64,000 nucleotides of DNA from Schistocephalus solidus (taxonomy: Eukaryota; Platyhelminthes; Cestoda; Diphyllobothriidea; Diphyllobothriidae). Where the stretch lies: positions 1 through 64,000 of the forward strand of contig WEDG01005047.1 of the NCBI GenBank assembly GCA_017591395.1, given 5' to 3'. How positions within the stretch are numbered: the first letter of the stretch is position 1; the number at the start of each line of letters is the position of its first letter. Positions 1 to 64,000 of the stretch are shown here, in pieces. The notes under the pieces were generated by a model. It made no database searches. It saw only the letters and a list, made by a program, of their open reading frames with translations, and was not told the origin of the DNA. Made by a program: the position numbers and the translations under genes.

Positions 1-78
1 TACCAACGAATTAAGGGAAGTTATCTTTTAGAACAAAATAATATTTACCTTCCTGAATTTAACTTAAAATTCTTTCGT

Positions 79-516
79 ATGTTTCTACTTCACATTCTTG
101 AATTTTGCTGTCCTTTCTTCGGTTTAATGAACGAATCTAGCCGTTCAAAAATTGAAAATATCCAAAGACATTTTACAAAAAAACTCCTATTTCCGACTCT
201 TTCAAGTACTTTCTACTCAACAAGATACCAGCTTTCTGTCATTACCACCGTTAGTCTTGCTTATAACCTAGGAAATTCTGCACTAATTATACCTCCCCCT
301 GCATCTTTCACGTTTAAACGCTCTCTCTTCTTTCCTTCTAGGTATAGTTTTCTTTGGACTAAATTGCCAATTGAAATAAGGTCGTTAAATAGTCTATCTG
401 CATTCAAGCGAAGACTGCACATTTATATTAACACTGATTCTTTTAACCTTTTATTTTCGTCATCTTTTCCCAGTAGCTTTCCACATGACTCGGTCAAAGG
501 ACCATCGGGAATTTAA
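79..516 (+). pseudogene. LINE ORF2 C-terminal fragment
   Basis: 145 residues without an RT catalytic core. The blocks FTKKL and WTKLPIEIR-S--AFKRRL are the post-RT region of CR1-like ORF2 proteins, equivalent to FTKRI and WNKLPHNIKIQQSYSLFK in the neighbouring copy at 4.3-4.8 kb. The first Met is internal to the original protein, so this is a remnant and not a gene. Confidence 0.65.
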
Positions 517-852
517 GTGACCCTCTTGAAACTATATTTTCGCTACCTCGAGTCGCCCATGAACTATGATGTATCCTTAAATCACCAGTCATCCAAACGA
601 TGAAGTCATTCGGACGTACACATTCGGTGGTCCACAGTCTAAAATGCTACCGTTTCTTTCGATACTAACCATCATCAGAATTCAATTCTGGATCCTAAAA
701 TGCTGAGGACTTAAGTTCATTGACGCATTTTCGTGAGATTTTGTTTTATACGCCTAAGTGACCAAGAACGAATCACCTCGACGTTTCATTATCTCATTCT
801 GAAATGCTACTGCAGTATTACCCTACTCTATCACCTGACCATTTTTTCCTAA

Positions 853-939
853 GCAGTTTTTTTTCTCCTACCTTCTATTTAAAAAAGAAGGCCTATTGAA
901 CTCTGCTTCCATTTTTAAGGTAGGAGTTTTTTTCACTGC
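853..939 (+). other. LINE 3' UTR hairpin with U-rich internal loop
   Basis: GCAGT (853-857) pairs with ACTGC (935-939). Seven T (858-864) face seven T plus C (927-934). CTCCTACCTT (865-874) then pairs perfectly with AAGGTAGGAG (917-926), closing a 42-nt loop. The same arrangement recurs in four other LINE tails here. Confidence 0.6.
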
Positions 940-945
940 CGATTT

Positions 946-1344
946 TTTCTAGTTTACCATTAATTTCAAAACATCGCTAACTGTTGACATAGCAGGACAA
1001 GTTATGTCTACATTATTAGGTATTTGTACATTTTATCGACACACATTTTCATAACTTTATTTCGTTACTAATGTTTGTTTAGACAGTGCCTTGCCGATGC
1101 TAAACAAATATTAATTCTAAATTTTAAGAGGTCTTGGTCGAGGATTTGAATCGGGTGTTTACAGAGCCTTCCCAATTCTATATGCCTAGAGAATGTGGAT
1201 GTACTCATTGGTCCGAAACTTTTTGGTGAGATCCTCTGCCCCCTTGAACTGATGGGAAAGTTGGCTAGTTTCGAGGCATTAGACAGAATGCCCGTCTCTA
1301 TTGAGCGGAAAGGCCAAATTTTCAGTGAGTTCGTTCGTGCTTAA
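946..1344. other. No gene recognised
   Basis: AT-rich sequence with no coding, RNA or repeat feature that I can support. Confidence 0.5.
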
Positions 1345-1825
1345 AATAATATTAATAATGGTTGTATTTAGTGCCGGTTTACACGCAGTGAAACTCCTGA
1401 GTATACTTCATTATAAGGGTTTTCCGTAACTTTATATTATTCAGGAGAAAAACTGTTGCCTGTGGGATGAAAACATTTCAGATCTGCGAATGGCTAACGT
1501 AGGTGCAATTTGTTTGCAGTCCCTCTGTATTATTTAGGAACCGGGATTCTGCTCCAGACAAGAATGCATCCGTGGACGGTTGCTTATGGTCTGCCAAAGA
1601 AGTAACAGCGGGCAGGTTACAGAGACGGCGCCATCGCCCTCAAGTTAAGACCTAGGATGAGGCTCAGATGCCGCGCACTCCGTGGAACTGGAAAACATAT
1701 TCGACTGTGTCTTACCCAGAATTCTTGGAATTTGTTAAGAATGAAAAAAACTAGTAATATTTTACTTAAATAAAGAATAAATTTCCAGGATTTTTCTATT
1801 CTGGGTTCGTTTGTTCCAGCACCTT
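1345..1825 (-). mobile_element. 5'-truncated LINE tail, same family as the element at 2.9-5.1 kb
   Basis: Read on the minus strand this matches 4640-5130: the WNKLPH-coding stretch, the CCAGAATTCTTGGAA block, the ACCGGGATTCTGC block, the CTCCTGAATA hairpin, and the terminal GCCGG-ATTAAATACAAC. It is therefore a short inverted copy of the last 450-500 bp of that LINE. The right boundary is blurred by divergence. Confidence 0.75.
1385..1455 (-). other. LINE 3' UTR hairpin, second instance
   Basis: On the minus strand: CAGT, four further T, CTCCTGA, loop, TCAGGAG, TTT, CACTGC. It has the same order of parts as 853-939, with a shortened T tract on the 3' side. Confidence 0.5.
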
Positions 1826-2666
1826 ACTCCATGATCCCGAGAAAGGACCAGTGTATATTTAGAAACGATCTTCGTAGCCAGTTTTCATCCCCTCTTGAGT
1901 TCGAACATCATTCGGAAATACTGACGACTCCAATGGTTTCCTTGGTCTTCACGGTTATCCACTTTCTTGGTCATTTGCGAACAGCTACAACCTCGTCTAC
2001 CATTGCATCTGCCACGCCGTAAGGCGATGGTGCTGGCGGTCCTATTCTTCTCCCCAGTGTCCGCCCTACATGTGCTCTTGAGGGTCTTTTCGGGTTCCTC
2101 TGTCGGTAGTCTGAAAAATCAGCAATGCGAGTTTCATGGTCACTTTTCTGGCAGTTCTACCATGACCATCAGGATCGCTACGGTTCTTTCCTCTTTCCAC
2201 CATAAGCGTGAGAAAGATACCTACGACGATTTTTCCTGTCTATCATCCCTGACGATTGCGCTTTTAGCCAGTCAATACGCATTGGGATCACACCTGCGGC
2301 GCTGAAAAGTAGCCTCTGTCATTCCATGATGTCTCGCACGATTGGAAGCGATTTGAACCCTCATACGCTCTCATCAGTAGGTTTGTCCTACATAACGCGT
2401 ATGTTTTTCTCCCAGGAGCGACAGTTAGTTTTTCCTTAAAAAACCCGCAAGCCCCATTAAACATATTCCTTCTTCATAAAAATGCACAAGGAGTTATTTA
2501 TCACTCGCTGCTCTTTTATCTATTTCGTTGATTACGCAGATTTGTGTCATTTGTCATCGTCAATAAGCTTATCTACTATTCATTTCTTAACTGTACATGA
2601 TTTTGCACTCGTTTAGATTTATTATTTTGCCAATGACATTGCCCTCCTGGCTACTGAATGAAGCAC

Positions 2667-2668
<2 letters not shown>
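1826..2668. other. No gene recognised
   Basis: Contains short open frames (for example 1967-2305, 112 codons) without any recognisable domain. I treat these as chance ORFs. Confidence 0.4.

Positions 2669-2740
<72 letters not shown>
2669..2740. repeat. (AT)36 microsatellite
   Basis: 72 bases of uninterrupted AT dinucleotide. Similar tracts occur at 54703, 54981 and 62722. Confidence 0.98.
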
Positions 2741-2743
<3 letters not shown>

Positions 2744-2804
2744 AGTGTGTGGCTCACCGATCTGCTTAAGGAACATTTATGTTCCGTAGTGCCCTGGAAC
2801 TCAG

Positions 2805-2935
2805 ACTAGAGTACTCACAGGCAGTCGCATAGCGACGTGTAGCATATGTTGATAATGTGGAGCCGACAAAGACAAAGGAGACCGAAATGGCTATTTCTGG
2901 CTTATTAGCCGTCATCAGCCAGTGATACCCAGTGA
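2805..2935 (-). repeat. SINE body fragment (tRNA-SINE family S1)
   Basis: Shares CAGTCGCA-AGCGAC, GCCGACAAAGACAA-GGAGAC, ATGGC-ATTTCTGGC and CGTCATCAGCCAGT-ATACCCA with the copies at 30.95-31.13, 34.4-34.6 and 48.0-48.3 kb. The 31-kb copy shows that the sense strand is minus and that a tRNA-like head precedes this body. The LINE at 2915 appears to adjoin or interrupt it. Confidence 0.6.
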
Positions 2936-3493
2936 GCAGGCCAAGAGGCTTACCAAAGAAAAACGCCTAGCCGAAGAGGTCAAATATGTCAAAAACCGTT
3001 CGGTAAATGTAGCAAAACGTTTTTTACACGCAATAAGAACCCATAGTAAATCATGGCATCCCGTACTACTGGACTCCGTTGGAAATCTTGTAGTTGATGA
3101 CAAATTTACGGCTGATGGTTTTAACGTTTTCTTGTCCAGAACATTTATTGAAAATTCGACCGCTCCCCCTCCGCCCATTCAGGTTTGAACCGGTGCCGTC
3201 CTCGAGACCATAACTTTTACCCTCTGGGACGTAACCATAGCCATTCGACGTTTTCGTCAATCTTATAGTCCTGGACCAGATGGCGTACCGATCAGTATAA
3301 TAAAGGCGGATGCTAATGATATTTTCCCATCACTTCTATGTAAGTTATTTAATCTAGCTCTTGAAAGTGAAACCTTTCCCAGTGTATGGAATGAATCGCA
3401 CATTCTACCTATCCCCAAACACGGTCAATCTACGTCATTTGACGATTTCGGCCAATCAACATACTGTCCGCAGCTTCGAAAATCCTGGAGACC

Positions 3494-4303
3494 TTGATCA
3501 AAGATAAGATGATGTATCATTTAATTGAGAATAACCTATTGAGTGCAGCCCAGCATGGGTTCCTCAAAACAAGGTCTTGTGACACATGTCAGATCTCTTT
3601 CTTTGATCATGTTCTACAATCTAGGGATAATGGCTTTGCACTTTACATAGTCTATTTTGATTTCGCCAAGGCCTTCGATCGTGTTGACCATGCCCTTCTT
3701 CTCCTGAAACTCTCCTCTTTCGGTATATGTGGTAAACTTCTGAGCTTGATATCTTCTTACCTGAGCTCTCGTTCACAACATGTTAAGATCTCCAATGGTA
3801 TCTCAAACTCGGCACGTGTGAGGAGTGGAGTTATTCAGGTTAGTGTGCTAGGCCCGCTTTTATTTTGTCTTTTTGTCAATGATGTGCCAGGTTTATTTTG
3901 AAATGGAAGGCCCTTTATTTATGCCGACGTTTTAAAATTTGCCTATCGATACAAGCCGGCAGATCGCGACACCATGCTTGATCTATTAAAAAATGATCTC
4001 GAGGCCTTTGCCCAGTGGTGCTGCACATGGCACCTTTCCCTTTCTTGGCACAAATGTTCCGTTATGGTTGTCGGTGACAACCATCAGCCTCATCTAAGCA
4101 TAGTTGGTCACGATATAAATGAACCTGGCGTTGTTAAGGACCAGGGCATATCATACTCCAACGGTCTCAATCTTTCAGAGCATTGCGCCCTGATTGTCTC
4201 CAAAGCACACAGAACTGCCTGGTTTATCCTCCGAAATTTTAAAACTATTGATATAAGACTCCGCCTTTATAAAATGTACGTTAGGCCTGGCCTAGAATAC
4301 TGA
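3494..4303 (+). pseudogene. LINE reverse transcriptase core, inactivated
   Basis: RT palm of the family A LINE. Motif A reads DFAKAFDRV with its Asp present. The catalytic YADD reads YADV (GACGTT at about 3927-3932), losing the second Asp. A stop follows NDVPGLF at 3899-3901 and another follows GLEY at 4302-4304. Such a protein could not synthesise cDNA. The Asp-to-Val change could be a late neutral mutation after insertion. Confidence 0.85.
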
Positions 4304-4998
4304 TCGTTTCTATTAAACCTTCTGCGCGCTAGCGAACGGAAGAAAATAGAATCGGTCCAGCACTTATTCACGAAAAGAATTTTATCGTTGGAGCACCGTA
4401 ATCTGTCGTATCAAGAACGCTGTGGGCTTGTAAACATTGATCCCTTATGGTTTAGCCGAGTGCAGAAGGGACTCTTTTTGCGGTTTAAGCTTTTGAATAT
4501 TCGTACATTTAATCCCCTTACCACTGTGCGGCAGCTTGACCGTCCTCGGCGCAGCAGTCGTCGCAATGTCTATTTTCTTCCATTAGCTCACACAGTTAAG
4601 TATAGTCAGTTCTTTTTGGTAAATACCATAGCCAGGTGGAATAAACTTCCCCATAATATAAAAATCCAGCAGAGTTATTCTTTGTTTAAGATAACTATAA
4701 CTAGTTTTTTTAATTCAGAACAGTTTCCAAGAATTCTGGGCACCGAAACGGTAGAATCTGTTTTCCTGTTCGACGGAGTGCGCGGCATCTGAACCCGAGC
4801 CCAGGTGTTACCTTAAGGGATACGGCATCGTCTCTGCAGCCTGCACCCGTTGAATTCTTCGGCAGACAGTGAGCAACCGTACACGGATGCTTTCTTGCCT
4901 GGGGCAGAATCCCGGTTCCTAGCAAAGACAGAGAGACTGCATACAGACTGCAATTGAGTTAGCCCTTCCATGGTCTGAATTGCTATCATTCTTACAGG

Positions 4999-5080
4999 TG
5001 GCAGTTTTTTCTCCTGAATAACATTAAGATAGGAAAAATATTTATAATGATATATATTCAGGAGCTTTTTTTCCCGGCCA
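4999..5080 (+). other. LINE 3' UTR hairpin, third instance
   Basis: CTCCTGAATA (5011-5020) pairs perfectly with TATTCAGGAG (5055-5064). It is flanked by six T on the left (5005-5010) and C plus seven T on the right (5066-5072). Outside these, TGGC (4999-5002) can pair with GCCA (5077-5080). Base pairs differ from the 853-939 copy while pairing is kept. Confidence 0.6.
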
Positions 5081-5135
5081 GCCTCTACCCACTGAATATT
5101 TCATCTGACAATGCCTGTAAACCGGCATTAAATAC

Positions 5136-5640
5136 AACTATGATTAAGACTTCCACATCGCGTAATGGGATGTGTTTGTCAGCAATAGCGGTCAGCTTGC
5201 GAGTGACATAAAATATGACTCCTCCTCCTCAACTTGGTCTATCTCTCCTGAAGTTCTGATATCCTCTGAATGATATTTCAGAATCAGTCATGTCTGCAGT
5301 GAGCCACGTTTCAGTGAAAGCCATAACGTCTGGTTTAATTTCATCCTCTACGTTTCTAAGGTCGTCCAGCTTGTTGAACAGACTTTGTACATTTCCGGAG
5401 ATGACTTTCAATGCTCGATTCGTCGGGGAGACCCAGCCTTCAGTGTTACAGGTTTTGGTCACAGGAAGGACACATTTATCTGGACTATTTGACCGTCTTT
5501 GATTTTCAGCCGTTTTTCCCCTCTTCCAATTATCTCCCTCAATTCTCTCCGTAGTTGCAGCACCATATGTTGCAGCACCACGAAGACTATGTGACTACTT
5601 AACCTTAACAATATCCGTGTACCATGTAAATCTGCCTGCA
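5136..5640 (-). pseudogene. LINE APE endonuclease fragment (N-terminal part)
   Basis: On the minus strand: ALKVISGNVQSLFNKLDDLR, then DEIKPDVMAFTETWLTADMTDSE, then GYQNFRRDR and GGGVIFYV. This is the start of a CR1/Jockey-type APE endonuclease, with the NxQS and TETWL motifs. The fragment ends where the family A LINE ends, so it is a separate, older piece. The catalytic GDFN and SDH motifs are absent. Confidence 0.75.
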
Positions 5641-5934
5641 TTCACTTGACTTTAACTTCTTTGAATTGCTTCTTATTCTTGCCTTTTTTAATGAAACAAA
5701 TAGGGATTTCAAATGCGTAAGCCTATTTTATCAAATACACTGAGCTGAACTGAACCAAATTGTACATTTCTGTTGTTAATTTGGCTGCTTACATACTGCA
5801 ACAATTATCCACTTTGTATTTATTTATACCGCAATATTAAGTTTGTAATGACGGGGCTCTCTGGGTCTTAAATATACTATTTATTTATTTTTGATTAATA
5901 TTATTTAATTTTTACCGAAAGTGCTCATCAGAAA

Positions 5935-6565
5935 TCAAAGAAAGAGCATATGTTTTTTTTGGAAAAAGTTTCCTCGGTTTCGTATTTTAATGTAGAAAAT
6001 ACAATGTCATGCTCTGAGCTCCCAAGTGGGCTTATGATGACACTTTCAAAGGCAGACAACCTCTGCAGAAGATAAGATCAAGTATGCTTGATCCTCGGTT
6101 AGGGTAGTCAAAAACCTGAGTCCACATGCCAATATCTATGGCTTCAAGTACGTCATTCAAATGTATGGGGCTGTAAGCTGAAAACCATCAAAATTTAGGA
6201 AGGTTGAAATCACCCGCAGTCAAGCAAAACATAAAATTTAAGTTAGCCATGGCATGAAATTCCTCTGTGAGAGACAAAGTTAATTCGAAGCCAACAACTC
6301 TCTTCAACCGCGGTTAATTGTGGATGGTCTAAATGCTGAAATGCAAGCGCTTGCATAACATAGATACAGCTTCCTCCACCATGGCTGTCGTAATGATCAT
6401 TTCGAGTACAAGTATAAGCTATAAGTGAGAGTTCGGTGTTGACTACGGAAGGTGTTGCCCATGTTTCACTTACTATAACAAACGTAACTGAAACTCGAAG
6501 GATATTACCTCTGGACCAGGGAGATTGGCGGCACCTATATATTTTGAAGGCTGCAGCTGTTCTAG
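5935..6565 (-). pseudogene. LINE APE endonuclease fragment (middle and C-terminal part)
   Basis: Minus-strand reading with frame changes: SETWATPSVVNTELSLIAYT, GGGSCIYVM, then GDFNLPKF (metal-binding GDFN motif), VFDYPNRGSSILDLIF and LGSSEHDIV, where SDH is expected. It overlaps in content with the 5.1-5.6 kb piece (both contain ETW), so these are two different copies. Confidence 0.75.
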
Positions 6566-6656
6566 AGTTTTCTTTAACTTTTTTATTTTATTTTATTTAT
6601 TTATTGCCAGTTTACAGGCAAGGTCAAAAAAATATATACAGTAGAGGGTCAAGCTG

Positions 6657-6710
6657 ACAGTGAAAAAAACTCCTCATAGTTGTTTCATGTGTTTTCAGGA
6701 GAAAAAACTG
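6657..6710 (-). other. LINE 3' UTR hairpin, fourth instance
   Basis: Minus strand: CAGT, T tract, CTCCT, 22-nt loop, AGGAG, seven T, CACTG. Only the five-pair core is kept in the upper stem. Confidence 0.45.
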
Positions 6711-7719
6711 AAGCTTATTGAGTAATTAAAGTTCTGGACAGGGACGCGTTAACACAGGTGCCCGGTGAAGAACCTCTCCATTCAGTGTTACGGATCCGGT
6801 ATTCTGCACCAGCAGGTATGTCGGCGAGCGGCTGTTCGCTGTCGACTGAGAAATAAGCCGATTGAGGTCTGCAGAGCCAGTAATTTTTCCCCTCAGCATG
6901 AAGACCGGCACAGAATTCAGAGTCCGTGAACGCCATCAGAACCGAAGAGAGCTTCAACAGAGTCAGCACCCAACCGTTTTGGAAGGTGTCCTGAATGTAG
7001 AAAAACTAGTGACAGTTCGCGTAAACAAGGGATAGCTTTGCTGAATTTTGTACTTAGGTAGCTTATTCCAGATTGCTATAGCGTTTACCGAAAAAACTGT
7101 CGGTATCTAACTGTGCGTGCCAAAGGAAGAAATAAAAATACATCTCGATGACTGGTGCGCCGAGAGTGGTCGAGGTGCCTCAGAGATGTAAGGGGGTTTA
7201 ATGTACGACTGTTAAGTAGTTTAAATAGTAAAAATAGTCCCTTCTGTAATCAACGAAGCCATAGCAGGTCAAGGCTTGTAAGCTCACAGCGTTGTTGGTA
7301 GGACAGGTTTCGGTGATCTGAATAGAAAACTCTTTTTGTAAAGAAGTGCTGGACTGATTCTATCTTCTTTCGTTCACTAGCGTGCAGAAGACTAAATAGA
7401 AACGAGCAGTATTTTAGACTAGGCCTGACATACATTTTATAGAGGCTGATTCTAATTTTGACGGTTTTAAAATTTCTGAGAATAAATTCAGTAGTTTGTC
7501 GTGCTTTCGAGACAATCAGGGCGCAGTGCTCTGACAGATTAAGACTACTAGAGTATGATATGCCCAGATCCTTTATAACTCCGGGCACGTTTAGATCTTG
7601 ACCGTCTATGATAAGGTGGGGCTGATGGTTGTCGCCAATAGCCATAACAGAGCACTAGTGCCAAGAAAGTGAGAGGTGCCATGTGCGACACCACTGAGCG
7701 AAGACCTGAAGATCCGTTT

Positions 7720-8503
7720 TTAAGAGCTCAAGCACGATGTTGCGATCAATCGGTTATATCGATAGGCAACTTTTAAATCGTCTGCGTACAGAAAGGGCCT
7801 ATCATACTGAAAACAATCAGGAACATCGTTGACAAAGAGGCCAAAAAGAAGTGGGCCAAGCACGCTACCCACGATCAAAGGCCTTAGTGAAATCGAAGTA
7901 AACGGTGTAAATTGCAAAACCGCTGTCTTTAGATTGTAGCACATGATCGAAGAAACAGAGCTGGCAAGTGTCACAAGACCTTTTTTCGAGAAAACCATGC
8001 TGAGCCGCATTAAGTAGGTTATTCTCTCTTAGGTGACACATCAGCTTGTCTTTGATCAAGGTCTCGAAGATCTTCGAGACTGCTGGTAGTGTATTTATTG
8101 GCCTTAAGTCGTCAAATGACGTAGGTCGGCCGTGTTTCGGAATAGGCATTATGTGTGATTCCTTCCATACAATAGGGAAAGTTTCACTTTCAAGAGCAAT
8201 ATTAAATATCTTATACAGAAGGGACGGAAAAATATCGTTTGCATCCACCTTTAAAACGCTGACCGGGACGCCATCTGGTCCTGGACTGTATGATTGACGA
8301 AAACGCCAAATGGCTACGGTCACGTCCCAGAGGGTAAAAGTTATGGTTTCGAGGACGTTACCTGTCAAAACCCGGATGTTAGGAAAGGGGGCGACAGTAT
8401 GTTCACTAAACGTTCTAGACAAGAAAGCATTGAAGCTTTCAGCTGTCAACTTAGCGTCAGCTATTGGGTTTCCTAAGGCGTCTCGAAGTACGGGCTGCTG
8501 CAT
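7720..8503 (-). pseudogene. LINE reverse transcriptase with internal deletion
   Basis: The catalytic YADD is intact (FLYADDLK). About 154 bp relative to family A is missing at about 7866, between motif A (DFTKAFDR) and SVLGPLL, removing roughly 50 residues and shifting the frame so that a stop follows at once. The junction has a few bases of microhomology (GTG/GGT). The copy cannot make a working RT. Confidence 0.8.
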
Positions 8504-8655
8504 TTTTCTCTGCGCTTTTACTGTGCGCGAAAAGAGCTTTGCAACATTTAACGAAGGGTTTTCGGCAAAGGTAACCTCATCGGCTTGTCGTTTTTCGTCA
8601 GACAGCCTCTTAGCCTTAAGAATGGCACCATGCTTATTAAATATTTGGCTGTGAC

Positions 8656-9616
8656 AATATTTTAGTGTACTTCCTTAGCAAAAGGTGGCTCTTCAAAATA
8701 CATGAACGTTTGGAAACCTGATGAGCGTTTCATACTGTCTGTGTTAACATTTACCTCGTTTACTGGTTGTCTCTTATACAAAGAATTGGCTCGTGATTTC
8801 GATTTGTTTATTTCAGATTTATTGGTATTCCTTTGACCATATCTGACTTAAAGGCTGAACATTCCTTACTCTGAGGATTCCACACCAATGTTGCTGTTCC
8901 TTGAAAGCGGAGAAGTTTTCACATTATTGATATCTGACATAGGCACTCCCAACTCTCCTTTTTATATCCGATGTCACCCACTCGGGTGTGGAGATGCAAA
9001 ATCACCTTTTAAGCGAACAGGAGTTCTCGATAATATGCTGAAGCAAAGTCTAAAATAAGAACCAGACAGCGTTTGGGTCAGGTACATGCCCATTTTTCCA
9101 GCCTAGCTCATTCAATATTAGGTTTATTTCGCTGTATTCCATTTTCCATACATTTATTTCCCTTATTTATTGAATTTCGGTTGCAAAAAATGACTGTTTT
9201 GTCAAACAAGAACGCAATGATCACTTCAGCCACAGGGCATGTGAGAAACTAGGCCAAGGATACATTTTTCATGCCACAAACATGGACATTTTTACGCGTC
9301 CCAGTTATTTTGTGGTGGCAGAAAAGAAGTAAAACAAAAAGATGGTATTCTTGGATGACTAAAACATCGTAAGATTATCCTACACTATAAAAATCCAAAA
9401 AAGTTTTCTCCACCGCTGTTTTCTAATCCAAAAAGCGTTTCATATTTCAGTATGCAGATATTTATGTTGATCTTTTTCAAAAGAGGAAAGTTGCAAACGT
9501 GCGAATCATACCGTTTAACTCAACCTCACAGGCAATATTTATTAGGTTGTGGACATTGTGTAGCACGTTGTCCCAGTCGTACAAGGTTGCGAATTTGGGG
9601 TCTGAAGTATCGGCAT
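8656..9616. other. No gene recognised
   Basis: AT-rich, no supported feature. Confidence 0.4.
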
Positions 9617-10110
9617 TTATTTATTGATTGCCAGTTTACAGGCAAGGTTAAAAAATATATACATAAGAGGGTCAACCTGACAGTAAAAAAACTCCTGATC
9701 GTTGGTTCAGGTGTTTTTAGGAGAAAAAGCTGCAGCTTATTGAGTAATTGAAGTTCAGGACAGGAAAGCGTTGACACAGGTGCCCGGTGAAGAACTTCTC
9801 CATTCAGTGTTATGGATCCGGTATTCTGCACCAGCAGGTATGTCGGTGAGCGACTGTTCGCTGTCCACTGAGAATTAAGCTGATTGAGGTATGCAGAGCC
9901 AGCCATATTTCCCTCAGACTGAAGTCCGGCATATGCTTCAGAGTCCGCGAACGCAATAAGAATGGAATAGAGCTTCCAAAGAGTCAGCACGCAAAAGATT
10001 TGGAAGGTGTCCTGAATGTAAAAAAATAGTGACAGCTCTCGTAAACAAAGGATAGCTTTGCTGAATTTTAATACTTTTGGATATTTTATTCCAGATTTGC
10101 TTACCATTAC
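9617..10110 (-). mobile_element. 5'-truncated LINE tail, family B second copy
   Basis: Near copy of 6590-7080: the same GTTGACACAGGTGCCCGGTG, ATTCTGCACCAGCAGGTATG and ACTGTTCGCTGTC-ACTGAGA blocks, and the same terminus. Contains only the last coding residues and the 3' UTR, ending at GGCAATCAATAAATAAATG. The matching hairpin lies at 9680-9732. Confidence 0.85.
9680..9732 (-). other. LINE 3' UTR hairpin, fifth instance
   Basis: Minus strand: CAGC, five T, CTCCT, 22-nt loop, AGGAG, seven T, ACTG. It has the same order as the other four. Confidence 0.45.
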
Positions 10111-11550
10111 TGTGTTCTGGCGAAGATAGTAAACTTAGACCCATATCAAAAACTTAAAAATGCTGGCAAGATCACAAGCGAATTAGCAACGCCGATATAC
10201 AGTGGAAACTGCCTGAATTAGGTTGTCATCACTTAAAAATGGAAAAGGGAAGCGATCTAATGACATACTTAGGAAGATCTTTCAAGTAAATCTTATGCAT
10301 GTTTCTTGTAGCAGGTGCTTATTTTAAGTTAATTTATCGTTCAAAAACTTTAAAAACAAGCATATTTCCAAAGATAATAAATGCCGTTCTATAAGTTCGA
10401 TTAGCGCTGTTTTAAAGTGTGCCAAACACATCTTAATTGGTCACTGTGACCTCACTGGGCAGAGCGCGCAACTTTTGATATAGGGCTCGTCGGGGCCAAA
10501 CGTTTCATTTAGATAGGGTACATTGGATAATAAATTCGCTGTGATGCTAGAAGGCCAAGAAACTCCAAAATACAGGAATTTTTATCTGTTAAAGGACCGT
10601 TAACAGGAGCGCACTGTAATGTGAAAACTGGCACTAATATCGATGTTGAATTAAGGCGTGGCCAAAATTGTATTAATACAATATAGGAAGGATTGATGTA
10701 AAGGAAACTTCGCATTTATGCAGAAATTATATTGAACTAAGGGAATATGGTGGTCGACCATCATCATCGAGTCGATCAATTCTACCTTATGTACGGTTGT
10801 TGACATTATTTAATGTTATAACAACCGTACCTATGATACATTATAGTGAGGTTGGCATTATAATGTCAACCACGCTACACCGCTAATTAAATTTTAAGTA
10901 TTAGGAACATGTGTGAAGTTGCCCAGCCGAACCTGGTGGCTTAAATCGTGGTTTTAAAATTCCTCATCACAGGTCACCAACAAAAATGTATGGAATAATT
11001 CCTCTTGTTGGTGCAATAATGGACTTTTTATTATTTACGAGGTATAGCGCCTCCCTGCATCATTCTCTAAAGATAATTGGGACTTTGCTTTTGTTCTCAA
11101 TCTGCTTGACCGTTCATTGCTTTTAACATTTGAACATGCCATCTCATGGTGAAATATATTTACTGTTTCCTGACCTTATATGACAGTATGTAATGCTTTC
11201 CAACTGTCCGACTCTGCAGAACTCATGAGGTCGTGTGTAATAGACCAAAAGGTACACATAATAATGACACATGCATGACTCCGCAACATTAAAACAAAAC
11301 GGACATTGGCAAAAGTACTGTTTTGAACGGGCCCCCAAATTTACAATGCACCACATCGCTACGGGGACAAGAGATTATCCTTCTGACTTGCGGACTCTGG
11401 TCGTCGAGCCTTCCGTTTTTTAATTTTATCTCTGGCGCATAAATTAACTTTCATAGCACCATACACTAGTACAGGAAGCCTATTGCGTATCACATCGAGA
11501 TCTTTTAGCTCTTTAAACTGTGCTTAGCATGTTTTAGCGTCTTTGCACGG
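10111..11550. other. Upstream flank of the SLC26 gene
   Basis: No coding feature is supported. The region should contain the promoter if 11621 is the true start, but I see no clear core promoter motif. A T-rich acceptor-like TTTTTCAG ends at 11558. Confidence 0.4.
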
Positions 11551-11620
11551 TTTTTCAGATCTTTATTAACCTTTGTGCTGCATTTATAGAAAATCGTTTC
11601 CTCAACTGAAGTCGTCAGAA

Positions 11621-11894
11621 ATGGACGGAAATTTAAATGACGGCCACAGGCCTATTTATAAAGTCGACCGACTGACATTCTCTGATCCCGAATTTTGCGA
11701 CGAATATGAAATTCTTCCAAAAAGGCAGATCACTTTCTCAAGCTTGAGAGATTCGTGCTTAAAACTTCGCCTTAAAAATTTTGGCTTCGCTATCTGTCCA
11801 GCGTTCACTTCTCTGTGTTCATTTTATAAGCTGAACGACTTCCTTTTGGACGTTGTGAGTGGAATAACTATGGCTATATTTCATATACCCCAAG
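11621..11894 (+). CDS. SLC26-like exon 1 (N-terminus and first membrane helix)
   Basis: Codes residues 1-91 plus one base. It holds a hydrophilic cytosolic N-terminus with acidic patches, then the [21 protein letters not shown] segment that opens the SulP membrane domain. It ends in phase 1 at CAAG/GTAAAT. Upstream, a T-rich AG at 11551-11558 could be a cis or spliced-leader acceptor. This is only a suggestion. Confidence 0.9.
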
Positions 11895-14800
11895 GTAAAT
11901 TCTTTCTAAATCTTACAATTTTAGGAATGGCCTATGGCAGTTTGGCCGGGTTGAGCCCAGTCAATGGATTATATACCTCATTTTTTCCTGTTCTGATTTA
12001 CATCCTTTTCGGAACATCACGACATATATCTGTTGGTAATTTTTATACTTACTTCAAACGAATTTGTTGCAAATGTTTATTTACTTTATTTAAACGTAAG
12101 AGTAATTGCCCATATACAACCTGATAAGGATTCGTAGGATGCGAGCTTTGAACGTATAGATAAAGCAAAAATGAAACGTTTGAAAATTCATTAGTTTCAC
12201 GTAGGTATCAAGCTCAGACGTTGAGCTTTAGTTGCAGCCGCTACCATTTTCTAACATAGGTTGATCATTTTCTTCGGGTATTTTAATTGACAAGTAAGCA
12301 TGCAACCGTGCAAGTATATTTGTTATTGAGACGCTATTTTTACAAGCCTAACTTCAAGGAATGAGATATTTTTCAGTCATGGAGGCAAGACTTTAGTCAT
12401 ACCCAATAAAATGGCTATGAAATAATTTACGGATATTGAATTACAGATTCCAAAACTGTTTGACCAATAGGCTTGTTTTAGTTCGTCTTTAAAGGCTTTC
12501 GTTCGAAGTGATAATAACCATTTTGATGTCTTTCGAGAAAGCACCATACAGAAAAGCTAAATAGATGGTTGGTTTTAAGTAGAAAGAAACTGATAATACT
12601 AGAAAATGACGTAAAAATCGGCTAACGAGCACACAGCAGAGACGGTTTTGCTTAAAATATATTGGAGTAAGTGACATCGCCATTGGAATCAGTGTTGCTG
12701 ACTGGTCATAAACCGCCAATTACAAATCGCGAGGTTTGCTGATTCTGGAAGTGCCTGTAGTTACCAGGCTCCTCAGCAACCTGCATTAAAATTTGTACTG
12801 CTCCACGAATGCGGAACAGCCTTGTGTTTGCTAATGAAGTTGGAAGGTTAATGTGCCTTAACCTTTTTATGTTCGGGGATTACTCCAGGTTTGGCGTTGC
12901 TGCTGAGGCAGCTAGGCGGCGCCGTCTCTAAAGGCAAACCATCTTACTTTACCTGCGACCAAATAAAAAGCAGACGTGCGTAAGAAACTACTGTGGACCC
13001 TTATAAGGGAAAAAACGCCGTGCATTTTAAGTATTGGGCGTAATAGTCTTTCTAAAGATTGGCATCATTAATCTGGAGCCTACGGGTTTGCCTAAAATTG
13101 CGTTATTTTTATGGCAATTTTGCTCCTCGAATTGACTTACACTTTTAAAATAACTTTCCGTCTCAATCGCAACCTCGAAGACCCAATTTAAGCATACATT
13201 AAAAATATTAACTTTAAGTTCAACCCCGGGTCTTTTGCTTACCATTCGCCTCGCTGCCTCAATTTCTGTTATCATGATAACAAAAGTATAGCTCAATCTT
13301 AAATTGGTTTAAACAACGCTTTTTATTGATATTTAAGGCACGTTCTCCTTATCATCATTGCTATTTTCCTCACCGGTGAATCGGCTTGCAAGCGGTTTCA
13401 ACCAACACGAAAATATTACGAATCGAGCATTTTCTGAGGAGGAAACCACTTTTCGTCTCCAAGTCGCCATTACGCTTACGCTGTCCATTGGCCTAGTTCA
13501 GGTTTGTCCTTGTTCTCTTAGGCTTTTTGGTCACTGAAATTCAGGGACTCTAACCTCTGTTCTGTCTTTCTTGGATCACGTTGTTTTCATATTTGAAATT
13601 AACCTGAGGACAGCTAGGATTTCCTTCAGTAGCTCTCCTCTTCAACGCCTATGTAACTTTTCAATAATCAAACATATACATTTGAATTACGTTTAACTAG
13701 GCGTTTGCCTTGTCTGTGATTTAAAATTATTGGATTTTAGTTGACAATGGGTCTTCTTCAGTTGGGGTTTCTCGTCACCTATCTCTCAGGACCTCTTATC
13801 AGCGGATTACATGTGCCTCGGCATTTCATATACTCGCAAGTCAGATGAGTGGTCTTTTCGGGGTCAATGTACCCAGTTACTACGGTCCTGGAAACTTAGT
13901 AATGGTAAGTTCGTTGACTGTAAACTTTCGTCTTGTTTCTTGCGGTGTTGGATTAAGCTAACTCTTTTGTTATCATGGGCGCATATGGCCCCTCCACCAT
14001 GTTAGAAACCATTGCGAATAGCCCATTTTTCCGAGTTTAGCAAAAATATTGCCTGAAAGATGTCGCGGACTTTGTGCGGAAGCTCACTGCTTTGCTAAAA
14101 GTACCACATGCAATTACATTGTGATAGTATTGTTGACCAAGTAGGGACAGTTGTTTACGAAAATTGAAAATGGCCGTGCAAATTAAATTCAAAAATTGTA
14201 AAGTGTTTAGCTAGGTTTACTTAACTTGGAATGCTTTTGTTGCCATCTCACGTATGTGAGGCCCGTGGCCATCATTGCATTGAGGAGCATCCACCTATAA
14301 TAGAAGTGGAAACTATGGTCTATAAGGTATACTGACACAGTACTTGGTGACTAGATCGTGTGTGGTACACGTAGATGACTTGTTTCCGCTCCGCCTGCCA
14401 ATGCTTTCAATCCCTACACCAGACAACTGACAGGCTCACGGCAGAAGAAGATGAGAAATAGAGAGGCGGTCACTGTTGAATCCATCCTCACTGCAAATCA
14501 ATGCATTCTTTTCTAGAATAAAACTGCGCTGTAATCTACCATGACGCGGTAAAAGTCATGACCTGGAATGTTGCCAAGTAACGATATGGCTAGGTGGCCT
14601 GACGGGAGGACTGAGAGTCACACTCAATAACGTCTTTCTGGCAGGGATCGAACAGTGTGTGGCACGCGTATCTTGAACCGTTTAGCTTTGTCAGCCGCTG
14701 CGTCAAAACGCACCTCCGGTTGTCATCAGAGCTTGATGGTGGGTGAGGAAGGAGAAACAACAGTAGGTGCTGCCTTACTTAAAACTAATTTAAAGTTATT

Positions 14801-17800
14801 CGTTCTATACCTACCCCGTGGGGTATACTGTGGTCACCTTCGCGCGTGATTGTCAAACTATCACTTAGTTCCAAGCAGTTGTCTCATACTCCTTCTGTAG
14901 AAACAGCTTTCAAGACCTTATGAAGTTAAAAACGTAATGTCCCTTCTTTAGGCGGTGGATAAAAGATGGCAAAACTAGTGATATCGGCATGAAAGATCAG
15001 TGCATCTTGATACATCGACATTCGATCCCTCAGGCCTGCACCAGGACATCTATCTACCTCTATGTTGTTCGTGTACTGCTTCTAGTACAGTGGATTGCCC
15101 ATCTCATGAAATCTCAACCGAAAGTCATAAATGCTGTTTTCGATTCGAACAAATTACTTAAGTAGGCTTGTAATATTGATTATCAGGCATTTTAATCCCA
15201 AGATATTTCAATCAAGGCAGTATGTCGGCGTTTAAAAGAACTTTTTTCTGATCACCTGTAGAATGCGAACTCTGTAATAATTACTACTTATGTCGTTTAT
15301 CGAGTTTCGATACCCTTAGAAGTTCACATTTGTTTTAGAGGAAGTAGCAAAAATATTCTTTTATATACTTGTGTGATAGCTAATTACACCTTCTGCAGAT
15401 GTCATGCGTCAAGAAGGGATGAGTTTCAATTTAAACAAATTTCGAGATTTTTAAATAAGCATGAATCCTACCGGCCATTTCACATGCATTCTAGCTTTCC
15501 AAATTACGTGCTGTATACATTCTCTCTAGGGAAGATCACACATTTCTCTACGCTCTAAAGAAGAGGTCACGTAGTCCTCATAAAATGTTGCACTGCGTTC
15601 TGCTTTGATCTCCTTGTTTTTATCACGTCTCACATTCGACGTTTTATAGGAAACATCAAAAATTAAAAGAAACGATAGTTCGACTGTCGATTTCGATGAG
15701 GTCCAACGTACGCTCCACAGAAGATTGGTGCAGCTACGGTGACTTGCGCGTGATTTAGTTTAAAGTGATAGTAGACTTGCGCTGCATTTACCGCACTCTC
15801 TCCTCCTTCCCCATCTATGCCCGGTATCAAGACAAAGTCAAGAAGACCGGAGATGGGAGATGGGAGAGGGCGCAGGTGACTAGCGCGGTCAGGGCCCCTA
15901 GGCACTAGACGCTCCTAGGCGTGCCACCACACCCCCCACCCATGTTGGGCATTCGTTATGGGAGCGCAACTCGAATAACGCCTGTCGTGCCCTGCTGTGG
16001 CCCGAGTGCTGGTCCAACGCATCTACCACGTGGCCCGTTTAGGGGCACAAATACAACATACAATGTACAATGAATGAACATTTTACGCTCGTAAAAATAT
16101 CGTAATTATAATTTTTTTGAAAAACTGACAGCTACCCTTTCTTAATGCATTAAATCTGAAGAAAACATAACTTTTCATCTCACGAGTATAAGAAAGAGTA
16201 TTTTTTGCATATTTTCTATAAGATATCTTTAAATTTATGAGAGCATGTGAAAGAGGCATACGACATATCTAGTCATTTTTCACAGAGTATGCATTCTACA
16301 GGTGATCAGAAAGAAGCTCGTTCAAAAACCGACACCGTTATGTGTCTGAAATGTCTATAATAACTATAACAACTCAATATAAGCAATTTGTCTCAGTCGA
16401 AAACCTATTTAAGAATTTCCTTTGACGTTTCATGACATAGGATATCGCCTGTATGCTCCACTGTTTCTGGTGATAAAACAATGGATTCGTCACTCTGCCA
16501 CATTTAACCGACGATGTTCGGGTTTCGGATGTTCAGATGCTCTTAGTTTCTGTGCGTTTTCCACGAAAAACTCCATCAACCCTCAAATACTCGATGGTTA
16601 ACTTTAATCCCGATTTTCGGCAAGCAGTTTTCGCTTTTTAAATCATACTGGGAAGGATACGTACGAACAGATCAGTAAAATGAGTAAACCACTGTACTTT
16701 ATTTACAGAGGAGTAATCCTAATTTATTGGAATTAACACACCACAGTGAGTCTGTAAGTGAAGCAGACCAGCCTAACACAAAGCGAACATCGAAAGGTAA
16801 AAGAAGAACACCTCAAAAGCGATTTGAACTTAGAGATTTCATAGTGATAATTGAACTTTGTTCCTGTGAAGAGCTAAGTGGAATTTTTGTTAATCGGCAA
16901 TCTCAGCTGTGGCTTTTATCCTTTAGTCACATCACGTGGATGGCGAGGTAGGGGCTGCTCGACGTGTCCTTCTCTTATTCCCTTGTCTTCATCACACCTC
17001 ACGTTATCTTATTTCCACCTCCTTCTTACGACAGAAACTTTTTAGGTGTGATCTAGTCTGGACCGAGCAGCAAATCGAGCTGATGAGTCGTCCCATAGAC
17101 GGAGCAGAGCATATGTACGCTACCCAGGCATCAATCTTCGTTCCATCTAACACGTATAATTCTGGGGCAGCCATCGTGCTTAGTTGCAAGTCGTTGCTGC
17201 GCGGGATTCATTTTGGAGAGTGATCAGTTTTTAATGTTCTTCTAGTATATCAAAGGGAAAGCTTTTACTGACCCTGTGATGGAAAAAATGCATCTCATAT
17301 TTAGGGTTTCCCCTGGCAAGCGTTATCCATTATTTGCTTCCGGTAAAATTGCATAAACCTGGTGAGCGAAGCGTGAAAGTAGTTAATTGAAATTGTTCAT
17401 ATTTTCCATCTAAGCACTGCATTACACGCGTATTAGCGGAAACAGAGACCTGATACAGCACGACGATTAGCTGCTCAGGAGAGAACATTTATGGTCCACG
17501 GCAGTACTGTTAAACTGGTGGCAACAGCCTTTCTGTTACATCCACCACTGCCACAACCATCAACATCACCACGAGCGATGGGGGCTCGGTCCTAAACTGT
17601 CCTAATTGCGACTGCACCTTCACCTCACGCATCGGCCTGGTCAGTCACTTGTGAATCTATCCCACAGAGGCTGGTGAACCAGTGCCTGGAGCACCAACAC
17701 ACAGCAGAAATCGCTGCATCCAATGTCCTCACTGCACTCGAGCCTTAACGAACCGTAGGGGCCTATTCAGTCACATGCGCATCCATGGCAGCGGACTTCA

Positions 17801-20800
17801 CTGCAATGTCGACAACACTGATACCCCATGAACGCCCTCTCTCCTGCAAATCTCACCGCCACCGCCACCTCACTACCACTAACGAAAACCCCACATAACT
17901 TTCTGATTTCTCCTGCCCACACTGCGCCCACAACCTCACCTCACGCATCGGCCTGGCCGGTTACCTGCGAATCTATCACACGAAGACTGGCGAACCAGTG
18001 CCTGGGGCTCCAATATACAGTCACCGCGCCCGCCACCACTGCGCTCACTGCTCCCGCATCTTTGCACACTGCATGGACCTATTAGGTCACATGCGGCTCC
18101 ACGATAACATGTGGTAAACACCGTAGGCTAAAAATCAACAGCGCCAACTACCTCCACCAATACATTCACAACAGCCTAACCACCACATTGTACTAGAGGA
18201 TATCCCGGTTTCCTAGAAATCATGGCTTTGACTGCTGCCAATCTGACGCTAACAACAAACCATGCCGTCGGCCCAGTGTGTGTTGTGCGTTTAATGGCTG
18301 GCCAGTGGACTGGGAGTCAGACGGCGATGGCTCACCCAAATTCCCCGGTTTAGTGAATCCTGGTGTGTGGGTTTGTGTAAGAGGTGCCAAGTCGTGCCAT
18401 TGCGCGTGGCTCGTCAGCCAATGCGCCCACTCCCATATCAGACAACTGACCAGCTCGGACGGTGGACTGATTGTGGGGGTGGGTGCTCAGCGCATTTTTG
18501 CCTCACTCTAAAAACTCTGACGCCCCTTAAACTATCACGCTGCGCTTAAGGCGTGGCTTGGAAGGTTGCCAACTGACGGGATAGCTTTGACTGCGTGGTC
18601 ATCCCACGGGTGTTCGTCGAAAAGGGGGTCAAGTACGACGCTATAAGGAAACACTGAAGACTTCCCTGAAGCACCTGCAGATCAACCCGGCGACATGGGA
18701 GGACCTCGCCCGGATCCCAGCTACTTGGAGAAGAACAGTGAAGACAGGGGCAGCAATCTACGAAGCCAACAGAATCGCCACCGCCAAGACCAAAGGATCG
18801 GAATGAAAGTGACCAGCGCCCCGGACCAACAACGCCAATGCCCAGGCCCTTCCAACATGCCCACGCTTTCAACGAACCTTCCATGCGCGAATCGGCCTAG
18901 TCGGACATCTTCGGACGCAATGCACCAGCAATCCGACAATTCCAAATTCTACGTCAAATTCTGCCCACCCTCCTTCAGAATCCCCCTCCCTCACTCGTGG
19001 CATCAATTCCATTACTCCTACCATCCTAGAAACCACATCGCATTACTCATCGCCTGTTACCCCCACCACCGACACCACCGCCACCAACATCAGCGATGGC
19101 GACTCTTCCCTAAACTGCCTTCATTGCGACCGCACATTCACCTCACGCATCGGCCTGGTCGGTCACTTGCGAATCCACCGTACAGAGACTGGTTAACCAG
19201 TGCCTGGAGCATCAACACACAGCAGAGATCGCCGTCTCCAATTCCTTCACTGTCCTCGTGCATTCCTTCATCGCATGGGCCTACTCGGTTACATTCGCAT
19301 CCATGGCAACCTGCGGTATACCACCGGAGGATAAGGCACATCAGCGCACACTACCTACAAAAATACATAGACAACACCCTCACCATTAGCATTTACACGT
19401 GAATATCACGGTTTCCTAGAAATATTGGCTTGGAAGGTTGCTAATCTGACGCTTACACCAGACCACGTCGTCAGCTCAGTGTATGTGCTGTGTGTAACGA
19501 GTGGCTGACCAGTGGACTAGGAGTCAGACGGCGATGGCTCCTCCATATCCCCTGAGTAAGTGAATCCTGGTATGTGCGTTATGGGGGCAAGGTCGTGCTG
19601 TGGCGCGCGAAGATGGGTACGCCTACCCGTCAGCCAATGCGCCCACTCCCACATCGGACGACTAACTGGCTCGGACGGTGATCTGATTGTGGGGGTGAGG
19701 GAGAGAGTGAGGTCGACAGGTCAGCGTATTTTCCTCACTATAAACAATCTGACGCGCTTGAAACTATCACGGGCGTTAAAAACCATGGATTGGAAGGTTG
19801 CCAACTGATGGGAACACTCGGATCGCGTGGTCAGCCCAATGTGGGTTTAGTGTGGAGTGGCTGACTGGCAGACTGAGCGTCATGCTGCAATGGCTCCTTC
19901 TTAATGTGGCCTATATGGCATTCCCACACCGTGGGATCCGAGCCAGGTGTGGTGGTACGCCAAGGGGCATCTCCGGCCGCGCCAGCCACCTACGCCCTCT
20001 CCCAACTCCGGTCTTCCTGACTATGTCATGACACTGGGCTCAGGTGGGGGAGGAGAGAGTGCGGTAACGATAAGCACCGCGGTTGGAAGGTTGCCAACTG
20101 ACAATTACACTCAGACCTAGCAGTTAGTCCAATTTGTGTTGTGTGGAGTGGCTGACTGGTGGTCTGAGAGTCAGGCTGCGATGGTTCCTTCTTAACGTGA
20201 CCTCTGGCTATCTCACACATGTGATATGTAAGCTGTTTAACCCCCTGTTGTTTAAAATTCTGGTGTTCGTGTTTGGGGTACCAGGTCGTGTACGTAGTAC
20301 AAATAGACGAGGTCACCAGCAGCTGCGCCCATTTCCGCATCAGACAACTGACCGGATCGGACAGTGGTTTCACTGTGGGGTGGGGGAGAGAGTGAGGTCG
20401 ACGGCTCAGCGCATGTTACTTACTATAAACAATCTGACGCGCCTGAAATTATTACGGTGCGCTAAAAGCCGTGGCTTGGAAGGTTACCAACTGACGGGAT
20501 AACTTGGACCACGTGGTCAGCCAAATGTGTGTTTTGTGTGAAGTGGCTGACTTGCGGACTGAGAGTCAGGCTGCAATAGCTCCTTCTTAATGTGGCCTTT
20601 ATGGCAGTCCCAATCAGTTGCCATCCCGAATACAACTTATAACATCCTCACAGCCTCTCCTAATTTCTCATGCTCACACTGCGCCCACAACTTCAACTCA
20701 CGCATCGGCCTGGTCGGTGAACCTGTGAATCCATCGCACGGAGGTTGGTGAACCAGTGCCTGTGGCTCCGACATATAGTTGACGCGCCCGCCTCCAGTGC

Positions 20801-23800
20801 CCTCACTGCTCCCGAACCTGTAACACCGCATGGGCCTATTAGGCCACATACACCTTCACGAAAACCTGCGGTAAACTACCGGAGGCTAAGCTACATCAGC
20901 GCACAATACCTACACCAATACAAAGACCACACGCTCACCATCACCACGTACCTGAGCATATCATGGTTTCCTAGAAACCGTAGCTTGGAAGGCTGCCAAT
21001 CTGACGCTTACACCGGTTCACGCCATCGGCCCAGTGTATGTGCTTTGTGTGTCGAGGGGTTGACCAGTGGACTGGGAGTCAGAAGGCAATGGCTCCTCTT
21101 AATCCCCCTGATTTAGTGAATCCTGGTGTGTGAGTAATAGGGGCCAGGTCGTCCTGTGGTGCACGAAGACAGGTATTCCGCACCGTCAGTCAATGCGCCC
21201 ACTTCCACATCAGACAACTGACCGACTCGGACGGTGGTCTGATTGTGGGGGTGGGGGAGAGAGTAAGGTCGACCGCTCAGCGCATTTTTCTGACTTAAAT
21301 CAAGCTGATGCGCTTAAAACTATCACGGTGCGCTAAAAGCCGAGGCTTGGAAGGTTGCCAACTGACGGGAAAACTTGGACCGCGTGACCAGCCTAATATG
21401 TGTTTTGTGTGTAGTGGTTGGCTGGCGGACTGAGAGTCAGGCTGCAATGGCTCCTTCTTAATGTGGCCTTTATGGCACTTTCACTCCGTGAGATCCGAGT
21501 TAGGTGTGGTGGTACTCCTAGGGGGCTCCGGCCGCGCCAGTCACCTGTGCCCACTCTCGCCACCGGTTTTCTTGACTCTGTCATGACACCGGGCTCAGGT
21601 GGGGGTGTAGGAGAGAGTGCGTTAGATTCAGCGCAAGTATATTCTCACTTTAACCTAAATCAAGCGCAAGTCATCCTCAGTGCACCACTCTTCCTTGGAG
21701 CAAACGGTGGGCACCGTCGGACTACGACGGTTGAACTGTCGGGGTGAATGGTGTACTACTTAGGGGTAGCACCACACAGATAGCATTTGGTCGCTCCATT
21801 TGTCTCCTATATGTTGTAAATACTCCTGTGGCTGCCTCTAATTTTTACCCAACTCTCACCTGTGGCTACTCGAAGCTGGGTTCTTCCCAGTGACCACACC
21901 CCAGGCAACCGTCAAGACCGGCGGGCTAAACCTGGTAAGGGTCTCCTGTGCTGTGTTTGCCTCCACACCATTTTTGTCTGACTCCTGAAATTTCCAATCT
22001 GCCAGTGTCAAAAAGTCCTACGGTGGGCGTGTCAGTAATCCCGTAGGTGGCTCAGGATAACTTGGGTAGCTCTCCTACTAAAAAAACTGTGACCAATATT
22101 AGAGTCCGGCAGCCGTCTGGGATGCCCCAGCAGCCCTATTTAGGGTCAGCACTGATTGCCTTCTCGCGAAGGAAGGGGCTGGAACAGGTGCCCTTGGTAT
22201 CACGTCTGCTGCAGCCGGCCGCGGTCGTTCAACTCAAACAAACAAAAATACCACTGCCCCATCACCCACGCCATAAACGCCGTTCGGGTGAATACGATCG
22301 CACTAGCAGCTTGGAATGTTAGTTCCTTTTAGACAATCCGAGTTGCAACCAGCTGGAACGGAGCACGGCGCTTGTCACTCTGGAACTGGCGCGCTACAAA
22401 GTGGACATTGCTGCTCTCATAGAAACCCGATTCCCTGAACAGGGTCAGATGGAGGAGGTGGGTGCCGGCTACACCTTCTTCTGGAGCGGCCGCCCAAAGG
22501 CAGAGCGAAGTGACACTGGTGTAACCTTTGGCATCCTGAACGCATTGTAGGACGTTTGCCCTGTCTATCGCAGAGTATCAGTGATCACATGATGAGCCTC
22601 TGCCTGCATCTACGGGAATCCAAGTTCTCCATAATTATCAGAGCCTACGCCGCCCCCTCCCCAACGTTGAGCTCTGATTCGACGAATAGCAAAATATACG
22701 AGGACCTACATGCCCTCCTGGTGACCGTGCCGAAGGGTCGTAGGTTGATCGTCCTTGGTGACTTCAACGCCCGCATCGGGACAGACCACGCTGCCTGGCA
22801 GGTAGTGCTGGGTCCGCACATTCTTGGTAGCTGTAACGATAACGGTCTTCTTCTTCTGCGAACCTGTGCGGAACACCGTCTCCTGCTGACCAACACCTTT
22901 CGTCTTCCGACGCGAGAGAAGTCCACATGGATGCAACCTTGGTTGCGGCGCTGGCGGCTGCTAGACTATGTTCTCGTCTGGAGACGAGTTCGACAGGACG
23001 TGCTGGCGAACAAGGCGATCCACGATGCCGATGGTTGGACAGATCACCGTCTCGTCCTCTCCAAGATGAGCCTCCGACTTCAACCCCGACGAAGGCCCCA
23101 AAGGTAAGCGACCGCCAGATAAGTTTAGTACTGTTTTGTTGAATGTGCCTGCTCATTGTTTTGATTTCAGCAACGAAATACCCCAGAAACCGGAGGACCT
23201 GCATGCTCCAGGTGATAACGCCACCGTGGAGACACAATGGTGTCAAATGCGGAACGTCATCCAGCCCACCGCCCTCCAATTACTCGGATGCGCACGCCGT
23301 TAACACCAGGACTGGTTTGACGACAATGACACCGACATCAGAAACCTACTCGTAGAGAAGAATGGACTAAACAAAGCCTACACGGACCTTCGGACTGACG
23401 CCACCAAACCAGCCTTCTTCAGATGCCGGCAACTTGTACAACTATGGCTGGGGAAGATGCAGGACACCTGGATGGTCCGAAAAGCTGAGATAATCCAAAG
23501 GTATGCAGACCACAAGGAAATGAAAAACTTTTTAAAATACATCAAGGCCATCTACGGCCTCTGTATCAAAGGAACCGATGTGCTGCTCAGCTCTGAAGAT
23601 ACAACACTTCTGACGGCGAAATCCTAAATTCTGAGTACAAGGCCAAGCACTTCAGAAGTGTCCTTCATTGCTAATCAGCCATCTCTGATGCTACCGTTGA
23701 CCGTGGGCACGAACAATGACCTGAATCTCCTGCCTTACCTACCAGAAACCATCAGGAAATATGGCACCAATGACAAGTTCCACAAGATTTCAAAGATGCG

Positions 23801-26800
23801 ACTATCATCCTTGTCTACAAGCGGAAGTGTAACCGACAACTCTGTGATAACCAAAGAAGCAACTCGTTGCTCAACCTCGCCGCCAATATCTTCGCCCGTA
23901 TCCTTTCTTATCGTCTGAACGGTCACCAAGAGCAGGTTATGCTCCTTGAAAGCCAATATGGCTTCCGAAGAATCTGCGGAACAACCGACATGATTTTGGC
24001 CACTAGCTAGCTACAAGAAAAGTGCCAGGAGATGTTAAGATATCTCTACACTACCTTCGTGGGTCTGACGTAAGCCTTTGACACGGTCAATCGTGATGGA
24101 CTTTGGAAATTCATGCAGAAATTTGGCTCTCCTGAGCTGTTCACGCACATGGTGCGTCAGCTTCATGACGGGATGTCGGCTCGCGTCACTGACAACGGAA
24201 CGGTACCCGAAGCATTCACAGTGACTAAAGGAGTGAAGCAGGGCTGCGTACTGGCCCCCACCTTCTTCAGTCTCATGTTCTCTGCTATGCTGATGGACAC
24301 CAACCGTGATGAGCGCCCTGGGATCCGAATCGCCTACAGAACTGACGGGCACCTTCTCAACAGTTGGCAAACGCGTGTGTCTACTACTACAGTCCGTGAC
24401 TTGCTTTTCTCGGACGAATGCACTGTTGACACTGTGACGGCGGAGGAAATGCAAAGGAGTATGGACCTCTTCGTCGCAGGCTAAGCCAATTTTGGTCATG
24501 CACCAACCGCCACCCAGCGCGGATACAATGTTCCACGAATCATTGTCAACGGCGCTCAACTCAAAATTTGGAAACTGTTGCTCATCTGTCGAAATCGGTG
24601 TCACGAATCATGAGAATCGACGACGAGGTAGCTCAACCGATCTCCAAACCCAGTCAGGCCTTCGTCCGGCTGCAGGTCTCCGTGTGGAATCGCCATGGTA
24701 TTCACCTGAACACCAAAATGAAGATGTACAAGGCCTTCGTCTTGATGACACTCCTTTATGGAGCGGAAACCTGGACTGTCTACTCGAACCAAGCCAGGAA
24801 GCTGGATCACTTCCATATCAGCTGCCTCCGCAAAATACTGGACCTGAACAGGCAAAACAGGATCCGGGACACGGAAGTCCTGGAGCGGAACGGAATCTTC
24901 AGCATCCACGTCATGCTGTGACCAGTGCAACTGCGATGGAGCGGCCACCTGGTGAGAATGGTCAACGAATGACTACCCAAACGAATTTTCTACGGAGAGG
25001 TCGCTACGGAGGCTTGCCGACAGCGAGGTCAAAAACAACGCTTCAAGAACACGTTAAAGAAATCTCTGAAAAAACTGCAAATCAACCCGGCGACCTGGGA
25101 GGACCTCACCCAGGATAGACCGGCATGGAAAAGATCAGCAATCTATGAGGCCAACCAGATCGCCGCTGCTAAGGTCAAAAGGGTGGCTCACAAGTCACAA
25201 GCACCGCGGATCAACACCGCCAATGCCCAAGTCCTGCCAACGTGTCCACGCTGTCAACGCACATTTTCCGCGTGAATCGGCCTGTTCGAACATCTTCGAA
25301 CTCAATGCAACAACAATCCCACAACATCAAATACTGCCACACCTGCCTCAGACCCCATAGCGACGACGACCACCCCAAACACTGTTAAACACTCCATCGA
25401 TGCCCCGCTATCCACGATTACCGATCTCATCCTCCCTCCCCATCCGTTACGCCGATAACGGCGATGAACACCACTTGTCCAACTCCCGCAACCTCAGTGG
25501 CTACATCTAACTGCCTGCCACCTGCTACCTTTAACACCACCACTGCCCCCTGTACCAACGATGGGGACCTGGTACTAACCTGGTCTCATTACGATCGCAT
25601 ATTCATCTCACACATCAGGCTGGTCGGGCACTTGCAAATACATCGCACAGAGACTGGCAAACTAGTGCGTGGAACACCAACACACAGCAGAGGCCACCGC
25701 CTTCAATGCCCTCACTGTCCCCGCGCATTCACTTAACGCATGTACCTAATCGGTCACATGCGCATTCACGAAAGCGGAATCCACCGCGATGCCAGCACCT
25801 CTTGCGCACCCATCAACACTTCCTCCCAGGAGCTCTATTACCAGTTCCAGCAGCAGAGCCCCGCAGACTCAGCACCTACCGACCTATCTTGTCCTCAATG
25901 TCACTGCACATGCACATCGCGCATCAGCCTTGTCGATCACTTGCGAATCCATTGCACAGAGACCGACGAATCAGTGCCTGGAGCACCAAACTACACGCGC
26001 CGCACCTGACTCAAATGTCTGCACTGCCCACGCACATTCACACATCGCATGGGCCTATAAGGTCACCTCCATCTCCATAAAACCTGCGGTAGAACACTAT
26101 CGACTATACCAAAAAAATACTTATCTCCTCATCAGTCTCTGCACCTCACATGATCGCACGCAACTCCATAAAAAACATGCTCTTAGTCTGCATAACTGAA
26201 TGAGAGGCAAGTGTGATACTGGGCTACTTCTTTATGTGGCTCCACTGCTGCATATGTGATCTGATCTGGAGAATATCACGGGACCTCGCAGTCAGTCCAA
26301 TGTTGTTGTGTGGAGTGGCTGACCGGTGGTCTGAGAGTCAGGCTGCCATGGCTCCTTAACGTGACCTCTGGCCAACTCACTCATGTAAGATGTGAGCCGT
26401 TCAACCCCTGTTGTGTGAAATTTTGGTGTTTTTGTTTTTTTTTTGGTGGGGGGGGGCAGGTCGCATCAGCTAACTGACAGACTCGGACGGTGGTGTGATT
26501 GTGGGCAGTGGGAGAAGAGTGGGGTCAACGGATCTGCGCGTTTTCCTCACTAACCAATCTGAGGCGCTTGAAACTATCACGGTGCGCTAAGAGCCGTGGC
26601 TTAGAAATTTGCCAATTGAATGAAAAATCGGACCGCATGGTCAGTCCAATGTGTGTTTTGTGTGTAGTTTCTGACTGGCAGACTGAGAGTCAGGCTGTAA
26701 TGGCTTCTTCTTAATGTGGCCTTTATGGCACTCGCACTCCATGGGATCCGAGCCAGGTGTGGTGGTACACCCATGGGTGGCTCCGACCGCGCCAGCCATC

Positions 26801-29800
26801 TGCGCCCTCTCCCATCTCCTGTCTTCTTAACTCTGTCATGAAACCGGGCTCAGGTGGGGGCGTAGGAGAGAGTGCGGTAGCTTCAACGCAAGAATACTAT
26901 CACTTAAAACAAAATCACGCGCAAGTCACCTTCCCTGCACCACCCTTCTGTGGAGCATACAGTGGACATCATCGGACTACGACGGTCGAACTGTCGTGTG
27001 TGGCTGTTGCCATTGGCAGCCCCAACAATGTGTATGCACGTGTTCGAGCTAATATTTGAACGCGCATGCGGAAATTAATACTGTGTCCTTCTCGGTTTTT
27101 GAAGAAACACGAAAGTGAGACCGTCGTTTTCGTTGATATCCACGGTATCCACTAGAGGGACGATGGCTCGCGCTGGATTATATGGAGAGTGGTGGTGGCG
27201 AAGGGAACAGTTGATGAGTATTACGATGTAGTTGCTATGGTGTTGTGATTGGAGGCATTGGTATCAGGAGTGACCGTGGAGGTCCGAAGTAGGGTTTGCT
27301 GAATTTGACGCATAAAAGGGAGTTGTCGGATTGTTGTTGCATTGCGTCCGAAGATGTCCGACCAGGCCGATTCGTGTGCGGAAGGTGCACGGAGAGCGCG
27401 GGCATGATGGAAGGGCTTGTGCATTGACGGTGGGTGTCCCATACGCTGGTGACTTTCGTGCTGCCCTTTTGGCCTTGGTGGCGGCGATCCGGTTGGGTTC
27501 GTAGATTGCTGCCCCTTTTTTTCACTGTCTTCCTCCAGGCCGGTCGGTTCGGGGCGAGGTTCTCCCAGTTTCGTGGGTCGATCTGCAGTGGCTTCAGCGA
27601 AGTCTTCAGAGTGCCCTTGTAGCTTCGTACTTGAGGAGAGCCCGTGGCGACATCTCCGTAGAAGAGTCGTTAGATAGTCGTTCGTCGTCCATTCTTACGA
27701 GATGGCCGCCCCAGCGCAGTTGCAGTTGTTTCAGCTGCGCGTAGATGCTGGGAAGACCTTTTTATTCCAGCACTTATGTGTCCGGTATCCTGTCTTGCGA
27801 TGTCAGCTTTAGTATTCTGCGAAGGCAGCTGAGGTGGAAGTGGTTGAGCTTCCATGCCTGCTTCTGGTATATCATCTACGTCTCCGCTCCATACAACAGC
27901 TTCGGCAATCTGACAGCTTTGTACATCTTGAGTTTGGTGCTCAGGTGGAGACCGTGTCGATTCCAGACCACGTTCTGCGTGCGTCCAAAGGCTTGGCTGG
28001 CTGTGACGATCCGATGTGTGATCTCATCGTTGACTGTGGTGCTGCAGGAGAGATTGCTGCCTAGGTACGTGAAGGTACATACAGATTTCAGTTGGACGCC
28101 ATTGACATTGATGTGAGCTGTGGTGTAGATGTTATTGGGTGGCGGCTGATGCATCACAACCGTTTTCTTAGCGTTGATGCGAAGTCCGAAGTTGTCACAG
28201 GTGGCAGCGAAAACGTCCTCGCTCCTTTGCATGTCCCCTTCTGTCGTTGCATTGAGTGCGCAGGAGTCAGCGAAGAGAAGTTCTTGGATGGTGGCTGTGG
28301 AGACACGCGAGCGGAAGTGCATCCGTCGTTGGTTGAGGAGTCGGCCGTCCATCCGGTAGGCGATGCGAATCCCGGGGCGTTCTTCACGTTAGGTGCCCGT
28401 TATCATGGCAGATAATATGAGAATAAAGAGGGTAGGCGCAAGGACGCAGCCCTGCTTAACTCCGTTGGTCACTTCGAATGCTTCGGATACTTCCCGTTGT
28501 CAGTAACGCGCGCTATCATCCCGTCGTGAAGCTGACGCACCATATGCGTGAACCGGGTAGAGCTGGACGAGTTTGGCGTTTTTGAAATCCTGAGAGCCTT
28601 ATCCTTGTTGCCACATCTCCTGGAAGAGCACTGTGAGTTGGTTCATGAGTTGAGGTCCGCCATGCTCGTAAAACTCAGCAGGCATCGCGTCCGAGCCAGA
28701 TGATTTCCCGCTGGAGAGTTGCTGCACTGTTCGGATGGTTTCTTGGAGAGAGGGCGGGAGCTCAAGGTCGGAGTTGTTTTCCACTTCAGTCAGACGATCG
28801 ATGGCGGCGTCGGAGATGGTGGAGGGCTGGTTAAGATCGCTTTGGAAATGTTCTGCCCATCGCATTAGGATCTGCATTTTCTCAGTGAGCAGCGTCCTTC
28901 CGTCGGAATAGAGAGGATGGGTGGCGCCTTTGACGGGAGGTCCGTAACCAGCCTTGGTGGCGGCGAAAACGTTCTTCCATTCGTTTCGGTCCGCGTACCC
29001 TTGCATTTCCTCGGCTTTGCGCGTCAACCAGGCATCCTGCATCTCCCGCAGTTATTGCTGTACAAAGTGGTGACTTCGGCAGAAGGCGCTCTTGTTTGAA
29101 GCGGTAGGGCGATCGACGTAGGCTTTGTGCAACTGGTTCTTCTCGACGAGCAGACTGTTGATAGCTGCGTCATTGTCGTCCAACCAAGCTTGGTGCTGAC
29201 GATGTGTGCAGCCGAGGACATCCAGGGCGGTGGATCAGATGGTGTTCCTCAGCTGACACTAGCGGTTCTCCGCGGAGGTGTCCGTGTAGGCGACTGGAAT
29301 GTTGGCTAGTCAGTTGGCCAGTTCGTTGCTGAAATGGGGATGGTGAGAAGCTTACCTTGGGGTCTTCTGCGTGGTTGCAGACGAAGCCTCATCTTGAAGA
29401 TGACAAAGCGGTGATCCGTCCATCCGTCGGCACCGGGGATCGCCTTTGTCACCAGCAAGTCCTGTCGATCTCGCCTCCGGAAAAGAACATAGTCCAAGGG
29501 TGCCAGTGTCTCGACCAAGGGTGTAGCCAGATCGTCTTTTGCCGCATCAGGAGGCGGAAGAATATGTTGGAGAGAATCAGGAGGTGTTCGACGCAGGTTC
29601 GTAGGAGAAAAATACCAGTGTCATTGAAGCCAGCGAGACCACGGGGACCTAGCACTCCCTGCCAGGTAGCGTGGTCTGTCCCGACGCGGGCGTTAAATTC
29701 ACCGAGGGCAATTAACTTATCCGCCTTCGGCACGGTCGCCAAAAGGGCGTGTAGATCCTCGTAGAATTTGCCCTTCGCCACATTAGAGCTCGTCATTTGG

Positions 29801-32800
29801 GAGCTTAGGCACTGATGATGATGGCGAACTCGTCTCCCCGAAGGGGCAGGCGGAGGCTCATAAGGCGATCATTGATACCCTGCGGTAGACAGGCAGACGT
29901 CCCATGATGCCGTTCCGAATGGCAAAGGTGACACCAGCGTCGCGTCGCTCTGCCTTTGGTCGGCCGCTCCAGAAAAAGGTGTAGCTGGCACCTACCTCCT
30001 CCAGCTGACCCTGTTCAGAGAATTGGGTCTCGCTGTGAGCAGCAATGTCTAACTTGCATCGGGCCAGTTCCCGAGCGACTAGCGCCGTCCTCCGTTCCGG
30101 TCGGTTGCTTCTCGGATTGTGTAAAAGTGATCGAACATTCCAGGCCGTTAGAGTGAGCGGGCTCACTCTACAGCCTGGGAGTATCCCGGAGGGTACGTTG
30201 TGGGGGATTGCGAGAGTTAATGTTGGTATTTTTTAGAGTTTTATGACCGCTGGAAATCGCAGTTTGCAAGTCACGGTCCGCTACAGCTGTCGTGAAACCC
30301 ATAATTGTTTAGGGGACCTTTTCCAGAACCCTTACCGCGAGGTGTTAATCAGGGCTGTCTCTAAATAGGGCTGCTGAGTCATCCCAGAAAGAGTCTGATC
30401 TCGACTATGGGTCCCGATATGGGTTAGTAAGAGAACGACTAAGTCGCCTGGGCTGCCTACGTGCTTGCATGTCACCCTCGCCATAGGACCGCGGGGGAGG
30501 AGGGAAGGGTGAGGGGAGATAGAAGGGAGAAAGAGGAAAAAAGAGGTGGGGAGATGAGGAGAGAGTGGAGCGGGCTGGGAAGAGGGGAGAGGGGGGAATG
30601 GCAGGCAGGATTGCAGCGGGGTTGGACAGGAAGGAGGGGAGAGTGGGGAAGGTCAAGCGAAAGTGAGCAGACTTACCGTGCGTGGAGCCCCACGCAACAC
30701 CGGAGACCCTCACCTGGTTTAGCCCGCCGGTCGGGGTGGTTGCCTGGAGTGTGGCTGCTGGGCACAAGCCAGCTTCGTGGCGCCACAGATGAGAGTTTGG
30801 TAACAGTTAAAGGCGGCCGCTGGAGCATTCACTACCTTCGCGAGACAAATGGAGCCACCTAATTCTATGTTTGTGATTCTTCCCCCCTAACTAGTACCCC
30901 CTACACCCCTTGTACCTACATACATAAATCAGTACGTTTTAAATTGAAAAAATCCATCGGATGAACACTACCGACAATGACAACAGTGACTGGAATGGCC
31001 ATTTCTGGCTCATTAACCGTCGTCAGCCAGTTATACCCAACCTGAGCTTTTACACCACTCGTGTTCCGAACCCTAACTCTCTTGCTTAGACGTCATATTC
31101 CCTAGCCCACTGCGCCACGGACTCATTGTCTTGCCAGTTTAGATCAGGAATATTGGCATCCGTTTGAAAAATCTCTCTCAAATTTGATTAGATTTACAAT
31201 CTGCATTAATCTGGAACAAAAGATAACTGGATAAAAAGTACCTTCCGCCCGTAGGTTAATATTTGGCTTCTGAAAATTGCGTTAAGTCTAGAAAATAATA
31301 ACATTTGCTATCTGTGTATTTTCATTTGGACTTATTTTGAAAACCCGAAGCGAGCCGTTGGGCCAGGAAGCTTTAGGCTTGACCGGGTTTTGCGTACATA
31401 TGTTGGTTGGACGCTTTTGACCTCATAAAACTGGCAATATATAGCGGCCACTGGTATTATTGGTAACGTTTCTCGTATTGCTCCCAGTCCACATTGATGT
31501 TTCCCAACTGTGGACCTGATTACGGATGGAGTGTTTTGTCTTCGAGTTCTTGCCTGCAACCATCAGAGGCGGTTTTGTAGGAGCCCGCAACGAGTAAAAA
31601 TCTACGACCACTGTGTCTTTCCGTCTGCGCAGTGACTGGCCGATGACTGCCAATAAACCGGAAGTGGCAACTCCGGTCTCCTCTTTCGTTTTCAAATGCA
31701 TGATGTACTTAGGACTGCAAGTATTGTCGGAATTTTGTGTGTTATAGCCAAAAACTTCGACTGAGGCTCCGGTTGTCCTACGAACTGTACTCCTACTTCG
31801 TTTAATGCCATTAGTGGATCCCATAAAACAGGACTTGATGAATTTAGTATATTCCTGAGACCCGTGAACAACCTAAGAGTACTCTTGCAGCAGTCAAACG
31901 CTGCAGCACGACACACCACAGTCTAAAAGTGCTTACGCACACTCGAACAAGGTCTGCGTTGGGAGTATTGCATAATTGTTTTTGGTACAAGTCTCCTTGC
32001 GTCCGGCACTCTCCCAAAAGGCATCAATGATACTTAAACTGGCATGCATTCAATTTAAATGTTAACGAATTTATACACAGCATCTATTAGCAAACCAGAT
32101 TGAAAGTGGAGGGCTTTCGTCATGAAGCTATTGCGCAAGCGTTCTATGGGTTTCGTAAAAGAGCGTTGTGAAGGTGATTTGAAACAAGTGTCCGTATCTC
32201 ATATTTTGTGCACTAAAGAATGTCGGACGTTTGTTTTTTTTTTTAGGAACTGTCAAAAATTGGTGTTTAACTTCCATCCACTTGGTGCCCCAATGGATGA
32301 TTAAGCGTTTTTGTTGTTGGTTTGGTTTAATGCGACCTTAATTCAGCCAAAATCGAGGTCAACTGCCGGATCTAGTTTGGATTCAGAAAGTCCGTTTGTT
32401 GATGTCGGCAGCTTCGAGCTATTTGCTGAAATGAACGGACTGTAACGGACTGGCAAATCCTGAACTATTATGACACAGACTGTTTAGCCATTGATCATAA
32501 TATAAAGCGTGGTTTCATCTTCACCCAGCCCAAGTCCTTGCGTGTAGACTTAGTGGGAATGATTTGGCTGCTTTGGTGGGACGGAAAAGCCGTGCTACAA
32601 TATGATATGTTAACCATTATTCGTAAACGGGAAAAAGTTTCATTTACCTTGACTGGGTAATGTCTTACGACTGTACGCTGGTGCTCAACCGTGTCCTCTC
32701 CTTAACTATTAACGAAAATCAACTCTTTTTGCATGTGAAAACGTAAGACAGTTCAGTAATTCCAGGTAAAAAAATGAAACAAGCTTTAAATCAAGTTTGC

Positions 32801-35800
32801 CTTTTTAGTTTGAGGACTCAAAAGGTCCTCTGGTTTCACACGAAAGACTTCGGTTACAAAACGATTTATATCAATGTTACCCGTTAGTTAGTTCTTCTGT
32901 GAAATAAGAAGAATATGGCCTTACTTTGCATACGTTCTAATAAACCTCATTCTATTGATTTTAGTCATACTACGCGGTCCTCTCCAGACTCGCACAGACA
33001 AATATTGCTACACTGATCATTTCCATTATCTGCATCGTCGTACTATACCTATTCCGCAACCTCATAAATCCTCGTTTCAAGAAGAGATTCAAGTTCCCCA
33101 TTCCCGCCGAAATTTTAATTGTAAGTCTTGTTCTCTTAGGATGCTCTTTTCATTGTTATTCGATTGCTGTGTTGTCCCTAGTACCAGACGAGAAGAATTT
33201 GGCTTATCAAAATGATTCGTCAGTCTATAGAACCTGCCACATTCACAACGAAGAAGTCAAGTGTTTAGTTCGGAAATTGAGGCTGCTGGTGCCGTAGTGT
33301 ATTTGCACCTTCATAGTGGTGGCATGAAAATGGTAACCCCAACATCGGACAGGCTGATGAATTTTTTTTCATTTGACCCAGTTGTGAAAAGATCGGCGTC
33401 CTTAGTGGAATTCGAACCAATGACAGTAAGGTGAAGGCTCTAGCACAGCCAACCTTCTAAGCACATGAGCTACGAGGTCCCACCGAGAGCCGTGACTTTA
33501 ATCGCACTTGGGTACCGTTACCCGCCCACCTTGCTGCAGCATATGGGATTCACAAAGTCTGATGCATTAAGTCGACTGCCCCAGCAGGATTTCCGAAACA
33601 ATCAAACTAGAATCGCCGCTTTTTAATTTCATTAGAAATTAATCTCTTACTTGGAGTAATTTAATATGTTTTTGGGTCTATAAGCGCAGACCGAAATTCG
33701 GTATGAGTATTCGCGCCAAGGTCCATCAACCACCTAGGTATAACCGCGCAATATTCATTAAAACACCAACCGGCAGTTAGTAGTATATATTGCGGTTGAA
33801 CGATACACCATGCTGGCAAATTTAGGTCGTAAATGTGCTGCCAGTATGGCGGAGTGTTCAGCCTCAATACAAGCTAGAATACAATGATGACTGCCAGAAA
33901 CAATTAATTTACCGGGACTTTTGTCAGATTTGAATAATTCATTTGGTTTGGTTGTGAAAAACTCGGCGACCTCGATGGCGTTCCATCTTAACAGCACTAG
34001 TGAAGAAATGAATGAGCGTACCACTGTTTTAGTCTTTTGAAACAACCTTGCTGAACTTTTTCCTTCTGCACTCTTTCGTTTTGAGGGCGCTGACTAATCC
34101 TAGAAATTTCGGTCTGCAGCAGCAGTTACAGAAAGGGATTCGCAGCATCAACTGAACTAGAGGCGCTGCTGGACGTAACCATATTTGGTGACCTGAACAA
34201 CTGTTAATTTATCTTGCCAGAACGGCACTCGTAGGCCCATTGGCCTGATAAGTAGATTCATCTACATTTTTATGTCCTTTAAAGGGTGTTGAAGGACCAG
34301 ATAATACATTCTGCTGTCGCTGACAATGGAACTGAGTTCACCGACCAGGTGACGCAACACGTTCGTACCGTTGTGCGTTAAAGTTCAGTGTTGAGCCCTG
34401 ACAGACAGTCGCACAACGACTAGTAATATACACAAGTGCTAGTTACCGACAAAGACAAGGGGCACGGGAATGACCATTTCGGCCCGATTAACTATCGTCA
34501 GCCAGCAATACCTAAACTCAGTTTTCCTGCACCTCAGCCTTACATCTGCGTTCTATCCAGTGGAAAAGTGGCTCGTCTAAGGCCCATTCCTATCAGGATT
34601 TATCACTATCTTAGGAAAACGCTCGCCGATCGCGTTACAGGAACTCTTTAAAATTTCTGGAAGATGGTCTGACAGTATTGACTTTGATGGGTTCTTGCTG
34701 GTGCAGTGTTCTTTGGTGAGTTGGCTACGCCGTGCATCATCTGTCAGTTGAATGATGTTTGCCGATATCCAGTGTTTGGGTTTGCATCTTTAAAGGTCAA
34801 ATTTCGTAGACGCTAAAGATTCTGTGGCGGACGAACTAGTAAACGAGTGGATTTTCATCATATTCTGCCAGGGCGAACATTTGAAAAGTCGAATAGAAAA
34901 CATTTGTGACAGGTGAGATCCTGCCTCCTAGTTATTTCTTCTAGGCAAATTAGGTCATGTAAAATAAAAACATGCGTGTTTATTGCCTCGATACCTTTCT
35001 CCACGCTGACTGAAGACATTACCTGATCTAAACAAAACATTTTAAGTACAATTTTCGTCGCGAAAAATATTCAGCAAGTCCGTTTCTCTGCGAACGAGTC
35101 TTGCTGTTACAGGATTGATTGAACAGTTACCGCTTATCCATGTCTGGAAGTTAAGAGTGTATAGAAAGGATACTAAAAGCTAATTTATTCAGTCAACTAC
35201 CCTCCGTTCTTTTAGTTAGAAAACTCTTTTTTATGACACACATTTAGTCCCGCTGAAAGTCTACCTGGTCAATAGGAGTGTTAGTCCCTCACTAAGTCAC
35301 ACACACTCAAACCACTCCCTCGCTTGCCAGTTCGTCCGCTAATAACCCGAAATGATGTTCAAATAGTCACATTTTTTTCCACCTTCATTTTACCTAAAAG
35401 GGAATTCCCAAATTCAGGAAAGGCGGGCCATTTTAATCGGTTGTAGATTTTGCTTTAATATCTTTGATATTTTGTCATGTTTACACCGGAATGTCGCCTG
35501 ACACTATGGAACCTGCACTAAGTCCCTGCTGGGCGGTTCCTTACCTTGAACTCTTTCGTTCAGCTTCTAGACAGGACACAAACAATTTTCTACTTTATTT
35601 CCTGAGGTTCCATATTGAAATCACGCGCATCGACTATTTTTTACTTGTTCTTCTATCAAGTTAAATGCTTGTGGTAACATTGGACGAAGGTATGACGTGT
35701 TTTTACATTGCTCTAACTATTGTCTATCTTACACGCCCACGAGTGCTGGATATTCGGACAGACTTCTCGTGTCTGAAGCCTGGCAGCTCGGCTGTATTAT

Positions 35801-38800
35801 AAAATATCGTAGGTCCGGATGCCGGCACTTTGACATGGCAATTTTTAACTGACATTACGTACCACCTTGCGGTCAGGGACTTAAAGCTAAGCACTAGGGC
35901 TAAAATGCTAGTCTAGCCAGCTGCTTGGGAGCCGCTTTTGCTTAAAATTGCCACAAAACATCGTTGAAAACGTGTTGGATGAAAGTATTGTGGTCCGCAC
36001 TACGGCCACCACTACGCAGTCGAGAACAGATGATAGGAAGTGGGGGACTGGATTGTACGAATATTTTTTCATCCTGTTACTTACAGTCTGGCGGCGTATA
36101 TGCTTGAGAAATAATCATGGATGTTTGCTACCGTTCTAAGGCCTGAATCGCCGGCTTGGGCTATGGAGGACCTAGATCGACAAAGCCATCTCACACTTCA
36201 ACTTTTATTGCAGAAGCCCTCTTGACTCCTGCAGTAGATTCAGCGTGGTGAGTGTCCGCTCGCAACAGTAAAACCGTGCCCTGGTTGTGTGGAAATTGGC
36301 CTGGGACCAGCTGGCTTGCTTACGATGAAGGGGTCACCCCACAAATATCTCTGTTGTTCCAGTTCCACACAGAGTCACTGAAACTAGATGAAATACTTTC
36401 TCAGTATGATCTGCCGATTTATGCTGGATTACCGAACTGGGCCAAGTGGATCATCAAGCAAAACATAGTGGGTCGCTTTGGACTTGGGTTTCGATATGAA
36501 CTTGGTAGGCGAATTGACGTGAATTTTCGCATTCCAGGTGTATGCATAAGTAGGAAAGAAGTCTGCTCGATTGCCAAAGTCATGTCTTTATTCACCTGAG
36601 TTTTCGAACTCTTACTGGAGTCCATCATGAGAGATGAAGGTGGCAACAAAGCAAGCGACAGTTATAAGGGGTAGAGGGTAATCAAACATTATTAACGTCA
36701 GTCCCGCGTGGCTGCGAAGGGCTCTGTTTGCCGCTGTCAGGGCTATATATCGATTGACTCCGTTCTCGTTGGAAACCCCGGCTTCAGTCGATACGCCCCA
36801 GGGCCATGAAATTCAAGAGCAGATTAAATCCCCGTGAGCAGTCAGATGTAGGTTACCGCATCCAGTGCCTAAACTGTCCTTGTTCCTACACAAGTCATAA
36901 TGGATGCATGCCTGGATCACACATACACGAACATACGCTGGCCGTGAGACGGTATAATGGATTATGAAAAGTGGCCACTCATATCCCCGAAACAGGTCAG
37001 GAGTTTAGCTTTGCAGCCATGACGATGGCCGACCAATGAGAGATAAAAAACTCAGACGTATTAAGAAATGATTCCGAAGATCGAACAGCTTTTATCTTCT
37101 TCTTCTTTCTCCTTTCCTTTTTGGTGCAAGCATGTTCATCTTTTCACCATTTCGATACTTTCATGAGGAGCGTGCACCCAGTTGGACTGCGAGACCGCAA
37201 TCAATTGCAGGCTTAATGCCCGCACTTTCCCAAACATGATGCGCCGTCGTACATTTTCGGCCCTGCGATTGGCTAAGCTTTGAACCGCAGGCGTTTTGCC
37301 TATTCTTTGTTATTTGCCGCTGAAAATGCGTTATTACCTCCTGTGGGTGAAGCACTTTCCATTGGTTCATTCACCGCAAGTGCGCAGATTCGAGCTTGTC
37401 TGCCAGACAACCTCCAGGCTAAACGATACGTCCATTGGTGCGTGAGGGCAAACATGGATTTTGTCATCGTTTGTTTCAGCGAACCTGCACGTGAATGTCT
37501 GACCAGAAGGGATGTTGATACCCAAAAGCTGTACATTGGGGTTATTATCACGAGGACGTGAACTGTAAGGGTGAACTATACAACTACATCGGTGGAATAC
37601 GGTTAACTACAATCGAACCAATGCTTCCGAGATGATTTACGAGAAGTGCTAGACCAGAATGGGCATATCCGCTATGGGCAAATCGATGGTGAAGGTATGA
37701 AACTACACCTCAGGATCCCATCGAAAATTTGAGTGAGATTTCTCAGGATTTCCGGTCCGCTTCTCAGTAGGACTTGGTAAGAACAAATAGATGCAGACTG
37801 CATCCTGCCCCACCGATAAGGAATGTCTCCACAAGACGATTTGTTTATTGTATAAACTCATTTTGCCCCTACAAACCTCGTCAAAGTAGTGGAAGGACTA
37901 CCGCCGTTTTTTAAAGGACGCTCTTGATTTCGATTATACCAACTACTCTAAGTTATCGTCCGTTGTTGAGGTCATCTACTTAGAAACTTGTAGAACAAGA
38001 TATCCCACGACTGTTGTCTTTCGCAATTGTTTGTATCAAGCTTAACTGCATTTGGATCCACACTTGGGAAACACACGTCCTACAGTCTAGTTCAAATGTT
38101 CTGTCATTTCACTAAACTAATGAAGCTTCACACATCACAAACACATCAGAAGCTGCCGAGGAATAATTCCTCTTAACTTCTTATTAAGAGTATTCCTGCT
38201 CACCATCTTTATAAATTGTTTTCTTTTTACTGCGAACTACAACCGAGAAAGACCAAGTACTGCCATCGAGAAGTCTTGGTTGTTTAGGTAGATATTCCGC
38301 CCTTCATCGTGACTCGAAGCACTTTTCCGATATCAGTTGTTTACTTTCCCGCTTTGCACATTCTTGCGGTCCATTTTACTTTGTGTATTGGGCTTCTCTA
38401 TCGTTCTTCATGCTGCCTTACACTATGCTCCAGCACTTTGGTGACCTAAGTAGGCCTTCACTCACCAACTGAGGTCGAAAGTTCGGGCAAACGGAAGAAT
38501 GCGAGTTTCTTAATTTCATCAACACACATAAGGTCATTTTTTCGCACCGAGTGAATGAACTATAGTAGCAGTAAAGTGCTGGTTTTTTAGATTTCGGATT
38601 CACAGTATGTTAATGGAGTAGCATATGCTGGTGCATATCCCAAAGGCCTGTAAATATTTTTGTTCGAAACGATGCTGATGACATTAGGTTTTGCTCCTTC
38701 GGACATTCTGTTAGTCTGTCATGTAAGCTAACAAAGGAGTTAATCTAATCGAAAGCTTTGCCTGAAAGTTCCCCCAAAAGGAATTCGGGCGCTGGGTCCA

Positions 38801-41800
38801 AGATATGCTTGCAGACGTGGAGGAACTCCAACGGAACTTTGTTATCGACTTAGGGTCAAATCAAAAACCAAGGCTTGCCACTATTAAGGCATCCCGCTCA
38901 TGCATATTCGCACCTGACCCGGTCCACTGTTTGAAAGCGTTAAATTGTTCCTATCCACAAAGGTTTTCTTCCCTCATTATCTGAGGCACCTTTTACCTGT
39001 CACAAGACATTTAAAGTCGTCGATTCGAAGACTGCCAGCTGGCGGAATAAATCGGTCTTTCTGAGTGGATTTCATATAGCAATGACTCCTGAATCTGAAC
39101 CCACATGAAAGCTCTTTTCAATTCAAGCTCTGAGTTATTTCTAGTTTCTGGTTCCTGTTTGTGTGTATACGTGCAATTTTCCGGGGTGTATAGATGTCCA
39201 GTTAGGGGTTTCGTCACGAAGGTTACAGTAGGTCACATCTTTTGCCTCGTGCCTTTGGTGACTGCGCCTAACATCCCTGAACTGCCTCCCAACGCTCAAA
39301 CTTGGCTCCCCGAAGCTAGGTTCTGCCTAGATGCTACACCCTGGTCACCACCTCAACCGGTGTTGCGTGTGTCCGCACACCCAGTACTTCTGTTCCCCTT
39401 CCTTCACTCTCCCACACCCAAGAAGTCCTACTGAAAAGATGGTATGTATTACCGTAAACGGCCCTGTCCAACTCAGGCCTCTCTTCTACTTAAGAAGAAG
39501 TGGAGATCGGGTATGTCCAAATTGTCCTACTTAGGGACAGCACTGTTTACCTCCTCACAGAGGACAGGCCAGAAAAGACGCTCTAAACAAATGCTGGGAT
39601 CGCATAATCAGCACGCTAACCCTAGCTCGCGGATCTAACAATCACGGTACAGTAACCATACCCACCACAACTCCTTTCCCCACCCCTGCCGTACCCTACG
39701 GGCTGCTCGGCTGTGTCTGCTCACACCAGCAGCCTGGAATGTTCGTTCAAATTTTAGAAAATCCGAGCAGCAGCCAACTGGAAAGGAGGAGAGTGCTAGT
39801 CGCTCGAGAACTTTCGCCCTTCAAGGTGGACATTGCTGCTGTCATTTAACAGCGTCTGCCGGTAGAGGTGGCTGCCGGCCATACCTTTTTTGTAGCAACA
39901 GCCCAGAGGCAGGGTGAAGCGATGCCAAAGTTTGCCTTCGCCATCCCGAACAACATCGTGAGATGACTGTTCCATCAGTCGCAGAGCTTCAACGACCAAT
40001 TGATGAGCCTGCGCCTGCCTCTTCGGAGATCAAAATTTACCACCACCACCAGCATCAGCGCCTTCGCCTCCTCTCCGTAATGACCAGTTCACATGGGAAG
40101 AGGAACAAATTCTTGGAGGACCTGAACGCCCTCCTGGCACCCGTGCCGAATGCGGACAAACTTTGTGTCCTTGCGACTTCAGTGCCTGCGTCGAGATAGA
40201 TCGCGCTGCCTGGGAGGCAGCGCTCTGTCCCCATAGTCTGAACGACTGCAACGACACCGAATTCCTTCTTCTGCGGACCTGCACCGAACCCCGCTTTCTA
40301 CTAGCCAATACCTTGCACCTTTTGACGCGGAAGAAGGAAGCATGGCTCCGTCCCTGCTGGAACGCGCTCTCTTCCGGCGGCGAGATCGACAGAACGTGCT
40401 TATGATCAAGGGGATCTGCAACGCTCATGGCTGGACGGATCGCCACCTCATGATCTCTAGATGAGGCTTTGAGTGCAAACCCGCAGGAGGCCATAAGTTA
40501 AGCGACCACCAGACAAGGAAAATACCGTTCCGTTGAATTTTTCTGCCCACCGCGTTATTTTTAGCAGTAAATTGGCTCAGAGGTGGAAAGAAGTGCAGAC
40601 TGCGGCCGATACTGCCACCGTGGGTATACGGTGGTGTCAACTGCGGGAAGTCATCCAATCCACCACCCTTGATGACCTCAGATGCGCACGGTGTCACAAC
40701 CCGGACTGTGTTGGAAACAACTATGCTGACATCAGCAACCTGCTCGCCGAGAAGAAAAGACCTCAATGAACTACGCGAACCATCGACATGACACTAACAA
40801 AGCCACCGCCTTGTTAATTAACGGCTGCGGGAGGTGCAGGACGCCTGAATTGTTAGCAAAACCAATGAAATACAAACCTACGTGGACCGAAACGAAGAGC
40901 AGAACTTCTTCTATAAAGGCCATCTAGTCCCCTAAATCAAGGGCACCAGCTCAGCTCGGATTGAACAATACTTCTGATGGGGAAATCACAACTCCTGAAT
41001 CGCTGGGTTGAGAACTTGAAAGGTGTATTGAACCATCCATCCACAATCTCTGACACTGCTATCGACCGGTTTCCCCAGGAGAAACGAACAATGGCCTGGA
41101 TTTCTCGCCTTCCCTACTGGAAACCATCCGAGCCGTGCAATAATATTCCAGCGGGAAAGCATCAGGATCTGACGCAATACCGGCCGCAGTTTACAAGCGC
41201 GGAGGCCCCCGGCTGATGAAGGAACTTGCAGTGATATTTCAGGAGATATGGCGCCAGGGACAAGTTCCTCAGAAGTTCAATGACGTGAGCATCGTCCATA
41301 TCTACACGCGGAAAGGGACCCCACAGCTTTGTGATAACAACAAAGACATATCTCTGCTCAAGATCGCTGGAGAGCTCTTTGTTTACAATCTTCTTAATCT
41401 TCATAGTGACCGCCAAGAACAGGGACATCTACCAGAACGACCCGGAGCAATCGAAATGATCCTCTCTGCCCGGTGATAATGCGCGTAACTGACAACGGGA
41501 CAGTCTCCGATGCATTCGCAGTGAACAACTGAGTGAAGCAGAGCTACGCACTGACTCCTTCCCTCTTCGGTCTCATATGCTCAGCCATACTGATGAACGC
41601 CTACGCATCGTCTACAGGACTGACAGGCATCTTCTCAATTGCCGGAGCATGCAGACCCCAACGCCTGTGTCGTGACTGCATTATACGACCTGCTCTTCGT
41701 GAACGACTGCGCACTCAGACCCGCAACGCAAGAGGATATATAAAGGTGCGTGGACATCTTCGCCGCCAGCTGCGGCAATGTAGGCGTAACAATCAACACG

Positions 41801-44800
41801 GACAAAACCGTGGTCCTGCACCAAACCGTCACCCAACATATCCCTCAAATCATTGTCACCTGCACTCAATTTAAAACGGGGGATAATTTCGCCTATCTAG
41901 GCAGCATACTCTCCTGCACCGCGAGAATAGATGAAGAGGTTGCGCATCAGATCTCCAAAGTCAGCTAGGTCTTCGGCCGACTGCAAGCCTCCGTGTGGAA
42001 TCGCCAAGCCCTTCATCTGCACACCAAGCTTAAGATATACAAGGCCATCGTTTTGAAAAAAAAACTCCTGTGTGGAGCGGAATCCTGAACCGCATACTCC
42101 AACCAGACCAATAACCTCAATCATATCCAGCTCAATTGTCTCCGCAGAATAATTAAGCTAGGATGGCAAGGAAGGATTCCAAACACGAAAGTTCTTGAGC
42201 GGACTGGAATCCTCAGCATCCGGGGCATGCTGAGACAAGTTCAACTGCGATGGAGCAGTCACCTGGTGATGATGAATGTCAAACAATTTCCTAAAATTCT
42301 CTTCTGTGGAGATGTATCCACGGGAACTCGCCGACATGGAGAAAAATCATGGCACTATAAGGACACCTTAACGAACTCTCTGAAGCGCTTCCCAATCAAC
42401 CCAGAGACCTGACAGGAAGTCACCCAGCACAAAACCTGTTTGAAGGAGAGCAATGAAGACTGTAGTACCAACCAAGCAAACCGACTCTCTGTACTCAATG
42501 CAGCAACAGCTGGATAACCTCAAGTCTTGCATTCACAAACGCCCCTTTCGTTACCCCTATCTCAACCCCCGCGGTGTCCATGGCAATGACCACCCTCACC
42601 AGCGGTAACAACATTCGTGAAACCTTGTCGTCATCTATCTCCGTCATCTCCATCATCTCTGGCACAACCACCACGCTTGCCACTACCACTACTGATAACC
42701 TCGCCTTGGAGGCCATTTAAACTACTATCCTCGCCACCACCAGCACCACCACCACCACCACCACCATCATCCTCCTCCTCATCATCGTCACCAACAATGG
42801 GGTCTCGGTCCCAGAATATTCTCATTGCGGACGCACATTTACCTCTCGTAGCAGCTTGGTTGGTCACTTACGAATACAGCGGACAGTGACAGGTCAACTA
42901 GTACCAGGAGCACCAGCATGCACTTAATTACCGCATGGGTCCATTAGGCCATATGTGCCTCCATGGAGAGAATTGATAGAACTGCCTGTCATATCGCCTT
43001 ACCACATCTCTCCTCACCAGCAACGATTTTACACATAATCTCACCCAATATTACACTCTGGAGGAACGTAATTGGCACCTCGCCATGTGGCTCCTCTACC
43101 ACATATGTGATCCGAGCCTGAGACTATCACAGGTCGCTGAAAGCCGTGGCTTGGAAGGTTTCCAACTGACATCGCTCTCAGCCCACTGTGTGCTTGTGTG
43201 AAATAAAGAACTGGTGGAATGAAAGTCCGACTGCAATGGCTCCTTTTACTGTGGCTTCTATGGCACTCTGTGGCCACAGGAGCCATTTTGGGGGCACGCT
43301 GAGGGGTAGACGCGTTGGTCCAACACCGGGGCTGAAAAAGAAAACGGCAGGTGCTTTCGGAGATGTGCATCCCCTACGAACTGCCGCACGCCTAGGTGCG
43401 AGTTCCGGCCACGCCATCCACCTGCACCCTCTCTCGCCTCCGGCCTTCTTGACTTGGTCATGACACCGGGCCCAAGTAGGGCGGGGAAGGGAAGAGGGTG
43501 CGGTTAATGTACTGCGAGTTTGCTACCACGATCAACTAAACCAAGCGCGAGTTGCCGTCCCTGCGCCACTATGCTCTGGGGATAGGATGGACCTTGTCAA
43601 AATCGGCAATCAAATGGTAAGCGAAGCCATGACGATGCTGCTCTTGCTCATGCTTCATTTGCGCCGCGCAGGTGAGCCTCATAGTTTCCAAAGAATGGGG
43701 TCAGCTGACGGTTTCGCTGCGTCGAGGTTTGTCATCATCGAACTTTTGAAATCAAGCGGTTTTCGTGCACGCCCTTAGGCCCAGCGCAGTCGCATTCTCA
43801 CGTGCGTGAACATGGTCCTCGACGTCGCCTTTTTCGTTATCATCCGTATTGAGCGTGTGGGCGTAGAGAACAACCTATGCACTTTAGTTATTTTGCAGGT
43901 TAGCCGTATACAGCGTTTTAGGAAAAAACCTCCAGTCTCAAACCATGAGCACTTTGTTCAACATGGGATGTCACTTGAGCGCGATACCACAGCCTCTGGA
44001 GTTTTCCTACACTACACTATAATAGATGTGGTTGACTATGTCTAACCAAGATACACTTATAGACCCAAAAGGTGTATGATAGCATTACCTTAGCTGGAGC
44101 GGGTAAACATCGTCAGTACTTGTCTGCCTAGGACCTTGATACTGCGCACATTCCTCTAGGTAACATGGGTTTCCCCTCTTTGACGAACAGTGCCAGCACA
44201 CATGCCCCACACTCGGTCCATGCGTGAAGGTTAGGGCGCGTTGGTTTCAGCAGACGTCATAGCATGATTAACATCGAGGAATTTATGTTTCTTTATGGAG
44301 ATCTGATAGATTTCTTGAAGACCATGTCCGTGGCCATGCCATTTGATCCTAAAGTGTAAGATGTCGGTGGCGGGTGGAACCATATTGGATTACAGACACG
44401 TAGTTTGCCGGTTTTTATCTGCTACCATTTTATGGGTAATGGACCTAGCTTACCGGGTTACTTCCATGCGGAAATGATACCCCGAGAATATCCTGTCACA
44501 AATTTTTCGTTAGAATTTTGAGTCAGCCTGTGTCGGTTCAAATACCTACCAAGGACCGTCCTCTCCGAGGAGCCACGGCGATTGGTGTGTTCCAAGTTGG
44601 TTCGCCCATGTTAATAAGAGCTTGAAGTGACACGAGAGAGTGCGGGTGATCAAGCTAGAATTCAGTGCTTAATTGACAGATTATAAACTGCAGGTAACGC
44701 TTTAACCTACCACAAACAGACTAATTGTGTTTCCCCAAGACTGAGGGGTAAGTTGCATTTACTCATTCATCATAAAACCCCTATGGCATATGGGCGCCAG

Positions 44801-47800
44801 ACCTATCTTTTAAACCTAGGTCATATGCAACTCTTACCATCACTCGTGTGATCCGTGTAAATTTTAAGTTTTCCTCTCCCTTCTCTAGTCGCCTTGACTT
44901 TGTCTTAATATGGGGACATTGACATTGTGGGATCGATGCAGAATTTATTTCTATTCGTAAAAACTCGTTCACTAGGCAGTTATGACTAGGTCCTTATCGC
45001 TTGCGGCGAACGATATGCCCCAACTACACAATTACATTCCTTTTAAAGGGAGCGGAACAATCATTCAGAGTGCAATAAACAGCTGACAGTAGCGTCTAAG
45101 ATCTAACAACAAAGGAATAAGCACAGTTATATGCCTTCTCAGCTTGGTTAGTTTAAAACTCCGTCCGATTGTGAAGGGATGTGAGTACGCGGCTAGTCAC
45201 TGTCATTTAATGCAACGAGAATGGATAATGCCTCAACAAAAACCACACCGGCGTAGAAAAGGCGCTGTAGTTACCTTACTGTTTGTGAGGGGGCAAAAAA
45301 ACAAGTTTTATGGCTACAAAAGAGGCATATTTCATTACAAAACACGTGATAATGGAGTTTTGGGTGGAATTACAATAGAGGACCCCGATGAGAACATTGC
45401 AAGCAAGGCTAACTGTCCTACGGGAGCCATGGTAAAAGGGGTTTTATGGGTAGGGTAGAACGAAGAGGTAAAAAAATCTGGAAAAGCAAACGAAGAAGGG
45501 AGGGCAACTAACAATCTAGTCACCCAAGCTAAATGGGTTTATTGAAACCCGTGGGATTTAAGGGAGATGGAAAGGCTGTCACTTGGAAATCGGCCTCTCG
45601 GAGCGGTATCAGGAAAAGCAAGGCTGAACGGGCGTCAAACGTGTGAAAAGGAAATCAGGGACTGGTAATCCAGAGCTATTGTTCTCAAAGGGTTTGGCGA
45701 TTGTGCTTCCAACGAGTTTTACTATTTCAAGAGCTCGGTAGAACTGAGAAAGTTGTAGGTCAAAACAGTTGGTCTCTTCTAAGTACTTTTAAAAACTGGA
45801 TATTTGTTTTTTTATGAAACCCGTATATACACCTTCTAGCATTGAATGTTAAGGTTTCAGGACAGGCTAACACAGCCTGTCAGTAACTTATTTATTTCTT
45901 ACCGAGCCGCTGCACACCCTTCGCGTGGTTTCATTTTATATTTCGAAAGAATGACAAACACTCTTCCCGCAGAACTTTACTGGATGCTAATCTGAAAAAA
46001 AGTTTAATGGCATCCCATATGTTCGAGTTATCCTTATGAATAGCAAGATACCTATCGAATCACTTTTTAAAACCAACAGAACACCCACCTTAATTCTAAC
46101 TTAACTTTCTGTTATCATATTTATTTTTGCAACCAAAGCAATCTGTGCTCATAAATATAAATGAGAAGGTTTAATGATTTTGCGTCATGATGCAGGACTG
46201 TAAGAGGTACCGGTATGCTTCCATTTTGACGGTTAAGATTCTGATATAATCAGGCATCAGTTATATTCTTTAGCCTGGTTGTACGAAGCGTAAGAGGCAG
46301 TTAAAATTTACTGAATTAGAAAATTTCGAACTTTGTGTGTAAGCTACCTGATTCCTTTATGTTGACCACACGCATAATTTCTTCCTTCGTTTGTAAACTA
46401 CACGAAGGTGATGTGCTTTAATTTTGGTAGTGCGCTTTTTAAAACCTATTATTTAAATTAATTCTGGCTGCTAAACTTATCGTTAAATGGTTTTAAATAA
46501 AAAAATTGTTTGAAAAACCTGTGCTAAACTTTTTGTTAATAAAAAGGCATCATATTTAGAAAACTCACTACACTCGCTCATGAAATAAGCAGAGGATAAA
46601 GATCGTTTATGTGCGTCCCAGCACGACAGGCAACTAGGAACTTCCCGTTTCTCAGGTGGGTTGCGTTAATTTCTGGAGAGCTTAGCGTTAGAGATAAAGG
46701 TTAGGATTAGGGTTCAGTGTAGGATCAGTGTTGAATATAGGGCTAGGACACGGAATTTAACACTCTCCTTGAAATTTAACGCAATGCCGACTGTATTATT
46801 GGGGGTGTTCTATTTAACTCTTCGTTGGGGAGACGGAATTCAACCCATTCAAACCACCAAGAAGAGAAGCCATACTTTTACCCGGTTTTCGGAAATGGAC
46901 CGTTTTCTTTTCCTTGCTTACACCTTTCTGCGGTCGTTCTGCACTCATAGTTTACTGAATCCGCGCCTACCGGGGCTGCGTCTTCAGGCAGTGCAGCCAT
47001 TCTCACTTGGCTCGTAGTCAGTGAGGCATATGCCTATCCGAACACTGACTGCGCTGTTTGTGCCCGCATTTACTCTGCGCTCTTTTCTACACAGTTTTCT
47101 TGCAAGATAGCTGTCTTTTTGCAGTCACTATAAAGGGCTGTGAAAATTTCAAAGCCAAAAGGAACTGTAATGGCCATTCTTACGGTAACTCAAGCCGCCG
47201 TAGAGCTGACACACCAACACGTTTTAGATAGTCATCGAGTGTTTAGGGCAAAAATTCCTATTTCGTCCTAATATCGAGACGGACCAGCGAACTTCACGGT
47301 AAGGATTACTGATACGGCCTCGTAAATAGAAAATGGGAGTAGGAACGTCTCGTTCAAGTAATAAAGTTGACACTGTACATAATTCTAGGATGGGTAAATA
47401 CGCTTGTGTCTAAACCCTTAGCTTAACACTTATCCTACCTGAAACCCTTACACTACACCTAATGCTTACCCTAGCCGTGGGCTTTTGAAATTCAGTCGCC
47501 ATTTTTTTCGGTCTCAATTCGAATGGGAATTCCCTCATATATGCAGTTGGCCTATTTAGTTCACTATATATTAATTTTACCCCCTCGTTGTTTATTTGAA
47601 CTACAATAATGGGGTCATCCATGGACTGCGTTAGCATCATTTTCGAGGAAGTTGAATCTGGCTTACGTTTTACGAAAAATTCACTGAAGATTGGCCCCGA
47701 TGTTGACAGTTTGTCATCTTCCGGTGCTGAAAGTTTGGACTGATACTTTCCCAATAAAGTGTCAATCTCTCTCACTCTAAACGCAACCTTCACCTACCTT

Positions 47801-50800
47801 GAAACTAATGTCCACGTTAAACTTCAATCTCATCCGTAACTTAACCCTTACGCTTACCAACAACAAAATCATACTTTCCCTCGAATAAGTATTCAATTCT
47901 CCCTTATCTTTTATTGTACCTATATTACTAGCGAGGCCAATGTTTTGTAACCCCTGAGACCCAGATCTACGATCCGCCTGGTTGAAGCCCAACGCATTAA
48001 ACACTGAGTAACGGGATCGTTGTCCAGTTGTTTTCGAGCAGGTACTCACCGATCGCGTTACGGGACATGCTCGTCACGTTTTTACTTAGGGCTCAATCAA
48101 CAGCCCCGACAGCAGGACAGTAAACCCGTAGGTCAATAATTAGGGCGTTGAATTTCCACCTAACAGACCGTGGTTTCCAGCTTCAGAGGTTCCAAAACCC
48201 GAGGTTGCCTATGGCTGGCTCATGATGGCTGATAAACCAGAAATTATTATTCAAGTCTCCCTTGTCTTTATTCTACCTATATCACTAGCGATTGTGTGGC
48301 TGCTGGCAGTGCTGTTACTTGAGCCGCAAGTGTCAAAAGGATGCGTCTATCTTGTAATACGATTGTTGCTTGCCCCCCTTAGCGATTTTTGACCTGCACA
48401 CAGAGCTATTAAAACAAACGTGCACCAAGTTGTGTTCAATGACACAGGAAGTCAATATCTGAAATGTCCTTTGAGGAAAATTCGAAAAGTAGCTACTGAA
48501 AGTCTGCGTTGACTTGCAATGACAAGAAAAAGTGGGGGAAGTTTATGTCTATCAACGCAGTAATGGAAAAGGTCTTCGGTTGAACGCGGGAATAGTTCCC
48601 CGGTATGCCAGGTGCCATGTGTAAAATTTCAGGAACGTACATATTCCCTTATCCTTACTCTTAACCGAACATCAACCTCAACCCTAACTCCTCTTGCCAT
48701 TTTAAGCAAAGCTAGCTGTAACAGGTGAGTGCAAGTATTCCCACATCCATCAGGTTTTTAAAAGTATCCTGCTATTTCCGGATTTGCACCAACTTCGTGC
48801 AGTTTGCATGGCGGACTACAATTGAACTTCTTGCCCTTTGAAGCCATTTGCCCAGGTCTGACTGTGTGTGGGGGGTTGATTTAGTTTTGAGAGCGAAAGA
48901 GAGAGTTATGCTTTATTTTGAAAGCGTAATTCCAAAATTGTCAGCAAAAAAGACCTTCATTCACGATAAATAATATTGCATGCACAAGCTACCTAATACC
49001 GGAAGATCACAAGCGAATGGTTGAAGACTGCAACTACCGAAATCATGAAGAATTTTGCTTTAATTACTTGCAAAATGAAGATAAAATTGAACTTCCTTCA
49101 AAACGGTGCCAGCGTCATGCGCTGATGACCTCATTGTTGTAGTTCAAAAAACAAGTGGGGTTAATAATCGGCAAATAATGGGTGACATAGGCCACCCGAT
49201 TTACATATAAGAAAATTTGCATGAGAATGCAGAGCAGAAAAAATGGTGCAATTTCAAACGCCCGCTGAATTTTGAAATTTTGCACAAAGACACCTGCTTT
49301 TTAGGCAGCTCCTATTGGCATGTCCTTTTTAGGTGGCCATATAAATCACCCTACGAACGACAACCCCCAAGGGGCAGCGAGAAACTTCTTTAATTCGTCC
49401 TTGTTAGCAGTCATGCTTTATTAGAATTTGTGCTGGTAACCATTACTCTTCCCCTCCCCACTTTTGTCCTTTCTTTCGTTCTTATTATGGTGCAGATCAG
49501 CAGTCCTGACTTTTGGAGGATTTTCCTAATAAATTGTCATTTATCCCGCATAACAAAAAGAATCCCGACAATGCCTGAGAAGTACGGTAATTGGATAACT
49601 TATACGGTTTAAATATATAACTGTCCGTTGTAAACATCTGCATGTACTCTTCTTGTTCTGCATCTAATTATCAACCCTGATCTCTCAATTTTGCTTTTTA
49701 CCACCAATTGCTGAGATAGCCCAATTATTATGAAAAACATGTATCTGAAAGGTGGCTTTAATGAGCAGTTGGCCCGCTACTCCTCCAGCATGATGGAGCA
49801 CAGCGTACATGTCATTCAGACACTTTTATTTGGATCTATTTTCGACAGAAGACATGTACTCAGATGGTTTCTAAAAACAATTCTTCGGATTGAGGTGTTT
49901 TTTTGAGCCTGCTCTGACCATCCCGAAGGAAGCCTTTGTCTTTGGTGGACTTGCCTGTTTTCTTTTGATCTGGAAAAAAACTGAAGTAAATTAATTGAAA
50001 ACATTTCTAAAAAGGCTGTCGCGCTTAAGTCGGATTTCCCCATATAACCGTAACAACACTTGCTGTCTTTCACATATCGTCAATCAGGCAACGTGTAAAG
50101 TTCCTTTGTGGTCAGCGAAATTGCGTAAATATCTTTTTTACTTATGAACCTATTAGTCTTCCCGCTGCACGGAGAAACAATAAATTCAATTGGTTACCTT
50201 TAATTTTTCAAAGTCCCGTGTTTTTCATTAATAAATTATTATTAATTGCTGTTCTTTGCACCCGAAAAATGCATACTCATGTTATCTTAAAATTTAGCAT
50301 ATGAAAATTCTGATGTAAATTTCATTCTTTTTATAAACGCTGAAACATTGATATCGGACGCAGACTTTATTCATGCACTTGCTTCTTGGTAACCAAAGAT
50401 GAAGAGTTAGGTTCTTATTACTTGTTGCGCCTGTCAGGACCTTAGAAAGTAAATGAGCATGGTTTAGTGTCTTATGAAGTTGGCGTCCTTCAATAGGGTA
50501 TGATTTCGTGACAATAGTAGGTTACGGTTTTCTATTACGACCCTAATTTGGGCTGTTCCCGGCGGTTAAATTGCGATATAAAGTCAATAGGTGAGAACTG
50601 TTTTCGGCAAGTCAAAGAGCAACTGCTCTGGAAATTTTATGTCTTTTATTTTCGTCTACCAACCATGCCACTTTCCCGCACCAATATTTCGCAATTTTAA
50701 CTCGTATACAAGCTGCCGTTAAACGAGGCGTCTTACCAGCTGGGCCCCTGTTTCATATTAGTTATTGTTGAAAAAGAACTCTAACCTAAATTAAGATACG

Positions 50801-53800
50801 CATCTTAGCAGCTTTCTCTGTTGACGATATGGATGCGGAGTTCAGTACCGGTGCGATACTCGTATCCTTTTGTGTTCCAGAAATTAACTGGAGCCTATAC
50901 GCAGTTATAATATGAAGACTACCGACTAAGAAGTTTATATATGTATATAACCTGACCAATAAATTCCACCTCGTATCCCTTGGCTATCGGCACCCAGCAT
51001 ACGACTAGTTCCTCTCTGAGCCTGGCTACTCAGGCACTGGACAGCTGGGTATGGCGACATAGTACATATGTTGGTCATTTCCCAAATGGGTTCCTTTGCC
51101 TCGAACACCTCCCATCCCGATCGGCATTCCATTCCTACAATTAATTCTTAACGATAAAATCGAAGGGGTGCCTTTTTCCAGACTTTGATTAACCAATAAT
51201 GTAAATGTGCCTACCTCTCGAACATCCATTTTATGTTTGCGGAGCGTGTTTTTCCGTTTTTGTTGCCTTGTGCCTGTATAATTAATGGGACATTTGGTGC
51301 AGAACCGCGCAGCTTATAAGAAACAAGCACCGTCTCTTGTAAAGGTTCGTAAAACCAAACTTTGGCTTCAATTAAAACAAAAATGTAATTTCTGCGTTTG
51401 AATGTAGCGAAAATAAATGCCACTGATATTACACTTGCAAGATTACAAACCACCAATAACCTAAAATCAAGCCATTCAGTTCAAACCCCCTAGAGATAAT
51501 GCGAGAAAACAGACAATATCTAACCACGTGAGCTTGCCGACTGAAGTTCTGCCAATTCAACCTAACATCTTGTGTTAGACTTTCGTAGTCCACAAATTGA
51601 ATCTATTTATGTGACTTCATTATTCACACTTTTTCCGGTAAATTTGGTGTCTGCGCCATTTCACGTGGGACTGGAAGGCCTCTGCGGCTAATTCGAACGT
51701 CACCTCGAAGCAGAACACACAGAATCACTTTTCAGTCTGTGCCATATAAATCTCTTAATGTAATCGGCCTAGTTTGTTGCCCAGATTAAGAGAACTCTTA
51801 CGTGTTGTCTAATCACTGAACGGATTAACGAGCATGTACCGCTGCAGGTGGAGTTTGAGCCCTTCAATACTATGAACAACTCTTTCGGTGGACATGTTAT
51901 GAAATATTTGTAATAGTCTAGGGCATTTATATATAGGCCTTGCGTGATTTGCTCAAGGCCGTTTGCCGCAACAAATATTTGCCAATGAAGGAAGTGGCAT
52001 AACAGAATTTCTCAGTTCTTGATCATCTTTGCGTCAAAGTTGCATATCAACCAAGCAGTTGTGTGCACGAAATCCACTATTTCTGTTGGACGAGTCAACT
52101 TCCACAGCAGGAAGTAAGTATTGTGCAAAAAAAGGTTGTGAACTCTTTTCGCGAGCAAGCAAAATAAAGGCAGCACTCGGATGGCAAATATGGACGAAAT
52201 GCGCTGTCTGCACGATCTGTTTCAAACTGGCCACCTGTCAGGAGCGTGTGGCACCAGATGTCCGCTACCTCGCTGTGGCAGATGTCTACTAGCGAGGATA
52301 AGACAGCACTCCAACTATCTAGTATGCATTGTATAGCGTCAGAAGGGTTTTCGAGGCCTTAGAACACATAATGGACAACTTCAGTATTCGCGACCCACAA
52401 GGCACAAACAAGTCATGCGCACTAATTCCATATAACAATATTCGCGTTTCCCCTGCCATCTATCCCAGCGGCGGTAACCATTGGCTTTAGCGGCTACACA
52501 CGTTATTAATTCAAATATACCCTCAGATTTTTAGTATGATTACGATCGGAAGAACCGAAAGCCACAGAGCGTGGGAGATGTTTGAGGCATGGGAATCCGG
52601 CGACGAACCGATCAACAGCAACCAGTCTGAAGAACGCACATGAAATGTGCGATTGGATCCTGCTACCACCAGCATTTGCGGGAGCTGGATACTGATCTGA
52701 TTGGCTATTTTCAACACAGCCTCTCTGTTTCTTTAAGTTATTGTCATCTTTATGGTTACCTTACGACAATAACCTTTTTTTTCCAAAATATAATTCTTGC
52801 TAGGAAATAACAAAGAAGTAAATCGAAAGTCACTTAGTTGCCTATAATTCCCTCTTGCGAACACTGCGTCGCACGTTGCACTCTGAATTTGAGATTGCAT
52901 TGACTAGTATTACCACCAGAGTCGCCTACCGGTTTTCGGGGGCTTAGGACCACAGCCACCCGTGAATAGCTGAAATCGGCAAATACCTGAGAGATAATTT
53001 ATAAACTTATAACTGTTTATTTAAATGTTCACATATCACTTTACCTTAAAATATCCTCCTAAAACTCTTGCATATTATTTACAATAGTATCTTTAAGAAT
53101 ACCTGGTTTACAAGTGAACCCCACCTACAAGCTCCCCTCTGTTCAGGCCCATACATTCCATATTAATATTTAAAAAATAGTGAATAATTTGTTCTATAAA
53201 AATAGATTTGGTCATGAAAGTAACTGACAATAATTAGCGAATATTTTAGATATTCTGTACAAAATATCCGGGAGTACCTGAATCCGTGAATAGGCGTCAA
53301 TTGTATTTTTACGCCTTGATATTCGATCTCCTACGTCAAAATTACAATTGGTATGCCGGTGGCCCCTTAAGTTTTACCTTCACCATGGAGCCTTTGAATC
53401 GTTTAACCCCCCCCCGCCCTTAATTAGACAATGCCCTTTATCCCAGAGGCCAGTATTAACGTTTGCGTAGGCTGGGATTGCGTGGGAGAGGAGTCTAAGA
53501 AGCAGCTGCTACACCTTATCTTCCTAACTCCACCGTCTTTTAGTGACACGACACGATGAAGACAATGGCTGGCCTGGAAGAAGTTCCATCTCCGCGGGCC
53601 ACTTCTTTTCTGTTACCTCATTTCAGTGCTTCCACACTTCAGATATACTGGTCCAACAAAGAAGCTGGCTTAAAGCCCGGCAGGCATTCTCGATGATGCG
53701 CAACTGGGGAAGACTTGGGGGCAAACCTAGGTGCGGTTTTTCATCGCGTCAACCACCTACGCCATGTCCCGCCTCCGGTCTTCTTGCCTTGGTTATGACA

Positions 53801-54699
53801 CCTTGCCCAGGTGGGAGAGGAGGAGAGAGTGAGGTAGATACTGCGCTGGTCTAAAATCACTTGCACACACAGTTCGATCGTCGATCTCAAAGTGGTTCAT
53901 CGTGTGCCCACAGCATGGTGATGCAGAGACAGTGAATTGCAAGTGGTGTAGTTTTTCATGATAGTAGACTTGTGCTTCAGCTACCACACTTTCTTTCTCC
54001 CACCTCACCCGTCTGTGACCCGTGTCAAAATAGAGTCGAAAAAACCGGAGGCAGTGTCGGGTGCAGGTGGCTGGGGCCACGCCGAGCTCCGAAACCACGT
54101 AGTGGCGGTGCCGTAGAGGCCACATAAGAAAGGAGCCATCGGAGCCTGACTCTCAGTCTGCCAGTCAGCCCCTCCACACAAACACACACTGAGGTGAATT
54201 TGTCGCAGCTGCTGAGGTATCTAATGACATTATTTACGCGTACAACACTCAGGACCGACCATACAAAACATGAGCACTAGAATTTGATAGAGGAGGGTGG
54301 ATACTAGCACTCCAGTCTCATTTACGCGCTAGTCAACCTCCATGCACCACCTTGCTGTGGGGTACAGGGAGGTCGTCAGAATCACCGGTCGAACAGCCGC
54401 AATTACATGAACTAGGACTCAATAAAAAGGGTCTCTCATTGTTTATAGTTGTGGGGGTCACAGCAGCCTGGCCCTCAGTTCGCAGCAGGAGCGAGTTGTT
54501 TTGTCAGTTGTCAACCTGTCGATCTACGACTGTAAACTCGACAGGAAAGTTTAATGACAGGTCAGATCTGCTGCTGCAAGGAATTTACCCGCAGGAACTC
54601 TATTAATCTCCTGTGCCTAGTCCATATACTAGTAACGCACCCGAGTTAGACCAAATGAATATGACACCGGGAGCAGTGAATTATCTAGCCTCAGAATTT

Positions 54700-54745
<46 letters not shown>

Positions 54746-54976
54746 AAATCACCTGTCCGAATCACCTGACTCCATGTCCTGCACTTAATAATTTCAGAAA
54801 TTATTACCCCGATTATTCTCTGGAGTCCATTTACCAGAAACCGCATAGGGAACGCTGGGGGACCCACTGAGGAGCCGAACCCCTCGTTGCTGTGTCACGC
54901 AGCAGCAGAAATATCGGCGAAACACGTGTCTGGACTTTTAGCTAGTACCTATGTCGGATGTACGGTATAATGTCTT

Positions 54977-55025
<49 letters not shown>

Positions 55026-58000
55026 CTATTATGAACGTTCCGAAAATCGATGTAAATATTTGAGTTTAAATCGATCAACTATTGCAGAATATTGACAAGT
55101 TGCAAACAGGCAGTCAATATTGTAAGTCATTCAGTGTTGAAATGATAAATGTAAATGTAACAGTTAAGCATTATCTGGACGCATAAATAACTGATTGTAA
55201 CCGGAGTTTAGGCACTACCCCGACAATGCTGAAACTCGTACTAGTCAACGTGACGGCCAAGACGTACTGGTAAACCAGTTTAGGTCAGCTGCCTCTTAAC
55301 TCATTTCCAACAACAATTGATGTACCGCCAAGGAGTCTGCTGAAGGGTTCAGTCTACCTGGTTTCGTAAAACGAATCAAGACTATCCACACGTTGTTTGC
55401 TAATTTAGTAAGCTTGCATTTTTAAATGTTATATTAATTTCAATACGTTTTAAAATAAATGGATCAACGTTATTTTTCTGACCCCTAACTTATTGCCTTT
55501 CCGGCATAGCTGCCTAAGAATTCTCTTAGTGAAGGCATCTTCTGTAATTTTACCTCTATATCCTTTGCAAAAAAAGTTATATGCAAGTCTAACGACTGCG
55601 ACACGTTTCCGGATAAGCGATTTGCCAAAATTGAGACGGTCATGGTGAAATGAGGAAAAGGACTGGCGGATACATCTTAGCCCAAACCCCCAAAAAGGTT
55701 GCCTCTTTATGTCAGATTTGTTGTACAGCGCTTCCGAGGGACTTTCATACGTGAGATAATGTACCAAAGTAGAGAAAATGGTAAAAAACGCATGAAATTG
55801 TGTATGCAACTTTCCCATAGCAAGTTTCTTGTTACCTCTGCGTTCTGTAAAATGGGAAGATCTCCCCGGATTAGGGAAATATTTCATTTTCTCTATGTTA
55901 TTGTTAACCGTTTCAGAGCGGTCATTATTCGAGCCTTTGATACTCCACGAGAAAAGTGTTTTATCTTAAGGGTTCTGCAATAGTTTGGTTATTTTGGATA
56001 ATCAGTGCATGTCTAATAGCATTTGAGTATTACCTAGTTTTTTCGCGTGGAACGGCCTTTGCAAAAAAAGTGCTTTATTATTTTTGATGCAGAGGTCAAA
56101 CTTCTCTCTCTCTGTTTACCTCGTATGTGCTCATGGAATTCGTTTGCTTTTCTGGAAATTCTGACTTCACTGCATAGCGGATCATCTTCCACAATGCAAG
56201 TCTAATCACAGTAGAACCATTCACCGCACAGATTCCAACTAATCTACTGCAACGTCAAATAATTACTTCGCGTAAACTTTTTCTCGATTTTGAATATATT
56301 TTCACCTCCAATTGTTTGGTTTATTGCATTTTAGGTTGCGGTAGCTACAATCGTTTCAGAATTTGCTAAACTCAACGAAAGATATGAGGTTAGTATTGTC
56401 GGCGAAATCCCCAGAGGGTAAATTATCATGTGATTATTGTTAGCATGCTTTTTCTAGATTGCCGGTTCCAATAGTACCCTCCTTCAACATGTTCAACGAG
56501 GTTGTTGGAGATGTCTTTGTGATTGCCATAGTAACTTTTGCTATTTCTGCGTCACTGGTGAAATTGTATGCTACGGAGTACGGATACGATGTCCTCTACA
56601 ATCAGGTAAGATATTTTCGGTGAGAGAAACAGAGCAAGTGACAGATTTCAATTTCAATTTCAAAATATCGCGTTTTTAAAGTAAGATTCTCAAACCACAA
56701 CAGTCGCATGTACTAGAAGCGACAGCATTAATGGAAAAAATGATGGACAACCTGTAATCTCAATCAGACAGTCTTTTGGCAAGAAGTTTTGTCATCAGTG
56801 AAGTTGCACTGCATTTATCTGCATTGATGCATTGGTGAAAGCAGTTAATCATTGGCATCATTCATGCAGTATATATGGCTTTCAGAAGCAAATCACACTT
56901 TGATCTACTGCAGTTATACTACTTTAGTCATAGCCTAGATCTTGTTCGTGATGTCTGCTTACGATCCGGGTTCTGAGGTCAAGATTTCGCGAGGGCGGTT
57001 TCATTGTATGTAGCCTCGGGTAGACGAAGTTATTATTCATTTCGAGGAGTACGAAACCCAACAAAATCTCACTGCGACAGTTATGGTACAGCAGGCGTTG
57101 TCTGCTCGATGAATTTTTGGAGTCTTAGTTTGAACAAATATGTATACCAAATAGTGTAAAATTCGAGTTTTATTGTTTGCCTAACTTTTCCTTTTCAAAA
57201 ATTTCCAATTGTAAAAAGGCTGAGAAAAAAAAATATTAGCAGTTTTTTCTGTTGCAAACTACCTACAGTAACTCTGGTAGCCAGATCCCCAGGGTTCAAA
57301 AAGCAAACACCACATGTTATCTAGGCGATGCCAAATCACAAGCCAGTTGATATTTGACAGTTTCGTTTATTCTTTGACAACAGCCAGCAAAAATAGGCCG
57401 AAGAGGTAGGATTTTAAATATCATTTATCGTGAAGTCAATAACAGTAAACCATAATATGGTAGGGTGTAACATTTCGCGGCTTTCCTTTCTGGACTTACG
57501 CTCTTCTCCGGTCTGTATTTTGGCAGGATGGTAAAAATCCGAAGTCCTAGTGCTAGATTCACCATGTCTTCTAAGACGACTTCCAGACGATCGGTCGAGC
57601 ATTCACAGCGAAATCCATTTTCCCTCAGACAACCTGACAGCAACTGCATTAAATGGACGAATCATGCATCAGCAGGATTAAGTATGGTGGGCAGCCGATA
57701 CGTACTTTTAACTAAAATTGACTGCAATCTCTTCGGAGACATGAGTTTTCATAGGAACGCTTATTTGCCCCTCACTTGGTTGCACGGCCTCAATTTGAAA
57801 CGGAACATTCGGTATATTATCAGCATATGGTTTATTTGGTTTTACAACGTTCGATGCCGTTTTCACTTGCCGTGCCCAACCAAAAACGTCTGGCGAGATA
57901 CGGATGTCGGCAACGCCATTAACCACCGCCTGTTTCGAAATTTTAGCTGTATTCGAATAAATTTGAAGGGGGTATGCTACAATTGGGGATGGTTTGACGC

Positions 58001-61000
58001 AAATAAGTTACCTAAACCATTGAAACAGACAAATTACATGTAAATTACAATGAAAAAGCATTTGTGGGTTAATGCAAACACTTGACGGCTTAGACCAAGG
58101 GCTATCGTTCAATGTAGCCTTATCAGAAGTCTTTCAGTCTGACATAAGAACTTTATTTAAAAATATGTTAAGGGTGACTTTTGGCTTATGGACACCACCG
58201 GCAGGCATGTTATCCGTAGCTTAGCTGGTAGAGAACCCGCACGAATTCAGGAAGTCGGTGATTCGGAGCAACTAGAGCATTTTCCATTGGCTTGAATAAG
58301 CGGACGAAAGGCTGGTCAACAGGCCAACTTAGCAGCACCCGCTTAGTAGCGACAAGCTCGTCACTTCCACTCGCAATGCCAAACCATTTGTTTGAATGTA
58401 ACTGATCATTTTAGCTGTGAGGTCTTTACATCGGTATTATCAAAATAGGCGCCTGTTTAATAAATCTATTTTCAGGAACTCGTTGCTCTTGGTCTATCCA
58501 ACATATTTGGATCCTTCTTCCAATGCATCGCCTCCTGTGGCGCTCTTGCTCGAAGTGCTGTTGTTGTGTCCGTGGGTATGGTTTCCCAGGTAATGCATTT
58601 TTGTATGTTTAGCGGTGTTTTCTCTGAATTTGAACTTTCTCAAACCTCCTGGTCATTGAAGGCGGAATCTTAAGTGCTTTTTTGACCAGAATACTGGCTA
58701 GCTTGGACTTCATTCAAAACCAGGCGTGGAGAATATCATACCAACAATATAAGTATTAGTAGAGAAGAAGGCTATTTGAACACCGAAACAACGTTTTTAT
58801 TATCCTGAGCTTACGAGCTCGTGTAGGAGTCCAACTTTAGGGATAGCAGCAGCAACAGAAGAAAGCTACGCTTAACGGGGGTACCAGCCAATCAATAATT
58901 AATGGCGCAAGTCTTGAGGTGACTGACAGGGCTCTGGATGCCGGCGCAAAATCGATACATCGGTTGATAAGGTTCCCATCCAAGGACCAGGTTTTAATCA
59001 ATTCGCAGTTTGACCTTCTTCTGGCGTTGGTGATTATATTGACGACTGCGAAGTTGAAATCATGATCCGTTTCATAGGTGTGAGCAGTTGCTTCCGCTTA
59101 TTTGTCGCTCTCTAGCACAGTCATTTTACGCTCATGTATGCGCGATCCTAGCATACGTTCAGTCTGGCATGTCTAATTACATGGACAGTCCAGGCATAGG
59201 ATGCAATGCACTACTTAAATATGCTCTTGATTAATGGACACAGATCGGAAGAGACGTTGGCGCCTAAGGTAACTTTTTCTCTCCCTCCACCCGCATAACT
59301 AGCCATGTCCCTGACGCCAGAGAGAAAGATCGCGTACATTTTCACACATAAGGCTCACAGTATGAGCCGTGGAAAAAAACCCATTATTTAACCGATTTTT
59401 TTGGGCATTTCCACCAATCTGTCTTTTTCGGAGTTGATTTGGTATTTATTCCGCTGGTGAATTAACAATGTGTTTTAAGTGCTAAGCCAGACGAACTGGA
59501 TAGCGAACGAAATCCTCGCATATTCCAGAAATTCACATGCATCCTTCATTTGACTGTTTGTGACTCTTGTTAATTGGAGTGTTGAGGGATTCAAAACTTC
59601 AGCAGTCAAAAGAATGTACCTTGAGCCTTTAGGTGCGGGAAATGCAGTAGTTTCAGCTCGGTACCTGCAGACCCTCCTATGCCCTATGTGGGGGACACCC
59701 TTTTACAGGTTTCTTCTACAGTTGTAGCAAGTGCTTATGGTCGGAGTCTTTTGGTAAATTAACCTAAAATTCGTGATCCTTGCACAAAAATTCCGCGCGA
59801 GTGAAAGACTGAGAATTATTGCATTTTTAATTAATGCTGTATGCAGCCTTTGCTTTAATAATATTTCCGCCCGAGCACTTGAAGCGGTGCTGCGGAGGAC
59901 GTCGGAAGGGAAGGTTAGGTGGACACTGAGAGCTCAAAACGCCACGGAATAGTCGGTCATGCGGGCCGTAATTTTCCACAAAGACAGGGAAATAACTTGG
60001 TTTGGGCATAAAACCATCCGGCATTTCTAAGTGCCTAGATGTTCTGAAGTCTGTGATAGTAACTGGGGTCATGTGCGTTATTTGGTAGAAGAGTGGTAGA
60101 AATGTGACAAGGAAGCACAAGTTAGTTTGAAATAAGAACGGACTGCCCGTTGTCAGGACGGGTCATGTGATAAAGGGCACTTCAAAAGAAGCTGCCATTC
60201 CAGAACAGTCATACAATGCATAAGAAAACGGGTAAGTAGTAGCTGAGGCATACACTCTTAACGACAACAAGGGCTCTCCGTGTTGGGTCTCACAGGGACC
60301 TAAAGACCGATAGCGCCGTTATCAGGGGACGCGCCCCCTCGGTCTTTAGAAACGGACGGTTACAATACTTTAAAGAATTAAGTCGGAAGATTACTATTCT
60401 TGGACTATATCCTCCTTTATCATTTGTTGATGCGATCATACCTCTTGCCAGAGTTGAATCAAAAACTAATATACAGCCATCTTAACTGCTGTTGAGGCAA
60501 AAACCTTATTTGCTGCAGTATGTTTAGTATTTTGCGCAGGTTACGGAGTTAACGAACAAGAATCTGAAACTTCGTCCTTGCTCCTGTTATGAGATTGTCA
60601 TAGACATTATCAACGAGAATAAAAGGGACTGGAATGAAAGGATAACATTACTATACCAATCTCCGCCTGCGTACTACCTGGGGTGGGAAACCAGCACTAA
60701 AACAAACATTTTGCTCCTGAGTTGCAGAATTTTATCCTTTCGGTCGCAGTCGAGATTGCTGACAATCATATAACTTTTTCGGACCTCAGCCGAGCAAACG
60801 CTATTTTATACGAATAAGTATGTATTTCAAGCAACTTCCAAACAATTGACTTTATAAAAATCTTGGTGCATCTATGAGCACTCAACAAGCACGCAATGTA
60901 ACACAACGAAGGGCCTTTTTACTACCAAAACCACCTCTAATCCACTCGAAAGGTAACCCTGTTGACTAAATTTTCCCCAGTTCTATCTCCATCCCAACCT

Positions 61001-61640
61001 CAATTTCCAGCATCACCATCATCCTCTTCCTCATCATCATCATCCTGACCATCATCATCACCAGCATATCAACATCCTGATCCCTACAACCACCAACACC
61101 ACCACCGCCAACATGACCATCACTACCAACATGAACACCAAATAACACCACCACGATTTAGTCATCACCTGATCGATGAATCAAGACCGTTCTGGATTTT
61201 TATTGGCTTTAAATTTGTTGCTTTCACAAAGTTTTCGGGTTGCATAGTCTTTTCTTCCCAGATTGCCGATGGATTACGTTAAGTAAGTTACGTTTCTTAT
61301 TTGAAACTGAGTAATATTAGCCTGGTAGCGAGACACTGTTTAATCTTCACTGGTATAAGAGTGTCCATTTGCATATTTTTGGATAACAACCTTTTTGTTG
61401 AGAAAATATATCAAAGTCAGTACCCAATTGGTAACCTCCACGTGAACGTTGTTCTATTCCAAGACGGGACCAGGCTTATGCCGTTTTTATAATTTTAACT
61501 TTTTCCTGCCTCCAAATGCCCTCTTCTTTCCACCTATAATTGTGGTCTGCCTCACATTTTAGATTGCTTCGTTGATCTCCTGCATCATCATCCTCATCAT
61601 TCTCTACGTTATCGGGCCCTATCTTCAGAGTCTTCCGAAG
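11621..61640 (+). CDS. SLC26/SulP family anion transporter, nine exons, 3' end outside window
   Basis: Probable membrane anion exchanger or channel of the SLC26 (SulP) family. Exons: 11621-11894, 11925-12035, 13338-13501, 13741-13904, 32965-33120, 56335-56417, 56458-56605, 58476-58589, 61563-61640. All introns read GT..AG and phases agree across every junction, giving about 431 residues. The N-terminal part is cytosolic, followed by the SulP membrane core. Visible hallmarks are IPQG-MAYG, the sulfate-transporter signature PVNGLY...[10 protein letters not shown], an NIT glycosylation sequon in the exon 3 extracellular loop, [27 protein letters not shown], and VGEIPRGLPVP. Family members are usually 650-800 residues, so the last helices and the STAS domain must lie beyond 64000. 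The start at 11621 has a good context (A at -3, G at +4); an in-frame ATG at 11573 is an alternative. A one-base deficit in exon 4 breaks the frame. Substrate cannot be inferred. The call is firm; the subfamily is not. Confidence 0.93.
11895..11924 (+). other. 30-nt micro-intron between SLC26 exons 1 and 2
   Basis: Begins GTAAAT and ends TTTTAG. Its length is a multiple of three and it contains no stop, so the reading frame runs straight through it and would insert ten residues ([10 protein letters not shown]) inside IPQG-MAYG. That motif is uninterrupted in SLC26 proteins. Removal restores it exactly, which argues that the segment is an intron and not an insertion. Confidence 0.88.
11925..12035 (+). 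CDS. SLC26-like exon 2 (SulP signature)
   Basis: Codes [20 protein letters not shown] and on to [10 protein letters not shown]. It fits the sulfate-transporter signature pattern (P-x-x-G-L-Y-[ST](2)...G-[TS]-S-[RK]) residue by residue. It ends in phase 1; the split Gly codon is completed by exon 3. Confidence 0.93.
12036..13337 (+). other. SLC26 intron 2
   Basis: 1.3-kb intron, GTAATT to TTAAG. No further feature recognised. The short minus ORFs inside are not supported. Confidence 0.8.
13338..13501 (+). CDS. SLC26-like exon 3 (extracellular loop and next helix)
   Basis: Opens with the second and third bases of the Gly codon, then [13 protein letters not shown], matching the family's VGTFAVVSLMVGS region. 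A polar loop with an NIT sequon follows, a likely N-glycosylation site where SLC26 proteins are usually glycosylated. It then codes the helix [13 protein letters not shown]. Donor GTTTGT at 13502, phase 0. It was too short to stand out as an ORF and was found by family expectation. Confidence 0.9.
13741..13904 (+). CDS. SLC26-like exon 4, with apparent one-base deletion
   Basis: Frame 1 reads [22 protein letters not shown]. From 13806 the homologous sequence continues one frame over as [20 protein letters not shown] and on to PGNLVM, ending cleanly at ATG/GTAAGT in phase 0. One extra T at about 13807 (GGA TTT ACA in place of GGA TT ACA) would give the expected G-F-T. The exon is 164 nt where 165 is needed to keep phase. 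It may be a sequencing/assembly error or a genuine lesion. Confidence 0.88.
14370..14870 (+). repeat. Degraded tail of the zinc-finger LINE
   Basis: Fragments match the LINE 3' tail: ACCAGACAACTGACAGGCTC, CTGGAATGTTGCCAAGTAACG, GGACTGAGAGTCACACT and GCGCGTGATTGTCAAACT. Strong divergence marks it as an old copy. Confidence 0.5.
15660..16045 (-). repeat. Zinc-finger LINE 3' tail, inverted copy
   Basis: On the minus strand it carries the AGCCAC/GCGCCCTCTCCC block, a GGGAAGGAGGAGAGAGTGCG block, GCGCAAGTCTACTATCACTT, CTTCTGTGGAGCGTACG, and the terminal near-palindrome (15673-15689). It ends beside an A-rich AAAATTAAAAG run. Confidence 0.7.
16046..17480. other. Intron 4 stretch without recognised gene
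   Basis: Short ORFs (16727-16951, 16936-17223) show no domain. A CTGATGA at about 17081 is followed by a possible small stem but lacks the rest of a hammerhead core. Confidence 0.4.
17480..18605 (+). mobile_element. Zinc-finger LINE 3' fragment with fingers 2 to 5 and tail
   Basis: Four C2H2-like fingers at 17598-17666, 17724-17786, 17914-17976 and 18040-18102, all of the form [19 protein letters not shown]. Finger starts within each pair are exactly 126 nt apart. The linker [14 protein letters not shown] follows fingers 2 and 4. Stops and His-to-Tyr changes show decay. The tail repeat begins at about 18220. The upstream RT is absent. Confidence 0.75.
18606..20080 (+). mobile_element. Zinc-finger LINE 3' fragment: end of ORF, fingers 1 to 3, tail
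   Basis: Starts in the post-RT region ([19 protein letters not shown]), then [14 protein letters not shown], finger 1 ([20 protein letters not shown] type) near 18860-18930, finger 2 at 19116 and finger 3 at 19242, again 126 nt apart. Two tail sub-repeats begin at 19428 and 19790. Same orientation as its neighbours, in a head-to-tail cluster. Confidence 0.75.
20081..21760 (+). mobile_element. Zinc-finger LINE tails with finger 4-5 fragment
   Basis: Tail sub-repeats at 20084 and 20474, a finger 4-5 piece at 20671-20860, then further tail repeats at 20983 and 21346. The end carries the near-palindrome CGACGGTTGAACTGTCG (21725-21741). The finger 4 to finger 5 spacing is 127 nt because of a one-base insertion. 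Confidence 0.7.
22310..23110 (+). pseudogene. LINE AP endonuclease domain (copy 1)
   Basis: Reads [47 protein letters not shown], a stop at 22546, then on 22556-23107: [47 protein letters not shown] and [17 protein letters not shown] and DHRLV are the metal-binding and catalytic His motifs of APE endonucleases and are intact, though the frame is interrupted. Confidence 0.85.
23380..24484 (+). pseudogene. LINE reverse transcriptase domain (copy 1)
   Basis: Clear from 24050: TFVGLT then [18 protein letters not shown] (motif A, with a stop inside VGLT-AF), [21 protein letters not shown] (motif B), and [12 protein letters not shown] in place of LLFADDCALNTV (motif C). The catalytic FADD is changed to FSDE. 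A stop ends the segment after DLFVAG. Catalytically dead. Confidence 0.85.
24540..26080 (+). pseudogene. LINE post-RT region and five zinc fingers (copy 1)
   Basis: 24568-24921 codes the post-RT domain: QISKASQAF-like, [42 protein letters not shown]. Then an [16 protein letters not shown] finger 1, and two finger pairs with partner starts 126 nt apart. Finger 2 has lost its first Cys (Trp, TGG at 25581). Fingers 3 to 5 are [19 protein letters not shown] and [14 protein letters not shown]. The usual linkers are recognisable. Confidence 0.8.
27876..29042 (-). pseudogene. LINE RT and connector (copy 2)
   Basis: 28599-29042: [65 protein letters not shown], i.e. the connector and RT fingers. 27876-28352: [20 protein letters not shown] (FADD changed to FADS), [67 protein letters not shown]. 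The second catalytic Asp is lost and the frame is broken between the two parts. Confidence 0.85.
29306..30166 (-). pseudogene. LINE AP endonuclease domain (copy 2)
   Basis: [60 protein letters not shown], then after a frame change [19 protein letters not shown] and [19 protein letters not shown] has become GEFN and DHRLV is DHRFV. The Asp-to-Glu change hits the metal-binding motif. Confidence 0.85.
30491..30670 (+). other. Homopurine tract with G-quadruplex motif
   Basis: Almost pure purine on the plus strand. 30493-30516 holds four runs of three or more G with short loops (loops of 2-4 nt), the canonical quadruplex pattern. It sits in the leader of LINE copy 2 (C-rich in the LINE RNA, G-rich in the SLC26 sense strand). 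Confidence 0.6.
30950..31135 (-). repeat. tRNA-derived SINE, family S1, with tRNA-like head
   Basis: On the minus strand: GTCCGTGGCGCAGTGGGCTA (A box TGGCGCAGTGG at 31107-31117), then GAGTTAGGGTTCGGAACACG (B box GGGTTCGGAAC at 31063-31073). A box and B box are about 34 nt apart, as in tRNA genes. The body (CTGGCTGACGACGGTTAATG, GCCAGAAATGGCCATTCCAG) is shared with copies at 2.8, 34.4 and 48.1 kb. Confidence 0.75.
31136..32964 (+). other. 3' part of SLC26 intron 4, no gene recognised
   Basis: No supported coding region. The acceptor TTGATTTTAG directly precedes exon 5. Confidence 0.5.
32965..33120 (+). CDS. SLC26-like exon 5
   Basis: 52 codons, phase 0 at both ends. Codes [20 protein letters not shown], a hydrophobic helix ending [10 protein letters not shown], then the conserved basic loop and FPIPAEILI. 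It joins exactly to [13 protein letters not shown] of the next exon. It is isolated between a 19-kb and a 23-kb intron. Confidence 0.92.
33390..33490 (-). repeat. tRNA-derived SINE head, second type
   Basis: Minus strand: GGGACCTCGTAGCTCATGTG (A box TAGCTCATGTGC at 33461-33472) and ATTGGTTCGAATTCCACTAA (B box GGTTCGAATTCC at 33407-33418). The A-B spacing of about 42 nt is longer than in the S1 head, and the B box has one extra T. Followed by GCCGATCTTTTCACAACTGG; a related TTGTGAAAA-CTCGGCG block occurs near 33950. Confidence 0.65.
34390..34640 (-). repeat. SINE S1 copy
   Basis: Shares CAGTCGCACAACGACTAGT, GTTACCGACAAAGACAAGGG, GGAATGACCATTTC and CGTCAGCCAGCAATACC with the other S1 copies. 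Also carries CGCCGATCGCGTTACAGGAA, found in the 48-kb copy as CACCGATCGCGTTACGGGA. The tRNA head is not clear. Confidence 0.55.
34641..39200. other. Intron 5 stretch without recognised gene
   Basis: Only short chance-like ORFs (for example 36252-36599 and 37280-37561) without domains I can name. No RNA gene is supported. Confidence 0.4.
39730..40500 (+). pseudogene. LINE AP endonuclease remnant (copy 3)
   Basis: Shows [27 protein letters not shown] sequence, then [18 protein letters not shown] at the place of [35 protein letters not shown], and [12 protein letters not shown] at the end. The GDFN motif is changed to CDFS and the frame is broken several times. Confidence 0.75.
41216..42430 (+). 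pseudogene. LINE RT and post-RT remnant (copy 3)
   Basis: 41216-41476: [40 protein letters not shown] (RT fingers and motif 1-2 region). Then [19 protein letters not shown] (motif B), a [14 protein letters not shown] segment at about 41688-41730 where FADD is expected, and 41750-42430: [58 protein letters not shown] became FVND, another inactivated catalytic motif. Confidence 0.75.
42718..42795 (+). repeat. CCA/TCA-rich imperfect trinucleotide repeat
   Basis: Runs of CACCAC and TCATCC between the post-RT region and a finger of LINE copy 3. In frame it would be a Pro/Ser/Thr-rich linker, consistent with the low-complexity linker before finger 2 in other copies. Confidence 0.7.
42808..42880 (+). 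pseudogene. Zinc finger remnant of LINE copy 3
   Basis: Reads [32 protein letters not shown]. The first Cys and last His are lost. It corresponds to finger 2 with its linker. Confidence 0.7.
43601..48029. other. Intron 5 stretch without recognised gene
   Basis: A 104-codon basic ORF at 45144-45458 is the only one of note, but I recognise no domain in it. Around 46680-46760 and 47400-47870 there are degenerate GGTTAG/CCCTAA-like words. Nothing else is supported. Confidence 0.4.
48030..48310 (+). repeat. SINE S1 copy, opposite orientation
   Basis: The reverse complement matches the other S1 copies: CACCGATCGCGTTACGGGA, GGCTGGCTCATGATGGCTGA, CTCCCTTGTCTTTATTCTACC and ACTAGCGATTGTGTGGCTGC. Together the four S1 copies occur in both orientations. 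Confidence 0.55.
48311..53680. other. Intron 5 stretch without recognised gene
   Basis: AT-rich, with only short ORFs lacking recognisable domains. 48655-48695 again has CCCTAA-like words. Confidence 0.4.
53690..54405. repeat. Two nested zinc-finger LINE tails in opposite orientation
   Basis: 53690-53855 is a plus-strand tail (CGGTCTTCTTGCCTTGGTTA, GAGGAGAGAGTGAGGTAGAT). 53865-54190 is a minus-strand tail (GTCTGCCAGTCAGCC, GAGCCTGACTCTCAGTCTGC, GGAGGCAGTGTCGGGTGCAG). 54285-54405 continues the plus-strand tail (GCACCACCTTGCTGTGGGGTA). The minus copy apparently inserted into the plus copy. Confidence 0.65.
54703..54742. repeat. (AT)20 microsatellite
   Basis: Uninterrupted AT dinucleotides just left of the hammerhead-bearing repeat. 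Confidence 0.97.
54829..54980 (+). mobile_element. Terminal repeat of a Penelope-like element carrying a hammerhead motif
   Basis: The stretch from GGAGTCCATTTACCAGAAAC to CTCGT is nearly repeated at 63938-64000 beside a Penelope-like ORF. Bracketed by AT microsatellites on both sides. No ORF of its own. I read it as a solo terminal repeat (pLTR) of a Penelope-like element. This is an inference from the shared sequence. Confidence 0.55.
54864..54934 (+). ncRNA. Hammerhead ribozyme motif
   Basis: Conserved core CTGAGGA (54867-54873, the CUGANGA box), stem II GCCGA (54874-54878) with TCGGC (54914-54918), then GAAA (54919-54922), stem III CAC/GTG (54923-54928) closed by A54922-T54929, and cleavage triplet GTC (54928-54930). 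CCA (54864-54866) pairs with TGG (54931-54933) as stem I. All core bases are present. The loopless palindromic stem III (CACGTG) suggests a dimeric active form, as in other short-stem-III hammerheads. Hammerheads are known in Penelope-like terminal repeats. Confidence 0.75.
54981..55021. repeat. (AT)20 microsatellite
   Basis: Uninterrupted AT dinucleotides just right of the hammerhead-bearing repeat. Confidence 0.97.
55022..56334 (+). other. 3' end of SLC26 intron 5, no gene recognised
   Basis: Overlapping ORFs at 55450-55887 (minus) and 55699-55983 (plus) lack recognisable domains. Confidence 0.4.
56335..56417 (+). CDS. SLC26-like exon 6
   Basis: Codes [20 protein letters not shown] and then IVGEIPRG. 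This is the SLC26 segment usually reading V-ATxxSxxAKLxxxYGVxIVGEIPxG. It ends two bases into the Gly codon, which a 40-nt intron splits. Confidence 0.92.
56418..56457 (+). other. 40-nt intron between SLC26 exons 6 and 7
   Basis: GTAAATTATC...TTTTTCTAG. It interrupts the Gly codon of EIPRG-LPVP. It contains a stop in the reading frame and shifts the frame, so it must be removed. With the 30-nt intron it shows that this gene mixes minimal and multi-kilobase introns. Confidence 0.9.
56458..56605 (+). CDS. SLC26-like exon 7
   Basis: Codes [20 protein letters not shown], then a helix ([18 protein letters not shown]) and [11 protein letters not shown]. It matches the conserved SLC26 stretch ending in a Gln before ELxALGLSN. 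Donor GTAAGA at 56606, phase 0. Confidence 0.92.
56606..58475 (+). other. SLC26 intron 7 with an unassigned ORF pair
   Basis: 1.87-kb intron. Contains a 171-codon plus ORF (57528-58043) and, on the other strand, 57708-57926 (72 codons). Neither shows a known motif, so coding potential is doubtful. Confidence 0.5.
58205..58275 (+). repeat. tRNA-like SINE head
   Basis: CCGTAGCTTAGCTGGTAGAG is a good A box region. The GAAGTCGGTGATTCGGAGC block stands where GGTTCGAATCC is expected and is degenerate. It is tRNA-derived and not a functional tRNA: the acceptor ends do not pair. Confidence 0.6.
58476..58589 (+). CDS. SLC26-like exon 8
   Basis: 38 codons. Codes [20 protein letters not shown], then [18 protein letters not shown]. 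ELxALGLSNxxGxxFxC is a family hallmark. The usual SRSxVQExxGGxTQ segment is replaced here by [14 protein letters not shown], a lineage-specific difference that could affect the core fold. Phase 0 at both ends. Confidence 0.92.
58590..61562 (+). other. SLC26 intron 8
   Basis: About 3 kb. Apart from the CAT/CCA-rich stretch near 61005-61145, no feature is recognised. Confidence 0.7.
61005..61145. repeat. CAT/CCA-rich low-complexity stretch
   Basis: Imperfect CATCAT and CACCAC trinucleotides. The short minus ORF across it (HVGGGG- and MMM-rich) is a compositional artefact. Confidence 0.75.
61563..61640 (+). CDS. SLC26-like exon 9, last exon found in window
   Basis: 26 codons: [20 protein letters not shown], then LQSLPK, ending at GTAATT. 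This is the helix before the L-x-x-LPKxxLAxI motif. The next exon, expected to open with a residue run such as xVLAxIIxVNLKGM, was searched for by eye to 64000 and not seen. Confidence 0.9.
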
Positions 61641-62239
61641 GTAATTGCTTCTGTTACACTTTGCCAGTGCGCATCACAAATTCCTGCTAAATTCCTGAAA
61701 TGGAACACACGTTTATGTTCGTACGCTTGGCCGAATGTCCAGCTACTAATGAACATTGCTGTATGGACAGTTTCGCATTCCCCTAATGATTACGTTACCA
61801 GTCGCTGTGCGACCGCCTGCGAGGGCGCGTATGTCCCGTAGGATGTTTGACAAACGAGATTTCAACAAAGTTCTTATTGGCAGATTTCTGACATTACAGA
61901 CAAATACAAAGTAAGGTTTCACCTGCCTATAATACTAGCCGCTCTGCGGCTGCTGTCGGGATTCGAGAATGAGTCCCATGGTAAATTTGGACAAGTGAGT
62001 CACGTAACGCATCGGTGGGTATCATTCAACCAAAATTAATGTTCTTTATGATAACCGGCAGAAACACGGGCCCAGTCGCTCAAAAGTAGGACGTTAAACC
62101 GCTACACTTTCAAATGCTGGAGGCTGGGCTTAAGGCGGTATATAAAAAAGAAATGGGCATTCTAGTCTACCTTGTATCTGTCGGTGTTCCCATTTCAGCT
62201 GAATGGTTAGGACTTTGGATTGACTACTGCTCAGTGATG

Positions 62240-62510
62240 ACCAAAAAGATCTCCACTTCGAACCTCAGGTGCGCTGAAACTTGGGGTTGGGTAAGGCTAG
62301 CTGAAAACGCCTACTATGCCAGAAATTGCCATCGTAGGCTTCCCTCTCTCCTCTGTAATGACACGAGATCCAATTGGGCGTGGGAGGAGAGGGTTAGATA
62401 GGTGGTAGGCAAGTCCACTTCCACTATAAACTCATTCACGGGCAAGCCACCGTCTCTTCGCCCACTCTGCTATGGGGCAGACGATAGAAATCTTCCGAAA
62501 CGATCATCTT
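62240..62510 (+). repeat. Degraded zinc-finger LINE tail
   Basis: GTGGGAGGAGAGGGTTAGAT, CCACTTCCACTATAAACTCA and CACTCTGCTATGGGGCAGAC correspond to the GGAGAGAGTGCGGTAGATT, CTATCACTTTAAACTAAA and TTCTGTGGAGCATACG blocks of the LINE tail. Old copy. Confidence 0.5.
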
Positions 62511-62596
62511 ACTCTCAGGTCTCCCAGCAATAAAACCGTTCACTTGGGTTTCATTTTCTGGCACAGTTCATGTTAGCTTCGTTGGGAAAGTTGCTC

Positions 62597-62727
62597 TATA
62601 TAAGTCATTAAGTCGATGTTTTGGCACTTTACAACGAAGCTGACTGTGAAGGACCAATTAGCGGGCCCTCAGCATTTTCATGTGTTTTATGCCAAAGTGC
62701 CAAAACATCGACTCAATGACTTATATA
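62597..62727. repeat. 34-bp inverted repeat with 63-bp spacer
   Basis: Left arm 62597-62630 and right arm 62694-62727 match in 33 of 34 positions as reverse complements (core GTGCCAAAACATCGACT). The right arm runs directly into the AT microsatellite at 62722-62748. Lies just beyond the 3' end of the Penelope-like element. Confidence 0.9.
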
Positions 62728-62748
62728 TATATATATATATATATATAT
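62722..62748. repeat. AT microsatellite
   Basis: 27 bases of TA dinucleotides at the probable 3' boundary of the Penelope-like element. Confidence 0.95.
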
Positions 62749-62749
62749 G

Positions 62750-63938
62750 AATAGTTGAGGTAGTATGCATTCCGAGATGATAAATGAAGAAAGAAGGCTC
62801 GTCGGAAAATCGAGGTTTACTCGTAAATTTTCAAGCTGGTTACACCAACCCGTCGTCAGATGAAATGAGAAGTAAGAGTTGGGATTGTCACGCTGGAGGG
62901 TTTAGGGGCAGAGAGTTACATCGACAGACTGACGCCATGGGGGGTTTGGGGGGCCGTGAATCCTGTTACGATAGCTGTCGCATGTAAGGGGAGGGGTGCT
63001 AGAGTTATGATAGCAAGTCAGGTGGCGGGAGATGCAGAGCCAGTGAGGTTACACTTGGCTGGGCACAGATAAGCAGATGTTGATTTTAAGATGGGCGCAA
63101 AACAGTGGACCGTGCACGCAGACCTTCGTAATGCGCATCCAGATCGACGTGGCGGAGTTTGTGCCGGAGTGCCAAGCTTCGAGGAATTCGCGTGCCTGTT
63201 TGGCGCTAGCCATGGCGACCACTTCAGTTCCCTCCCAATTGAAGCGGTGGTCGCAATCAACGGCGTGCGCAAACACGAGAGACAAGGGATCGCGTCGGCG
63301 GATGGCCAGTTTGTGTTCGTTTATGCGGGTCCCGAGTCGTCGGCCTGTATGGCCTAGATAAGCGCAAGAGCAATTCGCACATGGAATGCGGTAAATAACA
63401 TTGGTTTGTTGCTCATTGGGTACGGGATCTTTAACACGTGATAGTGCTGCCCGCAGGGAGTACGCTGGCTTGTGAGCGATGCAGATACCATATCGGTCTA
63501 ATTGTCAGGCGATCGTTTCCGAAATGCCCTGCATGTATGGCAAACGAGTTTCCTCGGTACTACTTCTCTATTAGAGCTCTGATATTGTGGTTGCCTGTGA
63601 CTTCGGAGACAGTTTTTCACGAAGCTCATCGGTTATTCGTTAGATCGGAATAGTTTGTATAATTAGGCAAACTCTTTTTTAAGTAGATACTCGCTGTTAC
63701 AGTACCGGAAGGCGCGGTGCAAAAGAGCTCGAACGCAGCTTCGTTTATGGGCAGCAGGATGATTGCTCCCATAGTTCAGGATTATTTCGGCATTTGAGTC
63801 TTTTCTGTAGACGCTGGTTGCGAGCTGGCCATCACTCAATCTTTGCACCGTGACCTCGAGAAACGGGAAGATGTCGCCTGCTGCTCCTTCGCGGGTGAAT
63901 TGTATAGCAGGGAAGACACCATTAAGACTTTCATGGAG
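62750..63938 (-). mobile_element. 5'-truncated Penelope-like element
   Basis: Minus strand. The C-terminal RT region, a degenerate connector, and a GIY-YIG endonuclease domain, in the order typical of Penelope-like retroelements. The RT catalytic core would lie upstream (right) but is cut off at about 63938, where the hammerhead-bearing repeat begins in the opposite orientation. The 3' end lies at the AT microsatellite. Confidence 0.85.
63049..63545 (-). pseudogene. Penelope-like GIY-YIG endonuclease domain
   Basis: After ISETIA, a TGA stop (63505-63507, in place of an Arg codon), then DRYGICIAHKPAYSLR, VKDPVPNEQQTNVIYRIPCA (VIY standing for GIY, 63391-63399), CAYLGHTGRRLGTRINEHK (YLG for YIG, 63352-63360), LAIRRRD, HAVDCDHRFNWEG, AKQAREFLEAWHS. 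The CxxC (CANC) and the Cys/His residues that mark the Penelope-type GIY-YIG are present. From VIY onward the domain is open. Confidence 0.88.
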
Positions 63939-63940
63939 TC
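63663..63940 (-). pseudogene. Penelope-like RT C-terminal fragment
   Basis: Reads HESLNGVFPAIQFTREG, IFPFLEVTVQRLSDGQLATS, VYRKDSNAEIILNYGSNHPA, AHKRSCVRALLHRAF. The FPFLEV and VYRK...L-Y-SNHP-AHKRS-VR-LL-RA blocks are hallmarks of Penelope-like RTs just after the catalytic motifs. The reading upstream of His is repeat sequence and not element. A stop follows KKEFA. Confidence 0.85.
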
Positions 63941-64000
63941 CATATACCAGAAACCGCATAGAGAACGCTGGGGGACCCACTGAGGAGCCGAACTCCTCGT
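63939..64000 (+). ncRNA. Second hammerhead-bearing repeat, truncated by window end
   Basis: Nearly identical to 54829-54888. CTGAGGA lies at 63980-63986 followed by GCCGA (63987-63991). The remaining core (GAAA, GTC) would fall outside the window. It is on the plus strand while the adjoining Penelope ORF is on the minus strand. Confidence 0.6.

What the first reader, a model, noticed from the sequence alone, without database searches (positions are those of the whole stretch)
853..5080. ENE-like hairpins with U-rich internal loops conserved in LINE 3' UTRs
Five LINE tails (853-939 and 4999-5080 on +; 1385-1455, 6657-6710 and 9680-9732 on -) share one layout: CAGT, a T tract, CTCCT..., loop, ...AGGAG, a second T tract, then ACTG. 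Two copies have 10-bp perfect upper stems with different inner pairs (CTCCTACCTT/AAGGTAGGAG versus CTCCTGAATA/TATTCAGGAG), so pairing is kept while sequence changes. Two facing U tracts between short GC-rich stems is the architecture of ENE elements, which clamp a poly(A) tail in a U-A-U triple helix and stabilise RNA. ENEs are known in some viral, lncRNA and plant/fungal transposon RNAs. I do not know of one in flatworm LINEs. A simpler reading is a 3' recognition hairpin for the LINE RT. The flanking stem is weak in the 5-kb copy.
Basis: partly seen in the sequence, partly recalled or inferred. Interest (0 to 1): 0.78.

Follow-up and report, generated by a model that had tools for sequence, protein, structure and literature searches.

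The report
U-flanked hairpin in tapeworm LINE tails
Four families of jumping genes in a tapeworm genome carry the same RNA hairpin with two facing runs of U near their 3' ends, built like known RNA clamps that grip a poly(A) tail and protect a message from decay, though gripping itself has not been tested.

Summary
In detail: all five copies lie where stated. The window's own genome was searchable (603.7 Mb); the RT's named relatives are diphyllobothriidean tapeworms. The exact short-loop motif occurs 1,229 times there against 0 for the reversed control, and 0 times in prokaryote and viral contigs. Family majorities (31-40 copies each of A, B, D) are cleaner than window copies: the weak stem at 4999 is decay of one copy. 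A fourth LINE family, F, carries the hairpin too. For A/B, A/D, A/F and B/F nothing outside the hairpin is alike; B and D are related, D/F is borderline. Lower-stem extensions differ in sequence but pair in B, D and F, not in A. A PAS-like hexamer lies 50-168 nt downstream in all four. This is ENE architecture. Triplex, polyadenylation and stabilisation are untested, and the strongly conserved core letters leave protein recognition open. Best reading: an ENE-like poly(A)-tail clamp in animal non-LTR retrotransposons (0.55); a real, selected RNA element (about 0.93).

The parts
853..939 (+). Family A ENE-like hairpin (whole)
857..864 (+). A: 5' U tract (T8; first T pairs in the lower stem; family majority T7)
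   Evidence: sequence
865..874 (+). A: upper stem 5' arm CTCCTACCTT
917..926 (+). A: upper stem 3' arm AAGGTAGGAG
927..933 (+). A: 3' U tract (T7), followed by C and ACTGC
   Evidence: sequence
4999..5080 (+). Family B ENE-like hairpin; 3' lower-stem side decayed in this copy (CCCGGCC against family CACTGCC)
5005..5010 (+). B: 5' U tract (T6; first T pairs in the lower stem)
5011..5020 (+). B: upper stem 5' arm CTCCTGAATA
5055..5064 (+). B: upper stem 3' arm TATTCAGGAG
5065..5072 (+). B: 3' U tract (C then T7 here; T8 in the family majority)
5112..5132 (+). B: separate terminal hairpin TGCC..GGCA and ATTAAA hexamer; family members end in (ATT)n just beyond
1385..1455 (-). Diverged B-like copy (C) of the hairpin, U5/U3
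6657..6710 (-). Family D hairpin (short loop)
6605..6620 (-). D: terminal hairpin TGCCTGTAAACTGGCA next to the AATAAATAAA tail
9680..9732 (-). Family D, diverged copy (E): CAGC, and no C before ACTG
9629..9644 (-). E: terminal hairpin, same letters as D
   Evidence: sequence
3443..3901 (+). RT fragment of the family B LINE upstream of its hairpin
   Evidence: RVT_1, 4.8e-16, above the curated cut-off
4304..4792 (+). ORF fragment after the RT of the family B LINE
   Evidence: no Pfam family, assigned by position and by DNA similarity to the D element
7865..8674 (-). RT ORF fragment of the family D LINE
   Evidence: RVT_1 3.6e-5, below the curated cut-off

Best explanation
The hairpin is an ENE-like element in the 3' UTR of CR1/Jockey-like LINEs (clade name recalled from the look of the protein, not tested). 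Shown here: a retained hairpin with a lower stem (CAGU/ACUG plus family-specific extension, with a one-nucleotide 3'-side bulge in B, D and F), an internal loop of 5-6 U (7 in the window copy of A) facing 7-8 U plus C, and an upper stem closed by C-G (CUCC/GGAG), lying 50-168 nt upstream of a PAS-like hexamer. Inferred: once the LINE mRNA is polyadenylated, the tail folds back into the internal loop, one U tract pairs with it Watson-Crick and the other Hoogsteen (U-A-U triples). This would hide the tail from deadenylases, keep the RNA alive longer and raise the chance of retrotransposition, as reported for Evade in Arabidopsis. Reverse transcription would start separately at the family-specific terminal structure and repeat.
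For: Folds of family sequences: A, B and F have the ENE layout as MFE with closing C-G probability of at least 0.995; D has it within 0.5 kcal/mol (probability 0.30) (A was typed there with one U more than the majority). In A/B, A/D, A/F and B/F the parts up- and downstream of the hairpin score below the 95th percentile of shuffles while the whole scores above it; B/D are related outside it and D/F is borderline. Lower-stem extensions pair in B, D and F better than random genomic flanks (P 0.003, 0.005, 0.001; sum over all four reached 1 time in 20,000). Upper extensions of A and B differ at 4 of 5 pairs and pair in both. Substitutions in fetched copies, summed over A, B and D: U tracts 14 of 1,501 sites, loops 198 of 4,302, downstream 380 of 7,601. 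Copies 1,229 against control 0. PAS-like hexamer downstream in 4 of 4 families. Precedent: an ENE in the 3' UTR of the Evade LTR retrotransposon prevents deadenylation and raises mobility (PMC12501189: abstract, section 5 and passages).
Against: No poly(A)-binding data. B and F insertions end in (ATT)n and (ATACTG)n, not poly(A); polyadenylation is only inferred from hexamers, for which I ran no chance control (13 hexamers in AT-rich DNA). U tracts are unequal and a C follows the 3' tract. D's consensus slightly prefers another fold; A's lower extension is no better than chance (P 0.34). Core letters are conserved more than a structural clamp needs, and two patterns for other cores found no further family. 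No Rfam match. The substitution contrast is uneven: in B, U tracts (5 of 434) are hardly below the downstream part (41 of 2,108); AGGAG in A (6.0%) is as variable as its loop (5.8%), CTCCT in D is 3.1% and ACTG in B 4.8%. Copies were the best-scoring 40 per search, so rates are ascertained by similarity. The hairpin tracts also vary in length (A 5': 7 in 29, 6 in 8, 5 in 3; B 3': 8 in 24, 7 in 6, 6 in 1), and a T tract outside the hairpin in D keeps its length in 35 of 36. In copies with a mutated 5' upper arm (listing, by eye) the 3' arm is mostly unchanged, so no compensation shows within families; covariation rests on four lineages, two of them related. Some cross-family flank pairs also score (B5'/D3' 14, F5'/D3' 11).
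Confidence: 0.55

Rival explanations
1. The hairpin is a recognition site for the LINE's own proteins (ORF2p reverse transcriptase or ORF1p), used for cis-preference or to position target-primed reverse transcription; the U tracts are single-stranded contacts.
For: Primary sequence of stems and U tracts is alike between families, as a protein site would be; the hairpin sits in LINE 3' UTRs; no family with a different core was found.
Against: It lies 50-168 nt upstream of the PAS-like hexamer and not at the terminus, at family-specific distances; B, D and F have a separate short hairpin beside the tail repeat, a better candidate. Families with the same hairpin have unlike tails: (ATT)n, AATAAA-rich, (ATACTG)n.
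Confidence: 0.25
2. The hairpin binds a host RNA-binding protein that likes U or CU tracts (PTB-, HuR/ELAV- or La-like; recalled), acting on export, translation or decay, without a triple helix.
For: U6-8 followed by CUCC is a pyrimidine tract of the kind such proteins bind (recalled); conserved letters.
Against: A linear pyrimidine tract would not need two facing tracts with a paired stem on each side, nor paired family-specific stem extensions.
Confidence: 0.13
3. The motif is a byproduct of shared ancestry or homopolymer drift with no function.
For: Listed copies within a family are 93-98% identical, so within-family agreement is ancestry. Tract lengths vary somewhat, and a T tract outside the hairpin in D is as stable in length.
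Against: In A/B, A/D, A/F and B/F the rest of the 3' region is not alignable while the hairpin is kept. Summed over families U tracts vary less than loops. In A a T tract downstream ranges from 4 to 7 while the hairpin's 3' tract is 7 in 39 of 40.
Confidence: 0.04

Closest known systems
Single ENE of the KSHV PAN RNA (element for nuclear expression)
   Different: Here the carrier is an animal non-LTR retrotransposon, not a viral non-coding RNA; U tracts are unequal with a trailing C; no binding data. No sequence comparison was made.
ENE of the Evade (Copia93) LTR retrotransposon of Arabidopsis
   Same: Retrotransposon 3' UTR, U-rich tracts flanked by pairing stems with G-C pairs beside the tracts (PMC12501189, section 5).
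   Different: Evade has four U-rich tracts; it is a plant LTR element; its triplex and effect on mobility are measured.
ENEs and double ENEs of plant and fungal transposon RNAs (Tycowski et al. 2016)
   Same: Transposon-borne U-rich internal loops. The paper is not held; known to me through citing papers.
   Different: A citing paper gives around 200 motifs, most from plants and fungi, strongly associated with LTR retrotransposons; here animal LINEs with one loop.
MALAT1 3' triple helix
   Same: U-rich internal loop that takes up an A-rich tract (PMC11411715, passages).
   Different: There the A-rich tract is part of the RNA's own 3' end; here the likely partner is an added poly(A) tail (only D's own tail is A-rich).
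3' terminal stem-loop of LINEs of the UnaL2/L2 kind (recalled)
   Same: Conserved stem-loop in a LINE 3' UTR.
   Different: That one is at the very 3' end; here a separate terminal hairpin takes that place in B, D and F.

Membership tests
ENE | Hairpin whose internal loop has U-rich tracts on both strands | tested here: met
   Family sequences of A, B, F by MFE; D within 0.5 kcal/mol; tract lengths
ENE | G-C pairs directly beside the U tracts | tested here: inconclusive
   Upper stem closed by C-G in 4 of 4 families; lower stem closed by U-A followed by G-C (or G-C directly, if that U belongs to the loop)
ENE | Lies in the 3' part of the RNA upstream of the poly(A) tail | tested here: inconclusive
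   3' UTR, 50, 53, 127 and 168 nt upstream of a PAS-like hexamer; polyadenylation itself not observed
ENE | Forms U-A-U triple helix with poly(A) | not testable with these tools
   Needs melting or gel shift with oligo(A)
[quoted passage not shown]
   Needs reporter or transcript half-life
ENE | Match to a curated ENE covariance model | not tested
   Rfam 15: no hit at gathering over the window, and at E<=10 on two stretches only hits far below gathering, none an ENE; I did not establish that Rfam holds a general ENE family
LINE 3' RT-recognition stem-loop | Located at the extreme 3' end beside the tail repeat | tested here: not met
   The hairpin ends about 50 nt or more before the PAS-like hexamer; another structure sits beside the tail in B, D and F
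LINE 3' RT-recognition stem-loop | Required by the RT and shared with partner SINEs | not tested
   No SINE search was made
CR1/Jockey-like LINE (host element) | Reverse transcriptase and AP endonuclease ORF of that clade | tested here: inconclusive
   RVT_1 in a B fragment above and a D fragment below the curated cut-off; endonuclease- and RT-C-terminus-like ORFs upstream of one F copy read by eye only; A's ORF end read by eye; no tree was built

The most novel reading that the evidence does not exclude
A single-loop ENE is a standard, long-kept module of animal non-LTR retrotransposons: at least four tapeworm LINE families use it to lock a poly(A) tail for RNA stability, while reverse transcription starts at an unrelated terminal structure, so message protection and template recognition are two separate 3' modules, with the clamp either inherited under constraint or passed between LINEs.
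Probability: 0.45. Interest if true: 0.75.

Novelty: new variant of a known kind. Interest (0 to 1): 0.6.

Why it matters
In the papers I could read, ENEs are described in viral RNAs, long non-coding RNAs and transposons of plants and fungi. An ENE-type clamp in animal LINEs would mean that selfish RNAs in animals too fight deadenylation with RNA structure, and it would separate two jobs of a LINE 3' UTR: keeping the message and being recognised as template. The motif is short and defined, so the triplex can be tested in a tube and the effect in a reporter.

Tried and rejected
Viral contigs searched with a looser motif gave 5 stretches; none of the 5 is followed by ACTG and three are one sequence, so taken as chance. 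RT protein in viral contigs: 9 pattern matches, none a relative. Rfam: nothing at gathering over the window; at E<=10 on two stretches 10 hits each, all far below gathering. Pattern for upper stems with an early purine inside CAGT/CACTG: 100 matches, control 1; by eye they are mutated D or F copies, one A-like (C6051), one B-like (C3118), and five others (C4524, C5884, C6115 twice, C6675) without a convincing stem. Pattern for A or C before a five-U tract: 40 matches, control 0, by eye all D or F variants, the window's own E copy among them. So no fifth family by these two routes; both cover a limited range of loops and 3' U tracts, and long-loop relatives of A and B were not scanned that way. 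The tail as translated protein in other tapeworms: 2 candidates, none scoring. MAFFT misaligned the arms of raw copies, so I used no pair-counting tool, built no covariance model and have no R-scape-like statistic. Literature on ENEs in transposons, flatworms or other animals; no ENE in an animal LINE was seen in their listings, but one search was blunt (its short term matches any word beginning with those letters), one search returned nothing, and most subscription papers are not held.
Full report
What was checked. The five tails were read out at the given coordinates and recovered by a pattern scan of the window. A stricter structural descriptor found 1 hit in the window and none in 60 Markov shuffles of it. 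Single copies fold with modest z-scores, -2.87 (A), -2.33 (B), -2.16 (C), -1.13 (D) and -1.66 (E); E's MFE is not the proposed hairpin.

Where it comes from. The RT fragment at 7865-8674 has 16 relatives at E <= 0.001; 14 carry a name and all 14 are Dibothriocephalus latus, Sparganum proliferum or Schistocephalus solidus. The window is therefore most likely from a diphyllobothriidean tapeworm. The assembly itself is held without a name: 603.7 Mb, 8,019 contigs.

Family-level picture. DNA searches scored and listed 40 of 1,348 (A), 40 of 2,136 (B) and 40 of 1,418 (D) candidates. From the loci in hand I aligned 36-40 A copies, 31 B copies and 36-39 D copies. The majorities are: A GCAGU U6 CUCCUACCUU ... 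AAGGUAGGAG U7 C ACUGC; B AGGC-GGCAGU U5 CUCCUGAAUA ... UAUUCAGGAG U8 C ACUGCC-A-GCCU (the C before GGCAGU is a T in nearly half of the copies); D AAGCUG-CAGU U5 CUCCUGA ... UCAGGAG U7 C ACUG-U-CAGCUU. The U after CAG is counted in the stem.

A fourth family. A pattern with a freer upper stem (100 matches, reversed control 1) showed, beside mutated D copies, a shorter form. Eight copies with flanks define family F: AAGGGC-GACAGU U5-6 CUCCUAAAUAUCACCGGGAG U7-8 C ACUGUC-U-GCUCUU, in a 3' region ending in (ATACTG)n. Seven of the eight align throughout; the eighth (L101) aligns only from the hairpin on. Upstream of one copy there are endonuclease-like and RT-C-terminus-like ORFs by eye; a second locus is unclear. 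The exact short-loop motif with U7 on the 3' side occurs 1,229 times (613 forward, 616 reverse) with 0 control matches; those listed (the first places only) are D or F forms by eye. It has 0 matches in genome contigs and viral contigs, which are prokaryotic and viral and so only a rough background.

Is pairing kept? (i) Folds: A, B and F give the ENE layout as MFE, -30.0, -25.9 and -18.6 kcal/mol, closing-pair probability 0.997, 0.996 and 0.995; the lower stem has 5, 10 and 12 pairs. D (lower stem 11 pairs) prefers another hairpin, which uses the 3' U tract, by 0.5 kcal/mol; probability of the ENE closing pair 0.303. (ii) Lower stems beyond CAGU/ACUG: scores B 15, D 14, F 17, A 3; random genomic flanks reach these with P 0.00285, 0.0054, 0.00125 and 0.336; the sum was reached once in 20,000. 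This test was framed after seeing the stems, and some cross-family pairs also score (B5'/D3' 14, F5'/D3' 11, B5'/F3' 9, D5'/B3' 9). (iii) Upper stems beyond CUCCU/AGGAG: A and B pair at all 5 positions and differ at 4 of them on both sides; D adds 2 pairs, F none, and F has U-G for U-A at the fifth pair. (iv) Outside the hairpin, local alignment scores of A/B, A/D, A/F and B/F lie below the 95th percentile of shuffles; B/D remain alike (36 upstream and 43 downstream against 22) and D/F reaches 23 against 21 downstream, which may be the lower stem's own 3' side. (v) Substitutions in fetched copies, summed: U tracts 14 of 1,501, loops 198 of 4,302, downstream 380 of 7,601. The contrast is clear in D (1 of 507 against 47 of 858 in the loop) and A (8 of 560 against 120 of 2,080), weak in B (5 of 434 against 31 of 1,364), and some stem parts are as variable as loops (AGGAG in A 12 of 200, CTCCT in D 6 of 195, ACTG in B 6 of 124). 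Copies were chosen by similarity, so this is suggestive only.

Two 3' modules. Downstream of the hairpin each family majority has one place with PAS-like hexamers, close to its end: B ATTAAA at +50 (AATACA at +54), D AATAAA at +53 and +61, F AATATA at +127 abutting the repeat, A AATATA at +168 (TATAAA at +170) (the list of 13 hexamers is recalled, no chance control was run). B and D end with TGCC-loop-GGCA beside (ATT)n or an AATAAA-rich tail; F has AGGTG-ACT-CACCT before (ATACTG)n. The distance from hairpin to end differs between families. That fits an element that reaches a tail from any distance better than a terminal RT signal, and makes the terminal structures the better RT-recognition candidates.

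Comparison with ENEs. ENEs are described as hairpins with a long internal loop, both strands mostly U, which take up poly(A) in a major-groove triplex and shield the 3' end (PMC8704770, passages; PMC11411715, passages). In Evade, U tracts and the adjoining G-C pairs are needed for the triplex, and deletion lowers RNA stability and transposition (PMC12501189: abstract, section 5 and passages). That paper says around 200 motifs were found, most from plants and fungi and strongly associated with LTR retrotransposons; a 2026 review likewise names plant and fungal transposon RNAs (PMC12846552, passages). Tycowski et al. 2016 is not held. So the layout works like an ENE on paper; membership is not established because the defining interaction was not tested.

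What speaks against. The core letters are nearly invariant, and neither pattern for other cores found a new family, so sequence-specific protein binding remains live. The loop is unequal with a C after the 3' tract. Only D shows an A-rich tail of its own. D is ambiguous by energy and A has no significant lower extension. The covariation rests on four lineages, two of them related.

Verdict. A real, selected RNA hairpin module of tapeworm LINE 3' UTRs (about 0.93). Most likely an ENE-like poly(A) clamp (0.55), with protein recognition as the main rival.

Noticed in passing
L011 and L067: In two loci a family D LINE lies inside a family A tail close to the same spot (beside GACAAGTTAT...CATTATT), either a copied composite or a target preference of D.
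   Followed up: no
1391-1818 (-) and 4637-5067 (+): Two family B tails (77% identical) face each other in inverted orientation about 2.8 kb apart.
   Followed up: no
2670-2740: Long (AT)n microsatellite inside the LINE-rich stretch.
   Followed up: no
22295-30197 and 39690-42427: Related repeats, some inverted; the first holds an Exo_endo_phos fragment at its cut-off and an RVT_1 fragment below its cut-off, so probably other LINE copies; the hairpin descriptor found nothing there.
   Followed up: partly
11570-12124: ORF with a sulfate permease match, PF00916 at 3.9e-17, probably an exon of an SLC26-like gene.
   Followed up: no
15086-27000, 43113-43614, 53745-54197: Partly repeated segments in many copies, possibly a satellite-like or composite repeat.
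   Followed up: no
63049-63504: ORF that looks to me like a Penelope-type GIY-YIG C-terminus (recalled resemblance; Pfam gave no match).
   Followed up: no
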